A stretch of DNA of 64,000 nucleotides, taken from contig NZ_KB899495.1 of NCBI RefSeq assembly GCF_000378245.1, positions 1 to 64,000 on the forward strand. The letters run 5' to 3'. A program made the translations under genes and the position numbers. Shown piece after piece: positions 1 to 64,000 of this stretch (positions are counted from its first letter, which is position 1; the number at the start of each line of letters is the position of its first letter). Under the pieces are notes generated by a model. That model worked only from the letters and a program-made list of their open reading frames with translations. It was not told the origin of the DNA and made no database searches. The stretch comes from Aromatoleum toluclasticum ATCC 700605 (GTDB lineage: Bacteria > Pseudomonadota > Gammaproteobacteria > Burkholderiales > Rhodocyclaceae).

Positions 1-591
1 GAGCACCTGAAGGAGCAGTACGACGTCGGCGCCGGCACGCTGCGCGAGGCGCTGCTGCTGCTCGTCACCGACGCGCTGGTGGTCGGCCAGGGGCAGCGCG
101 GCTTCCGCGTCGCGCCGATCTCGCTGGCCGACTTCGAGGACATCACGCGCACCCGCGTGCTGCTCGAAACCGAGGCGCTGCGGCAGGCAATCGCGCGCGG
201 CAACGAGGAATGGGAAGCCGGCCTGGTCGGCGCCTTCCATCGCCTGTCGCGCGCCGAACAGAAGCTCGCCGAGCACGATCCCGGCGCCACCGAGGACTGG
301 GAGAAGCGCAACCGCGCCTTCCACGAGGCGCTGATCGCCGCCTGCCCGTCGCGCTGGATCCGCCACTTCCAGCACATCCTCTACCAGCAGTCGGAGCGCT
401 ACCGGCGCATCAGCCTGTTCCGCCAGCCGATCCCGCGCGACATCCACGCGGAGCACCAGGCGCTCGTCGACGCGACGCTCGCGCGCGATGCGACGCGCGC
501 GACCTCGATCCTGTCCGAGCACATCCTGCGCACGCTCGACGCCGTGAAGCAGATGCCGCAGGACTTCTTCGCACGCGGCAAGCGCCCCTGA
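1..591 (+). CDS. GntR-family (FadR/FCD subfamily) transcriptional regulator, 5' end cut by the window
   Basis: The reading frame is open from base 1, so the true start lies outside the window. The first ~36 visible residues are the end of a GntR winged helix (GAGTLREALLLLV... then a GQGQRGFRV wing). The rest is an all-helical FCD ligand-binding domain. Proteins of this type are one-component repressors or activators that bind small organic acids and palindromic operators. The gene ends 268 bp before the convergent phenol operon, so its target is not evident. It differs from the two GntR proteins at 40.7 and 63.1 kb. Family assignment is secure; the ligand is unknown. Confidence 0.85.
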   Translation, partial: EHLKEQYDVGAGTLREALLLLVTDALVVGQGQRGFRVAPISLADFEDITRTRVLLETEALRQAIARGNEEWEAGLVGAFHRLSRAEQKLAEHDPGATEDWEKRNRAFHEALIAACPSRWIRHFQHILYQQSERYRRISLFRQPIPRDIHAEHQALVDATLARDATRATSILSEHILRTLDAVKQMPQDFFARGKRP

Positions 592-756
592 GCGCGCGGC
601 GCCGCGCCGGCGCGGCTACGCACCCCGCAGCGCATCCCGCACACGCTGGAGCAGGCCGGCATCGCGTCGAGATTAGTCGGAGAAGCTCCTTCGTTCCACT
701 GCCGACGAGGCGGCCGGCGGGGATGAGACGCACACGCCCGTGCTGCGAGCCGATGC

Positions 757-798
757 AAAAAAGCCTCGTCCGCACCGCGGGGGCGCGGGCGGCGAGGC
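757..798 (-). terminator. Rho-independent terminator of the phenol hydroxylase operon
   Basis: Read on the minus strand, a GC-rich stem (GCCTCG...CGAGGC arms, with further pairing inside) is followed directly by six T residues. It lies about 60 bp beyond the stop of catechol 2,3-dioxygenase, as expected for the end of the dmp operon. The remainder of 592-858 shows no gene. Confidence 0.8.
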
Positions 799-858
799 AA
801 CGGGTGACACAGGGAAAAAGCGGGCTGCGCGCCGCTCGATGGCGGCGCCGGCCGGGTC

Positions 859-1788
859 TCAGGACACGACCGAGAGGAAGCGCTCGTTGAGCGCGCGGTC
901 GTGATAGAACACGCTCGCGCCGACCTCGTCCCAGGTCCACTTGATCGGCTTCCAGTCCGGGTAGCACTGGTAGCCGCCGCAGAAGGTCTCGAAGCGGTTG
1001 CCCGACGGATCGAAGGCGTAGATCGTCGTGCCGCGCGTCACGCCGTGACGGGTCGGGCCGATGTCGACCGACACGCGGTTCATCGACATGAGGTCCGCCG
1101 CACGCAGCACCTTCTCCCAGCTCTCGAGCAGGAAGGAGACGTGGTGCAGCTTGCCCGGCTCGGGGTGGCGCACGAAGGCGATGTCGTGCGCCTTGATCGA
1201 GCACGACAGCCAGATCGCCAGATCGGTCTTGCCGTCCTCCATCACGATGTGCTCGACGAGGTAGAAGCCCAGCACATTGACGAAGATGTCCTGCACCTTC
1301 TCGATATCCGGCCCGTACAGCAGGCAGTGGTCGAGACGGATCGGCGCGATGCCGCGCTCGGCGTCGGGCGTCCACGGATCCGGGTTCACGTATTCCATGC
1401 CGTTGCCGACGTCGGTCTTCTCGGCGTAGAGCTCGATCTGGTGGCCCGAGGGCAGTTCGAAGCGGATGCGCTCGCCGGTTTCGAGCATTTCGCCCGGCGG
1501 GATGCGCTCGGTGTTGAGGCCGTAGGCGCGCAGATCCGCATTGAATTTCTCCAGCGTCGCCTTGTCGGCGACCTTGAAGCCGAAGAAATCCAGGCCCGCG
1601 CTGTCGGCCTCGCGGATGATCACGCTGTTGTGGTCGCGCTCGTCCCAGGCCTTGAAATAGACGCGCCCCTGCGCGTCGCGCCCGGTCTCGATCAGCCCGA
1701 GCACGTTCTTGTAGTGGTGGATGCCTTCCTCGAGGTCCAGCACGCGAAGTTGCGCGTGACCCGGACGCAGTACGCCAGTCATTGCCAT
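859..1788 (-). CDS. dmpB: Catechol 2,3-dioxygenase (extradiol, type I.2)
   Basis: Fe(II)-dependent cytoplasmic enzyme that opens catechol between C2 and C3 to 2-hydroxymuconic semialdehyde, the step after phenol hydroxylation. The 309-residue length matches XylE/DmpB. The expected iron ligands are visible: His154 (RLDHC), His215 (GKLHHV) and Glu267 (NRFETF), and two vicinal-oxygen-chelate repeats make up the chain. I chose the ATG at 1788 because GGAGGAGA precedes it; an upstream ATG would add 35 arginine-rich, unrelated residues. It is the last gene of the operon that starts with dmpK. The later meta-pathway genes, which usually follow it, are absent here. Confidence 0.95.
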   Translation of the reverse strand: MAMTGVLRPGHAQLRVLDLEEGIHHYKNVLGLIETGRDAQGRVYFKAWDERDHNSVIIREADSAGLDFFGFKVADKATLEKFNADLRAYGLNTERIPPGEMLETGERIRFELPSGHQIELYAEKTDVGNGMEYVNPDPWTPDAERGIAPIRLDHCLLYGPDIEKVQDIFVNVLGFYLVEHIVMEDGKTDLAIWLSCSIKAHDIAFVRHPEPGKLHHVSFLLESWEKVLRAADLMSMNRVSVDIGPTRHGVTRGTTIYAFDPSGNRFETFCGGYQCYPDWKPIKWTWDEVGASVFYHDRALNERFLSVVS

Positions 1789-1914
1789 TTTGTCGTCTCC
1801 TCCAGTTGTCTGCGGTACGGGCTCTCTTCGTTGCCCGCCCGGCGTTTTCCGGCTCGCCGGCGCAATCTCCATCGCGCCGGGCAAGCCGTTCACTAAGTCG
1901 TGTCGAACACCCCC

Positions 1915-2967
1915 TCAGATGCGCTTGAACAGCGGGCTGCGCACCTGCTGTACGTCGGCGGCGGAGAAGAACTTCTCCGTGTAGATGTCGTTCTCGAACA
2001 GCCGCCCCTGCATCAGCGTCGTGATGCAGGCGTCGATCATCATCGGCGGCCCGCACAGGTAGGCCTTGTGGCCGCGGAAGTCGCCGTCGAAGTGCGCCTT
2101 CGCCGCGTCATGCACGAAACCGCGGAAGCCCTCCCAGCCCGAACTGGCGGGCTCGTCCGAGAGCGCCGGCACGTAGCGGAAGTTCGCATGGCGCGCCGCG
2201 AGCGCGACGAACTCGTCGTGGTAGTAGAGTTCGGCGCGGCTCCTCTGCCCATACACCAGCGTCATGGGCCGCGCGTCGCCCGCCGCGAGCAGGTCGAGGA
2301 TCATCGAGCGCGGGCTCGACAGGCCGGAACCGCCCGCCATGAAGAGCAGCGCCTCCGGTGCCGACTTGCGCACGAAGAAGCGCCCGTAGGGCCCGGACAG
2401 CTTCACGCGGTCGCCCGCGCGCAACGCCTCGTGCACCCAGGTCGTGCCCTCGCCGCCCGGCACGAGGCGGATGTTCAGCTCCACCTCGCGCCCGCCCGGC
2501 GCGCCGGCGAGCGAGAACGCACGAGTGCAGCGCCCGCCGTCGATCTCCAGGTTCACGTACTGCCCGGCCTGGAAGCGGATCGGCGCGTCGAGCTCGACGA
2601 ACACCCCCTTGATCGTCGGCGTGAGCTGCTCGATGCGGCTCACCGTGCCGGGGAAATCGCGCACCGGAATCGACTCGGCATCCGGCTCCTCCTCGATCTC
2701 CGCCTCGATCGTCGCGTCGCTCTGCAGCCGTGCGCAGCACGCCAGCGCCTTGCCTTCGTCGCGCTCGAAGTCCATCAGCGCGAAGCTCGACGCCTCGCCG
2801 TGCTCGACCTCGCCGTCGGTAACCTGGATCTTGCAGGTCGCGCACAGGCCGTGGCAGCACGCATGGGGGATCCAGACGCCGGCGCGCAGCGCGGCGTCGA
2901 GAATCGTCTGGTCCTCCTCGACCGTGATCGTCTGGCCGAGGGGTTCGATCGTCAGTTCATAGCTCAC
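1915..2967 (-). CDS. dmpP: Phenol hydroxylase reductase component (P5)
   Basis: Electron-transfer subunit of the multicomponent phenol hydroxylase. The N-terminal ~90 residues are a plant-type [2Fe-2S] ferredoxin with the cysteine cluster HACCHGLCATCK. A ferredoxin-NADP reductase-like FAD domain (RAFSLAG) and an NAD(P)H-binding domain (MAGGSGLSSPRSMI) follow. It passes electrons from NADH to the diiron oxygenase. The 350-residue length agrees with DmpP. Ten bases separate it from dmpO upstream and ~125 bp from dmpB downstream, consistent with one transcript. Confidence 0.95.
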   Translation of the reverse strand: MSYELTIEPLGQTITVEEDQTILDAALRAGVWIPHACCHGLCATCKIQVTDGEVEHGEASSFALMDFERDEGKALACCARLQSDATIEAEIEEEPDAESIPVRDFPGTVSRIEQLTPTIKGVFVELDAPIRFQAGQYVNLEIDGGRCTRAFSLAGAPGGREVELNIRLVPGGEGTTWVHEALRAGDRVKLSGPYGRFFVRKSAPEALLFMAGGSGLSSPRSMILDLLAAGDARPMTLVYGQRSRAELYYHDEFVALAARHANFRYVPALSDEPASSGWEGFRGFVHDAAKAHFDGDFRGHKAYLCGPPMMIDACITTLMQGRLFENDIYTEKFFSAADVQQVRSPLFKRI

Positions 2968-2977
2968 GACATCACTC

Positions 2978-3337
2978 CTAGCTGCAGGAGCCGGCGATTC
3001 CCGTCAGCCCCTGGGTGCGGAAGCGGATCACGTCCTTGTGACCCAGCCCGTTGTCGGCGAGCGACTTGTCGAAGTCCGGCGTCCACGGCCGGCCCGACTT
3101 GAACCACTCGGCCTTCGCCCAGTCGATGCGGGCGAAGTCCGGGTGGTAGCCGAACGCACCCGGCAGCACCTGCTCGACCATGGCGCGGAAGGGCATCGTC
3201 GGCGGCAGCGGAAAGGCGAAGGGCGCGCAGAACATCAGGTGGTCTTCCCAACCCACGTACAGCAGTTGGGCGCCGTGGAATTTCGCCGGCGCGTCGGCGG
3301 GCTCGAACTCGTATTTGCGCAGGGCAGCAACGGCCAT
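2978..3337 (-). CDS. dmpO: Phenol hydroxylase gamma subunit (P4)
   Basis: Small subunit (119 residues) of the (alpha-beta-gamma)2 oxygenase. It has the family's pattern of a beta-rich N-terminus (KYEFEP...LLYVGWEDHLMFC) and a C-terminal WFKSGRPWTPDF segment. It is structural, with no catalytic motif of its own. It lies between dmpN and dmpP in the canonical order and has a GAGGAGA-type ribosome site upstream. Confidence 0.92.
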   Translation of the reverse strand: MAVAALRKYEFEPADAPAKFHGAQLLYVGWEDHLMFCAPFAFPLPPTMPFRAMVEQVLPGAFGYHPDFARIDWAKAEWFKSGRPWTPDFDKSLADNGLGHKDVIRFRTQGLTGIAGSCS

Positions 3338-3370
3338 TTGTCTCGTCTCCTCTCTGTCTCTCGGTCGGCG

Positions 3371-4924
3371 TCAGGCGTTCTTCGTCGCCTGCCCGCGCCA
3401 CTGGTCGAAGTTCTTCTGGTCCTCGGAGCCCTCGAAGTCGAGGTTGTCGCGGCCCATTTCGACGTGGTAGTACTTGAGCACCTCGGCCAGCGGGTCGAAG
3501 CCCTCGGCCGTGGGGTCGGCCCCTTCGGGGAAGCAGTTGCCCTGGTAGATCTGATGCACCGGCAGCCACGCCTGAACGTACTTCTCGGGCTCGTACTCGA
3601 AGATCTCCTTGCAGCCGTCCGAGCAGAAGTGGTACTTGCTGCCCTGGTAGTCGACCTCGCGGTAGCAGATCTTCGTCGGGTCGCCCGGCTCGGTGAACAG
3701 CATCGGGATCTGGCAGGTCTGGCACAGCATCGGCAGCGTCTTGTTGTAGAAGCGCTTGCCCTGCGCCGCCTGCTCGCGCCAGTACTCCAGGCGCGGGCGG
3801 TAGTACTTGTCGAAGCTGTTGGGGTACTTCTGCGACAGCCAGTCCATCTCCTCGTCGTTGGGCGTCCAGGTGTTGAAGGCCGCCGCCGCGCCGTACTGGT
3901 AGAAGGTCGCCCAGGCCTGGTGCGAGATGTGGTCCTTGTCGAAGGAGATCTGGTCCAGCCACTTCGGCGGACGGATGCCGTAGCGCGCCAGATCCTTGAA
4001 CAGCGCCCCGCCGTTCTCCTCGAAATACACCTCCCAGGCTTCCTTCCAGCTCATGATGCGCTTGGGCAGCATGTAGTCCATCATCATTCCGACCAGCGTC
4101 AGCACGCGGTAGCCGCGCCACATCCACTTGTCGATCCAGCGCTGCACGATGGGCAGGTTGTCCGGATCCTGCTCGAGGATGAACTTGATCACCTCCAGGC
4201 CCAGCGTCATGTGGCGCGCCTCGTCCGACTGCGCGGAGAAGCCGAAGGTCATCGTCCCCATGTCGCCGTTGTAGGCCGCGCCCGAGACGAAGGGCACGAA
4301 CAGCAGGTTCGTCAGCACGTACTCAAACGAGAAGCCGATGGCGACCATGAACTCGAACGGCCCGGCGGTCACCGCGTCGTCGAAGAAGGAGCGCGGCACC
4401 GACAGGTACCACACGCGCTCGAGCATGTGGCGGAAGTCGTGGAAGCCGTTGTAGTACTTGTTGTAGTTCGACAGCGAATGGATCTGCGTCTGCGCGTGGC
4501 GGATCTCGTCGATCGACTGCATCAGGCACGCCACGCGCGGGCCGGCGCCGGGGAACTGGCGGCCGACGTGCGCGAAGCCGCGGTGCGCCATGTATTCGAG
4601 CGGGCTGATGCCGGTGAGGAAGAGCTTCACCGCATTGAGGTAGCGCGCGTCGGTCACGTTGAGGTGGCCGTTGTTCTGCGCGTAGGCGTCGATGATCGCG
4701 TAGAGCTTCCGCTCCTTCTCGGCCTGGTACTTCCAGTAGGCGTCCATCGTCAGCCGGAACGGGTCCTCCCACTTGTCCCAGTCGTGGATCTTGATGCCCT
4801 CGTAGGCGGCGTACGGGTAGATGTCCTCCATCTTCTGGTACGAGGGCGTCCAGTCGAGCCCGCGCGTCATGACCTGGTAGCGTTCCTTCAGGCCGAGCTT
4901 CTTCTTCGCGACTTGCATGTCCAT
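3371..4924 (-). CDS. dmpN: Phenol hydroxylase alpha subunit, diiron oxygenase (P3)
   Basis: Catalytic subunit that inserts one oxygen atom of O2 into phenol to give catechol. The carboxylate-bridged diiron ligands can be read directly: Glu110 (SPLEY), Glu140 and His143 (DEIRHAQ), Glu201 (SFEYVL), Glu235 and His238 (DEARHM). Thr205 sits where bacterial multicomponent monooxygenases keep their conserved active-site threonine. The C-terminal ~100 residues carry a YHS-like cysteine region (CQTCQIP; YHFCSDGC). The 517-residue length fits DmpN. GAGGAGA precedes the ATG. It belongs to the dmpKLMNOP operon. Confidence 0.97.
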   Translation of the reverse strand: MDMQVAKKKLGLKERYQVMTRGLDWTPSYQKMEDIYPYAAYEGIKIHDWDKWEDPFRLTMDAYWKYQAEKERKLYAIIDAYAQNNGHLNVTDARYLNAVKLFLTGISPLEYMAHRGFAHVGRQFPGAGPRVACLMQSIDEIRHAQTQIHSLSNYNKYYNGFHDFRHMLERVWYLSVPRSFFDDAVTAGPFEFMVAIGFSFEYVLTNLLFVPFVSGAAYNGDMGTMTFGFSAQSDEARHMTLGLEVIKFILEQDPDNLPIVQRWIDKWMWRGYRVLTLVGMMMDYMLPKRIMSWKEAWEVYFEENGGALFKDLARYGIRPPKWLDQISFDKDHISHQAWATFYQYGAAAAFNTWTPNDEEMDWLSQKYPNSFDKYYRPRLEYWREQAAQGKRFYNKTLPMLCQTCQIPMLFTEPGDPTKICYREVDYQGSKYHFCSDGCKEIFEYEPEKYVQAWLPVHQIYQGNCFPEGADPTAEGFDPLAEVLKYYHVEMGRDNLDFEGSEDQKNFDQWRGQATKNA

Positions 4925-4959
4925 GAATCCGGTCTCCTCTCTGTTCTTGTGGCGGGCGC

Positions 4960-5229
4960 TCAGGCGCCCCAGCTCAGCGTCAGCTCGTCGTCGGACTCGT
5001 CGATATTGCCCGACAGCGAGATCAGGTTGATGTGCAGCTCCTGCAGGTCGAAATCGCGCCCGATCCGCTCCTCGATCGAGCTGCGGCGCACCACCAGCCG
5101 CCCTTCGGCGTCGATCTTCACCATTGCCGGCTGCTCGTTGAGCCGGGCGTGCGGGTTGTCGTCGAGGATCGCGCCGATGATCGGGCGGGTGTCCTCGTTG
5201 GTCTGCAGGGCGATGAATACGGTCGACAT
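4960..5229 (-). CDS. dmpM: Phenol hydroxylase regulatory/effector protein (P2)
   Basis: Cofactor-free effector (89 residues) that binds the oxygenase and couples NADH oxidation to hydroxylation. It matches the MmoB/DmpM family by length and by the pattern VFIALQTNEDTRPII...RSSIEERIGRDFDLQELHI. A GTG lies one codon upstream, but the ATG at 5229 is better spaced from GAGGAG. It sits between dmpL and dmpN, as in Pseudomonas. Confidence 0.93.
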   Translation of the reverse strand: MSTVFIALQTNEDTRPIIGAILDDNPHARLNEQPAMVKIDAEGRLVVRRSSIEERIGRDFDLQELHINLISLSGNIDESDDELTLSWGA

Positions 5230-5239
5230 CACGGGCTCC

Positions 5240-6235
5240 TCAGATCTCGACGCCGGCTTTCGCCAGGCGTGCGTTGAATTGGCAGACGACCTCGGCCACG
5301 ACTTCGTCGCTGCGCTCGCCGAGCGCGATGCGCGCCACCGGCAGCAGGGCCGCGGCGGCGCGGTCGCGCCAGTGCACGATCCAGCGCGCGAGCAACGCGC
5401 GGTTTTCGGCCGACTCGGCGGCGGCGGTCTTCACCGTCGCATCGACCCATTTCTTCGTCTCGCCGAACCAGTCGGTCATGAACTGCGTGAGCATCGCGAC
5501 CGCGGTGCCGCCGCCCGCCGACAGCACGTCGTCGACGATGGTCTCGAACACCAGCGGATACAGCAGGCCGTCGAGCACGACGTTCTGCACGACGAAGAGC
5601 TCGAACGGGTCGTGCACGACGAAGCTGTCCTCGACCAGGCGGCGCAGGCCCTGCCACGCGTCGTCCGCGGTCCACGCGCGCTTGCCCTCGTCGAGCGCGT
5701 CGGTGTCGCCGAACAGCAGGCCGACGCGCGTCAGGTACTGCGCGATGCCGAGCTGGTCCATCGCGTGGTAGATGCACGGCTGCGAGAACGCGGTGCCGTA
5801 GCCGTAGGCGCAGATCGACGCGTTGTTCATGTTCGCGCCCCACGCGACGTGGCGCAGCGGCACGAGGAGCTTCAACACGGTCGCGGTGAGCTCGGCCGGC
5901 AGCCCGGCGGCGAGGCCGCGCGACTCGACGAAGTCGAAGTTCGCCTCGGCGGTGTCCTGCTGCTTCGCGCGCGCCAGCGTGTAGGCGCCGTAGTAGAACT
6001 GGCGCGGATCGCGAAACGCGTACCAGTCGGCCATGCGGATCGCCGTGCGCGCGGCGTCGAAGATCTCGTGCTCGGGATCCCAGGTCGGACGGTATTGGAA
6101 ATTCGCCGTCGCCTGCAGGTCGAACGTGCCTTCCTGGTAGCGCGAGGCGGGCTTGTCGCCGCCGATGCGGCGTGCGACGTGATCGAAGGTTTGGCGCAGC
6201 GGCTTGATCGCCACCGTGCGCAGATCGATTTGCAT
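5240..6235 (-). CDS. dmpL: Phenol hydroxylase beta subunit (P1)
   Basis: Oxygenase beta subunit (331 residues). It shares the ferritin-like fold of the alpha subunit but lacks the iron ligands. Recognisable family stretches are FQYRPTWDPEHEIFD near the N-terminus, followed by MADWYAFRDPRQFYYG. It dimerises with DmpN to form the hydroxylase core. AAGGAGGAGA precedes the start. The stop is 10 bases from dmpM. Confidence 0.95.
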   Translation of the reverse strand: MQIDLRTVAIKPLRQTFDHVARRIGGDKPASRYQEGTFDLQATANFQYRPTWDPEHEIFDAARTAIRMADWYAFRDPRQFYYGAYTLARAKQQDTAEANFDFVESRGLAAGLPAELTATVLKLLVPLRHVAWGANMNNASICAYGYGTAFSQPCIYHAMDQLGIAQYLTRVGLLFGDTDALDEGKRAWTADDAWQGLRRLVEDSFVVHDPFELFVVQNVVLDGLLYPLVFETIVDDVLSAGGGTAVAMLTQFMTDWFGETKKWVDATVKTAAAESAENRALLARWIVHWRDRAAAALLPVARIALGERSDEVVAEVVCQFNARLAKAGVEI

Positions 6236-6268
6236 TGAGGTCTCCTCCTTGGTTTTCTTTACAAGTAC

Positions 6269-6535
6269 TCAGCGAAAGCGCTGCTGCGTGGCCTGGCGCA
6301 TGTTCCAGTTCCAGCCCTCCGCCTCGTCCGCGACCGGCGCCGCGTCGCGGGGATCCAGGCGGATCACCCGGTTCGCGGCGCAGAACTGCTCGTAGGCCTC
6401 CGCGGGCAGCAGCATCTCGACGCACAGATCCGGCTCGCCGATCGCAAACTCGAACTCCACGAGACCGTCGGCACGGCGTTCGACGAGCCGCACGTACTTG
6501 CGGTCGATGTCGATTCCGGGGCTGTTTGCATCCAT
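6269..6535 (-). CDS. dmpK: Phenol hydroxylase assembly protein (P0)
   Basis: First gene of the operon (88 residues). In Pseudomonas, DmpK is not part of the active enzyme and is thought to help assemble the iron-loaded oxygenase. The family pattern RKYVRL...EFEFAIGEPDLCVEMLLP is clear. I chose the ATG at 6535: the open frame continues upstream, but that stretch overlaps the sigma-54 promoter and upstream activator sites and has no family similarity. Confidence 0.9.
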   Translation of the reverse strand: MDANSPGIDIDRKYVRLVERRADGLVEFEFAIGEPDLCVEMLLPAEAYEQFCAANRVIRLDPRDAAPVADEAEGWNWNMRQATQQRFR

Positions 6536-6590
6536 GCCTGCATCTCCTCGTTCATTTCGTCTGTTTTGCGGTGCCGCCGCGATAGAGCAC

Positions 6591-6606
6591 TCAAGAGTCG
6601 TGCCAG
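6591..6606 (-). promoter_or_regulatory. Sigma-54 promoter of the dmpK operon
   Basis: On the minus strand the sequence CTGGCACGACTCTTGA gives a perfect -24 box (TGGCACG) and a -12 box TTGA in place of the usual TTGC, at the correct spacing. It ends 55 bp before the dmpK start. Upstream activator palindromes lie 75-120 bp further away, as in the DmpR-controlled Po promoter. The non-consensus -12 box is the only reservation. Confidence 0.65.
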
Positions 6607-6680
6607 ATTTCGCAATTACCGATGTTTTCTGGCGTTTGCTCGATTTCTCGATATTTCTTACGATCTCCGCAATTTGCCGA

Positions 6681-6728
6681 TCGATCAAATGATCAATCTG
6701 CCCGCAGGAAAAGTGATCAAATGGTGAA
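6681..6728. promoter_or_regulatory. Two upstream activator sites for the DmpR-like activator
   Basis: Two palindromic sites are visible: TCGATCAAATGATCAAT (6681-6697) and GTGATCAAATGGTGAA (6713-6728). Their centres are about 31 bp apart, i.e. three helical turns. They match the TTGATCAA-type half sites known for XylR/DmpR regulators. They stand between dmpK and dmpQ and should serve the dmpK promoter. Confidence 0.7.
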
Positions 6729-6785
6729 GCGGTTTTTGCGCGCTGCAGCAGGACCCGGAGCACACGGGTGGAATGGATTGCCGGG

Positions 6786-7103
6786 TCAATAACGCGGGCG
6801 CGCGAGCGCCTTGCGCAGGCCGCCGACGACGCGCAACGACAGGTCGCTGGTCGCGAACACCTTGCACGCGAGCACGACGCCGTCGCGCTCCTCTTCCTCG
6901 GAAAGGCAAGCGCGGCTCATCTTGCGCGTGCTGAACCGCCCCTCGGTCACGCGCACCTTGCACACGCCGCAGCCGCCGCCGCGGCAGCCGACGGGAATCC
7001 CCCGCCGGCCGAGGACCTCCATCGCGCGCAGCAGGTTCTGCTCGCCCGTGCAGTTGAACACCTCGCCGCTGTCCTCGATCCGCACCGAAAAACGCTCGCT
7101 CAT
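6786..7103 (-). CDS. dmpQ: Plant-type [2Fe-2S] ferredoxin (DmpQ/XylT type)
   Basis: A 105-residue ferredoxin with the cluster motif CRGGGCGVCKV and a distal cysteine (VLAC). DmpQ/XylT ferredoxins reactivate catechol 2,3-dioxygenase by re-reducing its oxidised iron. In Pseudomonas the gene lies directly before dmpB. Here it lies upstream of dmpK and is separated from it by the activator sites, so it needs its own promoter. A weak sigma-54-like sequence lies at 7188-7204. Function by family is secure; co-expression with dmpB is inferred. Confidence 0.88.
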   Translation of the reverse strand: MSERFSVRIEDSGEVFNCTGEQNLLRAMEVLGRRGIPVGCRGGGCGVCKVRVTEGRFSTRKMSRACLSEEEERDGVVLACKVFATSDLSLRVVGGLRKALARPRY

Positions 7104-7187
7104 CTCTCTGTCTCCTCGCTCGCCGGCCTGCGCCGGTCTCTCGTCGTTGATGATCCGGTCACCGCCGGACCACCGTCTGCAGCGACA

Positions 7188-7204
7188 AACAAGATCCGTG
7201 CCGC
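7188..7204 (-). promoter_or_regulatory. Possible sigma-54 promoter of dmpQ
   Basis: The minus strand reads CGGCACGGATCTTGTTT, resembling TGGCACG-N4-TTGC with changes at the first and last conserved positions. It lies about 85 bp before dmpQ. I see no TTGATCAA palindrome upstream of it, so the call is weak. The rest of 7104-7413 is AT-rich and probably also carries the promoter of the divergent activator gene. Confidence 0.3.
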
Positions 7205-7413
7205 TTTTTTCGCGCTATTTTTAAATCTCGATATTTTCGTTTTATGGCAGGATAGCTCCGCAGGCCCGGGCGAACGCTGCGCCCACGGGGCGCCTCGGTG
7301 GTATATCGTTCGCACAACGACGGCCCCCGCCGACCGCGGTGTTCACCGCGGCGAGCCCGGCCGCAGCCCTCGCCCCCCGGCCCGGCGCCAGGGGGCGAGC
7401 CCCAGGAGGAGAG

Positions 7414-9096
7414 GTGAAGGACATCCGTTACCCCGAGAATTCGGACCTGCGCCAGCTGCTGCGCTTTTCGCCCAAGGAAGGCCTGATCTGGCTCGGCGAG
7501 CACCGCATGGTGCTGCTGCACACCGCCGCGCTATCGGAGCTGCGCAAGGAACTCATCGCGTCGGTCGGCAGCGAGCAGGCGCGCCGCATCCTCACCCGCA
7601 TGGGCTTCGCGTCGGGCCTGCGCGACGCCGAGCTCGCGCGCAAGATCCGCGGCGGCGACAGCCTCGCCGACATGTTCGTCGTCGGCCCGCAGCTGCACAT
7701 GCTCGAAGGCTGCGTCGAAGTCGAGCCGGTGCGCCTCGACATCGACGAGGCCGCCGGCGGCTTCTACGGCGAATTCCTGTGGCGCCAGTCGTGGGAAGCG
7801 GAAGTCCACGTGCAGCAGTTCGGCGAAGTCGACCACCCGGTATGCTGGATGATGATCGGCTACGCGTCGGGCTACACCTCGGCCTTCACCGGCCGCTTCA
7901 TCCTGTTCCGCGAAGTCGAGTGCGCGGCGATGGGCGCCGGGCAATGCCGCATCGTCGGCAAGCCGGCCGAGGAATGGCCGGACGCGCACGAGCTCACCCC
8001 CTACTTCGAGCCCGACTCCATCGTCGGCCGCCTGCTGGAGCTGCGCGAAGAGGTCGAGGCGATGCGCCGCAGTATCGTCTGCCCCGCCGCGATGCCGAGC
8101 CTGATCGGCGCCTCCAGCGGCTTTCGCCAGGTCTACGAGCTCGTCACCAAGGCCGCCGCGACGAACGTCTCGGTGCTGCTCCTGGGCGAGACCGGCGTCG
8201 GCAAGGAACGCTTCGCGCGCGCGCTGCACGCGCTCAGCCCGCGCAAGGACGCGCCCTTCGTTGCGGTCAACTGCGCGGCGCTGCCCAACGAGCTGATCGA
8301 ATCCGAGCTCTTCGGCGTCGAGCGCGGCGCCTTCACCGGCGCGGACGCGTCGCGCGCGGGCAAGTTCGAACGCGCCGACGGCGGTACCCTGTTCCTCGAC
8401 GAAGTGGGCGAGCTGCCGCTGCCCGCGCAGGCCAAGCTGCTGCGCGTGCTGCAGGAAGGCGAGATCGAGCGCCTCGGCGACGAGCGCACGCGCAAGATCA
8501 ACGTGCGGCTGGTCGCGGCGACCAACGTCGACCTGCAGCAGGCGGTCGCCGACGGGCGCTTCCGGCGCGACCTGTTCTACCGCCTCAACGTCTATCCGGT
8601 GACGATCCCGCCGCTGCGCGAACGCGTCGCCGACATCCCGCTGCTCGTCGACACGATGGTCGACCGCTTCCGCTCGCTCCACGACAAGCGCATCGCCGGC
8701 GTCACCGACCGCGCGATGACGGCACTGAAGACGCAGCGCTGGCCGGGCAACGTGCGCGAGCTCGAAAACGTCATCGAGCGCGGCGTCATCCTCGCGCCGC
8801 AGAACGGCTGGATCGAAGTGGAACACCTCTTCGTCGGCGCGCCGCCTGCCGCGGCGGCGCACACCTGCATCGACGGCAGCGGCAAGCTCGGCCAGACCCT
8901 GACGCCCAGGGCGCCCAGCGCCGGCCCCGACCTCACCGACGCGATGCTCGACGCCGGCATTTCGCTCGAAGTGCTGGAGCACGACCTGCTCGAACGCGCG
9001 GTGCAACGCGCCAACGGCAATCTCGCAGCGGCCGCGCGCATGCTCGGCATGACGCGGCCGCAGCTCAACTACCGGCTGAAAAAAACGAACGCCTGA
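7414..9096 (+). CDS. dmpR: Phenol-responsive sigma-54 activator (DmpR/MopR/PoxR type)
   Basis: Sensor-activator of 560 residues. The N-terminal A domain (~1-210) includes a V4R fold. The zinc ligands of MopR are conserved (Cys144, Glu167, Cys170, Cys178), as are the two residues that contact phenol there (His95 and Trp123, equivalent to MopR His106 and Trp134). The AAA+ domain has Walker A GETGVGKE (258-265) and the sigma-54 contact loop GAFTGA (305-310). A Fis-type helix-turn-helix ([16 protein letters not shown]) ends the protein. The GTG at 7414 follows AGGAGGAGAG; an ATG-independent extension upstream looks non-coding. It is divergent from the phenol operon and is its likely activator. 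Confidence 0.93.
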
Positions 9097-9139
9097 GCGG
9101 CAGGCGCTCAGCCCCCCGCCAGCACAAGGTCTGGCAGCG

Positions 9140-9176
9140 GCCGTGCGCCACCTGCAGGCTGCAGGTGGCGCACGGC
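9140..9176. terminator. Perfect 17-bp hairpin between convergent activator genes
   Basis: GCCGTGCGCCACCTGCA and its exact reverse complement are separated by three bases. It sits between the two convergent regulator genes, which end at 9096 and 9181, and would fold on both transcripts. No T-run follows on either strand, so it may work as an mRNA stabiliser or weak bidirectional terminator. Confidence 0.65.
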
Positions 9177-9180
9177 TGAT

Positions 9181-10956
9181 TCATTCCGCTTCGATCTTGT
9201 GCTTGCGAAGGCGGTATGCAAGTTTGGGACGGGTGATGCCGAGCAGGCGGGCAGCGCGCGAGAGATTGCCATCGGCCTCGGCCAATGCCGTGCGCAGCAT
9301 CAGCGCCTCCGTGTCGGCCAGCGTCGGGATGCTTCCCGACGCCGGCAGGGTGTGCGTGGCGGCGATGTGGTCGCGGCTGCGGGCGATGTTGCCGTTCCGT
9401 CTCAGGATGAACGAGGTGGAGTCGATCTCCTCGCCCGCGGTCAGGAGGTGGCACAGATCGAGTGCGCCATCCTCGTCGGCAAGGATCACCGCGCGCTCGA
9501 TCATGTTCTCCAGCTCACGCACGTTGCCTGGCCACTCGTAGTTGAGGAGCGCGTCGACGGCGCGTTCGCGAAAACCGGTGATCGGCTTCCCGTGCTTCTT
9601 CGTGAATTTCCGGAGGAACCAGTTCATCATCAACGGGATGTCGTCGCGCCGTTCGCGCAGCGGCGGGACCTTGATCGGAAAGACGTTGAGCCGGTAGAAG
9701 AGATCCTCCCGGAAGGTGCCGTCCTTGACTGCTTCGCGCAGATTCACGTTGGTGGCGGCGATCACGCGCACATCGACGTGGCGTGCCCGGGTGTCGCCGA
9801 CGCGGTCGATCTGGCCGAGCTGAAGCGCGCGCAGCAGTTTGCCTTGGGCAGTGAAGCTCAAGGTGCCGATCTCGTCCAGGAACAGGGTGCCGCCGTGGGC
9901 GCGCTCGAACCGCCCCGGGCGCGAGGTGGTGGCGCCGGTGTAGCCGCCTCTCTCCACGCCGAAGAGCTCGGATTCCATCAGAGGTTCCGGGATGGCTGCG
10001 CAGTTCACCGCGACGAAAGGGCCCTCCGCGCGCCGGCTCAGGCGATGCAGGTTGGCGGCGAAGACCTCCTTCCCCACCCCGCTTTCGCCGAGAAACAGCA
10101 CCGTGGCCTCGGTGGGTGCCGCCTTCTTGACCATGTGGCACACGGCATTGAATCCGCTCGAGATCCCGACCATGCCGAAGTCGTTCTCCGCGCCTGCCCA
10201 GGGGCGTGCGGCGAGCCGGCTGGCCGCGGGGAGATCGGCCTCGGGCCTCTTCGACCATTTGACGAAGTCGCCGATCTGCAGGAAGCGCAGGTCGTCGTCG
10301 GCATCGTCCCCCCACTCCTCGACCGGTTTGCCCACGACCCAACACTTGTGGTGGCCCATCGAGCGACATTCGAGTTCGCGCCACAGGATGGGCCGCCCCA
10401 TGAAGGTGCTGGTGTAGCCGCAGGCGTAGCCGACGAGCATCCAGCACACCGGCTCCTGGCCGATGCCGTAGCTGCCGATGTGGGCCTCGTCCTCGGCGCA
10501 GTCGATGAGGTAGAAATCCCCGAAATAGTGTCCACGTTCCACATCGATGTCGAGCGCAACCGGCTCGCAGTGAACGATCCCTTCGAGCGACACCAGCTGC
10601 GGGCCGGCGAGAAAGTCGTCGAAGGTGCCGGAAGCCGCCCGTACCTTCTTGGTCATTTCGGCATCGCGCGCGCCGGCCTGATAGCCGATGCGGGTGATCA
10701 GACCGCGCGCAGCCTCCTTGCCGATGCCCTCGATCAGTTCCTGCCGCAATGCGCCGAGCGAACTCACATGCAGCAGCAGCATGCGCTGGTCGTCGAGCCA
10801 GATGCGCCCCTGCTGGGGGGCGAAGCGCAGGCGCTTGGCGAGGTCCTGGATGTCGGGCACGCGAATCGTCGGAGCGTGCAGCTTGTCGCGCTCGATGATG
10901 TTGCCGACGAGCGCGAGGCCCTCCGACTCCACCCTGCGCGGGCTTCGAACGGTCAT
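9181..10956 (-). CDS. Sigma-54 activator for the toluene monooxygenase operon (TbuT/TouR type)
   Basis: Second V4R-type activator (591 residues) with a ~25-residue N-terminal extension relative to the first. Zinc ligands are kept (Cys171, Glu194, Cys197, Cys205). The phenol-binding His and Trp of MopR are replaced by Val122 and Leu150, which suggests an apolar effector such as toluene or benzene. Walker A is GESGVGKE (290-297). The sigma-54 loop reads GGYTGA (337-342), an unusual variant of GAFTGA. A Fis-type HTH ([16 protein letters not shown]) is at the end. It lies 192 bp downstream of the toluene operon, so read-through could amplify its expression, as described for tbuT. GGAGGAGAG precedes the ATG. 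Confidence 0.9.
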
Positions 10957-11148
10957 GTTCTCTCCTCCGTTGGATGCGGTCCGTACCCTTTTCCGGGCCG
11001 GAACTCTATGTCTGCGCGCGGCTCACTGGCCACACGCTAATTCTAGTCAGGAACGGCAGCGCAGCGCATTTTCTTTCCCGGCCGCAGGGCGCGGGCAGCC
11101 GGCGGACCGGCGGGGCGGTCCGGTCACGGCCTATTCTTCCCTCCCGCG

Positions 11149-12513
11149 TCAGAAGCGATACGAGTAGTTCACGACAAGATTGTCCTGTGCATGTTCGACA
11201 CGAATCGGAGCCGAAGTGTTCGGCAACTGCCGGTTCGTCATCGTCTCCCTGAAAGCGTGCGAGTAGGCGACGTTCACGCTGCCCGATTTCCCCAGGTCGT
11301 AGGAAAAGCCGACGCTCGCATGTTTCGTGGGCGTTGCCGGCACGACGGCGAACAGGCGGTCGTCCGGAATCGCCTGGCCGGCGAAGCTTGCGCCGGCCCG
11401 CAGCGTCCAGCGGCCGATGCGGTAGGCCGCGCCCAGGTTCAGGACGTTGATGTCGCGATAATCCTGCGGCAGCCGGATGTCGAGATCGCCTCCGCCGTCG
11501 CTTTCATAGCGCACCTTTATGTCCTTCATCGCCTCCTTCCAGCGCACCCGCGAGAGGTCGGCAGCAAGCAGCAGGCGCTCGGTGGCCTGATGGGCGACGC
11601 CGATGGTGAGCGCGTCCGGCAGCTGGAAGTCGATGATGCGGATGTTGCCGGTGAGCGGAATCTGGCCGGCGACCGAGCTCACCGCGGTGAGGCGGGCGCG
11701 GCCCTTGAGGTCGTCGAGGCGAGTCTTCAACGTGTAGTAGGCGCCGATGCGTGTGCTCTCCGAGGCGCGGAAAGTGGCGCCGAGCCGCCCCCCCCAGCCC
11801 CAGGCATCGACGCCGCTGCGCACGTCGTTGCTATCGGACACGCTCATGTGGGCCCCCTGCAGGCCCGGCAGGCCGCCCAGCACCGGCACCAGCGAGCCGC
11901 GCACGCGGTTCTGCCCGATGAGGGTGCTCACCTGATCGGCGCCCAGCAGGAGGTCAAGGTTGATCCCGGTCCACACGGCCTCGAGCGAGGCGCCGACCTC
12001 GAGGCGGTCGCTCACGGCATAGGAGACGCCCGCCGGCACTTCCAGCACCAGCAGGCGGCTGGCGTTCTCCAGGCCCGTGGAGGTGCCGTCGGGCGTGCGC
12101 GACAGGAAGGAGTGGCGGCCGTACTCGGTGCCCAGGCCGGCGCCGGCGAAAACACCCGCTCCCCAAGTGAGCGGGCCGTCGCGGTGCACGTAGCTCAGCT
12201 GCGGCGCGTAGTAGGCGCTGGCGAGATCCTTGCGCGAGGACTTGGCGTGCTCGCCGGTGGCGAGATTGTCGGCCTCGATGTCGGTGACGACCAGATCGAG
12301 GCCGAGCTCGAGCTGGCCCCCTTCGGGGGAGAGGCCGAGGGTGGCCGGATTGGCCATGAGTGCGGCGTTACCGACGTCATGAGCGGCGGCGGTGCCGCCC
12401 ATGGCGCGCGAGACCGGGCCGTAGCCCTCGAAACGGAACACGTTCGTGGCCTGGGCTTGGGGCGCGAGACACAGCCCGGCCAGCGCCACGGGGAGGTAGC
12501 GACATCTTTGCAT
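11149..12513 (-). CDS. Outer-membrane hydrocarbon channel, FadL/TodX/TbuX family
   Basis: A 454-residue protein with a cleavable signal peptide (to about AQAT) and a FadL-like N-terminal region (NVFRFEGYGPVSRAMGGTAAA...NAALMANPATLG). Alternating beta strands run to a C-terminal aromatic residue (VNYSYRF). This family lets hydrophobic substrates such as toluene cross the outer membrane laterally. It starts 11 bp after the reductase gene, so it is the seventh gene of the tmo operon, corresponding in position to tmoX/tbuX. Confidence 0.9.
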   Translation of the reverse strand: MQRCRYLPVALAGLCLAPQAQATNVFRFEGYGPVSRAMGGTAAAHDVGNAALMANPATLGLSPEGGQLELGLDLVVTDIEADNLATGEHAKSSRKDLASAYYAPQLSYVHRDGPLTWGAGVFAGAGLGTEYGRHSFLSRTPDGTSTGLENASRLLVLEVPAGVSYAVSDRLEVGASLEAVWTGINLDLLLGADQVSTLIGQNRVRGSLVPVLGGLPGLQGAHMSVSDSNDVRSGVDAWGWGGRLGATFRASESTRIGAYYTLKTRLDDLKGRARLTAVSSVAGQIPLTGNIRIIDFQLPDALTIGVAHQATERLLLAADLSRVRWKEAMKDIKVRYESDGGGDLDIRLPQDYRDINVLNLGAAYRIGRWTLRAGASFAGQAIPDDRLFAVVPATPTKHASVGFSYDLGKSGSVNVAYSHAFRETMTNRQLPNTSAPIRVEHAQDNLVVNYSYRF

Positions 12514-12524
12514 GGAGGATTCCC

Positions 12525-13529
12525 TCAGAGAAAGCGGTCGAAGTGAAGCTGCTGGTAGGGGATGCCGTGGCGTTGCATCAGCAGGGTCTGGACGGCCTCG
12601 ATCATCGGCGGCGGACCGGCGAAGTAGAACTCGTAGCGGTCGAGCGGCCCGGGCAGGTCGCGCTCGACCGCCTCGTGCACGAAGCCGCGCGCACCGCTCC
12701 AGGTCTTGCCGGTTTCACCGCCCGAGACGACCGGGGTGTAGCGCAGGCGGCCGCTCGCGGCCAGGCCGCCGAGCAGGGGCGCCGCGCACAGGTCGGCGGG
12801 CGTGCGAACGCCATCGAAGAAGTGCACGGGCGGCCCTTCCGGCCGGTCCGTGGCGGCCCGCGCGATCGACAGCATCGGCGCGAGCCCGGAGCCGCCGGCA
12901 ATGCACACGATTTCGCGCGCGCCCTCCTCGCGCAGGAAGGCGTTGCCGTACGGGCTGTCGAGCGCGATCGCGTCGCCCACCGCCAGCCGGTCGAAGAGCG
13001 CATTGCTGCCCCGACCGCCGGGCACGCGGCGGACAATGAACTGCCAGCGGCCTTCCGCATTGGCCAGGTTGGACATCGAGTAGGCCCGCGCTCCCGGAGT
13101 GCCGGGCAGATAGAGCAGCGCGTACTGCCCGGACAGGAACGCGGCCGGTGTCGCCGTGCGGAAAGTGAATTCGGCCATGTCTGCGGTGAGCGGGCGCACC
13201 GATTCGAGCACCGCAGGCCGGCGCTCGGGCGGCACCGCCGGACGATACTCGTCGTCGCAGCGCATGCGCACCGTGCACCGGCCGCGCGGGCGGCACTGGC
13301 AGGCGAGCCGCTTGCCACGCCGCCGGTCGCGCTCGGACAGGCCGGGCGCCTCCGGCCACAGCTCGTCCAGCTCGCCTTCGATCAATTCGAAACGGCAGGC
13401 GCCGCAGCCGCCGACGCTGCACTCGTGGGGAAAGCCGATGCCGGCGCGCAAGGCGCCGCGCAGCAGCGTGTCTTCTTCTGCGGAGACGGCAAAAGCCTCC
13501 CCGCCCTCGATGAGGATGGTATGTTCCAT
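12525..13529 (-). CDS. tmoF: Toluene monooxygenase NADH reductase
   Basis: Reductase of 334 residues. An N-terminal [2Fe-2S] domain (ECSVGGCGACRFELIEG; LACQC) is followed by an FAD domain (RAYSMSN) and an NAD domain (IAGGSGLAPMLSIA; YFAGPPPMIE). It moves electrons from NADH to the Rieske ferredoxin TmoC. It lies 39 bp after tmoE and 11 bp before the channel gene. Its domain order matches TmoF/TbuC. Confidence 0.93.
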   Translation of the reverse strand: MEHTILIEGGEAFAVSAEEDTLLRGALRAGIGFPHECSVGGCGACRFELIEGELDELWPEAPGLSERDRRRGKRLACQCRPRGRCTVRMRCDDEYRPAVPPERRPAVLESVRPLTADMAEFTFRTATPAAFLSGQYALLYLPGTPGARAYSMSNLANAEGRWQFIVRRVPGGRGSNALFDRLAVGDAIALDSPYGNAFLREEGAREIVCIAGGSGLAPMLSIARAATDRPEGPPVHFFDGVRTPADLCAAPLLGGLAASGRLRYTPVVSGGETGKTWSGARGFVHEAVERDLPGPLDRYEFYFAGPPPMIEAVQTLLMQRHGIPYQQLHFDRFL

Positions 13530-13568
13530 GATGGAAGTCGGGCAGGGCGTCGCCGCCCCGCGCCGGAA

Positions 13569-14555
13569 TCAGAGACCGAGACTGCCGCGGAAGGCGTGCG
13601 TCGCTTCGCGCGCCCGTTCGGCCCCGCCCTGTGCGTCGGGCAGGGCGAGGCAATAGGCGTCGATGGCCGCATCGCCCAGCGGCGCCCACTTGCGCACCCA
13701 GCGCGCCAACACGTCGCCGTTGCCCTCGTGCTCGAGCGCCATGCGCGCGAGCGCCGTCGCCCAGCGGCGGTGGCGGGCGGCATCGACGAGCTGGGCGTCG
13801 CACAGCATGCCGAGCAAGGTGTCGCCGTGATGCCGCCCGGCGTGGCCGAGACCGCGCAACACCGCCTCCTCGACGGCGGGCCGGGCGACCAGGTTGAGGG
13901 CGACGAAGCTCTCGCCCCAGTCCCACGCCACCAGGGCGCGCTCCATCAGCTCGCGGAAGCCCTGCCAGGCCGGGTCTTGCTCCCAGTAGCGACGCTCGTC
14001 GGTGCCGAAGCCGAGGTCGCCGAAGCCGTTCGCCAGCTCACGCGTGCGATAGGCGGTGTGGGTGAGCCAGCGCAGGGAATCGGCGGCCTGGTAGGTGGCG
14101 CAGTTGGAGATGGTCGAGGCCGGAGCGATCTGGCACAGATAGGCCGAACCCATCTGCAGGGAGTGGAACAGATAGCGCGCCGGCGTGTACAGGCGGGCGA
14201 GACTGCCGGCCCAGGGGCGCTCCACCATGGCGTCGTGGCCGCGCGCCGAAAACTGCTCGAACAGGCCGAAGACGTAGGCCTCCTGGCCGTCCTGCAGCAT
14301 GTTGTAGGTGCGATAGACGATCTCGTCCGGGTCGCGGAAGGCGTTCCAGTCCGGATGCTGCAGCGGGCTCGCGTTGCGGTAGGTCTTGAACCACTGCGCC
14401 AGGGGAAAGTCGGGACTGAGCTCGAACGGCGCGTCGGGCCGGTCGGTGGTGTAGTGCAGGTTGGTCGAAACGATCTCGTATTCGCTCGGCTTGCGGCGCC
14501 GCGCGGCGAGGTGGCTCCAGGTCTTGAGCGGCTTGAGGACTTCGCTTTGGTTCAT
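13569..14555 (-). CDS. tmoE: Toluene monooxygenase hydroxylase beta subunit
   Basis: Non-catalytic hydroxylase subunit (328 residues) with the family hallmarks TWSHLAARRRKPSEYEIVSTNLHYTT... at the N-terminus and NAFRDPDEIVYRTYN near residue 75. It pairs with TmoA in the oxygenase core. It lies between tmoD (18 bp) and tmoF. The length agrees with TmoE/TbuA2. Confidence 0.94.
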   Translation of the reverse strand: MNQSEVLKPLKTWSHLAARRRKPSEYEIVSTNLHYTTDRPDAPFELSPDFPLAQWFKTYRNASPLQHPDWNAFRDPDEIVYRTYNMLQDGQEAYVFGLFEQFSARGHDAMVERPWAGSLARLYTPARYLFHSLQMGSAYLCQIAPASTISNCATYQAADSLRWLTHTAYRTRELANGFGDLGFGTDERRYWEQDPAWQGFRELMERALVAWDWGESFVALNLVARPAVEEAVLRGLGHAGRHHGDTLLGMLCDAQLVDAARHRRWATALARMALEHEGNGDVLARWVRKWAPLGDAAIDAYCLALPDAQGGAERAREATHAFRGSLGL

Positions 14556-14573
14556 GTCGGCTGTCTCCGCGGG

Positions 14574-14888
14574 TCAGAGCATTTTTTCGTAATAGAAGCG
14601 GACGTGGTCGTCCGTCGTTTCGATGCGGCCGGCGAAGGAGCCGAGGTTCACCTCGAGCTCCGACATCTTGAACGGCCGCCCCAGCGTGCGCTCCAGCGTG
14701 GCGCGGCGCAGCACGAGCTCGCCCTCGGTGTCGATGCGCACGTAGGCGATCTTGTCGTCGACGCGGATCGTCTTGCCCGGGTTGTCCTCACGGGCGGCCT
14801 CGATGACGCCCTCGGTGATCTCGCTCAGGCGCAGCACCGGGCCCACCCGGTTGTTGCGGTAGCCGTCGGCAGTGTTTTGGGTAGTCAA
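14574..14888 (-). CDS. tmoD: Toluene monooxygenase effector protein (TTG start)
   Basis: Catalytic effector of 104 residues that binds the hydroxylase and raises coupling and regiospecificity. The family core (NRVGPVLRLSEITEGVIEA...RRATLERTLGRPFKMSELEVNL) is intact. No ATG occurs in frame near the expected start. A TTG at 14888 preceded by CAGGAGCG gives the normal family length, so I call TTG the start. The out-of-frame ATG inside the ribosome site should be ignored. Confidence 0.9.
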   Translation of the reverse strand: MTTQNTADGYRNNRVGPVLRLSEITEGVIEAAREDNPGKTIRVDDKIAYVRIDTEGELVLRRATLERTLGRPFKMSELEVNLGSFAGRIETTDDHVRFYYEKML

Positions 14889-14905
14889 GATCCATCGCTC
14901 CTGAT

Positions 14906-15241
14906 TCAGCTGTGGGCGAAGAGGGGCTCGACCCCCTCCACTGCCACATAGACGTCGTCGCCTTCGATTCGCACCGGGTATTCGGCGAGCCGGCAGTCGC
15001 CGGGGTTGATGCCCTGGCCGGTCGCGGCGTCGAAGGTCCATTGGTGGGCGCGGCACATCACCACGCGGCCGTCGAACTTGCCCTCGACGAGCGGGATGTC
15101 CTGGTGTGGACAGATGCCCTGGAAGGCCCGCGGCGGGCCGCCTTCGGGGCGCACCAGCAGGATCAGGTGATCGCCCACCTCGACCTCGGTCATCTCGCCC
15201 TCCCACAGGTCGTCGAGGGAGCACACTTTTTCGAATGTCAT
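14906..15241 (-). CDS. tmoC: Toluene monooxygenase Rieske ferredoxin
   Basis: A 111-residue Rieske [2Fe-2S] protein with ligands Cys44/His46 (CPHQ) and Cys63/His66 (CRAHQW). These align within one residue with T4moC. It carries electrons from TmoF to the diiron centre of TmoA. It starts 4 bp after tmoB, so translation is probably coupled. Confidence 0.95.
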   Translation of the reverse strand: MTFEKVCSLDDLWEGEMTEVEVGDHLILLVRPEGGPPRAFQGICPHQDIPLVEGKFDGRVVMCRAHQWTFDAATGQGINPGDCRLAEYPVRIEGDDVYVAVEGVEPLFAHS

Positions 15242-15245
15242 CGCC

Positions 15246-15506
15246 TCAGCCCTCGCAGAAAATGAATTCGAGGGTTTCCATGGGGCGCACGTCGGTGTCG
15301 CTCAACCGGCAGTCGCGGGCGAAGAACTCGCTCGCGCCCTGGCGGCGCACGCGCACCACCTTGCCCGGCTGCGGGGCGACGCGCCGCCCCACCGAGTGGT
15401 GGGCCGCCGCAGCGGCGATCTCGTCCATGGTGTTGTCGCTATCGACGGGCAGGAGCTGCAGGACGAAGTCGTACTGGAAATTGGAAATGAGCGGGAACAG
15501 AGCCAT
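15246..15506 (-). CDS. tmoB: Toluene monooxygenase hydroxylase gamma subunit
   Basis: An 86-residue ubiquitin-like gamma subunit (ALFPLISNFQYDFVLQLLPV...ETLEFIF). It is a structural part of the (alpha-beta-gamma)2 hydroxylase. It lies 25 bp after tmoA in the standard order. Length and sequence fit the family closely. Confidence 0.93.
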   Translation of the reverse strand: MALFPLISNFQYDFVLQLLPVDSDNTMDEIAAAAAHHSVGRRVAPQPGKVVRVRRQGASEFFARDCRLSDTDVRPMETLEFIFCEG

Positions 15507-15531
15507 TTGTCATCCTCCGGGGGGAGCCGCC

Positions 15532-17037
15532 TCAGGCGGCCTTCTTGTCGTAGGGTCTGTTGCGGAATGCCTCGGCCCAGGCGTACTGGTGGGCGTCGTC
15601 GCCGATCTCGCCGGGCGCGAGGTTCATGTACTGCAGGGCGCCGGCAAGGTTCGCCGGCTGGATCTGGCCGGCGAGGAAGCGGTCGACCAGGGTCATGTGG
15701 CCGCGATAGCGCACCGGATCCTGCTGGAACACCCAGCGGTCGATCTCGGAGTTGAAGTGGTAGCTGCGGCCCTGGTAGTCGAGCGGATAGTCGCGCACGT
15801 TCCAGCCGTTGCCGGGGATGGCGCAGATCGGGAGCTGGCTCATGTTGCACACGACCGGCAGGGTCTCGGGCAGGGTGAGGTCGATCCGGCCGGCGAGGAC
15901 GTTTTCGGTGATCACGTCCCATACCTTGCCGAAGCTGTCGTTCCACCCCGGGTACTTCTCCTCCAGCCAGTCGCGCGACTCCGGGCTCATGCCGGCGGCG
16001 GCGTTCCACCACAGCGTCGGCCGCCAGTAGTAGAGGCCGATCTGGTAGGCGTGATGCTGGTAGTCGAACTCGGCGATCATCTTTTCCCAGTACCAGGGCA
16101 GGTCGAGGCCGAGGTCGATGAGCGAGCGCTCGAACTGGCCGACGATCCACTCCTGCATGAACTCCTTGAACGACTGCTTGCGGTGCGCGAGCGGCGTGTA
16201 GTAGTCCATCGACGGACCGGTGAGCACCGCGAACAGGCGCCACGCCCGGGCGATGGCGACATCCACCAGCTTCTGCGCTTCGGCCTTGCGGCCGTCGGCG
16301 ATGAGCACCTGCAGCGCCGGGCCGCCGATCTGGGCATGGCGCGACTCGTCGGTCTGGATGCTCGAAATGACGCTGGAGAAGGTGAAGTCGCCCACCTCGG
16401 CGGCGTCGGCCGCGAGGCCGAGGAACTGCATGTTGGTGAAGCCCGTCTCGAAGGCGAAGGTGAGCATCACCGCGATCTCGGTGGCGCTCCTCGCCATGAA
16501 GAGGTCATCGAAGGTGTGGCGGGCGGCGATGGCGGCCCACTCGTTGGAGTGGTACGCCTTGTGGGCCCAGTCGAACTGGCGGTCCTTGGGGCAGTGCTCG
16601 TGCGGGAAGAAGAGTTGCAGCTGCGCATGGCGGTTCTCGTCGAGCATGCCGAAAGTCGCCATGTTGCGCATGCCCGGCGCGCGCCCGAAGCGCGTCATGC
16701 GGGCCTCGGCGCTCATCGCCGCGTACTCGCCCAGCGCGATCGCGCCGTAGTGCGCCTTGAGGATCGACAGCCACCCCGGATCGGCGTCCTCGAACAGGCG
16801 GTTGCGCTCGAGCGCCGCCTTCACCGAATAGGCTCCGGCATCCTTCTCGCGCTGCACCCGCACGTATTCGGGATACGACGTCTTGTAGGGCTCGTCGTAG
16901 GCCTCCCACTTTTCCACCGCCACGCCCTGGGCTCCGGTCATGACGTCGGGAAAAAGCTCGGACTCGGCGACGTACTTCGGCGTCCAGTTCGTGGTACGAG
17001 CCAGGTCGTACCAGTCGGAGCGTTCTAACAGTCCCAT
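15532..17037 (-). CDS. tmoA: Toluene monooxygenase hydroxylase alpha subunit (diiron)
   Basis: Catalytic subunit of 501 residues, collinear with T4MO TmoA so that the numbering agrees: Glu104, Glu134, His137, Glu197, Glu231 and His234 bind the two irons, and Thr201 is present. The regiospecificity pocket has Ile100, Gly103, Ala107, Phe176 and Phe205. Gly103 is as in toluene 4-monooxygenase rather than the Glu of ToMO. This suggests, but does not prove, para (or meta) attack on toluene. I chose the ATG at 17037, after GAGGAGA; the upstream open frame crosses the promoter. It is the first gene of tmoABCDEF plus the channel gene. Confidence 0.96.
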   Translation of the reverse strand: MGLLERSDWYDLARTTNWTPKYVAESELFPDVMTGAQGVAVEKWEAYDEPYKTSYPEYVRVQREKDAGAYSVKAALERNRLFEDADPGWLSILKAHYGAIALGEYAAMSAEARMTRFGRAPGMRNMATFGMLDENRHAQLQLFFPHEHCPKDRQFDWAHKAYHSNEWAAIAARHTFDDLFMARSATEIAVMLTFAFETGFTNMQFLGLAADAAEVGDFTFSSVISSIQTDESRHAQIGGPALQVLIADGRKAEAQKLVDVAIARAWRLFAVLTGPSMDYYTPLAHRKQSFKEFMQEWIVGQFERSLIDLGLDLPWYWEKMIAEFDYQHHAYQIGLYYWRPTLWWNAAAGMSPESRDWLEEKYPGWNDSFGKVWDVITENVLAGRIDLTLPETLPVVCNMSQLPICAIPGNGWNVRDYPLDYQGRSYHFNSEIDRWVFQQDPVRYRGHMTLVDRFLAGQIQPANLAGALQYMNLAPGEIGDDAHQYAWAEAFRNRPYDKKAA

Positions 17038-17101
17038 GTAATGTCTCCTCTCGTTGTTGGTGCCTGCGGCCGCTATTGCGACTCGCAGGCCAGGACAGTT
17101 C

Positions 17102-17117
17102 AGCAAGGGCGATGCCA
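17102..17117 (-). promoter_or_regulatory. Sigma-54 promoter of the toluene monooxygenase operon
   Basis: The minus strand reads TGGCATCGCCCTTGCT, a near-perfect TGGCAC-N5-TTGC element with both invariant GG and GC pairs. It ends about 65 bp before tmoA. The activator palindrome lies ~135 bp upstream, a normal enhancer distance. Confidence 0.85.
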
Positions 17118-17208
17118 CACGCCACGCCGAAGGCCCTGCAGCGTCTCGAAGACCGAGCGGAAACCGTTGTGGAACATGAACTTCGATCTCTCCAGGCAAA
17201 TAAAGGGA

Positions 17209-17260
17209 GGATTTACCGAGTCATCTAAAAGTGGGGGATTTTCACCAGTTGGTAAAATCC
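17209..17260. promoter_or_regulatory. Upstream activator palindrome for the TbuT-like activator
   Basis: At 17236-17260, GGATTTTCACCA faces TGGTAAAATCC around two bases, an 11-bp inverted repeat with one bulged base. A single half site GGATTTACC lies at 17209-17217. The half site differs from the TTGATCAA type used at the phenol operon, in keeping with separate activators. No other gene lies in 17038-17328. Confidence 0.7.
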
Positions 17261-17328
17261 GAGGGGACTGCAGGCGACCTCAATTGTTTCCTTTTGGTTG
17301 ACCACGAGGGGCGGCGCCCAGCCGAAGC

Positions 17329-17643
17329 GTGCACGCTGCTGTGCAGCAGATGCGCATCCTGTGGCGCCGCGAAATGATCTTCGGCGGCTATCAAGCCAGG
17401 ATCCTGCGTATTTCGACGCCCCGTGACGAACTCGACGCCCTCGTCCTCGTCTCCGAGCCCTGCTCCCCTTGCCATGCCCCCGCGATGCCGCTGCGCGACG
17501 TGGCCGCGGTGATCGCCCAGGCCTGCGGCAACCGCGACACCGACCACGACTACCTGCGGCAAGCGGTCGAGCAACTCGATCGACTGGGGGTGAATGACGC
17601 TTACGTTCGACGCCTCGCCGGCCTCGTCGGCATCGGCTCCTGA
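17329..17643 (+). pseudogene. Remnant of gamma-glutamylcyclotransferase ChaC (C-terminal half)
   Basis: This 104-residue frame resembles only the second half of ChaC proteins. It has the LWRREM segment followed by a GGY turn, and a C-terminal DYLRQAVEQLDRLGV. The N-terminal half with the glycine-rich substrate loop is missing: an in-frame stop lies just upstream (17299) and the tmo activator sites come next. ChaC degrades glutathione, but this fragment should not. The alignment is from memory of the family. Confidence 0.55.
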
Positions 17644-17957
17644 CGGGAGTCGGATCGCCTCGCCGCGAACCGGGGTCCCCGGACGGCAAGCCGCCACCGC
17701 GCCGCAACCGGACGCGTCTTTGCCCTCATAGTTAAAATGCGAAGGAATAGAGGGAAAGGGGCAGATCGAGTGCCGGGTGCCAAGCATCCGGCAGGACGCA
17801 TCGATATCCGCGACAGCATGTCGGCCGGAATCCAAAGGCGCTCCGCGTCAGGCGCGCGGACATAGCAGCGGCCGGCGCGGCCCCAGCCTGTGGTCTATGG
17901 TTCCGTAAGAGCCGTTCCGCCGCCACCGGCGACGATTTGAACTGCTCGGGAGCCCAC
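17644..17957. other. Non-coding stretch before sdhC
   Basis: I see no convincing gene here. The sequence has an AT-richer patch around 17725-17745 that may hold the sdhC promoter, and it ends in the sdhC ribosome site (CTCGGGAG). The antisense open frames across it are arginine-rich shadows. Confidence 0.5.
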
Positions 17958-18341
17958 ATGGCCAGGCATTCTCGTCGCTTGCCGGTATTTCTGAATCTGG
18001 CGCAGATCCGCTTTCCGATCGGCGCGATCGCATCGATCGCGCATCGCGTGGCCGGGGTGCTGCTGTTCATGGCCCTGCCCGCCGTGGCTTTGCTGCTCGA
18101 CACCTCACTGCGCACCGAGGCGGGATTCGCTGCGGTGCGCGATCTGCTTTCGTCGCCCTTCCGGGTCGCGACGGCGGCCTTGTTGTTGTGGGCGCTCGTG
18201 CATCACGTGCTGGCCGGAGTCCGCCACCTGCTGATGGACGTCGGTATGGGCCGCGAGCTTGCCAACGCTCGTGCCAGTGCACGCCTGGTCCTGGCCGCCG
18301 CGCCCGCGCTCACCCTGTTTCTCGTCTGGGGGCTGACATGA
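17958..18341 (+). CDS. sdhC: Succinate dehydrogenase cytochrome b556 subunit
   Basis: A 127-residue membrane anchor with three hydrophobic helices and the family pattern RPVFLNL-like (here RLPVFLNLAQIRFPIGAIASIAHRVAG) plus the haem-region HHVLAGVRHLLMD. It anchors SdhAB and reduces quinone. I chose the ATG at 17958 after GGGAG; an upstream ATG would add seven unlikely residues. Its stop overlaps the start of sdhD. The sdhA and sdhB genes are not here, so this is probably a cut-off piece of an operon. Confidence 0.9.
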   Translation: MARHSRRLPVFLNLAQIRFPIGAIASIAHRVAGVLLFMALPAVALLLDTSLRTEAGFAAVRDLLSSPFRVATAALLLWALVHHVLAGVRHLLMDVGMGRELANARASARLVLAAAPALTLFLVWGLT

Positions 18342-18514
18342 GGCTGTTCGACGGACAGCGGGCCTGGGTGGTCCAGCGCATCAGCGCCTTGCTGCTGCTC
18401 GTGCTGATCGTGTGCGGCGTGTTTGCACAGCCCTTTGCGTCGCAGCTCGATTTCTCCGCGTGGCGCGCCTTCGCCGGCGGCGTGCTGGGAGGGCCGCTGA
18501 TCGCACTGTTGTAG
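18338..18514 (+). pseudogene. sdhD: Truncated succinate dehydrogenase membrane subunit SdhD
   Basis: The frame begins like SdhD (MRLFDGQRAWVVQRISALLLL) but stops after 58 residues, about half the usual length, after one complete helix and part of the next segment. It overlaps sdhC by an ATGA junction, as in intact operons. A strong hairpin starts two bases after the stop. The missing half and the absence of sdhAB indicate a recombination junction here. Confidence 0.8.
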
Positions 18515-18516
18515 TG

Positions 18517-18546
18517 AAAACGGCTCGCTTTTCAGCGAGCCGTTTT
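18517..18546. terminator. Bidirectional intrinsic terminator
   Basis: AAAACGGCTCGCT and its exact complement enclose a TTTC loop (13-bp stem), with A- and T-runs at the outer ends. It works equally well for the sdhCD fragment on the plus strand and for a tRNA transcript on the minus strand. A second, smaller stem (CCCCAAGT/ACTTGGGG) is at 18582-18605. Confidence 0.85.
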
Positions 18547-18600
18547 GTAGAACGATTGGCGATTTGTAGATTGCCTACTTTCCCCAAGTCCTTGATTACT

Positions 18601-18645
18601 TGGGGCGACATACCGGGATCGAACCGGTGACACCTGGAGCCACAA
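18601..18645 (-). other. 3' half of tRNA-His: probable attachment site of an integrated element
   Basis: The minus strand carries the anticodon loop TTGTGGC (GTG anticodon) and the 3' anticodon arm TCCAGG. A perfect T-arm (ACCGG TTCGATC CCGGT), acceptor strand ATGTCGC, discriminator C and encoded CCA follow. C73 is characteristic of tRNA-His. The 5' half (D-arm and 5' acceptor) is absent, so it cannot be a functional gene. Such 3' duplications are what tRNA-directed integrases leave at the far end of an island, which here would extend to the right. Confidence 0.7.
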
Positions 18646-19024
18646 GACTGTGTCCTAAACCGCCAAATCAAACACTTACGTCACTTTCCTTTCAAAACAA
18701 CGTCTCGCCAAACCCAATAACCGCGCGGAACAACGGCGGAGTTTTGAAAGGTCGTCGAGCGTAACTTGAACTGTTTCTTTATCCTAATCTAACGTCAATC
18801 ACCACGGCGCGTTGCTCAGTGATCCCCCTCGAATCGACCGGCAATCGCAGCCGCACGGCCGCTCGGACTGCAGCACTCCCGGTTCGGCGCCCCCTCTCGT
18901 CCCCTCACCTTCTCGCCGTCGATCCTGCGGTGGTCTTGTTGAGGCAGTCCTTTCTGCAGCTGCTGAAGGCATCGATTACTATGCTCGTAGCAATATCCCT
19001 CTACGTCGCGCGAGTCACCCCACC
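18646..19024. other. Non-coding stretch before the IHF-alpha gene
   Basis: No recognisable gene or further tRNA sequence was found. It is AT-richer than its surroundings and may hold the promoter of the IHF gene (around CTGTTTCTTTATCCTAATC, 18771-18789). Confidence 0.4.
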
Positions 19025-19393
19025 ATGACCCTTACCAAGGCTGATCTCATCCAAGACATCGCTGCCGCCATCGGTCTCAACAAGCGAGAAGCCGCCGAAA
19101 TGGTCGAAGCGTTCTTCGAGGAAATTGCCGGGGCACTCGTCGGCAGGCAGGAGGTCAAGTTGTCGGGCTTTGGCAGCTTTGAGCTGCGTGAAAAGCGTGC
19201 GCGTCCCGGACGAAATCCAAAAACGGGCGAAACGGCGCTCATCAGCGCGCGCCGCGTGGTGGTGTTTCACCCCAGTAACAAGCTCAAACTTGCAGTTGCC
19301 CCGGGCAATCGATCGTCGGGGGCAACCGGTACGGCGACCGCACCGACTGGTGCAACGCGGAGTTCTTTGCGTGAGGTCGAGGAATTCATGTAG
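19025..19393 (+). CDS. ihfA: Integration host factor alpha subunit paralogue
   Basis: DNA-bending protein with the complete HU/IHF fold: [35 protein letters not shown], the flexible arm [10 protein letters not shown] and [14 protein letters not shown]. These signatures favour IHF-alpha over HU. At 122 residues it has a ~20-residue extra tail rich in Gly/Ala/Thr. The usual pheT neighbour is absent, so this is likely an accessory copy. IHF assists sigma-54 promoters, of which two lie within 20 kb; that link is inference. Confidence 0.85.
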
Positions 19394-19725
19394 GCCGCGA
19401 GCAAAGTGAGGGCCAGTACCCGCGACCCGCAAGCGGACAATAGTAGCAAGGAGTACCTCCGGCGGCGCGTCCTGTCGCTCGCATTCAGTAATGAACAGGG
19501 CCAGCCCCTGAAAATGGCAGCGATGTATTACCGGTTCGACAAGGCGCATGAAGCCGCCGCCGCTGCGATCGAGAATAAAGCCCGAGCAGAACGTCTTAAG
19601 TCAATCCAGTTCCGTGACTTGCAGGCGGAAGGCGCCGATTGGCATGGAAGCGCTGGACGAGGCGCAAAAGATGCACGACCCAAAAGTGCGAGCTCTACGT
19701 GTTCACATTCAGATGAACTGTTGCA
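19394..19725. other. Degenerate stretch with no recognised gene
   Basis: A plus-strand open frame crosses this interval (a few helix-like residues such as KAHEAAAAAIENKARAERL), but it runs on into the antisense of an acetyl-CoA hydrolase fragment and matches no family I know. It is probably scrambled gene debris. Confidence 0.4.
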
Positions 19726-20030
19726 CCCCCGCCACCCCTCCCTGAGCTGCTCGCGGTGCCTCGGATCGGCAACGGCGACAAGGCGCGCCGCGCGTTCTCC
19801 GAGCGAGGCGCCACGAAGGTCGGCGACGCCGTGCTCAGTCACGATCAGATCGGGGAGATGGCGCGGCGCGCCGACGAGTGATGTTGTATCGAGACGGGCT
19901 ACGATGCGCGAGGTTGCGCCGCCGGATGCGCTGGCAAGCAGAGCGAAAACCGCCCGACCGTTGCTCGACAACTTCGCGCCCGCAGCGAAAGCGGGCATGC
20001 CGCCGACGGTAATCCCCCCGGCAAACGCTC
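19726..20030 (-). pseudogene. C-terminal fragment of acetyl-CoA hydrolase/transferase
   Basis: About 100 residues resemble the C-terminal part of the acetyl-CoA hydrolase/transferase family. Typical elements are FAAGAKLSSNGRAVFALLAS and LIVTEHGVADLRGASLGERA, ending DPRHREQL. The N-terminal two thirds are missing. The fragment is joined, in another frame, to the start of norD at about 20030. It is not expected to be functional. Confidence 0.7.
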
Positions 20031-20330
20031 GGTGATCCGTTCGCAGCAACGCTCGACTTCCAGCACGAGAAAACGCTGCCGCTGCTCGATGCTGCCGACC
20101 AATGCCCGCAGGCCCACCGCCTTCAGCGCCCCGCCGGCCAGCAAGACACATTGCACCAGCAGTTCGCGCCCGCCCTCGCCCGCCTGGCGCTCGGCCGACA
20201 GGTAAATGCGTTCGCCGTCGGTCCAGCAACGCGCGCCCGGCTCGGTCAGGTGGCTGATCGCCACCGGCGACCCGGCGACGGCAGCCGCGAGCATCCTTAG
20301 CGGATGGGTGTTGATTGGCGAGGCAACCAT
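20028..20330 (-). pseudogene. N-terminal fragment of NorD-type activation protein
   Basis: Directly after norQ on the same strand, a frame begins with SHLTEPGARCWTDGERIYLSA...LRALVGSIEQRQRFLVLEVE. It resembles the start of NorD/CbbO-like proteins, which work with NorQ ATPases. It breaks off after ~100 residues at the junction with the acetyl-CoA hydrolase fragment; NorD is normally some 600 residues with a C-terminal VWA domain. Non-functional remnant. Confidence 0.6.
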
Positions 20331-20343
20331 CGTCTCCTCCCGC

Positions 20344-21159
20344 TCAGTCGGGCAGGTAGGTATTCACCACCTCGCGCAGCCCGCGCATCACTTCCGCGTC
20401 GTCGCACAGCGGAAGCAACATCGCCGCCATCGCCGCAGCACGCGAGGAGAGCCCTTCGCACAGCAGGCGTGCGGTACTGACCAAGGTGCGCGTCGAGCAG
20501 ACGTCCGGCAACATGCTGGCGTCCAGCCCGCGGATCGCGTGGGGGAGCGTGACTAGCTCCACCGCGTGCACCTGGTCGATGCCGCTTTCCTGCATCAGGA
20601 TCCGGATCTCCCGCTCGGCCGGCGGATAATCGAATTCGATGCCGACCATGCGCTCGCGCGTCGACTGCTTCAGATCCTTCAACACGCTCTGGTAGCCGGG
20701 GTTGTACGACAGCACCAGCATGAAGTTGTCGGGCGCGTGCAGCGTTTCGTCGAGCCGTTCGAGGTTCAGCTCGCGGCGGTGGTCCGCCAGCGGATGGATC
20801 GCGACCGTGGTATCGGCCCGCGCCTCGACCACCTCGTCCAGATAGCAGATCGCGCCGCGGCGCACGGCCCGCGTCAGCGGCCCGTCGACCCACACCGTTT
20901 CGCCCCCGTGCAGCAGGTAGCGGCCGACGAGATCGGCCGCGGTGATGTCTTCGTGGCAGGCAATCGTGATGAGCGGCACCCCGAGCCGGGTCGCCATATG
21001 CTCGACGAGCCGCGTCTTGCCGCAACCCGTCGGCCCCTTCAACATCAGCGGCAGCCGCTGGCGATGCTCAGCCTGGAACACCTCGATCTCATTGCCGCTC
21101 GGCAGGTAGTAAGGCTGCTCCACCGTCCGCCACTCATCCGCACTGAAGGCCACCTGCAT
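20344..21159 (-). CDS. norQ: NorQ/CbbQ-type MoxR AAA+ ATPase
   Basis: A 271-residue AAA+ protein with Walker A GPTGCGKT, Walker B AICYLDEV and the family C-terminus. NorQ with NorD remodels and activates nitric oxide reductase (CbbQ with CbbO does so for Rubisco). The gene looks intact, but its downstream partner is only a fragment and no norCB is nearby. It may therefore be stranded. Assignment to NorQ rather than CbbQ rests on the length and the NorD-like neighbour. Confidence 0.8.
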   Translation of the reverse strand: MQVAFSADEWRTVEQPYYLPSGNEIEVFQAEHRQRLPLMLKGPTGCGKTRLVEHMATRLGVPLITIACHEDITAADLVGRYLLHGGETVWVDGPLTRAVRRGAICYLDEVVEARADTTVAIHPLADHRRELNLERLDETLHAPDNFMLVLSYNPGYQSVLKDLKQSTRERMVGIEFDYPPAEREIRILMQESGIDQVHAVELVTLPHAIRGLDASMLPDVCSTRTLVSTARLLCEGLSSRAAAMAAMLLPLCDDAEVMRGLREVVNTYLPD

Positions 21160-21374
21160 CGCCTGTCTCCATCGTTATCGACCTCTTCCGATGGAGAAGT
21201 TAGCCCTAGCCGCGCAATCGCCCCCCTACCGATAGTTAGGAAGGCAAAGATGCGCGCGGTCAACCGGCGACGCGATCAACCCAGCCGGCGCCATTTCGCA
21301 AGAGCGCCGGCCGTGCAGGCGCGCCCGCATCGCGGCACCGGGACGTGGGGCGGCATGCACGCCGCCCCGGCCAC

Positions 21375-22085
21375 CTATCTGCGGAGTTTTGCCAAGTACG
21401 CGCGGATCCGCTTCGCATTCGCACCGACGTCGCTGACGCCCACGCGCGACACGGAACGTACGTCGATGCGGCTGCCGCCGCCCGATGGCGTGATGCGGAC
21501 GACGACGTCGTCCTTGAACCCGAACCACATCGTCGTCGCCGTGGCTTCGATGCGGCCGGCGGCTTCATCCTGCGCGATGAGCTCCCAGCCCATGCCTTTG
21601 GCCGCCGTGACCGCCCGCGCGAACGCCGCGGGCGGTGCCAAGGGCACGGTCAGCGGCTGGATGTCAGGATACGCGAGGCGTTGCGCTTCGGCGACCTCCA
21701 TGCTGCGGTCGATCACGGGATTCGCCGTCTCGCCACGCCGTGCGAGCGCCGCGGCGAAGGCCGGAGGATCGCCGGCATCGGTACTGATGTCGTGAATCGC
21801 CGGCAGCGTTCGGGCCTGCTGCAGCCAGTATGCGGGTATCGCCGCAACCGCGAGCCCGAGCACCAGCGAAACGGCGAACACCCCGGATTGTCCGCCCCGA
21901 AGCTTCGGCAGCAGCAACCCCGCGAGCCCCACCGCCGCCGCAGCAAGGCCAAGGAAGGCGGCCCAGGTCAGCAGTTGGAAACCGACCGGGAACGGCCACA
22001 GGCCGAAACGGGTGCCCGAACCCGACACGAACATCGTCATGCCGCCAAGCAGCGTGACGGCCAGCGTGAGATGCGACAGTTTCAT
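21375..22085 (-). CDS. DUF1499 membrane protein
   Basis: A 236-residue protein with three predicted N-terminal membrane helices (residues ~5-25, 35-60 and 70-90). A soluble C-terminal DUF1499 domain (NPVIDRSMEVAEAQRLAYPDIQP...VVVRITPSGGGSRIDVRSVSRVG) follows. The domain's biochemical role is unknown. It stands alone, with ~215 bp to norQ. Confidence 0.8.
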   Translation of the reverse strand: MKLSHLTLAVTLLGGMTMFVSGSGTRFGLWPFPVGFQLLTWAAFLGLAAAAVGLAGLLLPKLRGGQSGVFAVSLVLGLAVAAIPAYWLQQARTLPAIHDISTDAGDPPAFAAALARRGETANPVIDRSMEVAEAQRLAYPDIQPLTVPLAPPAAFARAVTAAKGMGWELIAQDEAAGRIEATATTMWFGFKDDVVVRITPSGGGSRIDVRSVSRVGVSDVGANAKRIRAYLAKLRR

Positions 22086-22266
22086 GGTGGCGGCCTCCTC
22101 TGTGCTTGGCTCCGTTGCGGCATGAACTTACTCGATGTTGCACCTGAATCTAGAGTATGCCCCTATGGGTTGAGATTGCCGTGGCGGTCAAAGCCGAGAC
22201 ATCGGGTGGACCTGGGCGACCATATCCACTAGAATAAAACTGCAATTATTAATTCTGGAGAATGCC

Positions 22267-22647
22267 GTGCGAAAGCAATCCGCTCCCTCCCCAGCCGATC
22301 GCGCGAGCGTGCTGGGACAGGCGGTGAGTGAAGCCGCAAAGCGGCTCCACATTGGCCCCACCGACCTCGGGCAGATCATCGGCGTCAGTCAACCCACCGC
22401 CTCGCGCCTGCTGAAGGGCGAATACGGTCTGCGTGCCTCGACCAAGGAGTGGGAACTCTCCGCGTTCGTCGTGCGACTCTACCGATCGCTGTTTTCCCTG
22501 GTCGGCGGCGACGACAACCTCGCTCGCGGCTGGCTGCATTCTCCGAACCGGGCTTTTCCGGGTCAGCGCCCGATCGATCTGATCAAGCGTGTGGACGGTC
22601 TTATCCATGTCTGCGAATACCTGGACGCCTACCGCGCTCGCGTCTGA
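22267..22647 (+). CDS. Xre/MbcA/ParS-type antitoxin
   Basis: A 126-residue DNA-binding antitoxin. A helix-turn-helix (LGQIIGVSQPTASRLLKGEY) is followed by a C-terminal MbcA/ParS toxin-binding domain (GGDDNLARGWLHSPNRAFPGQRPIDLI). It neutralises the RES toxin encoded by the overlapping next gene and probably represses the pair. The start is a GTG at 22267 with GGAG upstream; a nearby ATG is out of frame. Confidence 0.9.
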   Translation: MRKQSAPSPADRASVLGQAVSEAAKRLHIGPTDLGQIIGVSQPTASRLLKGEYGLRASTKEWELSAFVVRLYRSLFSLVGGDDNLARGWLHSPNRAFPGQRPIDLIKRVDGLIHVCEYLDAYRARV

Positions 22648-23338
22648 AGTCCAGCCGTGGTCCGGCTCGGGCTGGCGCGCCGTCGAAGCCCAGCACAAGG
22701 TCGCCACGATGGCTCTCGTCGGCGGCGATCTCGTCCATCAGGCTGTGCTCGAAGACATCCTCGAAGAAGCCAAGCCCCAGCTTCCCGAGGCGACAAAGGG
22801 ACTGCACTGGCTACTCGCGACGCCTTTCCGCTACTGGCCGCTGCCGGGAGGTTCACGCTTCCGCCGGCGACACGATCCCGGTGTGTTCTATGGCGCGGAG
22901 GAACGACAAACCGCCTGCGCGGAAAGCAGCTATTGGCGACTTCGCTTCTGGACCGATAGCGAGTTCCTGCAGGGACAGTCGAAATCTGTGTCCATCACGC
23001 TCTTCGAATTCTTCGCGGCGACGCGACGGGCCCTGGACCTCTCGACACCTCGGTTGGTCGAAGACCGCGCGGAATGGATGCACCCGTCCGACTATTCCGC
23101 GACTCAGCAACTGGCCGAGGCGGCGCGCAAGGCCGACGTCGAAGCCATACGCTATGAATCCGTGCGCAATCCCGGTGGCTACTGCCTCGCGCTGCTCGCC
23201 CCGGACGTCTTCAAGGCCGTTGCGGATCCGTATCGCAACACTCAGCAAAGCTGGATGCTTCTGATCAACCCGCCGCACCGTGTCGTGTGGCAACGCGAAC
23301 TGTCGGGAGAAAACTGGCTGTTCGAGTTTGCGGCTTAG
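22607..23338 (+). CDS. RES-domain toxin
   Basis: A 243-residue RES-domain protein; known RES toxins destroy NAD+ and stop growth. The family core is visible (GSRFRRRHDPGVFYGAEE, then TACAESSYWR and a terminal NWLFEF). It overlaps the antitoxin by 41 bp, the usual arrangement for coupled translation. I chose the ATG at 22607, inside the antitoxin gene. Such pairs are common on integrated elements. Confidence 0.9.
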   Translation: MSANTWTPTALASEVQPWSGSGWRAVEAQHKVATMALVGGDLVHQAVLEDILEEAKPQLPEATKGLHWLLATPFRYWPLPGGSRFRRRHDPGVFYGAEERQTACAESSYWRLRFWTDSEFLQGQSKSVSITLFEFFAATRRALDLSTPRLVEDRAEWMHPSDYSATQQLAEAARKADVEAIRYESVRNPGGYCLALLAPDVFKAVADPYRNTQQSWMLLINPPHRVVWQRELSGENWLFEFAA

Positions 23339-23540
23339 GATCGGTTGCCGAAGGCAAGCGGACGCTTTGCTCGACATCGATACCGGTGTGCCCACGCCAT
23401 GCGCGGCGATAATGCCATACGATTATTTCACCTTCAAACCTCGTGCCACGTCAGCCCCGAACTATCAATGCTACGTTGGACCGATGCTCGAACGCTCAGG
23501 GTGAAATGGCAATCGAGAACGTACGGCAAAAGGAGCCCAC

Positions 23541-23648
23541 ATGGCCAAGCGCCCCATCATCCGCTGCGGGGACCGCACAACTCACGGTGGTACGGTCGTC
23601 AGTGCCGACGCCACGTACATCATCGATGGCAAACCAGTCGCTCGAGTG
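23541..23648 (+). pseudogene. N-terminal fragment of a PAAR-motif protein
   Basis: About 36 residues (MAKRPIIRCGDRTTHGGTVV, then DATYIIDGKPVAR) match the start of small PAAR proteins that cap type VI secretion spikes. The frame then passes, at about 23649, into the antisense of an unrelated fragment and loses all similarity. A good ribosome site (AAAAGGAGC) is retained. Broken by recombination. Confidence 0.65.
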
Positions 23649-23649
23649 G

Positions 23650-23850
23650 CTTACCGTCATGCACGCTCGCCACCTCGAGCGCCTCGACGCGCCCGTACTC
23701 GCGGCCTTCCCAAGAATTGCGGATATAGGGGGTGGGCTGCATCGCCAGCGGCGTCGACATCATCGACACCTGTTCGACAGACACCGACGCCCAGCCGGGA
23801 TCGCCCGGGTCTAGCATCGGCGCAACGTTCTTGACGCGACGTGTGCGCAA
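23650..23850 (-). pseudogene. N-terminal fragment resembling the haem-b subunit of ethylbenzene dehydrogenase-type enzymes
   Basis: A TTG at 23850, preceded by AGGAG, opens a 67-residue frame (RTRRVKNVAPMLDPGDPGW..., STPLAMQPTPYIRNSWEGRE, VEVASVHDGK). Its features recall the gamma subunit of DMSO-reductase family II dehydrogenases (ethylbenzene or steroid C25 dehydrogenases): a WA...V segment, an MQPTP element, then ALEVASVHDG. It ends abruptly at the PAAR junction. The family assignment is from memory and tentative. Confidence 0.45.
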
Positions 23851-23889
23851 TTTCGTCTCCTGTTGTCGTGCGCATCCGGCGGCACGTGT

Positions 23890-25725
23890 CGGCCGCCTCG
23901 TGAGCTGGATGAAGGCCGCCCCGATTTCGCCGCCGCCGTCGCGCACATCGAGCGGCTGCTAGGCTGCGACACCGAAGGCGCCGGCATGATGTTCTACGGC
24001 GTGCCGATGATCGAGATTGACGCGCGTATCGACGCCATCCTGCAAGCCGCCGAGCGGCTCGAAGAGGATGTCGTCCTGCTCATCGACGGCTTCGACGCGA
24101 ATCGCGATGGCGAGCTCGGCAATCGCATCGAACGCCTGGTGCTCAGCCGCCAGACGCGACTGCGCATCGTGGTGAGTTCGGTCGAACTGCCGATCGACAG
24201 CTTCCACCGCATCCGCCTCGAAGACGGATTGCGCGAACTGGGCGCGTCGGACCTGAGCCTGCGCAGCGAAGAGATCCGCAGCCTGTTCGATTCAAGCTCG
24301 AATCCCGTCCCGCTGTCGCCGGAGCAGGCCAAGATCATCCACACGCAGACCGAAGGCTGGCCGAGCTGATCCGCCTCAACCTGATGATCTTCCCGGCCGC
24401 CGACCGCCCCGGCTGGTTCCGCTTCCACGGCCTGTTCAGCGACTACCTGCGCCGCGAATCGCGCGCCACCCGCAGCGAGGCCGAACGCCACGCCGTGCTC
24501 GGGCGGGCCGTGCAGTGGTGCCGCAAGCACGGCGAATACCGCGATGCCTTCGAACTGGCGCTGACGATCCGCGACGGCGCCCAGGCCAGCGACATCCTCG
24601 CGGGGCGCGCCCAATGCCTGGTGCGCGACGAGGGCCGTCACCTCTTTTACATCAACGCCTACGAACGCCTGCTCGAGATCGAGCCCTTCCCGGCCGACGA
24701 AGCGCATTACTGGTACGTTTGGGCGATGCTCTTCGCACGCCAGTACGAGAAGGCCTACCGCGTGCTCGCGGCGATGCGCCTCGGCACGAAGAGCGACGAC
24801 CTCGTTGCCGACCGCATGCCGGGACGCAAGCAGGCCCTGCTCTCGATCATCCTGCTCTCGATCATCCTGTTCTCGCTCGACCGGGTTCCCGAAGCGCGAA
24901 TGCGCGGCGAACGCTGGCTCGAGAGCGACGACGGCCTCGATCCCTTCGAGAGCTCCGGCGTCGCCTGCGTCGTCGGCACTTCCGCCGTCGCCGATCTCGA
25001 CTTTCCGGCCGCCCGCTGCGCCATCATGCTCGCGCGCAACTCGATGAGCCGCACCGGCAGCGAATACGGCCTCGGCTGGATGTCCTGCCTGGACGCGCTG
25101 ATCGACATCGAGGAAGGCGACCTCGCCTTCGTCCACGACACGCGCATCGCCTGGCTGATCGCCCAACGCGACTTCCAGGCCGCCCTTGCAGCCACCGACA
25201 TCGAGCTGCATTCGGCCCTGAAATCGCCCTGCGCCACCTGGCAGGTGCACCTGCTCCTCACGCGCCTGCAGATCGAGGCCGCGACCGGCCATGCTGCGCA
25301 GGCCTCCAAGACGCTGCTGCGCGCGATCGGCATCGCCGCGCCGCGCCGCCTCCTGCAGCCCTTCATCGAACATGGCGACGTGATCCAGCCGCTCATCATG
25401 GCCGACCCGAAGAAGAACTGGCCCCTGGTCAACGACAAGGAGTTCGTCTTCTTCGCCGACCTGCGCCAGCGCCTCGGTTCCGCCCTTGCCCCCGCAGCAG
25501 GAAGCCGCCGCCGACAGCTTCGAACTCGACGCGCCGACAAGCCGCGAGATCGAGTTGCTGGGCTTTCTCGACAGCGGACTGTCGAACCAGGAGATCGCCG
25601 ATCGCCTCGGCCTCACGGTGGGCACCGTGAAGTGGCACCTGCACAACCTCTTCATGAAGCTGCGGGTGCGCAACCGCTCCGCGGCGATCTTCAAGGCCAA
25701 GCGCGCGGGGCTGCTCAACCGCTAG
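23890..25725 (+). pseudogene. Disrupted LuxR-family ATP-dependent (MalT-like) activator
   Basis: Three pieces in different frames add up to part of a large LuxR/MalT-type regulator. The first (to 24369) has Walker B-like VVLLIDGFDA and the TEGWP element but no Walker A. The second (24384 to ~25480) begins after an apparent internal deletion and carries the GWFRFHGLFSDYLRRE element plus helical repeats. The third (~25486-25725) is the LuxR helix-turn-helix (SREIELLGFLDSGLSNQEIA). An exact 15-bp tandem duplication (CTCTCGATCATCCTG) lies near 24840-24870. The loss of the N-terminus, the deletion and the frameshift make it inactive. Confidence 0.75.
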
Positions 25726-25737
25726 TGGGCTGCGGCG

Positions 25738-25914
25738 CGCGTCAAGGTAGTCGTCGCAGAGGACGTTGAAACCGAATCGGCGTGGAATCAACTGGTCGCC
25801 CTCGGCTGCGACACCGGTCAAGGCTATTACATGGCCAAACCCATGCCGGCGGACCAGTTCAGCGATTGGCAGATGCAGTACGACGCCGGCATCGGCACCT
25901 ACCGGATGCACTGA
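25738..25914 (+). pseudogene. C-terminal fragment of an EAL-domain protein
   Basis: The 58 codons read VKVVVAEDVETESAWNQL, ALGCDTGQGYYMAKPMPA, then a short tail and stop. This is the final segment of c-di-GMP phosphodiesterase EAL domains (usual pattern VVAEGVET...GCD..QGY...KP). Nothing of the rest of the domain is present. It abuts the LuxR pseudogene. Confidence 0.7.
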
Positions 25915-26080
25915 AGAGCGTCGGGTCGACTCCAGCGACGCATCCGCGGCTGCAGATTCCGGTTGCGGTCAGGGGGCCATCGTCTAAGTTGAATCAATCC
26001 CACAAGGTTCGGTGCCGGGGAGCAAGGCGGTCCCCGAACATCGAAGTCATGTCCAATCGCAACAAGAAGGAGACAAGTCG

Positions 26081-26452
26081 ATGACTGCGAAAACGCTCTA
26101 TGAACGTCTTGGCGGCTATGACGCCATTGCGGCCGTCTGCAATGATCTGTTGCCGCGTTTGCAGGCGGACCCGCAACTGGGGCGCTTCTGGCTGCATCGA
26201 GGCGACGATGGCATAAGTCGTGAAAAGCAGCTCCTGGTAGATTTTCTGTGTTCGAGTGCGGGCGGCCCGCTGTACTACACCGGACGAGACATGAAGATCA
26301 CCCATAAGGGCATGAAGATCAGTGAAAGCGACTGGTCGGCATTCATCGGGCACCTCAATGCCACGCTGGACGCCTTTCAAGTCCCGCAAGCCGAATGCGA
26401 CGACGTGCTGGCATTTGTACAGAGCACGAAGTCGGACATGGTGGAGGCATGA
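26081..26452 (+). CDS. Truncated haemoglobin (group I-like)
   Basis: A 123-residue 2-over-2 globin: LYERLGGYDAIAAVCNDLLPRL at the N-terminus and the proximal haem histidine in MKITHKGMKIS. These proteins bind O2 or NO and often detoxify nitric oxide. An AGAAGGAGA ribosome site precedes the ATG at 26081. It is one of the few intact genes in this scarred interval. Confidence 0.85.
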   Translation: MTAKTLYERLGGYDAIAAVCNDLLPRLQADPQLGRFWLHRGDDGISREKQLLVDFLCSSAGGPLYYTGRDMKITHKGMKISESDWSAFIGHLNATLDAFQVPQAECDDVLAFVQSTKSDMVEA

Positions 26453-26486
26453 CTGAGGACGCATCGGAGCACGACTGATCTGGCGC

Positions 26487-26747
26487 TTGGGGCATCGCAT
26501 GGCCACGTCGAACGACTCCATGCTCCAGCGCCTGATGGCCACCTTTCCTCGCCCGGGGCGTATCGAAGCGATCTATCTGCGCGCCGCGCGGAATGAGCCG
26601 GTCCGCTTGGCCGAAACCGCGACAGCCATCGCCGGCCTCGGACTCGACGGCGACCGTGCAGCGCGCCAGCCGCGTACCGGGCAGCCACCCTCCGACCGCC
26701 AGGTCACGCTCATCCAGGCCGAACACCTCCATGACGCCTCATTGTGA
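26487..26747 (+). pseudogene. Truncated MOSC-domain protein
   Basis: The frame has the start of a MOSC domain: ATFPRPGRIEAIYLRAARNEPV, GLGLDGDRAARQ and QVTLIQAEHL. It then stops, after ~86 residues, well before the conserved cysteine region expected of MOSC proteins. The break is near 26730. A sequence resembling an insertion-sequence end begins about 20 bp later (GTGTCTAGGAAACCCGGGG). Confidence 0.65.
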
Positions 26748-26855
26748 GGCAAAAGGGTGTCTAGGAAACCCGGGGCGATTCACACATCCTTTACGGGTAC
26801 AACGTACTTCAACTCTTCTCCTTCCACACGACAATTTAGTTCTGTGTCGACGATG

Positions 26856-28565
26856 TCAGATCGACCTGATCCGCGCCACGAGGATGGCTGATCGTCCCTC
26901 CGCCAGCGCCCGCATGCAGCGTCCGATGGCGCCGGGAAGGGCGGCGGGGTCATCGACCCATTCACCGTGGGCACCGGCCGCCTCCCCGACCTTTTCGTAG
27001 CGAATACCGTCGGCGATTGCCGCCTGATAATCTCCGCCGGCCCGGGCGGCCCCATCAGGATAGACCCTGAGCGTCGCGCCCTTGACGGCACCCCATCCGC
27101 CGTTGTCGAGCACAATCGTGAAGATCGGCAGGTTCCGCTCCCTGGCGACGATGTAGGCAGGCGTCGGCCCCGAGAAACAGAAACTGGCGTCGCCGGTGAT
27201 ATGGAAAACGGTGCGCTCAGGGTAGGCGAGCTTCGCGCCCAGCGCCGCGCCGGCACCGAATCCCAACCCGCCTCCGCCGTTGCCGAAGAGTGTACCGGGG
27301 CAGTTGCGGCGGATCTGGCCGAGCACGGGCAACACGTTGGTGATCGCCTCGAGAATGACGATATCCTCGTCGTCGATGACCTCGTTCAGCCGCGCGGCCA
27401 CATGCGCCGCAGACATCGGCTCCGAGATGCATTGCGCGTCAGCAGCAGCCTGCGCAGCCTCGGCCTGCCGCCGCTTCGCGAGCTCGGCGAACCGGGCCTG
27501 CGCGGCGCGGTGGTAATCGTCCGAAGCCCTGTCGCGCACCACTTCCAGCAGTCGCCGCAGCACGCGGCAGCTGTCGGCCTGAATCCGAAGGTGGCTCGGG
27601 AAACCCCACATCGGCATGTCCTTCTTGATGACGTCGACGTCGAGGTGCACCCACTGCGTCGCCGGGTTCTCCCGCGCGAACTTCGGAATCCACGGCACAT
27701 CCACATCGACGAGCAGCCCGAAATCGCAGTCGGCAATCGCCGGCGAAGCCGAGTACCCGCCGAAGCACGGCGAGTCGTGCGGAATGTTCAGATAGGTCGG
27801 ATTCGACTCGTACACGCGCATACCCGTCAGCCGCGCCAGTTCGTCGATGACGGGCGGACAGGCCGGATTGCGCCCCGAATAAGAGGTGATCAGCATCGGA
27901 TCTCGGGCGGCGAGCAGCCGATCTGCGATCTCGATCACCGTCGCGTCGTCGACGCCGCCAACGGCCACGGCACCGTAGCGCTCGGCACCGAAGCTGCGGC
28001 CCGCCTCGTTCGGGCAGTCGGCTGCCAGCACTTCGCGTGCGGCGGTGAGGAACACCGGCCCCGGCGGGTCGCTGTGCATCACCGAATGCGCGCGGCGCAC
28101 GACCTCCTTGGCGACTACTCCCGACGGCAGGTCGTAGGCCCATTTCACGTAGGGCCGCACGAGGCTCGCCATGTCGTAGGGGTCCTGCACGAAATTCACG
28201 TAGGTGTCGCGCGTCCCGAGCAGTTCTCCCCGCTGCGAAAACGGAGCCTTGCCCGCGAACAGCAGGACCGGCACGCGCGTACGGAACAAGTTGTGCAGCC
28301 CCATTGCCGCGTTCGCGGCGCCCACATCGACATGCACGAGAACCGCCTGCCCGCGGCCGGTGCACATCGCGTAACCGCCAGCCATATGCACGGCGAGATT
28401 CTCATGCGGACAGAGAATCACCGTCGGCGCTTTACGTCCTGACTCGCGCCAGCGCGCGATCTCTTCAATGAGCGGAACGTGGTCGGTGCCTAGGTTGCAG
28501 AAGAGGTACTCGATCCCCGCCTCCTGAAGCCCTTCGAGAAACCAATGCGCGGTCGTTCTGTTCAT
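26856..28565 (-). CDS. Thiamine-diphosphate-dependent enzyme (acetolactate synthase/benzoylformate decarboxylase superfamily)
   Basis: A 569-residue three-domain ThDP enzyme. The N-terminal Pyr domain has the catalytic glutamate (CPHENLAVHMAGGYA). The C-terminal PP domain has the metal/ThDP motif GDASFCFSG...VLDNGGWGAVKG, where GDA replaces the usual GDG. It could decarboxylate a 2-oxo acid, or make or break an acyloin; the substrate cannot be told. I chose the ATG at 28565 after GGAGGA. It is divergent from a MarR regulator and next to the UbiX-containing operon, so it probably belongs to the same pathway. Confidence 0.8.
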   Translation of the reverse strand: MNRTTAHWFLEGLQEAGIEYLFCNLGTDHVPLIEEIARWRESGRKAPTVILCPHENLAVHMAGGYAMCTGRGQAVLVHVDVGAANAAMGLHNLFRTRVPVLLFAGKAPFSQRGELLGTRDTYVNFVQDPYDMASLVRPYVKWAYDLPSGVVAKEVVRRAHSVMHSDPPGPVFLTAAREVLAADCPNEAGRSFGAERYGAVAVGGVDDATVIEIADRLLAARDPMLITSYSGRNPACPPVIDELARLTGMRVYESNPTYLNIPHDSPCFGGYSASPAIADCDFGLLVDVDVPWIPKFARENPATQWVHLDVDVIKKDMPMWGFPSHLRIQADSCRVLRRLLEVVRDRASDDYHRAAQARFAELAKRRQAEAAQAAADAQCISEPMSAAHVAARLNEVIDDEDIVILEAITNVLPVLGQIRRNCPGTLFGNGGGGLGFGAGAALGAKLAYPERTVFHITGDASFCFSGPTPAYIVARERNLPIFTIVLDNGGWGAVKGATLRVYPDGAARAGGDYQAAIADGIRYEKVGEAAGAHGEWVDDPAALPGAIGRCMRALAEGRSAILVARIRSI

Positions 28566-28675
28566 CGTTTCCTCCGTGCCGGGCATCCCCGGAAGGTTGT
28601 CGTATGGTCAGCTACCGATTCCGTCCGAGCCGCTCAAACGATTGCTGCGAAATAAAGTTGTTTATATTTCAATAT

Positions 28676-28705
28676 ATTCTGAACTTTTCGTCAGACGTAT
28701 GTCAA
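28676..28705 (-). promoter_or_regulatory. Possible sigma-70 promoter of the ThDP enzyme gene
   Basis: On the minus strand TTGACA is followed after 18 bp by CAGAAT, about 110 bp before the start codon. The surrounding 28566-28941 interval is AT-rich and must also hold the promoter of the divergent marR gene. I found no copy of the TCTCA palindrome there. Confidence 0.4.
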
Positions 28706-28941
28706 TTATGCAGGCACGCAGGCGCGATCCCGGTCGAACCCGCTGGCGGCGACACCGACCACCCGTCACGATTCGCGCGCCCACGCCGAAGATCCGCGCC
28801 GGGAATGGTCCACGCCGTCCGATGGCGGAGGCACCGTCGGAGAAACAACGAGACGCCTCTTCGCGGCAGCGGCAAGTTGAGCTAAATTGATCATCCGACG
28901 TCTGCCGATGACGGCCGCAGCACCGCGGCCGCGCTCCTCTC

Positions 28942-29484
28942 ATGACCGCCCCCTCCAAACTCGATGATCTCTACTGCCGTCCCGGCTTCCTTTTCAAGCG
29001 CTGCCATCAGGTCGCCGCGGCGATCTTCATCGAGGAGTGCCGCGAGTTCAACGTGACCTCGTCGCAGTTCAGTGCGCTTTACGTCCTTCATACACACCCC
29101 GGCGTCGACCAGATCGCGCTCGGCCGTCTCACCGGCCTCGATCGCTCGACGGTCGGCCTCGTAATCCGGCTGCTCGAAGAGCGTAAGCTTCTCGAGCGAT
29201 GGCCCAATCCGCACGACAAGCGGCGCATGCAGCTGAAACTATCGGCAGCGGGCGAGCGACTCCTCGAGGAGGTCACGCCCGCCGCGGAGCGCGCGCGGCA
29301 AAGAGTCCTGGCGATCCTGCCGCCGTCGCAGCGGGACGAGCTGATGCAACTGCTCGTCAACTTACTCGAACGACATGGCGCCGTAATCGACGCGGAGGCG
29401 ATTCTCGAAGGAAAACACCGGCCGGGCCGATTCGATTTTTCCGAAGCCAAACCCGCGCGGCCCGCCCGGCGCCGCGGCGCCTGA
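28942..29484 (+). CDS. MarR-family regulator
   Basis: A 180-residue MarR protein with winged-helix recognition region (IALGRLTGLDRSTVGLVIRL) and wing (NPHDKRRMQLKLSAAG). It has a ~30-residue basic C-terminal extension. MarR proteins usually repress catabolic genes until a phenolic or CoA-ester ligand binds. It is divergent from the ThDP gene and convergent with ubiX. A palindrome before ubiX, repeated before ubiD, is a good candidate for its operator. Confidence 0.88.
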   Translation: MTAPSKLDDLYCRPGFLFKRCHQVAAAIFIEECREFNVTSSQFSALYVLHTHPGVDQIALGRLTGLDRSTVGLVIRLLEERKLLERWPNPHDKRRMQLKLSAAGERLLEEVTPAAERARQRVLAILPPSQRDELMQLLVNLLERHGAVIDAEAILEGKHRPGRFDFSEAKPARPARRRGA

Positions 29485-29563
29485 GCGGTCGCCGCGCAGC
29501 TGCCCGACCTCAGCCAATGCAACCGTCCGTCCGAGCGGACGCGGTAGGACGGGCTTGCTCCCG

Positions 29564-30166
29564 TCAGACCGCCACCTTCAGCGGCGCCGCGAGCTCGCCC
29601 GACTCCGGTTCCTTCCAGCGGCGGAACAGCCGGTGCGGAATATCGAACTGGTCGAGCGCCTTGCCCACGCTCTGATTGACGATGTCGTCGATGCTCTGTG
29701 GCCGGTTGTAGAACGCCGGCATCGGCGGCAATAGCACTGCACCGTAACGCGTCGCCTGCGCGAGCAGTTCGATGTGGCCGAGGTGCAGCGGCGTCTCGCG
29801 GACAAGCAGTACGAGCCGGCGCCGCTCCTTGAGGCACACGTCGGCCGCGCGCGTCAACAGATTATCGTTGTACGACGCGACGATGCCTGACAGCGTCTTG
29901 ATCGAGCACGGAGCGACGAGCATCCCCATGGTGCGGAACGAGCCGCTCGCGATCGCGGCACCGATGTCGCGGTGCGGATGGACGACGTCGGCGAGCGACT
30001 CGACTTGCTCCACCGTCCAGTCCGTTTCGTCGTGAATGGTGCGTCGGGCCGAAGGCGACATCACGAGGTGAGTCTCTATATCCGGGAATTCCTTCAGTGC
30101 TTCAAGCGCACGAATCCCATAGATTGCGCCGGATGCGCCAGAAATTCCGATGATCAGACGTTTCAT
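29564..30166 (-). CDS. ubiX: UbiX-family flavin prenyltransferase
   Basis: A 200-residue UbiX/Pad1 protein (LIIGISGASGAIYGIRALEAL; SGSFRTMGMLVAPCSIKTLSGI; LVLLVRETPLHLGHIELL; YNRPQSIDDIV). It joins dimethylallyl phosphate to FMN to make the prenylated FMN used by UbiD decarboxylases. It lies at the end of the long minus-strand operon, 58 bp after idi, with a palindromic operator in between. A UbiD gene lies 17 kb away in the same cluster. An accessory copy dedicated to that enzyme is likely. Confidence 0.92.
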   Translation of the reverse strand: MKRLIIGISGASGAIYGIRALEALKEFPDIETHLVMSPSARRTIHDETDWTVEQVESLADVVHPHRDIGAAIASGSFRTMGMLVAPCSIKTLSGIVASYNDNLLTRAADVCLKERRRLVLLVRETPLHLGHIELLAQATRYGAVLLPPMPAFYNRPQSIDDIVNQSVGKALDQFDIPHRLFRRWKEPESGELAAPLKVAV

Positions 30167-30194
30167 CTTGCCACCTCCAGCCCGTTATAATAAG

Positions 30195-30209
30195 TCTCAC
30201 AGTATGAGA
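30195..30209. promoter_or_regulatory. Palindromic operator before ubiX
   Basis: TCTCACAGTATGAGA is an imperfect 15-bp inverted repeat 28 bp before the ubiX start. Its reverse complement matches the site before ubiD (49173-49187) at 14 of 15 positions. MarR is the most likely binder, by proximity. Confidence 0.6.
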
Positions 30210-30223
30210 TTACAAAATCAAAG

Positions 30224-30754
30224 TCAACGTAAAACCCACCCTGTTTCGAAGGATCGCGTGACGTGCTCGAAGCAGTCGCCCAGCCAGTAGGTGTACGCGT
30301 CCGGCCGCGCCTTCAGCTCGGCGCGCAGCCGCGCGAGGTCCATCCATGACCAGCGCGCGACTTCCTCCGGCGCCGGGGTCGGCGAACCGTCGAAACGCCC
30401 GAAATACACATAGTCGTACTCGTGTTCGATGAGCCGGTTCGGCAGCACGGCGCGATAGACGAAGCCGAACTGCTCCTCGAGCGCGCAGTCGATGCCCATC
30501 TCCTCGCGCAGGCGCCGGCGCGCGGCCGCGGCACGCGGCTCGCCGGGGCGCGGGTGGCTGCAGCAGGTGTTGCTCCACAGTCCCGCTGAGTGGTACTTGC
30601 CCGCGGCGCGCTGCTGCAGCAGCAGCCGGCCGGCGGCGTCGAACAAGAACACCGAGATCGCACGATGCAGCCGGCCGTCGACGTGGGCAGCGAGCTTGCC
30701 CGCGGTGCCGATCTCGGCGTCGTGCTCATCGACGAGTATGACCCGATCTTCCAT
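30224..30754 (-). CDS. idi: Isopentenyl-diphosphate delta-isomerase, type I
   Basis: A 176-residue Nudix-fold isomerase that converts IPP to DMAPP. The type I hallmarks are clear: HRAISVFLFD, the catalytic cysteine in SNTCCSHPRPGE, the Nudix-like RRLREEMGI and the glutamate in EHEYDYVYF. I chose the ATG at 30754; the upstream frame overlaps the MFS gene and looks non-coding. Its place directly before ubiX suggests it supplies the prenyl group for prenylated FMN. Confidence 0.92.
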   Translation of the reverse strand: MEDRVILVDEHDAEIGTAGKLAAHVDGRLHRAISVFLFDAAGRLLLQQRAAGKYHSAGLWSNTCCSHPRPGEPRAAAARRRLREEMGIDCALEEQFGFVYRAVLPNRLIEHEYDYVYFGRFDGSPTPAPEEVARWSWMDLARLRAELKARPDAYTYWLGDCFEHVTRSFETGWVLR

Positions 30755-30780
30755 TCTCTTCCCTCCCGGTGCCGTCGCTT

Positions 30781-32427
30781 TCAGCCCGGCCCCTTCGGCA
30801 CATCGGCGCCGACGAAGGCCTTGACGAGCGGCGGGCGCTCGCCCACGTGGAACGCGAGCTTGCGGTTCTCGATCGCGCGCTCGGCGGCGGTCACGCGTTC
30901 GCGATGCCGCAGGTGCGCGAGCCAGTTCTCGTCGATGAACTGCTCGACGTAGCGGCCCGCATGCGCGACGTCGCGGAAGATTGCCCACGACATCGCGCCG
31001 TTTCTCAGCCGCGTGCGCCGGCTCGCCTGCATCAGCTTGAGGAAGTCAACCGCCCGCCCGGGATCGATCAGGTATTCGACCGTCACCATCACCGGGCCCT
31101 GCGCGGGTTCGAGCGGAACCGCGAGCTTGACCGCGCGGCGGTACGGCGACGGCGTCAGGTCGCCGTCGCCGTGCCCGTCAAGTTTCAGCCGCCACGTCGC
31201 CGCGAGGCCGACGAGCGAAGTCACCGCGGCAGTCAACAGGCTCGTCGCCACGCCCGCCTTCGTCGCAAGCTGCCCCCATACCGCGCCGCCAAATGCCATA
31301 CCGACCCACAGCGCCATCAGCACGAGCGCGAGACCGCGGCCGCCGACCCAGCGCGGCAGCGCCATCTGCGCGGCGACCTGGAACGCACTGAACGCAGCCA
31401 TCCAGCCGAAGCCACCGGCGACCATTGCAGCGCCGACGGCATATGCGCTCGACGACAGGCCGACGACGGCGGTCGCGGCGGCGCTCAGCGTCCATGCGCT
31501 CGCAAGCAGTTGGTCGCGCGACACGCGCCGGCGGACGCGGCCGAGCACCAGCGCGAGCACGAGTGCCCCCAAGCCGAAGCACGATACGAGCAGGCTGTAA
31601 GTCGTGGGGCCGGCCTGCAGTTGGTTCTTCGCAACGACCGGCAGCAGTACCAGCGGCGCCCCACCGAAGAACGAGCAAACCGCGCCGCGCGCGAGCACTG
31701 CGAGGAGCGCTGGCGTGTGGAGCGCAAACTGGATGCCGACGCGGATCGCGCCGATGAAGCGCTCGCTCGGCAGGTTGCTCGCCGGGGACGCGTCGCGCCG
31801 CCAGCGGAGCAGAAAATAGACCGCGACAGCCGACAGCAGCGCGTTAAGCAGGAAAACCTGGCCTGCACCGGCCGAGGCGACGATCGCGCCGGCGATGACC
31901 GGCCCTACCGCGCGCGAGCTATTGAGCGCGACGCCATTAAGCACGACGGCGCCGGCGATCTCATCGCGCGGCACAACCTCCTGCATCAGCGACTGGTAGG
32001 TGGGCAGCCGCATCGCGAGACCGCAGCCCATCAGGAACGCGACGAAAAAGAGCCACCTGCCCGTGAGAGCGCCGCTGACCGCGAGCACGCCCGCGAGCAG
32101 CGACGCGGCGGTGACCCAGCACTGCGAGAAGATTAGGTAGCGGCGCCGGTCGATGATATCGGCGAGCGCGCCGCTCGGCAGCGCGAGCAGGAATACCGGC
32201 GCGGTGGCCGCCGTCTGCACGAGTGCCACGAGCAGCGGCGTACTATCGGGCATCGTCGCCATCGTCCAAGCGGCCGCGACCTCGAACATCCAGCTGCAGA
32301 TGTTCGCGGTCAGCGCGGTGATCCACAGCAGCCGGAACACAGGGCGGCGCAACGGCGCCCAAGGGTCGATGACGGTGGCGGACGCGGGCGGCCCGGCGTC
32401 CGCGACAGGCGACGTGTCGCGCTTCAT
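30781..32427 (-). CDS. MFS transporter with C-terminal monooxygenase-like (ABM) domain
   Basis: A 548-residue protein. The first ~420 residues form a 12-helix major-facilitator domain of the EntS/MFS_3 type (LWITALTANICSWMFEVAAAW; LPSGALADIIDRRR). The last ~110 residues are soluble (VMVTVEYLIDPGRAVDFLKLM...DVAHAGRYVEQFIDENWLAHLRH) and resemble the antibiotic-biosynthesis-monooxygenase dimeric fold. The role may be export or uptake of a pathway compound. It lies 26 bp before idi in the operon. The ATG at 32427 was chosen over one ten codons upstream. Confidence 0.8.
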   Translation of the reverse strand: MKRDTSPVADAGPPASATVIDPWAPLRRPVFRLLWITALTANICSWMFEVAAAWTMATMPDSTPLLVALVQTAATAPVFLLALPSGALADIIDRRRYLIFSQCWVTAASLLAGVLAVSGALTGRWLFFVAFLMGCGLAMRLPTYQSLMQEVVPRDEIAGAVVLNGVALNSSRAVGPVIAGAIVASAGAGQVFLLNALLSAVAVYFLLRWRRDASPASNLPSERFIGAIRVGIQFALHTPALLAVLARGAVCSFFGGAPLVLLPVVAKNQLQAGPTTYSLLVSCFGLGALVLALVLGRVRRRVSRDQLLASAWTLSAAATAVVGLSSSAYAVGAAMVAGGFGWMAAFSAFQVAAQMALPRWVGGRGLALVLMALWVGMAFGGAVWGQLATKAGVATSLLTAAVTSLVGLAATWRLKLDGHGDGDLTPSPYRRAVKLAVPLEPAQGPVMVTVEYLIDPGRAVDFLKLMQASRRTRLRNGAMSWAIFRDVAHAGRYVEQFIDENWLAHLRHRERVTAAERAIENRKLAFHVGERPPLVKAFVGADVPKGPG

Positions 32428-32548
32428 CCGTGTCTCCGTGGAAGTGGCGAGCCGCACGCGAGCCGGCCCGTGCGGGCCGCGGCCCGCACGCGCATCCGTC
32501 CGCCTTTCGCCACTGTGGCCGCCGTCGCCACGCTCTGCCCCTCGGTGC

Positions 32549-32941
32549 TCACGCCGGCCGGAACATCGGCACCGGCGGGCCGCCTTCGGTGGGGACGAAC
32601 ACGACCGACACCGACTGCCCGATGGCGAGCGCCGCTGGATCGCAGTCGATCAGGTTCGTCAGCATCGTCACGCCTTCATCGAGCGTCACATACGCGAGGG
32701 TATAGGCGGATTCGGCTTTGCCCATCGTGCTGTACGAATAGATCGTGCCGCGGCCTGAGGCGGTAAGCCACTCGGTACGCCCGCTCAGGCAGTGCGGGCA
32801 GATCGCCCGCGGGTAGTAATGCACTTCGCCGCAGTCGCCGCATTTCTTTAACAGCAGCTGCCCTTCGCCGGCCGCCAGCCAGAACGGCTCGGTCTCCGGA
32901 TGCGGGCGCGGGGCAATAATCTTTCTGTTGACCGTGGTCAT
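32549..32941 (-). CDS. DUF35 zinc-ribbon/OB-fold protein, partner of the thiolase-like protein
   Basis: A 130-residue protein with zinc-ribbon cysteines (CGDC...CPHC) and an OB fold (GTIYSYSTM...LAYVTLDEG). DUF35 proteins bind acyl-CoA and act as obligate partners of thiolase-like enzymes, for example ChsH2 with the aldolase Ltp2 in steroid side-chain breakdown. It starts 5 bp after the thiolase gene, so the two are translationally linked. Confidence 0.88.
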   Translation of the reverse strand: MTTVNRKIIAPRPHPETEPFWLAAGEGQLLLKKCGDCGEVHYYPRAICPHCLSGRTEWLTASGRGTIYSYSTMGKAESAYTLAYVTLDEGVTMLTNLIDCDPAALAIGQSVSVVFVPTEGGPPVPMFRPA

Positions 32942-32946
32942 GCTGC

Positions 32947-34110
32947 TCACTCCCTTCCGAGGATCACGGTGCCGGCGACATGGCGCGACGCGAGCGCGCC
33001 GCCAATGCCGCTGGCGATCGCGAGATCGCAGTTGCGGACCTGTACCTTCTCGTGCGCCTCGCCACGCAGCTGGCGCACCGCTTCGATGATCTTCGTCATG
33101 CCGCCGCGATTGGCCGGGTGGTTGTTGCACAACCCGCCGCCGTCGGTGTTGAACGGCAGCCGGCCGATGCCGGCGATCAGATTGCCGTCGGCGACGAAGC
33201 GGCCGCCCTCGCCTTTCCTGCAGAAGCCGAGGTCCTCAAGCTGCACGAGCACGGTGATCGTGAAGCTGTCGTAGAGCGATGCGTAGCGGATGTCCGTCGG
33301 CGCGACGCCCGCTTCGGCGAACGCGGCGGGTCCCGACCACGCGGCGGCTGAGAACGTCAGGTCGACCTTGCCCGCGGCGGCGTTCTTGGGCGCCTCGCCC
33401 GCGCCGAGCACGGCGACGAGCGGGCGGTTCAGGCTCTTCGCGATTTCGGGGCGCGCGACGATCACCGCGCCGCCGCCGTCGCTGACGACGCAGCAGTCGA
33501 GCCGGTGCAACGGGTCGGCGACCATCGGCGAATTGACGACCTCCTCGACGGTGACCACCTGGCGCAGCATCGCGTTCGGGTTGTGCTGCGCATGGTGCGA
33601 CGCGGCGACCTTGATCCACGCGAGCTGCTCGCTCGTCGTGCCGAACTCGTGCATGTGACGGCGCGCGACCATCGCATAGAGGTTCTGCGTCGCCGGGGCG
33701 AACGGCAGCTCGAACTGGACGTCCGGCGTGTCCGGGTCGGGCGGGCGCAGCGCGAGCGACGCCGCGGCGGCGCGCGGCCGCCCGGCGAGCGTCACGAGCG
33801 CGACGTTGCACTTGCCCGCCGCGATCGCCTGCGCCGCATGCGCGACGTGCAGGATCGGCGCCGAGCCGCCCGACTCGGTCGAATCCATGTGGCGCACCTT
33901 CAGGCCCATGTACTCCACCATCGACGCGGTGCCGAGCCCCGGCGCGTCGCCGGCGCAGAAGTAGCCATCGATATCGGCCTTCGTGAGACCCGCGTCGTCG
34001 AGCGCGCCCTTCGCGACGTCGGCGTGCAGGCGCGCCACCGACAGCGTGTCGGCCTTGCGCGTCGGATGCTCGTAGGCACCGACGATGTAAGCCTTGCGTT
34101 TGATGCTCAT
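32947..34110 (-). CDS. Thiolase-superfamily protein lacking the catalytic cysteine (putative retro-aldolase)
   Basis: A 387-residue SCP2/thiolase-type protein. Where thiolases have the nucleophilic Cys (CASGGSA pattern), this one has Thr78 (TESGGSA), so normal thiolysis is not expected. The C-terminal CNNHPANRGG replaces the canonical GHPxGATG. Such proteins paired with DUF35 include the Ltp2-type aldolases, which cleave beta-hydroxyacyl-CoA to a carbonyl compound and a shorter acyl-CoA. The substrate is unknown. It is embedded in a beta-oxidation-like operon. Confidence 0.82.
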   Translation of the reverse strand: MSIKRKAYIVGAYEHPTRKADTLSVARLHADVAKGALDDAGLTKADIDGYFCAGDAPGLGTASMVEYMGLKVRHMDSTESGGSAPILHVAHAAQAIAAGKCNVALVTLAGRPRAAAASLALRPPDPDTPDVQFELPFAPATQNLYAMVARRHMHEFGTTSEQLAWIKVAASHHAQHNPNAMLRQVVTVEEVVNSPMVADPLHRLDCCVVSDGGGAVIVARPEIAKSLNRPLVAVLGAGEAPKNAAAGKVDLTFSAAAWSGPAAFAEAGVAPTDIRYASLYDSFTITVLVQLEDLGFCRKGEGGRFVADGNLIAGIGRLPFNTDGGGLCNNHPANRGGMTKIIEAVRQLRGEAHEKVQVRNCDLAIASGIGGALASRHVAGTVILGRE

Positions 34111-34143
34111 CGTGTCATTTCCTCGTTCGTCAAGAGCCGGACG

Positions 34144-35004
34144 TCAGCCGGCGAGCACCGCGCGGCCGTTGTCGAGCACGGTCGCGTCGCGCTCCTGCAC
34201 GCGCGCGCGGAAGGACACGACGTTGCCGCGCTTCCAGAACGCGAACGTGACCGTCTCACCGGGAAAGGTGGGCGCCGAGAAGCGCACGTCAAGCTCGCGC
34301 AGCGCCGCCGCGTCGTAGTCGCAGAAACGCCGCAGGATCGCGTGCGCCGCGATGCCGTAGGTGCACATGCCGTGCAGGATCGGCCGCGGAAACTTCGCGC
34401 CGCGCGCGGCTTCCGGGTCGGCGTGGATCGGGTTGCGGTCGCCGTTGAGGCGGTAGAGCAGCGCCGCCTGGGGCGACGTCGGCATCTCGAGCACCGCGTC
34501 GGGCTCACCCTCGGGGATCGGGTGCACGGGGCGAACCGGTCCCGACGAGCCGCCGAAGCCGCCGTCGGCGCGCGCGAACACCGTGCCCTTGACGGTCGCG
34601 TAATGCGTGCCGTCGGCGGCGTCGGTGATCTCGCGCTCGAGATACAGCAGCGCGCCCTTGTCGTGACCCTTGTCGATGACCTCCGCGACGCGCGTGACCC
34701 CGCGAACGCGGCCCGCGGGGGGCAGCGGCCGATGCACGACGAGGCCCTGCTCGCCGTGCAGCATCATGCGGTAGTTCAGCCCCGCGCGCGGATCGACCGC
34801 CCAGCCCTGCGGCAGGCACAGCACGACCGGCATCGTCGGGAAGGCCGCGAGATCCTTTTCGTAGACGTAGCGCAGCTGGCCTGCGTCAAGCGGGTCGGCG
34901 CCGAGTCCAAGGCTCAACGCGTAGAACATCGTCTCGCGGTCGGTGTAGGACTCCTCGACCGGATCCATCTTCCAGCCGAGTAGAAAATCTCTGTCGATGG
35001 GCAT
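34144..35004 (-). CDS. MaoC-type (R)-specific enoyl-CoA hydratase
   Basis: A 286-residue double-hotdog protein of the hydratase-2 type. The active-site element NGDRNPIHADPEAARGAKFPRP contains the Asp/His pair, followed by ILHGMCTYG. It hydrates a trans-2-enoyl-CoA to an (R)-3-hydroxyacyl-CoA. I chose the ATG at 35004, where an acceptable ribosome site (GGAGGAAA) lies; the long upstream frame is antisense to the SDR gene. It sits between the thiolase-like gene and the SDR gene. Confidence 0.88.
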   Translation of the reverse strand: MPIDRDFLLGWKMDPVEESYTDRETMFYALSLGLGADPLDAGQLRYVYEKDLAAFPTMPVVLCLPQGWAVDPRAGLNYRMMLHGEQGLVVHRPLPPAGRVRGVTRVAEVIDKGHDKGALLYLEREITDAADGTHYATVKGTVFARADGGFGGSSGPVRPVHPIPEGEPDAVLEMPTSPQAALLYRLNGDRNPIHADPEAARGAKFPRPILHGMCTYGIAAHAILRRFCDYDAAALRELDVRFSAPTFPGETVTFAFWKRGNVVSFRARVQERDATVLDNGRAVLAG

Positions 35005-35018
35005 GTCGTTTCCTCCGC

Positions 35019-35933
35019 TCAGAGCGAGTCCCAGGCGGCGAAGTACTCGCCGCCGTCGAGCGGCGTCAGGAACGGGCGCATCGCGGGGATCGCGTTCTCG
35101 GCGATCGTCTGCAGCGACCAGCCGTCGCCGTAGGTCACCGAGCGGATCGGGCGCATCTGGTTGAACAGCATGATCTCGTTGCGGCGCACGCCGAAGATCT
35201 GGCCGGTGACATCCTTTGCGGCGTCGGAGATCAGGTAGGCCGCGAGCGGCGCGATCTTCTCGGGCGTGTTGAGCTTCGCGCGCTCGAGCCGCGCGGCCTG
35301 CTCCGGGGTCTTCGGCTCGATGCCCGCGAGCATGCGGGTGAAGGCCTGCGGGGAGATGCAGTTCGAGCGCACACCGAAGGCCTTCATGTCGAGAGCGATG
35401 CCTTTCGACAGGCCGATGATGCCGGCCTTGGCTGCGCCGTAGTTCGCCTGCCCCATCATGCCGACGACGCCGGTCGGCGACGTCATATGCACGAACGCGC
35501 CCGAGCCCTGCTCCTTGAAGAACGGCGCGGCGGCAACGGCGACGTAGAACGCGCCGCTCAGGTTCGTGTCGAGCACGAGCTTCCAGTCCTCGACGCCGAG
35601 CTTGTGGAACATCTTGTCGCGCAGCACCCCGGCATTGTTGACAACCGCGTCGATGCGGCCGAACCGCTCGACCGCGGTCTTGACGATGCGCTGCGCGCCG
35701 TCCGGGTCGGCGACGCTGTCGAGGCTTGGCGCTGCGACCCCGCCCGCCGCCTCGATTTCGGCGCAAACCTCCTTCGCCGGGCCTTCGCTGCGTCCGTCGC
35801 CCGACAGCGACGTACCGATGTCGTTGACGACGACCTTCGCGCCGAGCTGCGCGCAGTACATCGCGATCGCGCGGCCGATGCCGTTGCCCGCACCGGTGAC
35901 GACGACCACCTTGTCCTTCAAGCCATATTCCAT
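35019..35933 (-). CDS. Short-chain dehydrogenase of the 3-hydroxyacyl-CoA (HSD17B4/MFE-2) type
   Basis: A 304-residue SDR with the NAD motif GAGNGIGRA, the NNAG element, active-site Ser (MTSPTG) and YGAAK. The VVNDIGTSLSGDGRSEGPA stretch is typical of peroxisomal MFE-2-like dehydrogenases, which act with MaoC hydratases on (R)-3-hydroxyacyl-CoA. Together with the neighbouring MaoC gene it would do the hydration and oxidation steps. The ATG at 35933 fits the family start. Confidence 0.88.
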   Translation of the reverse strand: MEYGLKDKVVVVTGAGNGIGRAIAMYCAQLGAKVVVNDIGTSLSGDGRSEGPAKEVCAEIEAAGGVAAPSLDSVADPDGAQRIVKTAVERFGRIDAVVNNAGVLRDKMFHKLGVEDWKLVLDTNLSGAFYVAVAAAPFFKEQGSGAFVHMTSPTGVVGMMGQANYGAAKAGIIGLSKGIALDMKAFGVRSNCISPQAFTRMLAGIEPKTPEQAARLERAKLNTPEKIAPLAAYLISDAAKDVTGQIFGVRRNEIMLFNQMRPIRSVTYGDGWSLQTIAENAIPAMRPFLTPLDGGEYFAAWDSL

Positions 35934-35977
35934 TCCTGTATCCCCCGTTGGATGTGTGATGAATCGTGATGAATGGG

Positions 35978-37111
35978 TCAGGCGAGCGCTTCCTGGCCGA
36001 AACGGCGCAGGTGATGCCGCACGTCGCCGAACGACTGACCGATGACCAGCAGGCGCTTGGCGTAATGGCCGACCTTGCATTCGTCGGTCATACCCATCGC
36101 GCCGTGCATCTGGATCGCCTCGCGCGTGACCAGCCGCGCCGCGTTGCCGACCTGCACCTTCGCCGCCGAGACGAGCCGCGCGCGCTCGGCGGCGTCGCCG
36201 CCGTCGACCGCCATCGCCGCGACCCCGGCCATCGCGCGCGCCTGCTCGCACGCGATCAACATATCGACGAGACGGTGCTGCAGCGCCTGGAAGCTCGCGA
36301 GCGCGACACCGAACTGCTTGCGCACCTTCACGTAGTCGACGGTGAGTTCGAGCAGCGCGTCGAGCGCACCGACCGCTTCCGCGCACAGCGCGGCGATGCC
36401 GCGGTCGAGCGCCGCCTCGACGAGCGCGAGCCCTCCGCCGGCCTCGCCGAGCACGCGGTCGGCCGGCACGCGCACGTCCGTGAAGCGGAAATCCGCGGCG
36501 CGGCGCCCGTCGAGCGTCGGATAGGCGTGCAGGTCGACGCCGCGCGCTGTCGCGTCAACGAGGAAGAGCGTCACGCCGTCGCGATCTCCGGGCGCACCCG
36601 AAGTGCGCGCCGCGACGATCAGCGTGTCGGCGGCGTCGCCGTCGAACACCAGCGTCTTGCGCCCGTCGAGCCGGTAGCCGTCGCCGTCGCGCATCGCCTT
36701 CGCCGCGAGCGGCAGCGGGTCGTAGCGCGCACCGGGCTCGTCGAGCGCGATCGCGAGGCGTCGCTCGCCGCGCACGACGGCTGGTAGCAGCGCGTCGGCC
36801 TGCGCCGGCGTGCCCGCGGCGGCGACGAGGCCGCCGGCGAGCACGACCGTCGAGCAGTACGGCTCGCACGCGAGCGCGCGGCCGAGGCCTTCCATGACGA
36901 TCATGACGTCGACCGCCGACAGCTCGCTGCCTCCGTGCCCGGCCGAGAACGGCAGCCCGAGCAGGCCCATGTCGGCCATCAGCCGCCAGCGCTCGTCCAT
37001 GCGTGCCGGGGCGTCCGGGACGCCGCGCGAGGCGGCCGGGTATTCGTGTTCGCAGAACCGCTGCACCGCATCGCGCAACTGCAGCTGCTCGTCGGAAAGG
37101 GAAAAGTCCAT
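35978..37111 (-). CDS. Acyl-CoA dehydrogenase, small (beta-type) subunit
   Basis: A 377-residue acyl-CoA dehydrogenase-fold protein (MDFSLSDEQLQLRDAVQRFCEHEYP; YVKVRKQFGVALASFQALQHRL; QMHGAMGMTDECKVGHY). It pairs with the next gene upstream as in the heteromeric dehydrogenases PimD/PimC or the actinobacterial FadE pairs. FAD is bound between subunits and only one carries the catalytic base. The electron acceptor is presumably ETF. Confidence 0.88.
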   Translation of the reverse strand: MDFSLSDEQLQLRDAVQRFCEHEYPAASRGVPDAPARMDERWRLMADMGLLGLPFSAGHGGSELSAVDVMIVMEGLGRALACEPYCSTVVLAGGLVAAAGTPAQADALLPAVVRGERRLAIALDEPGARYDPLPLAAKAMRDGDGYRLDGRKTLVFDGDAADTLIVAARTSGAPGDRDGVTLFLVDATARGVDLHAYPTLDGRRAADFRFTDVRVPADRVLGEAGGGLALVEAALDRGIAALCAEAVGALDALLELTVDYVKVRKQFGVALASFQALQHRLVDMLIACEQARAMAGVAAMAVDGGDAAERARLVSAAKVQVGNAARLVTREAIQMHGAMGMTDECKVGHYAKRLLVIGQSFGDVRHHLRRFGQEALA

Positions 37112-37120
37112 CGCGTTCTC

Positions 37121-38314
37121 CTAGAGGCCGAGCAGCGCGCGCGCGGCGAGGTTGCGCTGGATTTCGTTCGCACCGCCGTAGATCGACAGCTTTCGCGAAT
37201 CGAGGAAGTTGGCCGCGAGCGCCGCGAGCTCGGGCTCGACCGGCGCCTCATCGGCGCGCTCGAGGAACAGCGCCTCCTCGACGAAGGGCACCGCCGCGGG
37301 GCCGGCAGCCTCGAGCAGCAGCTCGTAGATCGCCTGCCGCAGCTCGGTGCCGCGGATCTTCAGCAGCGACGCATCGACGCCGGGCGCCGCAGCGATCTGC
37401 GCACCGCTCAGCATGCGCAGCCCCATGTATTCGAGCGCCAGCAGCTCGACCTCGAGCGCGGCGATGCGCTCGCGCCAGCCCGGCGATTCGATCAGCGGAC
37501 GGCCGCCATCGCGCACCGTCGCGGCGATGCGCTTCAATCGCGCGAGCTGCTGCTTCGACGCGCCAACTCCGGCGATGCCGGTGCGCTCGTGCCCGAGCAG
37601 GTACTTCGCGTAAGTCCAGCCCTTGTTCACTTCGCCGATCAGGTTTTCGGCGGGGACGCGCACGTTGTCGAGATAGACCTCGTTGAGATCGTCGCCGCCG
37701 TCGATGCCGCGGATCGGCCGCACCGTGATGCCCGGCGTCTTCAGGTCGATCAGCAGGAACGAGATGCTCTCCTGCGGTTTGCCACTGCCGGTGCGCACGA
37801 GGCAGAACAGCCAGTCGCAGAAGTGCGCGTACGACGTCCAGATCTTGTGGCCATTGACGACGAAGTCGTCGCCCTCGCGCACCGCGCTCGTGCGCATCGA
37901 CGCGAGGTCAGACCCCGCGCCGGGCTCCGAAAAGCCCTGCGCCCACCATACCTCGCTCCTGCGGATCGGCGGCAGGTGGCGCCGCTTCTGCTCCTCGGAG
38001 CCGAACGCTATCAGCACCGGCCCGAGCATGTTGATACCGCTCGCGATGATGCGCGGCGCATTGCCGAGCAGCGTCTCCTCGTCGAAGATGTAGCGCTCGA
38101 CCGGCGTCCAACCCGGTCCACCGTGCTCGACCGGCCACGACGGCGTGATCCAGCCGCGCTCGTAGAGCTTCGCGTACCACGCGACATAGTCGTGCCGCTC
38201 GAGCCGTAGGCCGCGTTCGACCTTCCGGCGGACGTCCTCGGGCAGGCGCTCGCGCACGAAGGCGCGCACCTCCTGCCGGAAGCCTTCCTCTTGCTCGGAA
38301 AACTGGAGTTTCAT
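37121..38314 (-). CDS. Acyl-CoA dehydrogenase, large (alpha-type) subunit
   Basis: A 397-residue partner of the preceding protein, similar in size and sequence style to PimC (pimeloyl-CoA dehydrogenase large subunit). It shows WWAQGFSEPGAGSDLASM for FAD/substrate binding, VNGHKIWTSYAHFCDW, and a C-terminal LSIYGGANEIQRNLAARALLGL with the FAD-binding end. It starts ~50 bp after the acyl-CoA synthetase gene and 9 bp before the small subunit. A cyclic, dicarboxylic or branched acyl-CoA is a plausible substrate class. Confidence 0.9.
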   Translation of the reverse strand: MKLQFSEQEEGFRQEVRAFVRERLPEDVRRKVERGLRLERHDYVAWYAKLYERGWITPSWPVEHGGPGWTPVERYIFDEETLLGNAPRIIASGINMLGPVLIAFGSEEQKRRHLPPIRRSEVWWAQGFSEPGAGSDLASMRTSAVREGDDFVVNGHKIWTSYAHFCDWLFCLVRTGSGKPQESISFLLIDLKTPGITVRPIRGIDGGDDLNEVYLDNVRVPAENLIGEVNKGWTYAKYLLGHERTGIAGVGASKQQLARLKRIAATVRDGGRPLIESPGWRERIAALEVELLALEYMGLRMLSGAQIAAAPGVDASLLKIRGTELRQAIYELLLEAAGPAAVPFVEEALFLERADEAPVEPELAALAANFLDSRKLSIYGGANEIQRNLAARALLGL

Positions 38315-38361
38315 CGGTTCCCTGTCCCGTTGGTTGGATTCAGTGGGTCGACTTCACCGCT

Positions 38362-40485
38362 TCACAGCGGGTCGCACACGACGAGCGCGTCGAGTGCGAC
38401 GACGCGGTCCGGGTACGCGACCAGCGGATTGATGTCGATCTCGGTGACGGCCGGCGTCGTGCGCATCAGCGCGCCGACCCGCGCGACGACGCGCGCGACC
38501 TGCGCCATGTCGACCGCCGGCGCACCGCGCAGCCCCCACAGCAGCGCCGCGCCCTTGAGCCGGCAGAGCTCCTCGACGATCGCAGCCTCGTCGAGATCGA
38601 CCGGCAGCAGCCGCACGTCGGCAAGCGCCTCGATCCAGATGCCGCCGAGCCCGACGAGCAGCACCGGGCCCCAATCGGGATCGCGGCGCGCGCCGACGAC
38701 GAGCTCGAGCCCCTTGTCGGCCATCGTCTCGACGAGCATGCCGTCAAGCGCGAGACCGGGCCGTGCGCGAGCGACGCTGTCGACGACGCGCGCCCACGCA
38801 GCACGCAGCGCCGCCTCGTCGGCGAGTCCGACCGCGACGCCGCCCGCGTCGCTCTTGTGCGGCAACGCGGCCGCCTGCGCCTTGAGCACGACCGGGTAGC
38901 CGATGTCGGCGGCGATGCGCACGGCCTCGTCGGCGTCGCGCGCGAGCCGCCCGCACGGGATCTCTATGCCCGCCGCGGCGAGCCACTGCTTGCCGCGGTA
39001 TTCGGCGAGCGTGCCGCCGCCCCACGGCAGCGCGACGGTCTCGCCGAGCGCTGCACACCCGGCCCCGGGCTTTTGCAGGCGTGCGACGGCATAGCGCGCG
39101 ACGTGCGCCATCGCGCGCAGCGCGCGGTCCTGCGAGCGGAAGAGCGGCACGCCCGCGTCGCGCACCGCGTCGAGCAGCTCCGGCTCGAGCGGCGACTGGT
39201 CGCCAACGATGACGAGCACGACCGGCTTCGCCGCGCTGGCGAGCGCGGGCACGAGGTGGTTCGCGCGGTCGATCTGCGACACGCGCGCGCCGCCCACCTG
39301 CGACACGACGAGACTGCCGACGCCAGGATCGTCGAGCAAGCGGCGCGCGATCTCGCCCGGAACGGCCGGGCGGCCGACATGCACCGTCGTGACGTCGAGC
39401 GGGTTCTCGATCGCCGCATAGGCTGGCAGCGACTCGCGCAGAGCCTCGGCAGTCGCGGGCGCGAGCGCCGCGAATTCCAGTCCGACGTCCTCGCCGAGAT
39501 CGAGCGCGGTGTTCTTCAGCGCGCCCGACATCGTCATGAACGCCGCCCCGCCGGGGCATGGCGCCGGATAGCGCGACAGTACGGCTGCGGTGTCGACGAG
39601 CTCGTCGAGCGTGTCGACGAGCACGACCGCATGCCGTGCGAGCATCGTGCGCATCATCGCGAAGTCGCCGGCGAGCGCGCCGGTGTGCGACTGCGCGGCG
39701 TCGCGCGCGCGTTGACTCCGCCCCGTCGACAGCAGCACCAGGGGCTTGCCGAGCCCGCGTGCCCGCGCCGCGAGCGAGAGGAACTCGCGCGGCCGGCGGA
39801 TCTGCTCCAGGTACAGCGCGATCGCGTTCGTCGCGCCGTCGGTCAGGAGGTATTCGACGAAATCCTCGGCGCCGAGCACCGCCTCGTTTCCGGTCGAGAT
39901 CGAATGGCTGACCGGCTCGCCGCGCGCGAGCAGCGCGTCGCGGATCGTCGCGGCCATCGCGCCGCTTTGCGCTACGATCGCGACGCCCGCGCCCGTGGGC
40001 GCGCCGCAGCGCTCGAGCGGCTCGAAGGTGAGCGGCACTCCATCGACGTAGTTCGTGAGGCCCATGCAGTTAGGGCCGACGAGCGCGACGCCGCCGGCGA
40101 GCGCGGCCGCGGTCAGCGCGTCCTGCTGCGCCTTGCCCTCGTCGCCCGTTTCGGCGAACCCCGACGAGAAGATCACCGCCGCGTTCACGTTGCGCCGGCC
40201 GCACTCGGCGACGGCGTCGAGCACGCCGTTCTGCGGGATTGCGATCACCGCGACATCGACACCCCGCGGCAGGTCGGCGACGCGCTGGAAACACGCGCGA
40301 GCGCCGATCTCGCGCCGGTCGCGATTCACGAGGTGGATCTCGCCTCCGAAGCCGAAGCGCTCCAGATTCGCCAGCACGAAGCCGCCGAACGAGCGCGGCT
40401 CGGACGACGCGCCGACGATGGCGATCGAGCGCGGGCGCAGCAGACGCGCGACCACCGCAGCGCTATGCAGATTGCTTGTTGTCAT
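38362..40485 (-). CDS. NDP-forming acyl-CoA synthetase (acetyl-CoA synthetase/Pat-like family)
   Basis: A 707-residue protein. It has a CoA-binding Rossmann domain (SIAIVGASSEPRSFGGFVLANL), two succinyl-CoA-synthetase-like domains with the phospho-histidine segment QSHTGALAGD, and a C-terminal ATP-grasp domain (GYPVVLKAQAAALPHKSDAGGV; EIDINPLVAY). It makes an acyl-CoA from acid, CoA and NTP by way of a phospho-enzyme, or runs in reverse to gain ATP. First gene of the long minus-strand operon ending in ubiX. The ATG at 40485 is preferred over an upstream one lying in the operator region. Confidence 0.88.
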   Translation of the reverse strand: MTTSNLHSAAVVARLLRPRSIAIVGASSEPRSFGGFVLANLERFGFGGEIHLVNRDRREIGARACFQRVADLPRGVDVAVIAIPQNGVLDAVAECGRRNVNAAVIFSSGFAETGDEGKAQQDALTAAALAGGVALVGPNCMGLTNYVDGVPLTFEPLERCGAPTGAGVAIVAQSGAMAATIRDALLARGEPVSHSISTGNEAVLGAEDFVEYLLTDGATNAIALYLEQIRRPREFLSLAARARGLGKPLVLLSTGRSQRARDAAQSHTGALAGDFAMMRTMLARHAVVLVDTLDELVDTAAVLSRYPAPCPGGAAFMTMSGALKNTALDLGEDVGLEFAALAPATAEALRESLPAYAAIENPLDVTTVHVGRPAVPGEIARRLLDDPGVGSLVVSQVGGARVSQIDRANHLVPALASAAKPVVLVIVGDQSPLEPELLDAVRDAGVPLFRSQDRALRAMAHVARYAVARLQKPGAGCAALGETVALPWGGGTLAEYRGKQWLAAAGIEIPCGRLARDADEAVRIAADIGYPVVLKAQAAALPHKSDAGGVAVGLADEAALRAAWARVVDSVARARPGLALDGMLVETMADKGLELVVGARRDPDWGPVLLVGLGGIWIEALADVRLLPVDLDEAAIVEELCRLKGAALLWGLRGAPAVDMAQVARVVARVGALMRTTPAVTEIDINPLVAYPDRVVALDALVVCDPL

Positions 40486-40610
40486 TTCCCTAGTCACCGA
40501 AAGCCTCTCGAAACCGACTCGCGTCCTACGTCCGGCGGCCGTCCTGGGCGCCACCACCACGGCAAGCTGCAGTCGCAGCGACGCCGTTTTCATTATTCTG
40601 CAACAGCATT

Positions 40611-40637
40611 GTGGTATACACAAGATAATTTATTGTG
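40611..40637. promoter_or_regulatory. Operator region of the divergent gntR/acyl-CoA synthetase promoters
   Basis: GTGGTATACACA (40611-40622) runs into the palindrome CACAAGATAATTTATTGTG (40619-40637). The GTATACAC core recurs before the ABC ATPase gene (47248-47260) and before the second gntR (63115-63125). A second AT-rich promoter-like stretch (TTGGTATAATTAGTAC) lies at 40690-40705. Confidence 0.55.
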
Positions 40638-40731
40638 TTCCACGTGCAAACAATTGAGATCAACCGGTGTCGAATATTTTATCCAGACGTCTTGGTATAA
40701 TTAGTACTCTTCGCATTCGATTGGTCCCTTC

Positions 40732-41433
40732 ATGAGCCAGATCCGTAACCAGAAACCAAATCTCGCTTCGTCGATCCGCGACACGCTGCAGTCCGAGATC
40801 GAAAGCGGGAAGGTTCCGCCGGGCGCGTCGCTCGACGAGCGCGAGCTCGCCGCACGCTTCTCCGTGTCCCGCACGCCGGTGCGCGAAGCGCTGCAACAGC
40901 TTGCCGCGCAGAAGCTCGTGCGCATCACGCCGCGGCAGGGTGTCGCGGTCTCCCGCCTGTCGATCCCGCAGCTGCGGGACATGCTGGAACTGCTCGGCGA
41001 ACTCGAAGCCTTGTGCGCGAAACTCGCCGCGCGGCGTGCGTCGGAGGAGCTGCGTGCCGCTCTCGACGCGGCGCTCGCACACGGCCGGGCGATCGCTGGC
41101 GGCGCCGGCGACGCGGACGATTACAGCGACGCGAATCTGGAATTCCACGAGGCGATCTACGCCGGCAGCCGCAACGAGCTCCTCGCGCAGCAGGTGCGCC
41201 CGCTGCGGCGCCTGATCCAACGCTACAATGTCAACAACCGGCAACTGCATACCACCGTTCAGATCGAACGTTCGGTGGCCGCGCACGAAAAGATCGCACA
41301 GGCGATCCTCGCCGGCGACGAAGCGCTCGCTTACCGGCTGATGCTCGAACACGTGCCGGCCGGCGGCAGCGGCTTCTCGGAGTTCCTGTCGGCGCTGCCG
41401 GCGAGCCTGCTAGAGGAGACCGCCGCGGCCTGA
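40732..41433 (+). CDS. GntR-family regulator (FCD type), copy 1
   Basis: A 233-residue regulator with N-terminal winged helix (LDERELAARFSVSRTPVREALQQLAAQKLVR) and an FCD effector domain (NLEFHEAIYAGSRNELLAQQ with metal-binding His/Asp positions). It is clearly paralogous to the GntR at 63138, including the ending GFSEFLSALPASLLEE. It is divergent from the acyl-CoA synthetase operon and probably controls it by way of the GTATACAC-type site. Confidence 0.92.
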   Translation: MSQIRNQKPNLASSIRDTLQSEIESGKVPPGASLDERELAARFSVSRTPVREALQQLAAQKLVRITPRQGVAVSRLSIPQLRDMLELLGELEALCAKLAARRASEELRAALDAALAHGRAIAGGAGDADDYSDANLEFHEAIYAGSRNELLAQQVRPLRRLIQRYNVNNRQLHTTVQIERSVAAHEKIAQAILAGDEALAYRLMLEHVPAGGSGFSEFLSALPASLLEETAAA

Positions 41434-41489
41434 ACGCGCGTGACGGCGCAGCGCCGGACGTCGGCGCCGCCCGCCCCTTCCGTCTCCCG

Positions 41490-43073
41490 TCAGCGCTTGA
41501 TCCAGAACTGGCTCAGGTCCTGCCCGACGTAGTTCGTCGGCGCCGGGACGTAGCCCTGCAGCCTGGAATCGACGACCGTCGTGCGCCGGCCCCAGAACAG
41601 CGGCAGCGTGTAGCCCTGGGTCAGGATGTACTCCTCCAGCTGTCGGATCACCACCAGACGCTTCGCCGGATCGCCGATGCGCGACTGCTCCTCCATCAGC
41701 GTGTCGACCTTCGGGTCGTTGTAGCGCGCGATGTTCGCCGGATTCTTCTCGTGCGAGACGAAGATCGACCACTTCGCAGTCGGATCGTCGAGGTAGTCGG
41801 GCAGGTACTCGACCGCGAGGTCGAACTCGCCCGCACGGCGGCGCGCGAAGAATTGCGAATCCTCGACCTGCTCCTGCACCATCGTGACGCCGATCTGCCG
41901 GAACTGGTCGATCAGATAGACGCCGAGGAACGGCCACGGCTTGCGGTTCAGAAAGGTGAGCTTGAGGTTCGCCTGCCCGGCCTCGGCGAGGAGCCGCCTC
42001 GCCTCGGCGCGCGCCGCGTCGACGTTTCGGCCGAAGCCCGGCAGCTTTTCGAGCTCCGCGTTGCTGCGCGCGAACTCCGACCCGGGGCGCGCGAGGCCGC
42101 CGACGACGCTCAGCGTCGTCGAGCGCTCCATCGCCTTCGAGCCTTCCCAATGGTCGAGCGCGAGCGCGAGCGCCTTGCGCACGCGCGGATCGCGGAGCGC
42201 GGGCTTCTGGGTGTTGATCATCGCCATGAACAGCGTCGAGATCGCCGGATTCGCTTCGAAGATCTGCACGTCCTTGCCCCGAGTCGAGACGATGCGGTCC
42301 GCCTCGAGCGGCGAGACGCCGCGGAAATCGACCATCACTTGCCCCCCCGCGAGCGCGTTGACGGCGGACGGCGGCGTCAACGAAATCGCCTTGAAGCCGT
42401 CGAGATGGGGCAACCCAGGACGGAAATAGTCGGGGAAACGCTCGCCGACCCATTCGGCGCCGGGTGTGTAGGACACGAACTTGAACGGCCCCGTGCCCAT
42501 GACTTTCTTTGCGGGATAGGTCGGATCGCTCTTCAGCAGCGCTTCGGAATAGATGCAGCCGTACGGCTGCGCGAGCAGCGCCAGCATCGACACGTTCGGC
42601 TTCTCCAGCCGGAACACCACGGTACCTGCGTCGGGCGTCTCGATCGAGGCGACGTCGGCGAGCAGCTCCTTGCGCACCGACAGCACGCCTTGCGGCGGAT
42701 TGCGCATGCGCTCGAAGCTCGCGCGCACGTCGCCCGACGTCAGTTTGGTGCCGTCGTGGAACTTGACGTTGGGCCTCAGCTTGAACTCATACACCAGCCC
42801 GTCGGGCGACACGGTCCACGACTCGGCGAGATCGCCAACGACCTTCGGATAGTGTGCGGCGTCGATCTGAAGCAGCGTCGAGTAATGGGGAGCGACGCGG
42901 TACATCACGTTGAGCGAGCCCGCCGCGTGGCAGTCGAAGGTCGCCGGCTCGCCGAGCGAAACTGCGAACACGAGGTTGCCGCCGCGCTGCGGCGTCGCGT
43001 TGGCGAGCCCCTCGGCACTGAACAGGACCGCCGTCGCGGCCACCACCGCGCACACCGAACTTCTCACTTTCAT
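41490..43073 (-). CDS. ABC transporter solute-binding protein, family 5 (DppA/OppA type), copy 1
   Basis: A 527-residue periplasmic binding protein with a signal peptide ending near LANA. The family core is present (WTVSPDGLVYEFKLRPNVKFHDG, then LTSGDVRASFERM). Such proteins bind peptides, nickel complexes or other organic compounds. Permease and ATPase genes follow on the same strand, giving a full importer. A second, very similar copy lies at 52773. The ligand is likely the cluster's growth substrate. Confidence 0.92.
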   Translation of the reverse strand: MKVRSSVCAVVAATAVLFSAEGLANATPQRGGNLVFAVSLGEPATFDCHAAGSLNVMYRVAPHYSTLLQIDAAHYPKVVGDLAESWTVSPDGLVYEFKLRPNVKFHDGTKLTSGDVRASFERMRNPPQGVLSVRKELLADVASIETPDAGTVVFRLEKPNVSMLALLAQPYGCIYSEALLKSDPTYPAKKVMGTGPFKFVSYTPGAEWVGERFPDYFRPGLPHLDGFKAISLTPPSAVNALAGGQVMVDFRGVSPLEADRIVSTRGKDVQIFEANPAISTLFMAMINTQKPALRDPRVRKALALALDHWEGSKAMERSTTLSVVGGLARPGSEFARSNAELEKLPGFGRNVDAARAEARRLLAEAGQANLKLTFLNRKPWPFLGVYLIDQFRQIGVTMVQEQVEDSQFFARRRAGEFDLAVEYLPDYLDDPTAKWSIFVSHEKNPANIARYNDPKVDTLMEEQSRIGDPAKRLVVIRQLEEYILTQGYTLPLFWGRRTTVVDSRLQGYVPAPTNYVGQDLSQFWIKR

Positions 43074-43134
43074 GGTCTCCCCCTATGGTTTTGCAGTCCG
43101 TCATCGCGGACATCGACTTGCATGGCATCCGCCG

Positions 43135-44049
43135 TCAGTGGCGGAACTTCGGGTCGAGCGTGTCGCGCAGCGCGTCGCCCAGCAGGCTGAACGCGAACAC
43201 TGTGAGGCTGATCGCGAGGCCCGGAAAGATCACCGTCCAGGGCGCCTGCGAGAACGACTGCACCGCGACGCCCGACAGCATCAAGCCCCACGACGGCGTC
43301 GGATCGGTGACGCCGACGCCGAGGTAGGACAGCGCCGCCTCGAGCAGGATGGTCTGTGCGGTGAAGGCCGAGACCAGCACGAGCCACGGCGCAGCGAGGT
43401 TCGGCGCCATGTGGCCGAGTACGATGCGCGGGTGCGAGAAGCCCGCGGCGCGCGCCGCGTCGATGTAGGGCATCGTGCGCACCGTAAGCGCAGCCGCGCG
43501 GATCACGCGCGCGGCCTTCGGCATGTAGGGAATCGCCACCGCGAACATCAGGTTCGCGTCGATGCCGTAGATCTCGTGGCGGCCGAGCACCGCGGCGACG
43601 ATCAGCGCTAGGATGATCACCGGCAGCGACAGCAAGATGTCGACGAAGCGCTGCAGCACGGTATCGACCCAGCCGCCGAAGTATGCCGACGTCACTCCGA
43701 GCAGGCCCCCGGCGATGCCGCCCAGCAGCGACGAGCAGATGCCGAGGATCAGCGCGGTGCGCGCACCATAGACGAGCCGCGAGAAGATATCGCGCCCGAA
43801 CTCGTCGGTGCCGGCCCAGTGCGTGGCGTCGGGCGGCAGCAGCAGCTTCGCGAAGTCCGTCGCGAGCGGATCGTACGGCGCAACCCACACGGCGAACACG
43901 CCCGCGAACAGGATCACCAGGATGATCAGCGCGCTCGCGAGCCCCAACGGCTGCTCGCGAGCGAACCGCCCGATTCCCTTCAGCCACCTCAGCCCGCGTC
44001 GCCCTGCCGGGCGCGCCGCGCGCTCGAAAGGCACAGCCATCGCTTCCAT
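43135..44049 (-). CDS. ABC transporter permease, DppC type
   Basis: A 304-residue inner-membrane permease with about six helices. It has the DppC-type N-terminal segment (VAPYDPLATDF) and the EAA-like loop (YIDAARAAGFSHPRIVLGHMAPN) that contacts the ATPase. It lies 41 bp after dppB-like and ~60 bp before the binding-protein gene. The start at 44049 follows GGAGAG; the longer frame would overlap the neighbouring gene. Confidence 0.93.
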   Translation of the reverse strand: MEAMAVPFERAARPAGRRGLRWLKGIGRFAREQPLGLASALIILVILFAGVFAVWVAPYDPLATDFAKLLLPPDATHWAGTDEFGRDIFSRLVYGARTALILGICSSLLGGIAGGLLGVTSAYFGGWVDTVLQRFVDILLSLPVIILALIVAAVLGRHEIYGIDANLMFAVAIPYMPKAARVIRAAALTVRTMPYIDAARAAGFSHPRIVLGHMAPNLAAPWLVLVSAFTAQTILLEAALSYLGVGVTDPTPSWGLMLSGVAVQSFSQAPWTVIFPGLAISLTVFAFSLLGDALRDTLDPKFRH

Positions 44050-44089
44050 GTCGATCTCTCCGTTGATTGTGTCCGTCGGGTTCCCGCGT

Positions 44090-45043
44090 TCAGCGCAGGC
44101 GCACGCGCGGGTCAAGCGCTGCGTACAGCAGATCCGTCGCGAAATTGACGCTGACGAAGAACACCGCGAACAGCATCACCAGCCCCTGGATCAGCGTGAA
44201 GTCGTTCTGGCCGACGGCTTGGATCAGCAGCTTGCCGATGCCGTTGAGGTTGAACACCTGCTCGGTGACAACGAGCCCGCCGAGCAGGAACGCGAACTCC
44301 ATGCCGACCACTGTCACCGCGGGCAGCAGCGCGTTACCGAGCGCGTGCCGCGCGACGATGGTCGATTCGCGCACGCCCTTCGAGCGCGCGGTGCGGATGT
44401 AGTCCTCGTTGAGCACTTCGAGCAGCGACGAGCGCAGCATCCGCGCGATCATCGCCGACATGCGTGCGCCCACCACGAGCGCGGGCCAGATCAGCTGCGT
44501 GAGGTTGCCGAGTGGATCTTCGAAGAGCGAGATGTGCTCGATCGGCGGCCCCCACTCGAACACCAGCAGCAGGCCCAGCAGCACCAGCATGCCGAGCCAG
44601 AACGCCGGCACCGACAGCCAGGCGACCGTCAGGACGCGGATCGCCTGGTCAAGCCAGCTGCCGTGCGCGAGCGCCGACGCGATACCGAGCGGCACGGCAA
44701 TGACGATCGCAATGACGGTCGCCATCACCGCAACCTCCATCGTCACCGCGAGCCGGCTCGAGATCTCCTCGGCGACCGGGCGGCCGGTCCACATCGAACG
44801 GCCGAGCTCGAGGCGCACAAGCCCGCCCATCCATTCGGCGAACTGCTCGTGCGTAGGGCGGTCAAGGCCGAGGCGCGTGCGCTCGGCGGCGAGCACCTCC
44901 TCGGACACATTGCCCCCTTCGGCCAGATACTTCGCCTCGACGACGTCGCCGGGCAGCACGCGCAGCAGCAGGAAGATCAGCGCGGCCACGCCCGCAAGCG
45001 TGAGAACGAGCTGGAGCAGCTTGGCACCAAGATATCGCGGCAC
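44090..45043 (-). CDS. ABC transporter permease, DppB type
   Basis: A 317-residue permease with the DppB/OppB N-terminus (LLLRVLPGDVVEAKY), helices through the body and the coupling loop YIRTARSKGVRESTIVARHALGNALLP. It forms a heterodimer with the DppC-type protein. Thirteen bases separate it from the ATPase gene. Confidence 0.93.
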   Translation of the reverse strand: MPRYLGAKLLQLVLTLAGVAALIFLLLRVLPGDVVEAKYLAEGGNVSEEVLAAERTRLGLDRPTHEQFAEWMGGLVRLELGRSMWTGRPVAEEISSRLAVTMEVAVMATVIAIVIAVPLGIASALAHGSWLDQAIRVLTVAWLSVPAFWLGMLVLLGLLLVFEWGPPIEHISLFEDPLGNLTQLIWPALVVGARMSAMIARMLRSSLLEVLNEDYIRTARSKGVRESTIVARHALGNALLPAVTVVGMEFAFLLGGLVVTEQVFNLNGIGKLLIQAVGQNDFTLIQGLVMLFAVFFVSVNFATDLLYAALDPRVRLR

Positions 45044-45056
45044 GGATCATCTCCCG

Positions 45057-47180
45057 TCAGATTTTCAGGCAGGCCACGCGGTGGCCGGGGCGCACTTCGC
45101 GCAGCTCAGGCACCGTGAGGCTGCATTCAGCGTCGGCAACGGGGCAGCGCGTGCGGAACGGACAGCCCGACGGCGGCGCGAAGGGGCTCGGTAGTTCGCC
45201 GCGGATCAGCGCCGCCTCGCGCTGCTTCTCCTTCACCGGGTCCGGCGTCGGGGCCGCCTCGAGCAGCAGGCGCGTGTAGGGATGCAGCGGCTCGCGGTAG
45301 AGACTTTCGCGGCTCGCGACCTCCATCACGCGGCCGAGGTACATCACCATCACCCGCGTCGAGATGTGGCGCACGACCGCGAGATCGTGTGCGATGAAGA
45401 GATACGCGATGCTGTGCTTCTCCTGCAGGTCGGCGAGGAGATTGACAATCTGCCCCTGGATCGACACGTCGAGCGCCGACACCGCCTCGTCGCAGACGAT
45501 GAAGGACGGCTCCATCGCGAGCGCCCGCGCGATGCCGACCCGCTGGCGCTGTCCGCCCGAGATCTGGTGCGGGAAACGGTCGTGCAGGTCGGGGCGCAGG
45601 CTGACCTGCGCCAGCAGCTCATCGACACGCTCGCGCGTGGCGGCCGCGCCGCTCGTTATGCGGTGTACGCGCAGCGGCTCGGCGATGATGTCGCCGATCG
45701 ACTTGCGCGGGTTCAGCGACGCGTACGGGTCCTGAAACACGACCTGGAAGCGGCGCCGCAGCGCGCGCAGCTCGCCGTGACCGGCGTGCGTGACGTCGCG
45801 CCCCTCGAACTCGATACGTCCGGCCGTCGGCTCCTCGAGTCGCAACAGCAGTCGGCCCACCGTCGATTTGCCGCAGCCCGACTCGCCGACGAGCCCCAGC
45901 GTCTCGCCGACGTCGATCGTGAAGCTCACATCGGAGACCGCCTTCACGGTGCGGTTCGGCCCGCCCCAGCTCGACTGCACCGCATAGTGGCGCGTCAGTC
46001 CGTCGACGCGCACGAGGACCTTGCGCGCCGGCGCCGCCGGTTCGTTCTGCCCGGGCTGCGCGGCGCCATAGGCGTTGCCGACCCAGCGCACGCGTCCGTC
46101 GGCGAGCTCGTCGGCGCGCAGGCATGCCGACAGCCCTCCGGTGTCGGTCGGACGCAGCGCCGGCACCTCGCGCAGGCAGGCCGCGACGGCCTGCGGACAG
46201 CGCGGTGCGAAGCGGCAGCCTTCCTGCGCCTTCGACAGATCCGGCGGCAAGCCTTCGATCGCTTCGAGCCGCGCACGCCGCTCGCTGTCGAGCCGCGGCA
46301 CCGAGCACAGCAACCCGGCCGTATAGAGATGGCGCGGCCGGAAGAACACCGCTTCGGCGCTGCCCTGCTCGGCCACGCGCCCCGCGTACATCACGACTAC
46401 GCGGTCCGCGTAGCGTGCGACGACGCCGAGGTTGTGCGTGATGATGACCATCGCGATGCCCAGGCGCACCGACAGGTCCTTCATCAGCTCGAGGATCTGC
46501 GCCTGGATCGTGACGTCGAGGGCGGTGGTCGGCTCGTCGGCGATGATCAGCTTCGGATCGCACGCGAGCCCGATAGCGATCATCACACGCTGGCGCATGC
46601 CGCCCGAGAACTGATGCGGATACTGGTCGAGCCGGGACTCGGCCTCCGGCACGCCGACCAGCGTCAGCAGCTCGGCCGCGCGCTGCCGCGCCTGGTCGGC
46701 GCTCATGCCCTTGTGGATGCGCAGTGACTCGGCGATCTGGTAACCGACCGTCAGGATCGGATTCAGCGACGTCATCGGATCCTGGAAGATCATCGCGATG
46801 TCGCGGCCGCGGATCTCGCGCATCGCCTTCGCGTCGAGCGTCAGCAGATCGCGGCCTTCGAAGTTGATCCGCCCCCCGGTCACGTGGCCGGCGTCAGGAA
46901 GCAAGCCCATGATCGACAGCGCGGTGACCGACTTCCCCGACCCCGACTCGCCGACGACCGCGACGACCTCGTTGCGATCGACCTCGAAACTGACGTCCGT
47001 GAGCGCTTCGGTGTGCCCCCGGGCGGTCTTGAATGCGACGTGCAGTCCCTGCACCGACAGCAACGGACCGTTGTAACAGCGCTCGCCGAAGGGCGCGTGC
47101 CGTCCGTCGGGCGTGTGCCGGCCCGCTCTACTCGGCTCGTCCGCAACGCGCGCCATCATGGCTTCGCAGAAAGCCACCAT
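45057..47180 (-). CDS. Fused oligopeptide-type ABC ATPase (DppD-DppF in one chain)
   Basis: A 707-residue protein with two complete nucleotide-binding domains: Walker A GESGSGKS and GESGCGKS, signatures FSGGMRQRV and ISGGQRQRV, Walker B LIIADEP and FIVCDEA. Each domain ends in the cysteine-bearing oligopeptide extension ([28 protein letters not shown]). Usually two separate genes encode these. First gene of the importer operon; a GTATACAC motif stands ~70 bp upstream. Confidence 0.93.
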
Positions 47181-47504
47181 GTCTCACTCTCCTCGTCTCC
47201 ACCGATGGTGCACTGGAGCCCAGCGCTAACGGTGTTTTTTTATGCTTAGGTATACACAACGTTCGTATTTGTATTTTTAACGATCATACTCCGATACGGA
47301 TCGTGTACCACAAAAAAATAAAATTTCGACGAGTCGGGCCCGCCTCACCGCGCGCACGTCGCGGCGGGCGCGCCTTTTCCCGGTCCCGCTTCCCGCTGCG
47401 GGAAGCGGGCGATCCCGTCGGCGGCCCCCGCCGGATACGCTGCCGGGCCTCCGTTTCGAGCCCGGCAACCGCCGTGCGGACGTGGATCGCCGCGCCGCCC
47501 CCGC
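47181..47504. promoter_or_regulatory. Intergenic region with importer promoter/operator and a hairpin
   Basis: AGGTATACACAAC at 47248-47260 is the motif shared with the two gntR promoters. An AT-rich stretch (47255-47330) probably contains the promoter of the ABC operon. CCCGCTTCCCG/CGGGAAGCGGG (47385-47409, 3-base loop) is a perfect 11-bp hairpin ~95 bp beyond the ubiD stop. It may end that transcript, although no T-run follows. Confidence 0.55.
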
Positions 47505-49097
47505 TCACTCTTCGCCGGGCTGCTTGCCGGGCTCGAAGCCGCCGACTTCATGGTAGACGACCTTGTTCTCCTCCTCGAACGCCCGCACCGTAGGGATCTG
47601 TCCCGGCAGGCCGAGCTCGCTCCAGCGCGAGGCGACCTTGTCGTAGGTCTGGCGACTCAGCGTCGTGCGCTTCGAGAACACCGGCAGATGGCGGTGATCC
47701 TTGCATGCGTTGATCAGCGCCTTCGAGCCGTACGGGCGCTTCTCGGGCGGGTTCTGCGTGGGATCAAGCCAAGTGCTCCAGGTGTTGCGCAGGATGTCGA
47801 TGTCGTCGATCGGGTTGCAGCGGCTCGCCATCGCCCAAATCACCTGATCCATGTCGGTCGGGTCGATGTCCTCGTCGACCGCGATGATCAGCTTCGTGTA
47901 GTACGCGCCGCCCGGGCACTGCGCGGCGAGCGCGAGCGCCTGCGCGGCGTGGCCCGCGTAACGCTGCTCGAGGCTGATGACGGTGACGCCGAAGCCGCCC
48001 GCCGCCGCCGGATGCGCGTAGACGCCGGCGATGCCGGGGATGCCGAGCTTGTCGAGGTCGTCCCAGATCTTCGCCGAGCGCACGATCGAGAAGAAACCGC
48101 TCTGCTCGCACGACGGGTAGTCGGCCATCAGCGCGTTGGTCAGGATCGGGTTCGAGCGGTGATGCACCGCGGTGACCTCGACCAGCGGACAACCCGCCTC
48201 GGGGCGGCCGTAGTAACCCGGGAACTCGCCGAACGGACCTTCGGGCTTGACCGAATTCGGCCGGATGATGCCCTCAATGACGAGTTCGGCGTTCGCGGGC
48301 AACAGGAGGTCCGTTGTCGTGCCGCGCACGACCGGGATCGCCTGCCCCTTGATGCCGCCGGCGAACTCGTACTCGGACACGTTCTTCGGGAAGGTCTGCG
48401 AGCCCACCATCATGAACAGCGGGTCGATGCCCCACGCCGCGGCGACCTGGATCGGCTCGCCCTTCTGCCAGGCGCGCGTGATGTGCAGCCGCGCATCCTT
48501 GCCCGGCGACATGTACAGGCCGACCTGGTTCTTGCCCTGCAGCATCATCCGGTAGGTGCCGATGTTCAGATACCCGCTGTCCGGGTCGCGCGTGATCACC
48601 GCGTCGGCCGTGCCGGCGTAGCGCCCGCCGTCGAGCGGCCAGTGCCTCGGGATCGGCAGCTGGTTGAGATCGATCTGGTCGCCGGTCAACGTGTTCTGGC
48701 ACACCGGTGCTTCGGCGCGCGACACCTCACGCGGCGGGATGCGCTGCTTGAGCTTGTCCTTGGCGCGGCGGATCAGTTCGACGGTCGGCGTATCGACCGG
48801 CTCCTCGAGCGTCAGCGCGACGCGTTTCAGGCTCGGGCCGAGGATGTTCCACAGCAGCCGCGCGCCGATCTTGCTGTCCTCGAAACCGGCGGCCTTCTCG
48901 AACAGCACCGCGGGCGACGGCTGCTGCTTCGCGAGCAGGTAACCGACTGCACTCATTTCCTCGTCGCGATCGACGGGCTGTTTCACGCGCACGAGCTCGC
49001 CCATTTGCTCGACGCGGCTCAACCACTCGCGCAAGTCCTGGATCGGCTCGCTCGCCGTGCTGCTGTCGATCCGTTCTGCCTCAAGACGCTTGTTCAT
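47505..49097 (-). CDS. UbiD-family prenylated-FMN-dependent (de)carboxylase
   Basis: A 530-residue UbiD protein. Prenyl-FMN/metal-binding stretches (DARLHITRAWQKGEP; GIDPLFMMVGSQTFP) and the catalytic Glu-Arg-Glu network region (IIRPNSVKPEGPFGEFPGYYG) are present. UbiD enzymes reversibly decarboxylate aromatic or unsaturated acids; relatives act on phthaloyl-CoA, hydroxybenzoates and phenylphosphate. The substrate here cannot be read from the sequence. It is a single-gene unit with an operator matching that of ubiX. Confidence 0.9.
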   Translation of the reverse strand: MNKRLEAERIDSSTASEPIQDLREWLSRVEQMGELVRVKQPVDRDEEMSAVGYLLAKQQPSPAVLFEKAAGFEDSKIGARLLWNILGPSLKRVALTLEEPVDTPTVELIRRAKDKLKQRIPPREVSRAEAPVCQNTLTGDQIDLNQLPIPRHWPLDGGRYAGTADAVITRDPDSGYLNIGTYRMMLQGKNQVGLYMSPGKDARLHITRAWQKGEPIQVAAAWGIDPLFMMVGSQTFPKNVSEYEFAGGIKGQAIPVVRGTTTDLLLPANAELVIEGIIRPNSVKPEGPFGEFPGYYGRPEAGCPLVEVTAVHHRSNPILTNALMADYPSCEQSGFFSIVRSAKIWDDLDKLGIPGIAGVYAHPAAAGGFGVTVISLEQRYAGHAAQALALAAQCPGGAYYTKLIIAVDEDIDPTDMDQVIWAMASRCNPIDDIDILRNTWSTWLDPTQNPPEKRPYGSKALINACKDHRHLPVFSKRTTLSRQTYDKVASRWSELGLPGQIPTVRAFEEENKVVYHEVGGFEPGKQPGEE

Positions 49098-49723
49098 TCC
49101 AGCTCCCCCAAGAAAAGGTAAGACCCGCCATCCTTAGCGCACGCCGGCGGTCGCGTGATTGCTTTTTACATGTCTCATATTGTGAGACTGTAGAATGCTT
49201 GTCAACGAAAATTTTTCTGAACCGGAAAAAAAGTTTTCTCATATTTACAGGAGATGATTGGCGACGACAGAAAATTCGGCAGGCTTATTGAGACGCACCC
49301 CATCAATTTATTGATCTCGATCTACGAGACTACATAAATGAAACGTGATGCTGATTCTTGTGAATCCCCGGGTTGACGAAACGGATTTCGGCGTCTAACT
49401 TTCAATTCATCATACGTGTGATCATTAGAGTCCCGTCCCCGACCCGAAGTCCCGGAACGGAGCGGGCTCGTCGAAGCGCGAGGGAATGGCATTTTAATGA
49501 ATGATCAGTCACTCATTACTCGAAGCGTAGCGACCAAGGCGGGCGAGGACGTGCGAACGCATCCCGTTCCGCTAGACGGAGCAACGCAGCGATCCCTGCA
49601 CGCGCGGCGCGGCGCGATGCCGGCAGCCCGCCACGTGGCTCACCCGCCGCAGTGAGAGTGAGCCCCGAGGCGAGGGACGGCCCGCACGCGCCGGTTCCAG
49701 CTGCCGGCACCGTGCGCTGGGAC
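49098..49723. other. Long AT-rich intergenic region upstream of ubiD and of the moaD-like gene
   Basis: Apart from the operator at 49172-49188, the stretch 49190-49520 is the most AT-rich in the window and contains no coding signal. It probably holds promoters for both divergent units. A second, imperfect TCTCA...GGAGA element is at about 49234-49251. The part from 49520 to 49723 is GC-rich, and the upstream start of the moaD-like gene could fall there. Confidence 0.45.
49172..49188. promoter_or_regulatory. Palindromic operator before ubiD
   Basis: GTCTCATATTGTGAGAC is a near-perfect 17-bp palindrome 75 bp before ubiD. The 15-bp core is the reverse complement, with one mismatch, of the site before ubiX. 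This implies joint control of the decarboxylase and its cofactor enzyme, most likely by the MarR protein at 28942. Confidence 0.65.
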
Positions 49724-50089
49724 ATGGCGGTCTCAGATCGGCACTTCTGGGCACCCGCGCCCCCCGCCGTCCCTGACGCCGATATCGCATCGGCCGCGAC
49801 CGAGGTCCGCGTCCGTCTCTTCGGCGCCCTCGCTCCGGCAGGGCTGCCCCAGCCCGTCGTTTTGCGGCTCGCGCCGCCCGCGACGGTCGCGAGCGTGCTC
49901 GCGTCGCTCGGCCGCGTGCTGGGCCCGGAGCGCGTCACCGATCTGGCCGACACCCACGGCAGGAAACGGCGCACCTGCCGGCTCTTCGTCGATGGCCGCG
50001 CGGTCGACGAGGTCGAAACCGCCCTCGTTCCGGGCGCGCGGCGCACCGACATCGAAATCATCGTGCTTGCGGGAATCGAAGGAGGCTAG
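49724..50089 (+). CDS. MoaD/ThiS-like ubiquitin-fold sulfur carrier
   Basis: A 121-residue beta-grasp protein (VRVRLFGALAPAG...VASVLASLGRVLG...LFVDGRAVDEVETALVPGAR) that ends in the diagnostic di-glycine GIEGG. MoaD-like carriers receive sulfur at this C-terminus for molybdopterin synthesis; some stand-alone types serve tungsten or molybdenum oxidoreductases. It ends 3 bp before the molybdopterin oxidoreductase gene, so a role in that enzyme's cofactor is likely. The start is uncertain: GTG codons at 49652 and 49658 would lengthen it. Confidence 0.75.
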   Translation: MAVSDRHFWAPAPPAVPDADIASAATEVRVRLFGALAPAGLPQPVVLRLAPPATVASVLASLGRVLGPERVTDLADTHGRKRRTCRLFVDGRAVDEVETALVPGARRTDIEIIVLAGIEGG

Positions 50090-50092
50090 CGA

Positions 50093-52699
50093 ATGCGGAC
50101 AACGGCGTATCCTTCGACCGCCCCGGCAACCGACGATGACGCGTGGATTCAGTCGTCGTGCGCGCTGTGCTACGGGTCGTGCTCGATCCTCGCGCATCGC
50201 GTCGACGGCGTCGTCGTCAAGATCGAAGGCAACCCCGAGTCGGCCGTGGGCAAGGGGCGGCTCTGCGGAAAGGGCGTATCGGGCTTGATGACCCATTACG
50301 ACCCCCACCGGCTGAAGAAACCGCTGCGGCGCACGAATCCGCGCAAGGGGCTGCACGAGGACCCCGGCTGGAAGGAAATCTCGTGGGAGGAGGCGCTCGA
50401 CGAAATCGCCGCCGTGCTGCGGCGGCTGCGCGCCGAGGACCCGCGCAAGCTGGTGATCCAGCGCACGACGACGGTCACCGCGAGCGGCATGCCGTTCCGC
50501 GCCTTCGCGGGCGCGTTCGGCACGCCGAACGTGTCGACGTCGGGCGGAGGCATCCACTGCGGCAACGGGGCACACCTGATCAGCGGCACGATGCACGCGT
50601 CCTGGTCGATCGTGCCGGACTTCGCCTACTGCAACTACGCGATGTATTTCGGCGCCTCGAAGGGGCATGCGGCCGGTCACGCGTCATGCTCGAACATGGG
50701 GCTCGCCGCCGAGGCGCGCGCGCGCGGCATGAAGATGGTGGTGATCGACCCGATGGCGAACTTCGCCGGTGCGAAGGCCACCGAATGGGTGCCGATCCGC
50801 GTCGGCACGGACGCCGCGCTCGCGCTGGCGATGGCGCACGTGCTCGTGCGCGAGCTCGGTGCGTGCGACTTCGCCTACCTGCAGGCGAAAACGAATGGCC
50901 CCTACCTGATCGGCCCCGACCGCCGCTATATGCGCGATTCGGCATCCAACAGGCCGCTCGTGTGGGACCGCAGCGCCGGCGCAGCGCGCCCCTTTTCGGA
51001 CGTCGCCGCGACCGACATGGCGCTCGAAGGCGAATACGAGGTCGGCGGCGTGCGCTGCGAGCCGGCGTTCGCGAAGCTCAAGGCGCATCTCGCGAAGTTC
51101 ACGCCCGAATGGGCCGAGGGCGTGTGCACCGTGCCGGCGCGCGACATCCGCCGCCTCGCCGCCGAGTTCGCCGCCGAGGCGCGAATCGGCAGCACGATCA
51201 CGATCGAGGGCGTGACGCTGCCGTACCGGCCGGTGGCCGCGATCGCCTTCCGCGGCAACCAGGGGCATCTGAACTCCAACTACAATTTCATCGCCGTCGA
51301 CCTGCTGAACCAGCTCGTCGGCGCCGCCGACGTCGTCGGTGCCTGCCTCGGCTTCAACCCCGCCTGCGCCGGCTTTCCCGAAACGGGGCGGCTGCGTTAC
51401 GTGCCGAAAGCCGACGCCGACGGGTTGATGGTGGCCGGCATGTGGCTCGGCTTCCACTACCCGTATCCGCCGACCGAACCGCGTGCGCCGCAGAACCTCG
51501 GCCTGCAGGATCTCTTCGTCATGGGCCTGAACTCGGCCTTCCTGAACTCGGCCGACCAGGAGGCGTACTGGCGGACGTTCGACCTGCCCTACCGGCCCGA
51601 GGCGCTGATCAATTTCGGCTGCAACCTGGTGATGGCGATCGGCAACGCGGAGACGGTCGCGCAGTCGCTGCAGCGGCTGAAGTTCATGGTGTCGTTCGAC
51701 CTCTTCCTGACCGAGACCTCGCGCTTCGCCGACATCGTGCTGCCCGACGCGAGCTACCTGCAGATGACCGATTCGCGCTCGAACTTCCCGTTCATGTTCA
51801 GCCTGCCCGGCGGCATGGGCGAGTGGTGCTGGCCGATCCGCCAGCCCGTCGTGCCGCCCGACGGTGAGCAGCGACCGTTCGCCGACGTGCTGCTCGATCT
51901 CGCCGAGCGCATCGGCATCGGCGCCGATCTCAACGCGGCCTACAACGCGGCGATGAACCTCGAGCCGCCGTATCGGCTCGACCCGGACCGCCGCTACCGC
52001 TACGAGGAGATCTGCGACGCCGACCTGAAGAACACTTTCGGCCCCACGCGCGGCCTCGACTGGTTCCGCCAGCATGGCCTGATCAAGTGGAAGAAGCAGC
52101 CCCAGGAGGTGTATTGGCGCGCCTTCGTCGACGTGCGCGTGCCGATCTACTGGGAGTACCTGCCGCCGGTATGGGAGGCGATCGACGCGATCTGCGCGCC
52201 GCGCGGCGTGCACGTTCCGCGCGCGTTCTACGAACCGCTGCCCGACTTCCTGCCCTGCGCCTCGCATCGCTGCGCGAAGCCGGATTTCGATTTCTACGCG
52301 TTCTACTACCGCGACATCGTGCATACGAACAGCTTCACGATGGAAAACCCGTGGCTCGACGAGGCCGCGCGCCTCGATCCGTTCTCGTACGCGATCGCGA
52401 TCAACGCGGACAGCGCACGCCGGCGGGGCTTGCGCGACGGCGCCGCGGTGTGGGTCGAATCCGAAACCGGGCGGCGCGTGCAGGGACGCCTGAGATTCAC
52501 GCAGGCGATTCATCCCGAAGGCCTCGGCATTGCCGCCTGCGCCGGGCACTGGAGCGACGACATGCCGGTCGCGCGCGGCAAGGGCGTGTTCTTCAACGAG
52601 CTGCTCGAACTCGACTTCGAGCATCTGAGCCCGATCAACCTCAGCCTCGACCTGTGCGCCCGGGTCAGGGTGACGCTCGTGGAGGAGGCGGCGCGATAA
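50093..52699 (+). CDS. Molybdopterin (bis-MGD) oxidoreductase, DMSO-reductase superfamily
   Basis: An 868-residue catalytic subunit. An N-terminal [4Fe-4S] motif is visible (Cys23, Cys26, Cys30, Cys58). IHCGNGAHLISGT around Cys156 is where the metal ligand of this superfamily lies, so Cys156 may bind Mo or W. The C-terminal dinucleotide-binding domain (NADSARRRGLRDGAAVWVESETG) is complete. No Tat signal is seen, so it is probably cytoplasmic. Size and style recall the large subunit of phenylacetyl-CoA:acceptor oxidoreductase, but no electron-transfer subunits follow. AAGGAGG lies 9 bp before the ATG, inside the end of the moaD-like gene. Confidence 0.85.
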   Translation: MRTTAYPSTAPATDDDAWIQSSCALCYGSCSILAHRVDGVVVKIEGNPESAVGKGRLCGKGVSGLMTHYDPHRLKKPLRRTNPRKGLHEDPGWKEISWEEALDEIAAVLRRLRAEDPRKLVIQRTTTVTASGMPFRAFAGAFGTPNVSTSGGGIHCGNGAHLISGTMHASWSIVPDFAYCNYAMYFGASKGHAAGHASCSNMGLAAEARARGMKMVVIDPMANFAGAKATEWVPIRVGTDAALALAMAHVLVRELGACDFAYLQAKTNGPYLIGPDRRYMRDSASNRPLVWDRSAGAARPFSDVAATDMALEGEYEVGGVRCEPAFAKLKAHLAKFTPEWAEGVCTVPARDIRRLAAEFAAEARIGSTITIEGVTLPYRPVAAIAFRGNQGHLNSNYNFIAVDLLNQLVGAADVVGACLGFNPACAGFPETGRLRYVPKADADGLMVAGMWLGFHYPYPPTEPRAPQNLGLQDLFVMGLNSAFLNSADQEAYWRTFDLPYRPEALINFGCNLVMAIGNAETVAQSLQRLKFMVSFDLFLTETSRFADIVLPDASYLQMTDSRSNFPFMFSLPGGMGEWCWPIRQPVVPPDGEQRPFADVLLDLAERIGIGADLNAAYNAAMNLEPPYRLDPDRRYRYEEICDADLKNTFGPTRGLDWFRQHGLIKWKKQPQEVYWRAFVDVRVPIYWEYLPPVWEAIDAICAPRGVHVPRAFYEPLPDFLPCASHRCAKPDFDFYAFYYRDIVHTNSFTMENPWLDEAARLDPFSYAIAINADSARRRGLRDGAAVWVESETGRRVQGRLRFTQAIHPEGLGIAACAGHWSDDMPVARGKGVFFNELLELDFEHLSPINLSLDLCARVRVTLVEEAAR

Positions 52700-52772
52700 G
52701 TGTGCACAACGGTCGCAACCCGCGCCCGGCCCGCCGGCGCGCAGGCCGCGACGGACTATAAGGGAGACGACG

Positions 52773-54359
52773 GTGAAGACTGGAAAACGGATGATCGCGG
52801 CCGCATCGGTGATGGCGACCCTGTTCGCGGCGCCCGGCGGCGCGGCGCAGGCGGAGCCGCAGCGCGGCGGCAACCTCGTGTTCGCGGTGTCGATGGGCGA
52901 GCCGGCGACTTTCGACTGCCACGCAGCGGGCTCGCTGAACGTGATGTTCCGCGTCGCGCCGCACTATTCGACACTGCTGCAGATCGACCCCGCGCGCTAT
53001 CCGGCGATCGTTGGCGATCTGGCCGAATCGTGGACCGTCTCCGACGACGGACTGCTCTACACGTTCAAGCTGCGCCCGAACGTGCGCTTCCACGACGGCT
53101 CGGCGCTGACCTCAGCCGACGTGCGCGCGAGCTTCGAGCGCATGCGCAACCCGCCGCCGGGTGTGGTGTCGGTGCGCAAGGAACTCTACGCCGACATCGC
53201 CTCGATCGACACGCCCGATGCGGCCACCGTCGTGTTCCGCCTGTCGGAGCCGAACGTGTCGATGCTCGCGATGCTCGCCCAGCCCTATGGCTGCATCTAT
53301 TCGGACGCGCTGCTGAAGAGCGATCCCGCCTATCCGGCGAAGAAGGTCATAGGCTCGGGTCCCTTCAGGTTCGTCAGCTACACGCCGGGGGCCGAATGGG
53401 TCGGGGAGCGCTTCCCGCAGTATTTCCGCACCGGCCTGCCTTATCTCGACGGCTTCAAGGCGCTGTCGCTGACGACCGCGGCGATGGTCAATGCGCTCGC
53501 GGGCGGTCAGGTGATGGTCGATTTCCGCGGCGTCACGCCGCTCGAGGCGCAGCGCATCGTCGCCACGCGCGGCAAGGACGTGAATGTCTTCGAGGCGAAT
53601 CCGGCGATCACCACGCTCTTCATGGCGACGATCAACACCGCGCGGCCCGGGCTCGACGACGCCCGGGTGCGACGCGCCCTGGCGCTCGCGCTCGATCACT
53701 GGGAGGGCTCGAAGGCAATGGAGCGCACGACGACGGTCAGCGCGGTTGGCGGCCTGTCGCGACCCGGTTCGGAGTTCGCGCGCAGCAACGCCGAGCTCGA
53801 GAAGCTGGCCGGCTTCAGCCGCAACATCGAGGCGGCCCGCGCCGAGGCGCGGCGCCTGCTCGCCGAAGCCGACAAGACGAACTTGAAGCTCGTCTTCCTC
53901 AACCGCAAACCGTGGCCGTACATGGGCACCTACCTCATCGACCAGTTCCGCCAGATCGGCGTCACGATGCAGCAGGAGCAGGTCGAGGACGCGCAGTTCT
54001 TCGCGCGGCGGCGCGCGGGCGACTTCGACCTCGTGCTCGAGTACCTGCCCGACTACCTCGACGATCCCACCGCGAAGTGGTCCGGTTTCCTGTCGTACGA
54101 CCGGAACCCGAACAACCTCGGCAGGTTCTCGGACCACAAGCTCGACGCGCTGCTCGAAGCGCAGTCTCGCACCGCCGATGCCGCGCAGCGCCTGGCGATG
54201 ATCCGCGGGATCGAGGAATACGTCCTCGACCAGGCCTACGCGCTGCCGCTCTTCTGGGGGCGGCGCACGACGGTCGTCGACGCGAAGCTGCAGGGCTATG
54301 TCCCGGCACCGACGAACTACGTGGGGCAGGATCTCGCACATTACTGGCTCAGGCAGTAG
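52773..54359 (+). CDS. ABC transporter solute-binding protein, family 5, copy 2
   Basis: A 528-residue periplasmic binding protein with a signal peptide ending near AAQA. It is collinear with the copy at 41490; by eye roughly four in five residues agree, including long identical stretches such as TFDCHAAGSLNVM and YLPDYLDDPTAKWS. It starts with GTG after AGGGAGA and lies 73 bp after the molybdopterin enzyme, so the two are probably co-transcribed. No permeases are nearby, so it must share those at 43-45 kb. Confidence 0.92.
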   Translation: MKTGKRMIAAASVMATLFAAPGGAAQAEPQRGGNLVFAVSMGEPATFDCHAAGSLNVMFRVAPHYSTLLQIDPARYPAIVGDLAESWTVSDDGLLYTFKLRPNVRFHDGSALTSADVRASFERMRNPPPGVVSVRKELYADIASIDTPDAATVVFRLSEPNVSMLAMLAQPYGCIYSDALLKSDPAYPAKKVIGSGPFRFVSYTPGAEWVGERFPQYFRTGLPYLDGFKALSLTTAAMVNALAGGQVMVDFRGVTPLEAQRIVATRGKDVNVFEANPAITTLFMATINTARPGLDDARVRRALALALDHWEGSKAMERTTTVSAVGGLSRPGSEFARSNAELEKLAGFSRNIEAARAEARRLLAEADKTNLKLVFLNRKPWPYMGTYLIDQFRQIGVTMQQEQVEDAQFFARRRAGDFDLVLEYLPDYLDDPTAKWSGFLSYDRNPNNLGRFSDHKLDALLEAQSRTADAAQRLAMIRGIEEYVLDQAYALPLFWGRRTTVVDAKLQGYVPAPTNYVGQDLAHYWLRQ

Positions 54360-54487
54360 GCGGCGCCCACGGGGGCCGCGACCGAGGTGATGCTGATTCT
54401 TTGCCCTGCTGCGGGGAATACAGTAGAGTGCGCACCGTTTCACCGTCCCGTGGCGATGCCGGAACAAGACCGAGGGAACGCGACGAC

Positions 54488-55288
54488 ATGAAGAGCGAAC
54501 AAGCACCGGTCGACAAGCCCGAGGGCGCCGCGCGCCGAACCAGCCCCGAGAAGGTGATCGAGATCCTCGACCTGTTCGAGGAGGAGCACCTGCGCTGGAC
54601 GCCAGAGCAGATGATGGAGCGGCTGCGCTGCCCGCGTTCGACGCTCTACCGCTACCTGCGCGTGCTCACCGAGGCGGGCCTCGTTACGTCGCTGCCGGAC
54701 ATCGGCTATACCCTCGGCCCCCGCATCGCCGAACTCGACTACGTGATGCGCACGAGCGATCCGCTGATCATGAGTGGCCGCCCGCTGCTGCAGGCGCTCG
54801 CCAAGGAGATCACCGGCGTCGGCCTGCTGTGCCGCTATTACAAGGACCGCGTGCTGTGCGTGCACCAGGAATCCAGCGCAGCGCAGATCCACAGCAGCTA
54901 CGAGCGCGGGCGGGCGATGCCGATGTCTGCCGGCGCGACCTCGCGCGTGATCCTCGCGTACCTGAAGCCCGCACAGTTGCGCCAGCACTACCAGCAGCAG
55001 GCGGCCGAGTTCTCCCGCAACCGCAGCGCCGACACGTTTGAGCAGATGCAGGACGAGTTGCGCGAGATCCGCAAGCAAGGTTACTGCCTGTCGCATGGGG
55101 AAATCACCCCGGGCGTGGTCGGCGTCGCCGCACCGGTGTTCGACAGCGAGAACACGATCATCGGCAGCGTGAGCCTGGTGATCCCGGCTGCTGGCTTCGG
55201 CGAGCAGCGCCAGCGCTTCGTCATCGACCGCATCACGTTTAGCGCCCGCGTGCTATCGAACGGGATGCACTCGCGCGCCGACGGCTGA
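54488..55288 (+). CDS. IclR-family transcriptional regulator
   Basis: A 266-residue regulator with an N-terminal winged helix (WTPEQMMERLRCPRSTLYRYLRVLTEAGLVT) and a C-terminal GAF-like IclR effector domain (GRAMPMSAGATSRVILAYL; GEITPGVVGVAAPVFD). IclR proteins govern aromatic and acyl-CoA catabolism. It follows the binding-protein gene by ~130 bp and converges on the porin gene; its target is probably one of these units. Confidence 0.9.
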   Translation: MKSEQAPVDKPEGAARRTSPEKVIEILDLFEEEHLRWTPEQMMERLRCPRSTLYRYLRVLTEAGLVTSLPDIGYTLGPRIAELDYVMRTSDPLIMSGRPLLQALAKEITGVGLLCRYYKDRVLCVHQESSAAQIHSSYERGRAMPMSAGATSRVILAYLKPAQLRQHYQQQAAEFSRNRSADTFEQMQDELREIRKQGYCLSHGEITPGVVGVAAPVFDSENTIIGSVSLVIPAAGFGEQRQRFVIDRITFSARVLSNGMHSRADG

Positions 55289-55290
55289 GC

Positions 55291-55324
55291 GCGGCGCGCA
55301 AGGAGCGCCCCCCCCGCGCGCCGC
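55291..55324. terminator. Inverted repeat between convergent iclR and porin genes
   Basis: GCGGCGCGC and GCGCGCCGC pair across a 16-base loop containing a C-run, directly after the iclR stop. No T-run is present; its action as a bidirectional terminator is a guess from position. Confidence 0.4.
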
Positions 55325-55378
55325 CAGTGTGCCGGTCGGTCGATGGTGCTCACGTCGAACGACCGGCACCCCACACTC

Positions 55379-56413
55379 TCAGAAGATGTGGTCGATGCCG
55401 AGGAACACGCCGGTGGCGTCGTCCCCGAAGTTCGTCGTCACACCGTTCGGCCGGATGTTCGGGTCGCGCTGTTTGTCCCCGTTGTTGACGCGTGTGTAGG
55501 CGCCATACAGCGAGGTGCGCTTCGATAGCACGTACCGGTAACCGATCGTGCCGGCCTTCGCACTCTTGTCGGAGTCGTCCGCATCGTGCCTGCCGTAAGC
55601 GGCGAAGAGGTAGCTCGCCCCGACCGGCACCCGGAAGCCCAGGTGCCAGACCTTGTCGGTGTCGTGGATCTTGATCGTCTGATAGGTGCCGTACAGCGAC
55701 ACGACGCGGAAGTCGTAGATCGCGCCGAGCCCCCACTCCTTCTGATCCTCGCCGCCGATGCTGGTGAGCTCCCTGCCGCGCTGGTAGAGCAGACCCACCG
55801 CGAGCGGGCCGTTCGCATAGTCGCCGGAGAGCGCCCAGCGGTCGTTGGCGTCGCGGTTGTTGTTCTGGTTCGTCTCGCCGTACGAGTAGATTGCATTCGC
55901 GACGACCCCGCCGAAATTCGGCGAGCGGTACGCGATCGCGTTGTCCCAGCGCGCCGGACTTGCCGGAACGATCGTCGCCCCGGCGCCGCTCGCGAGGATC
56001 GCCTGCGGGCCGAAGGGCACGCCGCCGGCCGCGTCGTAGCGCGCGATCGCGTAGCCGGGCGCATACTGGCGGCCGAGCGACAGCAGCCCGTAGCGGCTTT
56101 CCAGCCCGACGAAACTCTGGCGCGAGCGCAGCGCCGAGCTGGTGCCGATGCCCTGGTTCTGGTCCACTTCGATCGGATATTCCAGCGTGAACACCGCCTT
56201 CAGGCCGCCGCCGAGATCCTCGCTGCCGCGAAAGCCGAGCCGCGAGCCGTACAGGCCACCCGAATCGATGCCGCGGCGGATGTTGTCGCCGGCCTTGGCC
56301 CAGCTCAGAAACGCGTCGACGATGCCGTAGATCTGCACGTTCGACTGGGCCATCGCCGCGGGCGCGACTCCTAGGGCGCCGGCGAGGGCCAGCGCGATCT
56401 GCTTCTTGTTCAT
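55379..56413 (-). CDS. Outer-membrane porin, betaproteobacterial OmpC-like (Porin_4)
   Basis: A 344-residue trimeric porin type: signal peptide to AAMA, then QSNVQIYGIVDAFLSWAKAG, the GSRLGFRGSEDLGGGLKAVFTLE element, the constriction-loop region (FVGLESRYGLLSLGRQYAPGY) and a C-terminal Phe (GIDHIF). It would let hydrophilic substrates cross the outer membrane, here perhaps the ligand of the binding proteins. The ATG at 56413 starts the signal peptide; the longer frame is not coding. Confidence 0.93.
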   Translation of the reverse strand: MNKKQIALALAGALGVAPAAMAQSNVQIYGIVDAFLSWAKAGDNIRRGIDSGGLYGSRLGFRGSEDLGGGLKAVFTLEYPIEVDQNQGIGTSSALRSRQSFVGLESRYGLLSLGRQYAPGYAIARYDAAGGVPFGPQAILASGAGATIVPASPARWDNAIAYRSPNFGGVVANAIYSYGETNQNNNRDANDRWALSGDYANGPLAVGLLYQRGRELTSIGGEDQKEWGLGAIYDFRVVSLYGTYQTIKIHDTDKVWHLGFRVPVGASYLFAAYGRHDADDSDKSAKAGTIGYRYVLSKRTSLYGAYTRVNNGDKQRDPNIRPNGVTTNFGDDATGVFLGIDHIF

Positions 56414-56653
56414 CCCTGTCTCCTCTTTTTGTGTGACAACGCCGGCATCGCTGCCGGCACGCGGCAGCGCGCCAACCGGGCCGTCGTCGCCCCGGGATCG
56501 GCGCTGCCACGGCCGCCGGCACTCGCCGTGCGGCTCGAAACCTTCGTTTATCGTTGAGCCTCCCCTCCTCGCTGGTTGAACTTCATCCTCCATCAAGTCC
56601 CGTCAGCGGCCGCTGCGCGACGGCAGTAGCCGCTGACGAAAGATGCCGTACGA

Positions 56654-57751
56654 CTATTGGCTCACCACCCCCCAACGCGCGAGCAACTGCGCGGCGTCGC
56701 GCGCAGGCGGCGCCGTGGTGCCGTCCGAAAAGCGCGGCGCAGCAGCCGGGCGAATGCAGCCGTCTTCCTCGACGAACAATCCGCGCGCCGCCGCGTGCGG
56801 GTGGCCGGGCGCCTCGTCGAGGTCGAGCACCGGCGCGACACAGGCGTCGCGCCCGGCGAAAAGTTCGCACCATTCGTCGCGCCCGCGCCGTGCGACCGCC
56901 TGCGCAATCACCACGCGCAGCCGCGGCCAGTTCGCCCGGTCCTCGCCTTCGTCGGCAATCTCCGGCGCGAGCCCGAGGCCCGTGACGAAGGCGCGCCGGA
57001 ATGTCATCTCTGCCGCGGCGACCGCGAGCCAGCGCCCGTCGGCGGTCGCATACACGCCGTAGAACGGCGAGCCGCCGTCGGCGGGATTGGCGCCGCGTTC
57101 GAGCGACCAGATGCCCGCCTGGCGCAGGCCGTAGATGAAGGTCATCAGATGCGCCGCGCCATCGACCATCGCCGCATCGACGACCTGGCCGCGGCCGCCG
57201 CCGCGCACCGACGCGAGGGCCGCGGCGATGCCGAAGGCGAGGTACAGCGCGCCACCGGCGAAATCGCCGACGAGATTGAGCGGCGGTACCGGCGCGCCGC
57301 CGGCCGGACCGATCGACGCGAGCGCACCGGTGAGCGCGATATAGGTGATGTCGTGGCCCGCCTCGTCGGCGAGCGGCCCTTCGCGACCCCAGCCGGTGAC
57401 GCGCCCGTAGACGAGCCGCGGATTGCGCGCGAGGCACTCTTCAGGCCCGAGCCCGAGCCGTTCCATCACTGCTGGGCGAAAGCCCTCGATCACGACATCG
57501 GCCGCGCCGATGATATCGAGGGCCCGCGACCTAGCGGCCTCGTCCTTGAGGTCGAGTTGCAGCCGCGTCTTGCCGCTGTTGAGGAAATCGAAGCGCGCCG
57601 GAATCGGCAGCGCGCCGGAATACGCGCCGCGGTCGATGCGCAGCACCTCGGCGCCCATCTGCCGCAACAACATGCCGCAGAACGGACACGGCCCGATCCC
57701 GCCGAATTCGACAACCCTGACCCCGGCCAGCGGCCCCCTGCCTTCGCCCAT
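56654..57751 (-). CDS. Alpha-methylacyl-CoA racemase-like protein (class III CoA-transferase fold)
   Basis: A 365-residue CaiB/BaiF-fold protein closer to racemases than to transferases. It has GIGPCPFCGMLLRQMGAEV at the start, the catalytic pair His133/Asp134 (AGHDITYIALTGAL) and Asp163 (NLVGDFAGGALY), matching His126 and Asp156 of the mycobacterial racemase MCR. It would epimerise a 2-methyl- or 2-aryl-acyl-CoA. It is the last gene of a minus-strand operon beginning near 63 kb. The ATG at 57751 follows GGGAGGCGAGC. Confidence 0.8.
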   Translation of the reverse strand: MGEGRGPLAGVRVVEFGGIGPCPFCGMLLRQMGAEVLRIDRGAYSGALPIPARFDFLNSGKTRLQLDLKDEAARSRALDIIGAADVVIEGFRPAVMERLGLGPEECLARNPRLVYGRVTGWGREGPLADEAGHDITYIALTGALASIGPAGGAPVPPLNLVGDFAGGALYLAFGIAAALASVRGGGRGQVVDAAMVDGAAHLMTFIYGLRQAGIWSLERGANPADGGSPFYGVYATADGRWLAVAAAEMTFRRAFVTGLGLAPEIADEGEDRANWPRLRVVIAQAVARRGRDEWCELFAGRDACVAPVLDLDEAPGHPHAAARGLFVEEDGCIRPAAAPRFSDGTTAPPARDAAQLLARWGVVSQ

Positions 57752-57792
57752 GCTCGCCTCCCTGATCGAATCCCCGCCCACGGTGCGCGCGC

Positions 57793-59253
57793 TCAAAACG
57801 GGTACTGCGGCGGCGTGTCGCGAACCGTGACCCACTGCCATTGCGTGAACTCGTCCCAGTTGGCCGGTCCGCCGTGGCGCGAGCCGTTGCCCGAGGCGCC
57901 GCGCCCACCCATCGGCATGAAGCCGTCGTCGATGACGGTCTGGTCGTTGATATGCACGAGACCGACGTTGAGGCGCTCGGCGATCGCGCGCGCGCGCGAG
58001 ATCGATCGGCTGATGATGCCGGCCGACAGGCCGTACTCGGTGTCGTTGGCGAGCCGCACTGCCTCGTCGTCGGAGGCGAACGTCGTGATCGAAACGACCG
58101 GGCCGAAGATTTCCTCGCGGAACGCCGGCATGTCGGGGGTGACGCCATCGAGCACCGTGGGGCTGTAGAAGAGCGCGCGCGAGCTGCCGCCCGCGTGCAG
58201 CTTCGCGCCCGCACGCACCGATTCGGCGACGATGCGCTCGACGCGTTCGAGTTGCTTCGCGGTGATCAGCGGCCCGAGCGCGACGTTCTCGCGGTGCGGA
58301 TCGCCCACGGGGAGGTTCTTTGCCTTCGCGCTCATAAGCTTGAGGTAGGCGTCGGCGACCTTCTCGTGCACGAGGTGGCGACCCGCGGCCATGCACACCT
58401 GCCCCTGGTGCGCCCACGACGCGAACGCGCCGTTCGACGCCGCCAGCTCGAGGTCGGCGTCATCGAGCACGATCAGCGAGTTCTTGCCTCCGAGTTCGAG
58501 CGCGACCTTCTTCAAGTGGCGGCCGGCAAGCTCGCCGACACGGCGCCCGACCGCGGTCGAGCCGGTGAAGGAGACCATCGACACCGCGGGATCGGTCACC
58601 ACCGCCTCGCCCGCGTCGGCCTCGCCCGGCAGCACCGCGAGCAGGTTCGGCGGCAGCCCGGCCTCGTCGAGCAGGAGCGCATGCAGCAGCCCTCCGGAGA
58701 TCGGAGTACGCGGGTCGGGCTTGAGCAGCACCGCGTTGCCGGCGGCGAGCGCGGGCATCAGCGAGCGGCTCGATAGCAGCAGGGGGAAGTTGAACGGCGA
58801 GATGATGCCGACGACACCGTGCGGCACGCGCCGCGCATAGCTCAGCGTGCCGTCGTCGCTCGGCAGGATCAGCCCGCGCGGCTGCGTCAGCATTGCCGCA
58901 GCCTCGTGCAGGTGCTTGCCGACCGCCTCGATCTCGGTCTCGGCCTTCGGGCGGATGCCGCCGGTCTCGCGCACGATCCAGCCGGCGATCGCGTCGCGGT
59001 CGCGCTCGAGGATCGCGGCGGCGCGCCGGAAGATCGCCGCGCGCTCGAGAAACGGCATCGCCGCCCACGCGGGCTGCGCCTCGCGCGCGAGTTTCGCCGC
59101 GCGCCGTACGTCCGTCGCGTCGGCACAGCCGACCTCGGCGATGCGCTCGCCGGTCGCGGGCTCGATCACCGGGAACGCACCCCGCGACAGATCCGTCCAT
59201 CCTCCGATCCACCCCTTGCGCTGCTCGACCCGACTCACCACGCTCGATGCCAT
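57793..59253 (-). CDS. Aldehyde dehydrogenase, benzaldehyde/vanillin dehydrogenase-like
   Basis: A 486-residue NAD(P)-dependent aldehyde dehydrogenase with the catalytic Glu in ALELGGKNS and Cys in GQVCMAAGRHLV. VGIISPFNFPLLLSSRSLMPAL and the C-terminal GGRGASGNGSRHGGPANWDEFTQWQW resemble XylC/vanillin-type enzymes. It oxidises an (aryl) aldehyde to the acid. A retro-aldolase or a ThDP decarboxylase in the cluster could supply the aldehyde. It lies 41 bp before the racemase-like gene. Confidence 0.9.
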   Translation of the reverse strand: MASSVVSRVEQRKGWIGGWTDLSRGAFPVIEPATGERIAEVGCADATDVRRAAKLAREAQPAWAAMPFLERAAIFRRAAAILERDRDAIAGWIVRETGGIRPKAETEIEAVGKHLHEAAAMLTQPRGLILPSDDGTLSYARRVPHGVVGIISPFNFPLLLSSRSLMPALAAGNAVLLKPDPRTPISGGLLHALLLDEAGLPPNLLAVLPGEADAGEAVVTDPAVSMVSFTGSTAVGRRVGELAGRHLKKVALELGGKNSLIVLDDADLELAASNGAFASWAHQGQVCMAAGRHLVHEKVADAYLKLMSAKAKNLPVGDPHRENVALGPLITAKQLERVERIVAESVRAGAKLHAGGSSRALFYSPTVLDGVTPDMPAFREEIFGPVVSITTFASDDEAVRLANDTEYGLSAGIISRSISRARAIAERLNVGLVHINDQTVIDDGFMPMGGRGASGNGSRHGGPANWDEFTQWQWVTVRDTPPQYPF

Positions 59254-59352
59254 CGCCCTACCTCCGAATCCGGATTGAATGCAGCCGGGCCCGTGCCCGG
59301 CCGCCGTGTCGGGGCCCCCGCGGCGCGGCCGCCGGGCCCTTGCGGCCAGCGG

Positions 59353-60501
<1,149 letters not shown>

Positions 60502-60563
60502 TCGGTGTCTCCTCGCTTGCTCGTGGTAGTCGACCGGAGCCCACGCGGGCGCCGGAAACGTGT

Positions 60564-61790
60564 TCAGGCCACCGCGCCCGACTTGCGCAGCGCGGCAATC
60601 GCCTCGGCATCGAAGCCGACGCTTTGCAGCACCTCGTCCGTGTGCTCGCCCAAGAGCGGCGCGCGCTGATGCACGCCGCCCGGCGTGCGGATCAGCTTCG
60701 CGGCGACCCCCGGCACGGTGACCTTGCGCTTCGAGCCGGGTTGCTCAACCTGCGGCAGCATGTCCCGGATCGTGAAATACGGGTCCTTGAAGATCTCCGC
60801 GGAGTCGTACACCGGCGCGAAGGGCACCTTGCCGCCGAAGATCTGGAGCAGATCGGCCTTGGTGTGTCGGCTCGTGAAGGCCTCGACGACCTCATAGACG
60901 GCGTCGAAATTCGCGAGCCGCGCCTCCTCGGTAGCGAAGCGCGGGTCGGCAGCGAGCTCGGGCCGGCCGATGACGTCGCAGAACACCGGCCAGTTGCGCC
61001 CCGGCGGCACCGCGAGCACCGCCCAGCCGTCCTTCGCCCAGACGCGGCCGAACGGCGCGATCTGCGGCAGCCGGCTGCCGCTCGGGCGCGGCACGACGTT
61101 CGTGTAGGAATACGTCACGGTGATCGGCTCGTTCAGCGCGATCATGCTGTCGACCATGCTGACGTCGACGTACTGGCCCTTGCCCGACAGGCGCGCCTCC
61201 CACAGCGCGACCATCGTGCCGAAAGCGGCGAAGAGCCCCGGCACGGTGTCGCCCGGCCCGCCGCCGACCTTCGTTGGCGAATCCGCGTCGGGCCCGGTGA
61301 TGCCCATCAACCCGCCCATGGCCTGCGCGACGATGTCGACGGCCGGCCAGTCCGTGTAGGCGGTCTTTCCGCCGCGCGGATCGCCGAAGCCGCGGATCGA
61401 CGTATAGACGATGCGCGGGTTGCGGTCGGCGAGCGTCTCGTAGCCGAGACCGAGCCGCTCCATGACGCCGGCGCGGAAGTTCTCGATGACGGCGTCGGCG
61501 CCCTCGACCAGCTTCAGAAAGGCCTCGCGACCCTCGGCACTCTTCAGGTCGAGCACGATGCCGCGCTTGTTGCGGTTGCAGCACTGGTACAGGCCGCCAT
61601 ACTCGCGCAGGGTGTCGTCCTCGGTGAAGGGGCCGATGCGACGCGACACGTCGCCGCCGGGCGGCTCGATCTTGATGACGTCGGCGCCGTGGTCGGCGAG
61701 CATCTGCGAGCAGAACGGCGCCGCGAGCGCGTGACCGAGATCAAGCACTCGCAGCCCCTTCAGGCCGCCGCTGGTAAAGAATTTGCTCAT
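60564..61790 (-). CDS. Class III (CaiB/BaiF) CoA-transferase
   Basis: A 408-residue CoA-transferase with GLRVLDLGHALAAPFCSQMLADHGADVIKIE, the CCNRNKRGIVLDLKS element and the expected catalytic Asp152 (AVDIVAQAMGGLMG). Enzymes of this class move CoA from succinyl-CoA or another donor to an incoming acid; phthalate and benzylsuccinate CoA-transferases are members. The acid here is unknown. The ATG at 61790 follows GGAGGCAAACC. Confidence 0.88.
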   Translation of the reverse strand: MSKFFTSGGLKGLRVLDLGHALAAPFCSQMLADHGADVIKIEPPGGDVSRRIGPFTEDDTLREYGGLYQCCNRNKRGIVLDLKSAEGREAFLKLVEGADAVIENFRAGVMERLGLGYETLADRNPRIVYTSIRGFGDPRGGKTAYTDWPAVDIVAQAMGGLMGITGPDADSPTKVGGGPGDTVPGLFAAFGTMVALWEARLSGKGQYVDVSMVDSMIALNEPITVTYSYTNVVPRPSGSRLPQIAPFGRVWAKDGWAVLAVPPGRNWPVFCDVIGRPELAADPRFATEEARLANFDAVYEVVEAFTSRHTKADLLQIFGGKVPFAPVYDSAEIFKDPYFTIRDMLPQVEQPGSKRKVTVPGVAAKLIRTPGGVHQRAPLLGEHTDEVLQSVGFDAEAIAALRKSGAVA

Positions 61791-61802
61791 CGGTTTGCCT
61801 CC

Positions 61803-61833
61803 GCGTTGCCCGGCAGCCTCCGCCGGGCAACGC
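61803..61833. terminator. Perfect 12-bp hairpin between the enolase-type and CoA-transferase genes
   Basis: GCGTTGCCCGGC and GCCGGGCAACGC flank a 7-base loop, just after the enolase-type stop. No T-run follows, so it may attenuate transcription or protect the upstream mRNA rather than end it. A looser GC-rich repeat occupies 59290-59340, after the acyl-CoA dehydrogenase region. Confidence 0.55.
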
Positions 61834-61845
61834 CGTCGGGTTGGT

Positions 61846-63012
61846 TCAAAGGGTGACGGTGCGCACCGACTTGCCCGGCGTGAGGAGGCTCCTGACTCGC
61901 TCCTCATCGAGCTCGATGCCGAGACCCGGACCGTCGTTGGGGGTGAGGTGGCCGTTCTCGTACAGCGGCACGTTGCGCGCGATGTCGTCGCGGATGCCGC
62001 GACTCGAGAGGCAGTCGTGGATGTGCAGCGGCCCCGCGTTCTCCTGCGGGAAGCGCGCGATCCAGTCGTTGGCCGCCAGCAGATGCGCCGCCGGGCTTGC
62101 CTCAAGGCCCGAGCCCACCATGCAGCCGCAGATCACCGGCATGTTCGCCAGCCGCGCCATCGTCAGCCAGCGCTGTGACTTCAACAGCCCCCCGGCCTTC
62201 TGCACCTTGATCATCAGCCCGTCGGCCGCGCCCTTGTTGATGATCGCCAGCAGGTCGTGGAGCTCCTGCGCCGACTCGTCGGCGTAGATCGGCGTGTGGA
62301 CCTTGCCGCGCAGCCGCGCCATGCCGTCCAGGTCCCATGGCGGCAGCGGCTGCTCGATCTTCGACAGGTTGTACTTCTCTAGCGCGCGGATTGTCGTCAG
62401 CGCCTGGTCGTAGGTCCAGGCGCCATTGACGTCGATGAAGAGATCGACGTCGTCGCCCACCGCGCGGCGCACCTCGGCCACCATCGCGATGTCATCCTTG
62501 AGGCCGCCCTTGCCGGCCTTGAGCTTGACGAACGAGAAGCCTTCCTTCAACACCGCCAGCGCCTCCTCGGCCACCGCCGCCGGCTCGCCCGCCGAGAGTA
62601 CGAGCCCCAGCGGTATGCGGTCGATCGTCTTGCCGCCCAGCAGCTGATACACCGGCACGCCAAGCGACTTGCCGACGAGGTCGTGCAGCGCGAAGTCCAC
62701 CGTCGCCTTCGCCTGGTTGTTGTCGCGCGCCATGACGTCCATGCGCCCGACGATCTTCTCGATCTTCGTTGGATCCTCGCCGAGCAGGATCTGCGGCGCG
62801 AAGAAGTCGCAGATCATCGACGTGATCGAATCCTGCGTCTCGCCCCGGTACCACGATGACGTGTCGCCCGCGTCGGCGATTCCCACTAGGCCGTCGTCCG
62901 TATGCAGCTTCAGCAGCACGCCGTCGATGCGCGACAGCGTCATGCCTCGCATGATCTGCGCGCGCTTCATCGGCGTCGAAATCGGGATGATTTCCACCTT
63001 CGTGATCTTCAT
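61846..63012 (-). CDS. Enolase-superfamily enzyme of the muconate-lactonizing subgroup
   Basis: A 388-residue TIM-barrel enzyme. The KxK motif (Lys163, Lys165 in FVKLKAGK), metal ligands Asp194 (IDVNG), Glu220 (KIEQPLP) and Asp245 (YADES) and the opposite base Lys269 (MIKVQKAGG) place it in the MLE subgroup. This subgroup does cycloisomerisation, syn-dehydration or epimerisation at the carbon next to a carboxylate. True mandelate racemase has His/Asp instead of this last Lys. First gene of its operon and divergent from gntR copy 2; GGAGAG precedes the ATG at 63012. Confidence 0.88.
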   Translation of the reverse strand: MKITKVEIIPISTPMKRAQIMRGMTLSRIDGVLLKLHTDDGLVGIADAGDTSSWYRGETQDSITSMICDFFAPQILLGEDPTKIEKIVGRMDVMARDNNQAKATVDFALHDLVGKSLGVPVYQLLGGKTIDRIPLGLVLSAGEPAAVAEEALAVLKEGFSFVKLKAGKGGLKDDIAMVAEVRRAVGDDVDLFIDVNGAWTYDQALTTIRALEKYNLSKIEQPLPPWDLDGMARLRGKVHTPIYADESAQELHDLLAIINKGAADGLMIKVQKAGGLLKSQRWLTMARLANMPVICGCMVGSGLEASPAAHLLAANDWIARFPQENAGPLHIHDCLSSRGIRDDIARNVPLYENGHLTPNDGPGLGIELDEERVRSLLTPGKSVRTVTL

Positions 63013-63034
63013 GTCTTGCTCTCCTGTGTTTGAC

Positions 63035-63125
63035 ATACCACGGTGCTGTTCTGGTATATCTGTACGCTACTGTGACATATGTTCGATGTCAACTGATACG
63101 TGTTTTATAATTTTCCGTATACACA
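63035..63125. promoter_or_regulatory. Divergent promoter/operator region for gntR copy 2 and the enolase operon
   Basis: Three repeats are visible: ATACCA/TGGTAT (63035-63040 and 63052-63057), TGACAT/ATGTCA (63073-63078 and 63086-63091), and CCGTATACACA (63115-63125). The last is the motif found at 40611 and 47248. The AT-rich GTGTTTTATAATTTTCC between them supplies a likely -10 box (TATAAT) for gntR. Confidence 0.55.
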
Positions 63126-63137
63126 GGAACGATAGCG

Positions 63138-63881
63138 ATGACTCGCGAAACGACCACGAGCATGTTTCCCAGCCTCGCCGCGGGAATCCGCGACGCCTTG
63201 GGCGCGGAGATCGAGCGCGGACTGCTGCGCCCGGGCGCTCCCCTCGACGAGCACGCCATCGCGCAGCGCTTCAACGCATCGCGCACGCCGGTCAGAGAAG
63301 CGCTGCGGCAGCTCGCGGCGCAGGAGCTCGTGCGCATCGTTCCCCGGCGCGGAACCTTCGTGTCGCGGCTGTCGATCACGCAGCTACGCTCGCTGCTCGA
63401 GCTGCTCGGCGAGCTCGAGGCGCTGTGTGCGAAGTACGCCGCGCGGCGCAGTGACGAGCGGCATCGCGACGCGGTGTGCGCGGCGCTGAGGCGTTGCGCG
63501 TGCGCCGAGCTGGCGGGGGACGCGCTAACCTACGTCGAGGCCAACCACGATTTCCACGAGGCGATCTACGCGGCAAGCCGCAATGGCTATCTCGCGGAGC
63601 AGGTGCGCGGCATCAACCGGCTCGCACAGCGCTACCGCACGCGGGTGTTCCGCGAATCGAGGGAGCTGTCGCGCTCGCAGCGCGACCACGAACGCATAGC
63701 CGACGCGATCCTCGCCGGCGACGCAGTGCAGGCCCACAAGGCCATGCTGCTGCACACGCCGGCGGGCACGACCGGGTTTTCGGAGTTCCTGTCGACGCTG
63801 CCGGCCGAGTTCCTCGACGACACGGCTGCGCCGTCGAAGCCGGCGCATCGGTCCGCCGGAAGCCGCGTTCGCGGGGCGTAG
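63138..63881 (+). CDS. GntR-family regulator (FCD type), copy 2
   Basis: A 247-residue paralogue of the regulator at 40732. It has the same winged helix (LDEHAIAQRFNASRTPVREALRQLAAQELVRI), the same FCD domain (NHDFHEAIYAASRNGYLAEQV) and the same ending (GFSEFLSTLPAEFLDD) plus a short basic tail. It is divergent from the enolase-CoA-transferase operon. The shared operator motif suggests the two regulators recognise overlapping sites. Confidence 0.92.
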   Translation: MTRETTTSMFPSLAAGIRDALGAEIERGLLRPGAPLDEHAIAQRFNASRTPVREALRQLAAQELVRIVPRRGTFVSRLSITQLRSLLELLGELEALCAKYAARRSDERHRDAVCAALRRCACAELAGDALTYVEANHDFHEAIYAASRNGYLAEQVRGINRLAQRYRTRVFRESRELSRSQRDHERIADAILAGDAVQAHKAMLLHTPAGTTGFSEFLSTLPAEFLDDTAAPSKPAHRSAGSRVRGA

Positions 63882-63960
63882 CGCGCCGCAGCCCCGGCCG
63901 CCGTGTTCGGCAACGGCCGCGGGCTGGCGTCGGATGCGCCCGGACCCCGCACGGCATCGT

Positions 63961-64000
63961 TCACAGGTCGCCGAACTTCCCGTCGCCGGCCGCGAGCCGT
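63961..64000 (-). CDS. 3' end of an unidentified minus-strand gene
   Basis: The minus strand reads RLAAGDGKFGDL and then a stop (TCA at 63961-63963 on the plus strand). It converges with gntR copy 2. Thirteen codons are too few to name the family; the strand and codon use suit a continuation of the catabolic cluster. Confidence 0.4.
   Translation of the reverse strand, partial: RLAAGDGKFGDL

Follow-up and report, generated by a model that had tools for sequence, protein, structure and literature searches.

In the 64,000 nucleotides of Aromatoleum toluclasticum ATCC 700605 analysed here (the window; contig NZ_KB899495.1, positions 1 to 64,000), a gene for an isopentenyl-diphosphate isomerase (idi) lies next to ubiX, the gene for a flavin prenyltransferase, in a region which also encodes a UbiD-family decarboxylase. 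This raises the question whether Idi provides the prenyl donor from which UbiX makes prenylated FMN (prFMN) for UbiD. The genes of this region are:

26856..28586, minus strand: thiamine-diphosphate-dependent enzyme (NF006203)
28942..29484, plus strand: MarR-family regulator, candidate for the ubiX/ubiD sites (family scan; EbN1 ortholog)
29564..30166, minus strand: ubiX, flavin prenyltransferase, 200 aa, with Gln at the PaUbiX-181 position (family models, alignment)
30224..30754, minus strand: idi, type I isopentenyl-diphosphate Delta-isomerase, 176 aa (family models, solved-chain match, residues)
30781..32457, minus strand: MFS_3 transporter, 26 nt before idi (domain scan)
32549..32944, minus strand: OB-fold/zinc-ribbon (ChsH2-type) protein (domain scan)
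32947..34110, minus strand: thiolase-domain protein (NF006010)
34144..35010, minus strand: MaoC-type hydratase (family scan)
35019..35936, minus strand: short-chain dehydrogenase (SDR) (family scan)
35978..37111, minus strand: acyl-CoA dehydrogenase (domain scan)
37121..38314, minus strand: second acyl-CoA dehydrogenase (family check; EbN1 ortholog, 85%)
38362..40623, minus strand: acyl-CoA synthetase of the acetate--CoA ligase (NDP-forming) type, start uncertain (below equivalog cut-offs)
40732..41433, plus strand: GntR/FCD regulator (family check; EbN1 ortholog, 78%)
41490..47180, minus strand: oligopeptide-type ABC transporter genes for a binding protein, two permeases and a fused ATPase (scan, synteny)
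47505..49097, minus strand: UbiD-family decarboxylase, 530 aa (Pfam, TIGR00148, solved chains)

The gene caller was GC3-based and gave over-extended starts and some false open reading frames. Where neither a family scan nor a BLAST match nor a public annotation was available, genes were named by eye.

Translation of idi (30224-30754, minus strand) gave a reading of 176 codons without internal stop. Its product scored 169.1 bits against NF002995 (cut-off 127) and 120.6 bits against TIGR02150 (cut-off 105.8), both curated family models matched over nearly the full length, and solved isomerase chains such as 1i9a, which we take to be the E. coli enzyme, match it with an E value of 4e-24. Residues C65, H67, H24, H30, E85, E110, E112, Y100 and W157 are invariant in 9/9 aligned sequences and presumably represent the catalytic residues important in E. 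coli Idi. The domain has the Nudix fold (PF00293). The consensus of the Nudix box is GX5EX7REUXEEXGU; as judged by eye, the stretch GEPRAAAARRRLREEMGI of Idi lacks the first two box glutamates, as does 1i9a. On this ground, assignment of Idi as a hydrolase rather than an isomerase was rejected; isomerase activity is predicted. The dN/dS ratio of idi and its EbN1 ortholog is approximately 0.19 (0.221/1.162, dS near saturation), and the window idi looks to have been kept by selection. All dN/dS ratios given here are NG86 values and are rough, because dS exceeds 1 in 4/6 pairs.

UbiX matched the curated family models NF004685 with 273.5 bits (cut-off 188) and TIGR00421 with 233.3 bits (cut-off 108.9) as well as the solved chains 1sbz and PAD1. 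Both genes are on the minus strand, 57 nt separate idi from the downstream ubiX, and a purine-rich stretch precedes the ATG in each. Thus, the original prediction of an idi gene placed directly before ubiX was confirmed by a complete type I idi, a short gap, a common strand and family models above cut-off.

The window UbiD carries all three UbiD Pfam domains (PF20695, PF01977 and PF20696) and scored 291.8 bits against TIGR00148 (cut-off 244.85). Among the 40 solved chains listed, 7pda and a phenolic acid decarboxylase were the top matches, with 7pda as the best, and the phthaloyl-CoA decarboxylases 8pmk and 8oz5 were the weakest with 78 and 77 bits, compared with 1175 and 1158 bits over the full length for the UbiD protein of the EbN1 plasmid. 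Membership of the window UbiD in the phthaloyl-CoA decarboxylase subfamily was rejected on these scores; the phthaloyl-CoA decarboxylase gene of the same genome is located on contig C13. Six UbiD matches contain one internal stop (G022:C63:26088-27572 and five others; one TAG, five TGA), and some of these may be alignments overrunning the end of the gene.

Two SBP_bac_5 binding proteins of one family and with similar starts are encoded at 41490-43073 (minus strand) and 52773-54359 (plus strand); their genes flank those for UbiD and for a molybdopterin oxidoreductase (50093-52699, plus strand). Adjoining the idi/ubiX region, a minus-strand set at 859-15532 includes several ferredoxin-type parts (named by eye) and, at 3371-4924, a diiron monooxygenase alpha subunit with Phenol_Hydrox and YHS domains.

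Predicted promoters and operators before ubiX and UbiD

Pattern searches pointed to putative promoters with the same kind of operator before ubiX and UbiD:

30195..30227, minus strand: predicted ubiX promoter TTGACT-17-TACTGT, with the palindrome TCTCATACTGTGAGA over the -10 region (pattern search)
49173..49205, minus strand: predicted UbiD promoter TTGACA-17-CAATAT, with the same kind of operator, TCTCACAATATGAGA (pattern search)

The predicted ubiX promoter is localized in the idi-ubiX gap, and its first bases overlap the 3' end of idi. The palindrome TCTCATACTGTGAGA has a single other match in the window, before UbiD; allowing up to three mismatches, the two sites account for 4 matches over both strands of the window, where 0.51 are expected. 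In EbN1, ubiX and UbiD are preceded by the same promoter/palindrome arrangement, despite a much longer idi-ubiX gap. Perfect matches to TTGACW-N12-TCTCRNANTNTGAGA are limited to two in the whole A. toluclasticum genome and two in EbN1, and all four sites precede ubiX or UbiD. The pattern is absent from five other genomes, and the reversed control gave no match. The sole match with two mismatches in the A. toluclasticum genome overlaps the UbiD site on the opposite strand. As the pattern was derived from the four sites, it fits them by construction, and the absence of others is the result. We conclude that ubiX and UbiD very probably form one two-site regulon, in which the pattern would work as promoter and operator. 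The MarR-family protein encoded at 28942-29484, which has an ortholog with 76% identity at the same place in EbN1, is a candidate regulator of both predicted sites. With the two-site pattern, the way in which cofactor and enzyme are regulated together becomes accessible to study.

In a scan of 29400-31000 for consensus promoters, one site was found (0.2 expected), again in the idi-ubiX gap. Its hexamers, TTGTAA-17-TATTAT, differ from the preferred ones, and the exact start of ubiX transcription is uncertain.

Before idi, the operator pattern was not found by the pattern search in either the A. toluclasticum genome or EbN1, and idi may be read together with the genes before it. According to the original prediction, idi and ubiX are neighbours inside a catabolic operon, with a UbiD gene in the cluster. 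The catabolic region does hold a UbiD gene. A single operon of all three is in doubt because ubiX has its own predicted promoter and the UbiD gene lies 17 kb away, with the plus-strand GntR gene in between; with pattern sites only before ubiX and UbiD, it was not supported.

Distribution of the idi-ubiX pair

The TIGR02150 model was used to search for idi in 61 genomes, A. toluclasticum and 60 relatives. Idi genes are present in 7/61 genomes at 10 places, one of which is on a contig repeating another, leaving 9 distinct places; ubiX scored above cut-off in 54/61 genomes. At 8/9 distinct places, in 7/61 genomes, a ubiX match lies 121-1491 bp away on the same contig. The ninth is the second idi of A. 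toluclasticum; contig C28 ends 297 bp away from it, and its neighbour is an IclR-family gene, which is also the case in the phthalate cluster of EbN1. No idi was found in 11/17 Aromatoleum genomes examined, so the organism needs no idi for ordinary isoprenoids, and idi as a gene of the general isoprenoid pathway was rejected.

For a background, the Idi model matched 67/398 Pseudomonadota genomes. The A. toluclasticum genome and 19 genomes with a best match of E 1e-11 or weaker, taken as other Nudix proteins, were dropped, and 47 were carried on, 29 of them with ubiX above cut-off. Idi lies within 100 kb of ubiX on one contig in 0/47, the nearest pair being 117 kb apart (G713), as compared by eye on contigs among which split pairs would escape. 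Order-wide, idi was found in 3/399 genomes, and in the two besides A. toluclasticum ubiX is on a different contig. In G173, idi adjoins dxs. These neighbourhood counts, 8/9 near ubiX versus 0/47 in the background, argue against a chance pairing.

To extend the sample, a species-level genome collection was scanned with nine Idi sequences, and the best 80 of 585 confirmed loci were kept. At 5/80 of these, ubiX lies within the examined stretch: A. evansii and A. buckelii, already counted above, and Xanthobacteraceae, Janthinobacterium and Rhodoferax MAGs. Flanks of 5 kb or more on either side of idi are available for 45/80 loci, so that part of the 75 negative loci were judged from short stretches. 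In the three MAGs the same Idi clade is paired with ubiX and UbiD in clusters that differ in content and order. A pair confined to this genome had been named as the finding that would speak against the original prediction; instead, ubiX is within 1.5 kb at nearly all distinct places, and three taxa outside the family share the pair.

Phthalate-type clusters consist of an IclR gene, idi, ubiX, UbiD and CoA transferases (some genes named by eye, here and in the following two clusters). The Janthinobacterium cluster comprises a PPDK_N protein, UbiD, UPF0261, ubiX, an AMP-binding ligase nearest to aromatic acid-CoA ligases, below cut-off, and idi. The Rhodoferax cluster contains two UbiD genes, an ABC transporter, ubiX, an MFS-like gene, idi, a ligase-like gene and a PNPOx-like gene. 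Gene order and orientation vary among the cluster types, and idi stays near ubiX. In a tree of 92 Idi rows, the 14 linked proteins fall on one side of a branch with support 97/51; when the Rhodoferax Idi was left out, the support for the remaining 13 was 100/98. In this tree the second Idi of A. toluclasticum (L026) is labelled ubiX-linked though its contig ends before any ubiX, two row pairs are identical (L019/L034 and L022/L035), and the bootstrap had not settled. Since the linked Idi proteins form one clade, the idi-ubiX places are not independent events; the tree suggests that the link probably has a single origin and was retained afterwards, and it may have spread with mobile clusters such as that on EbN1 plasmid 2.

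In several phthalate-type clusters, idi/ubiX are joined by genes for a chorismate synthase paralog and a PNPOx-like protein (L019:6912-8558 (-), L024:10300-11908 (+), L027:8600-10414 (-) and L034:10540-12081 (+); chorismate synthase scanned in L024 only). Chorismate synthase is FMN-dependent. PNPOx-like genes without a chorismate synthase gene occur in the Rhodoferax MAG cluster (L043:12317-12793 (+)) and in a phthalate-type cluster without idi (L169:4369-4836 (-)). By analogy, these PNPOx-like proteins could possibly be flavin reductases or prFMN maturases like PhdC. At one locus (L036), idi is intact, while aroC and the PNPOx-like gene that follow it survive as remnants only. On plasmid pD of Ensifer adhaerens (L031), a different Idi adjoins isopentenyl transferase and cytochrome P450 genes, and this idi sits with isoprenoid or cytokinin-like genes.

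A phthaloyl-CoA decarboxylase gene (at least 79% identical) is present in 8/61 relatives, and idi is found in 7/8 genomes with this gene versus 0/53 without it (Fisher test, 1.8e-8, relatedness being ignored). Order-wide, 3/4 genomes with phthaloyl-CoA decarboxylase (G046, G351 and G390) are without idi. With both samples pooled, idi is present in 7/10 such genomes and missing in 3/10; hence it is not obligatory for them. On the EbN1 chromosome, the gene order of the window cluster is conserved; identities are 92% for UbiD, 84% for UbiX and 68% for Idi. The phthalate cluster on EbN1 plasmid 2 (NC_006824) holds the same idi clade, in a plasmid and transposase context. In G022, a UbiD of the window type (G022:C10:844-2403) is 90% identical to that of the window; no ubiX or idi was found near it among the genes called on 14 kb, and the single ubiX of this genome above cut-off is the idi-linked one on C83.

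Prenyl donor of UbiX and the role of Idi

In cells with the MEP pathway, IPP and DMAPP arise side by side, IPP being the more abundant product. Some UbiX proteins use DMAPP and others DMAP (excerpt of PMC6541611). Position 181 is Phe in PaUbiX (DMAP), Gln in AnUbiX (DMAPP) and His in O157 UbiX (both) and is described in the same excerpt as not the sole determinant of the donor (PMC6541611). Every idi-linked UbiX that was aligned has Gln or His at this position, the window UbiX Gln. The UbiX of contig C2, taken for the housekeeping copy of the A. toluclasticum genome, has Phe, as the DMAP-specific PaUbiX. Phenol-type UbiX proteins, which are encoded without idi, also have Gln, so the residue is a property of the catabolic subfamily. 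Judged from this one active-site residue, the window UbiX should be able to accept DMAPP.

Taken together, we consider it likely that Idi is an accessory protein of prFMN synthesis, which would raise DMAPP for UbiX and hence prFMN for UbiD. Idi would convert IPP to DMAPP beside a DMAPP-accepting UbiX, UbiX would join the prenyl group to reduced FMN, and the resulting prFMN would serve the UbiD decarboxylase of the same catabolic cluster. In this scheme DMAPP would be limiting for prFMN, and idi would be carried where a catabolic pathway demands much UbiD holoenzyme. Phthaloyl-CoA decays fast, and high levels of its decarboxylase are thought to circumvent this decay (excerpt of PMC13040137). 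Such levels would raise the demand for prFMN; this rationale applies to phthalate and may extend to the window cluster. The functional link of Idi to UbiX and UbiD that had been predicted is the best reading of the locus and agrees with the conserved proximity of the genes, whereas the separate predicted ubiX promoter and the lack of idi in some genomes with a closely related UbiD speak against it.

That all linked Idi proteins form one clade, that EbN1 carries one of them on a plasmid in a transposase context and that some genomes with the same kind of UbiD are without idi would also be expected if idi had joined an ancestral phthalate-type cluster by chance and had since been carried by mobile elements, without a role for prFMN. 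We regard this as unlikely, because idi is intact, four idi pairs gave dN/dS ratios of approximately 0.09-0.28 (NG86; three of these pairs have dS above 1), and idi has stayed near ubiX in phthalate-type, window-type and two other cluster types while order and orientation changed. Moreover, at L036 it remained intact where aroC and the PNPOx-like gene did not. The beta-oxidation-like gene set of the window might instead suggest that Idi handles an isoprenoid substrate of this cluster or supplies other isoprenoids, such as quinone or membrane lipids. This is improbable, since what the cluster types examined have in common is ubiX and UbiD, no further isoprenoid gene was seen among the genes scanned in them, and phthalate is not an isoprenoid; other idi genes sit elsewhere, for example by dxs in G173 or by the isopentenyl transferase gene in Ensifer.

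As a Nudix-fold protein, Idi could also have been repurposed as a hydrolase that forms DMAP, which some UbiX proteins use as monophosphate donor, from DMAPP. Nudix enzymes with this reaction are tied to prFMN in E. coli (excerpt of PMC12359138), and a true Nudix hydrolase gene follows ubiX in phenol-type clusters (see below). Nevertheless, the curated isomerase models are matched above cut-off, the presumed catalytic residues of Idi are invariant (9/9), other residues stand in place of the Nudix box glutamates, just as they do in 1i9a, and the linked UbiX proteins have Q or H where the DMAP-specific PaUbiX has F, which makes such a conversion highly improbable.

If Idi acts as an accessory to prFMN synthesis, its association with ubiX would imply that the cells themselves handle the prenyl donor as a bottleneck, and Idi would offer a simple lever for making UbiD holoenzyme. 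This bears on a practical point, as active UbiD can be hard to obtain and the genes around ubiX/ubiD are diverse, many of them without an assigned function (excerpt of PMC10865409).

Precursor supply in other UbiD clusters and known systems

A further ubiX of A. toluclasticum, at 378 kb on contig C5, lies behind the genes for the alpha and beta subunits of phenylphosphate carboxylase. It is followed by a gene of the CTP-dependent riboflavin kinase type (PF01982, E 3e-30) and then by a Nudix hydrolase gene:

C5, ~378.1-379.8 kb (L028:10071-11830): phenol-type ubiX, kinase-type and Nudix genes, in the A. toluclasticum genome

The Nudix box of this hydrolase (L028) is intact, as judged by eye. 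The order ubiX-kinase-Nudix is present in 13/13 genus stretches examined (L028 and L172-L183), and none of these 13 phenol-type stretches contains idi. Outside the genus, one of three stretches has the kinase only, one the Nudix gene only and one neither. The two genes fit the precursors of prFMN, namely FMN and DMAP formed from DMAPP, and hint at a broader supply of precursors.

On this basis we tentatively propose, as a possibility that goes beyond the window, that catabolic UbiD clusters carry dedicated precursor-supply genes for their cofactor. The Idi clade would provide the prenyl donor in phthalate-type and window-type clusters, riboflavin kinase and Nudix hydrolase would provide FMN and prenyl phosphate in phenol-type clusters, and the PNPOx-like protein, probably flavin-binding, would serve prFMN reduction or maturation. 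If true, the supply of prFMN rather than the UbiD gene would limit such pathways. The riboflavin kinase-type and Nudix genes of phenol clusters make the precursor-supply idea directly testable.

A literature search gave no description of idi beside ubiX in the titles and abstract starts among the matches listed, and the word isopentenyl is absent from the main text of a phthalate review (PMC13040137), of a paper on phthalate degraders (PMC8269228) and of PMC13040415. In the NCBI record of EbN1 plasmid 2 the gene is already annotated as idi, and therefore the adjacency to ubiX is visible to any reader.

Among known systems, the window Idi agrees with the type I Idi family (TIGR02150/NF002995) in length, conserved residues and the predicted reaction from IPP to DMAPP; it differs in being partnered by the ubiX and UbiD of a catabolic cluster, in a genus where 11/17 genomes examined are without it. 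With the anaerobic phthalate clusters that encode a phthaloyl-CoA decarboxylase (PMC13040137), the window has UbiD plus UbiX in common, and that of EbN1 plasmid 2 has the same idi clade, whereas the window pair belongs to another, beta-oxidation-like cluster, whose UbiD is not of this kind. In vitro, DMAPP is converted to DMAP by E. coli NudJ (excerpt of PMC12359138); NudJ with its kin and Idi are both of the Nudix fold and both act on the prenyl-donor side of prFMN synthesis. However, NudJ hydrolyses DMAPP, while Idi is predicted to form it. To our knowledge, NudJ is a general enzyme which is not encoded in a catabolic cluster. A parallel is offered by the operons for LpdD, a prFMNH2 chaperone (excerpt of PMC10865409), and PhdC, a prFMN maturase (excerpt of PMC13040415), both accessory proteins of UbiD clusters. 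In these, too, ubiX and ubiD are accompanied by a small additional gene, which presumably helps to form active UbiD. LpdD and PhdC act on prFMN after UbiX, whereas the place of Idi would be ahead of UbiX, at the level of donor supply, and idi would thus join the chaperone and maturase genes as a third kind of accessory gene for prFMN, on the precursor side.
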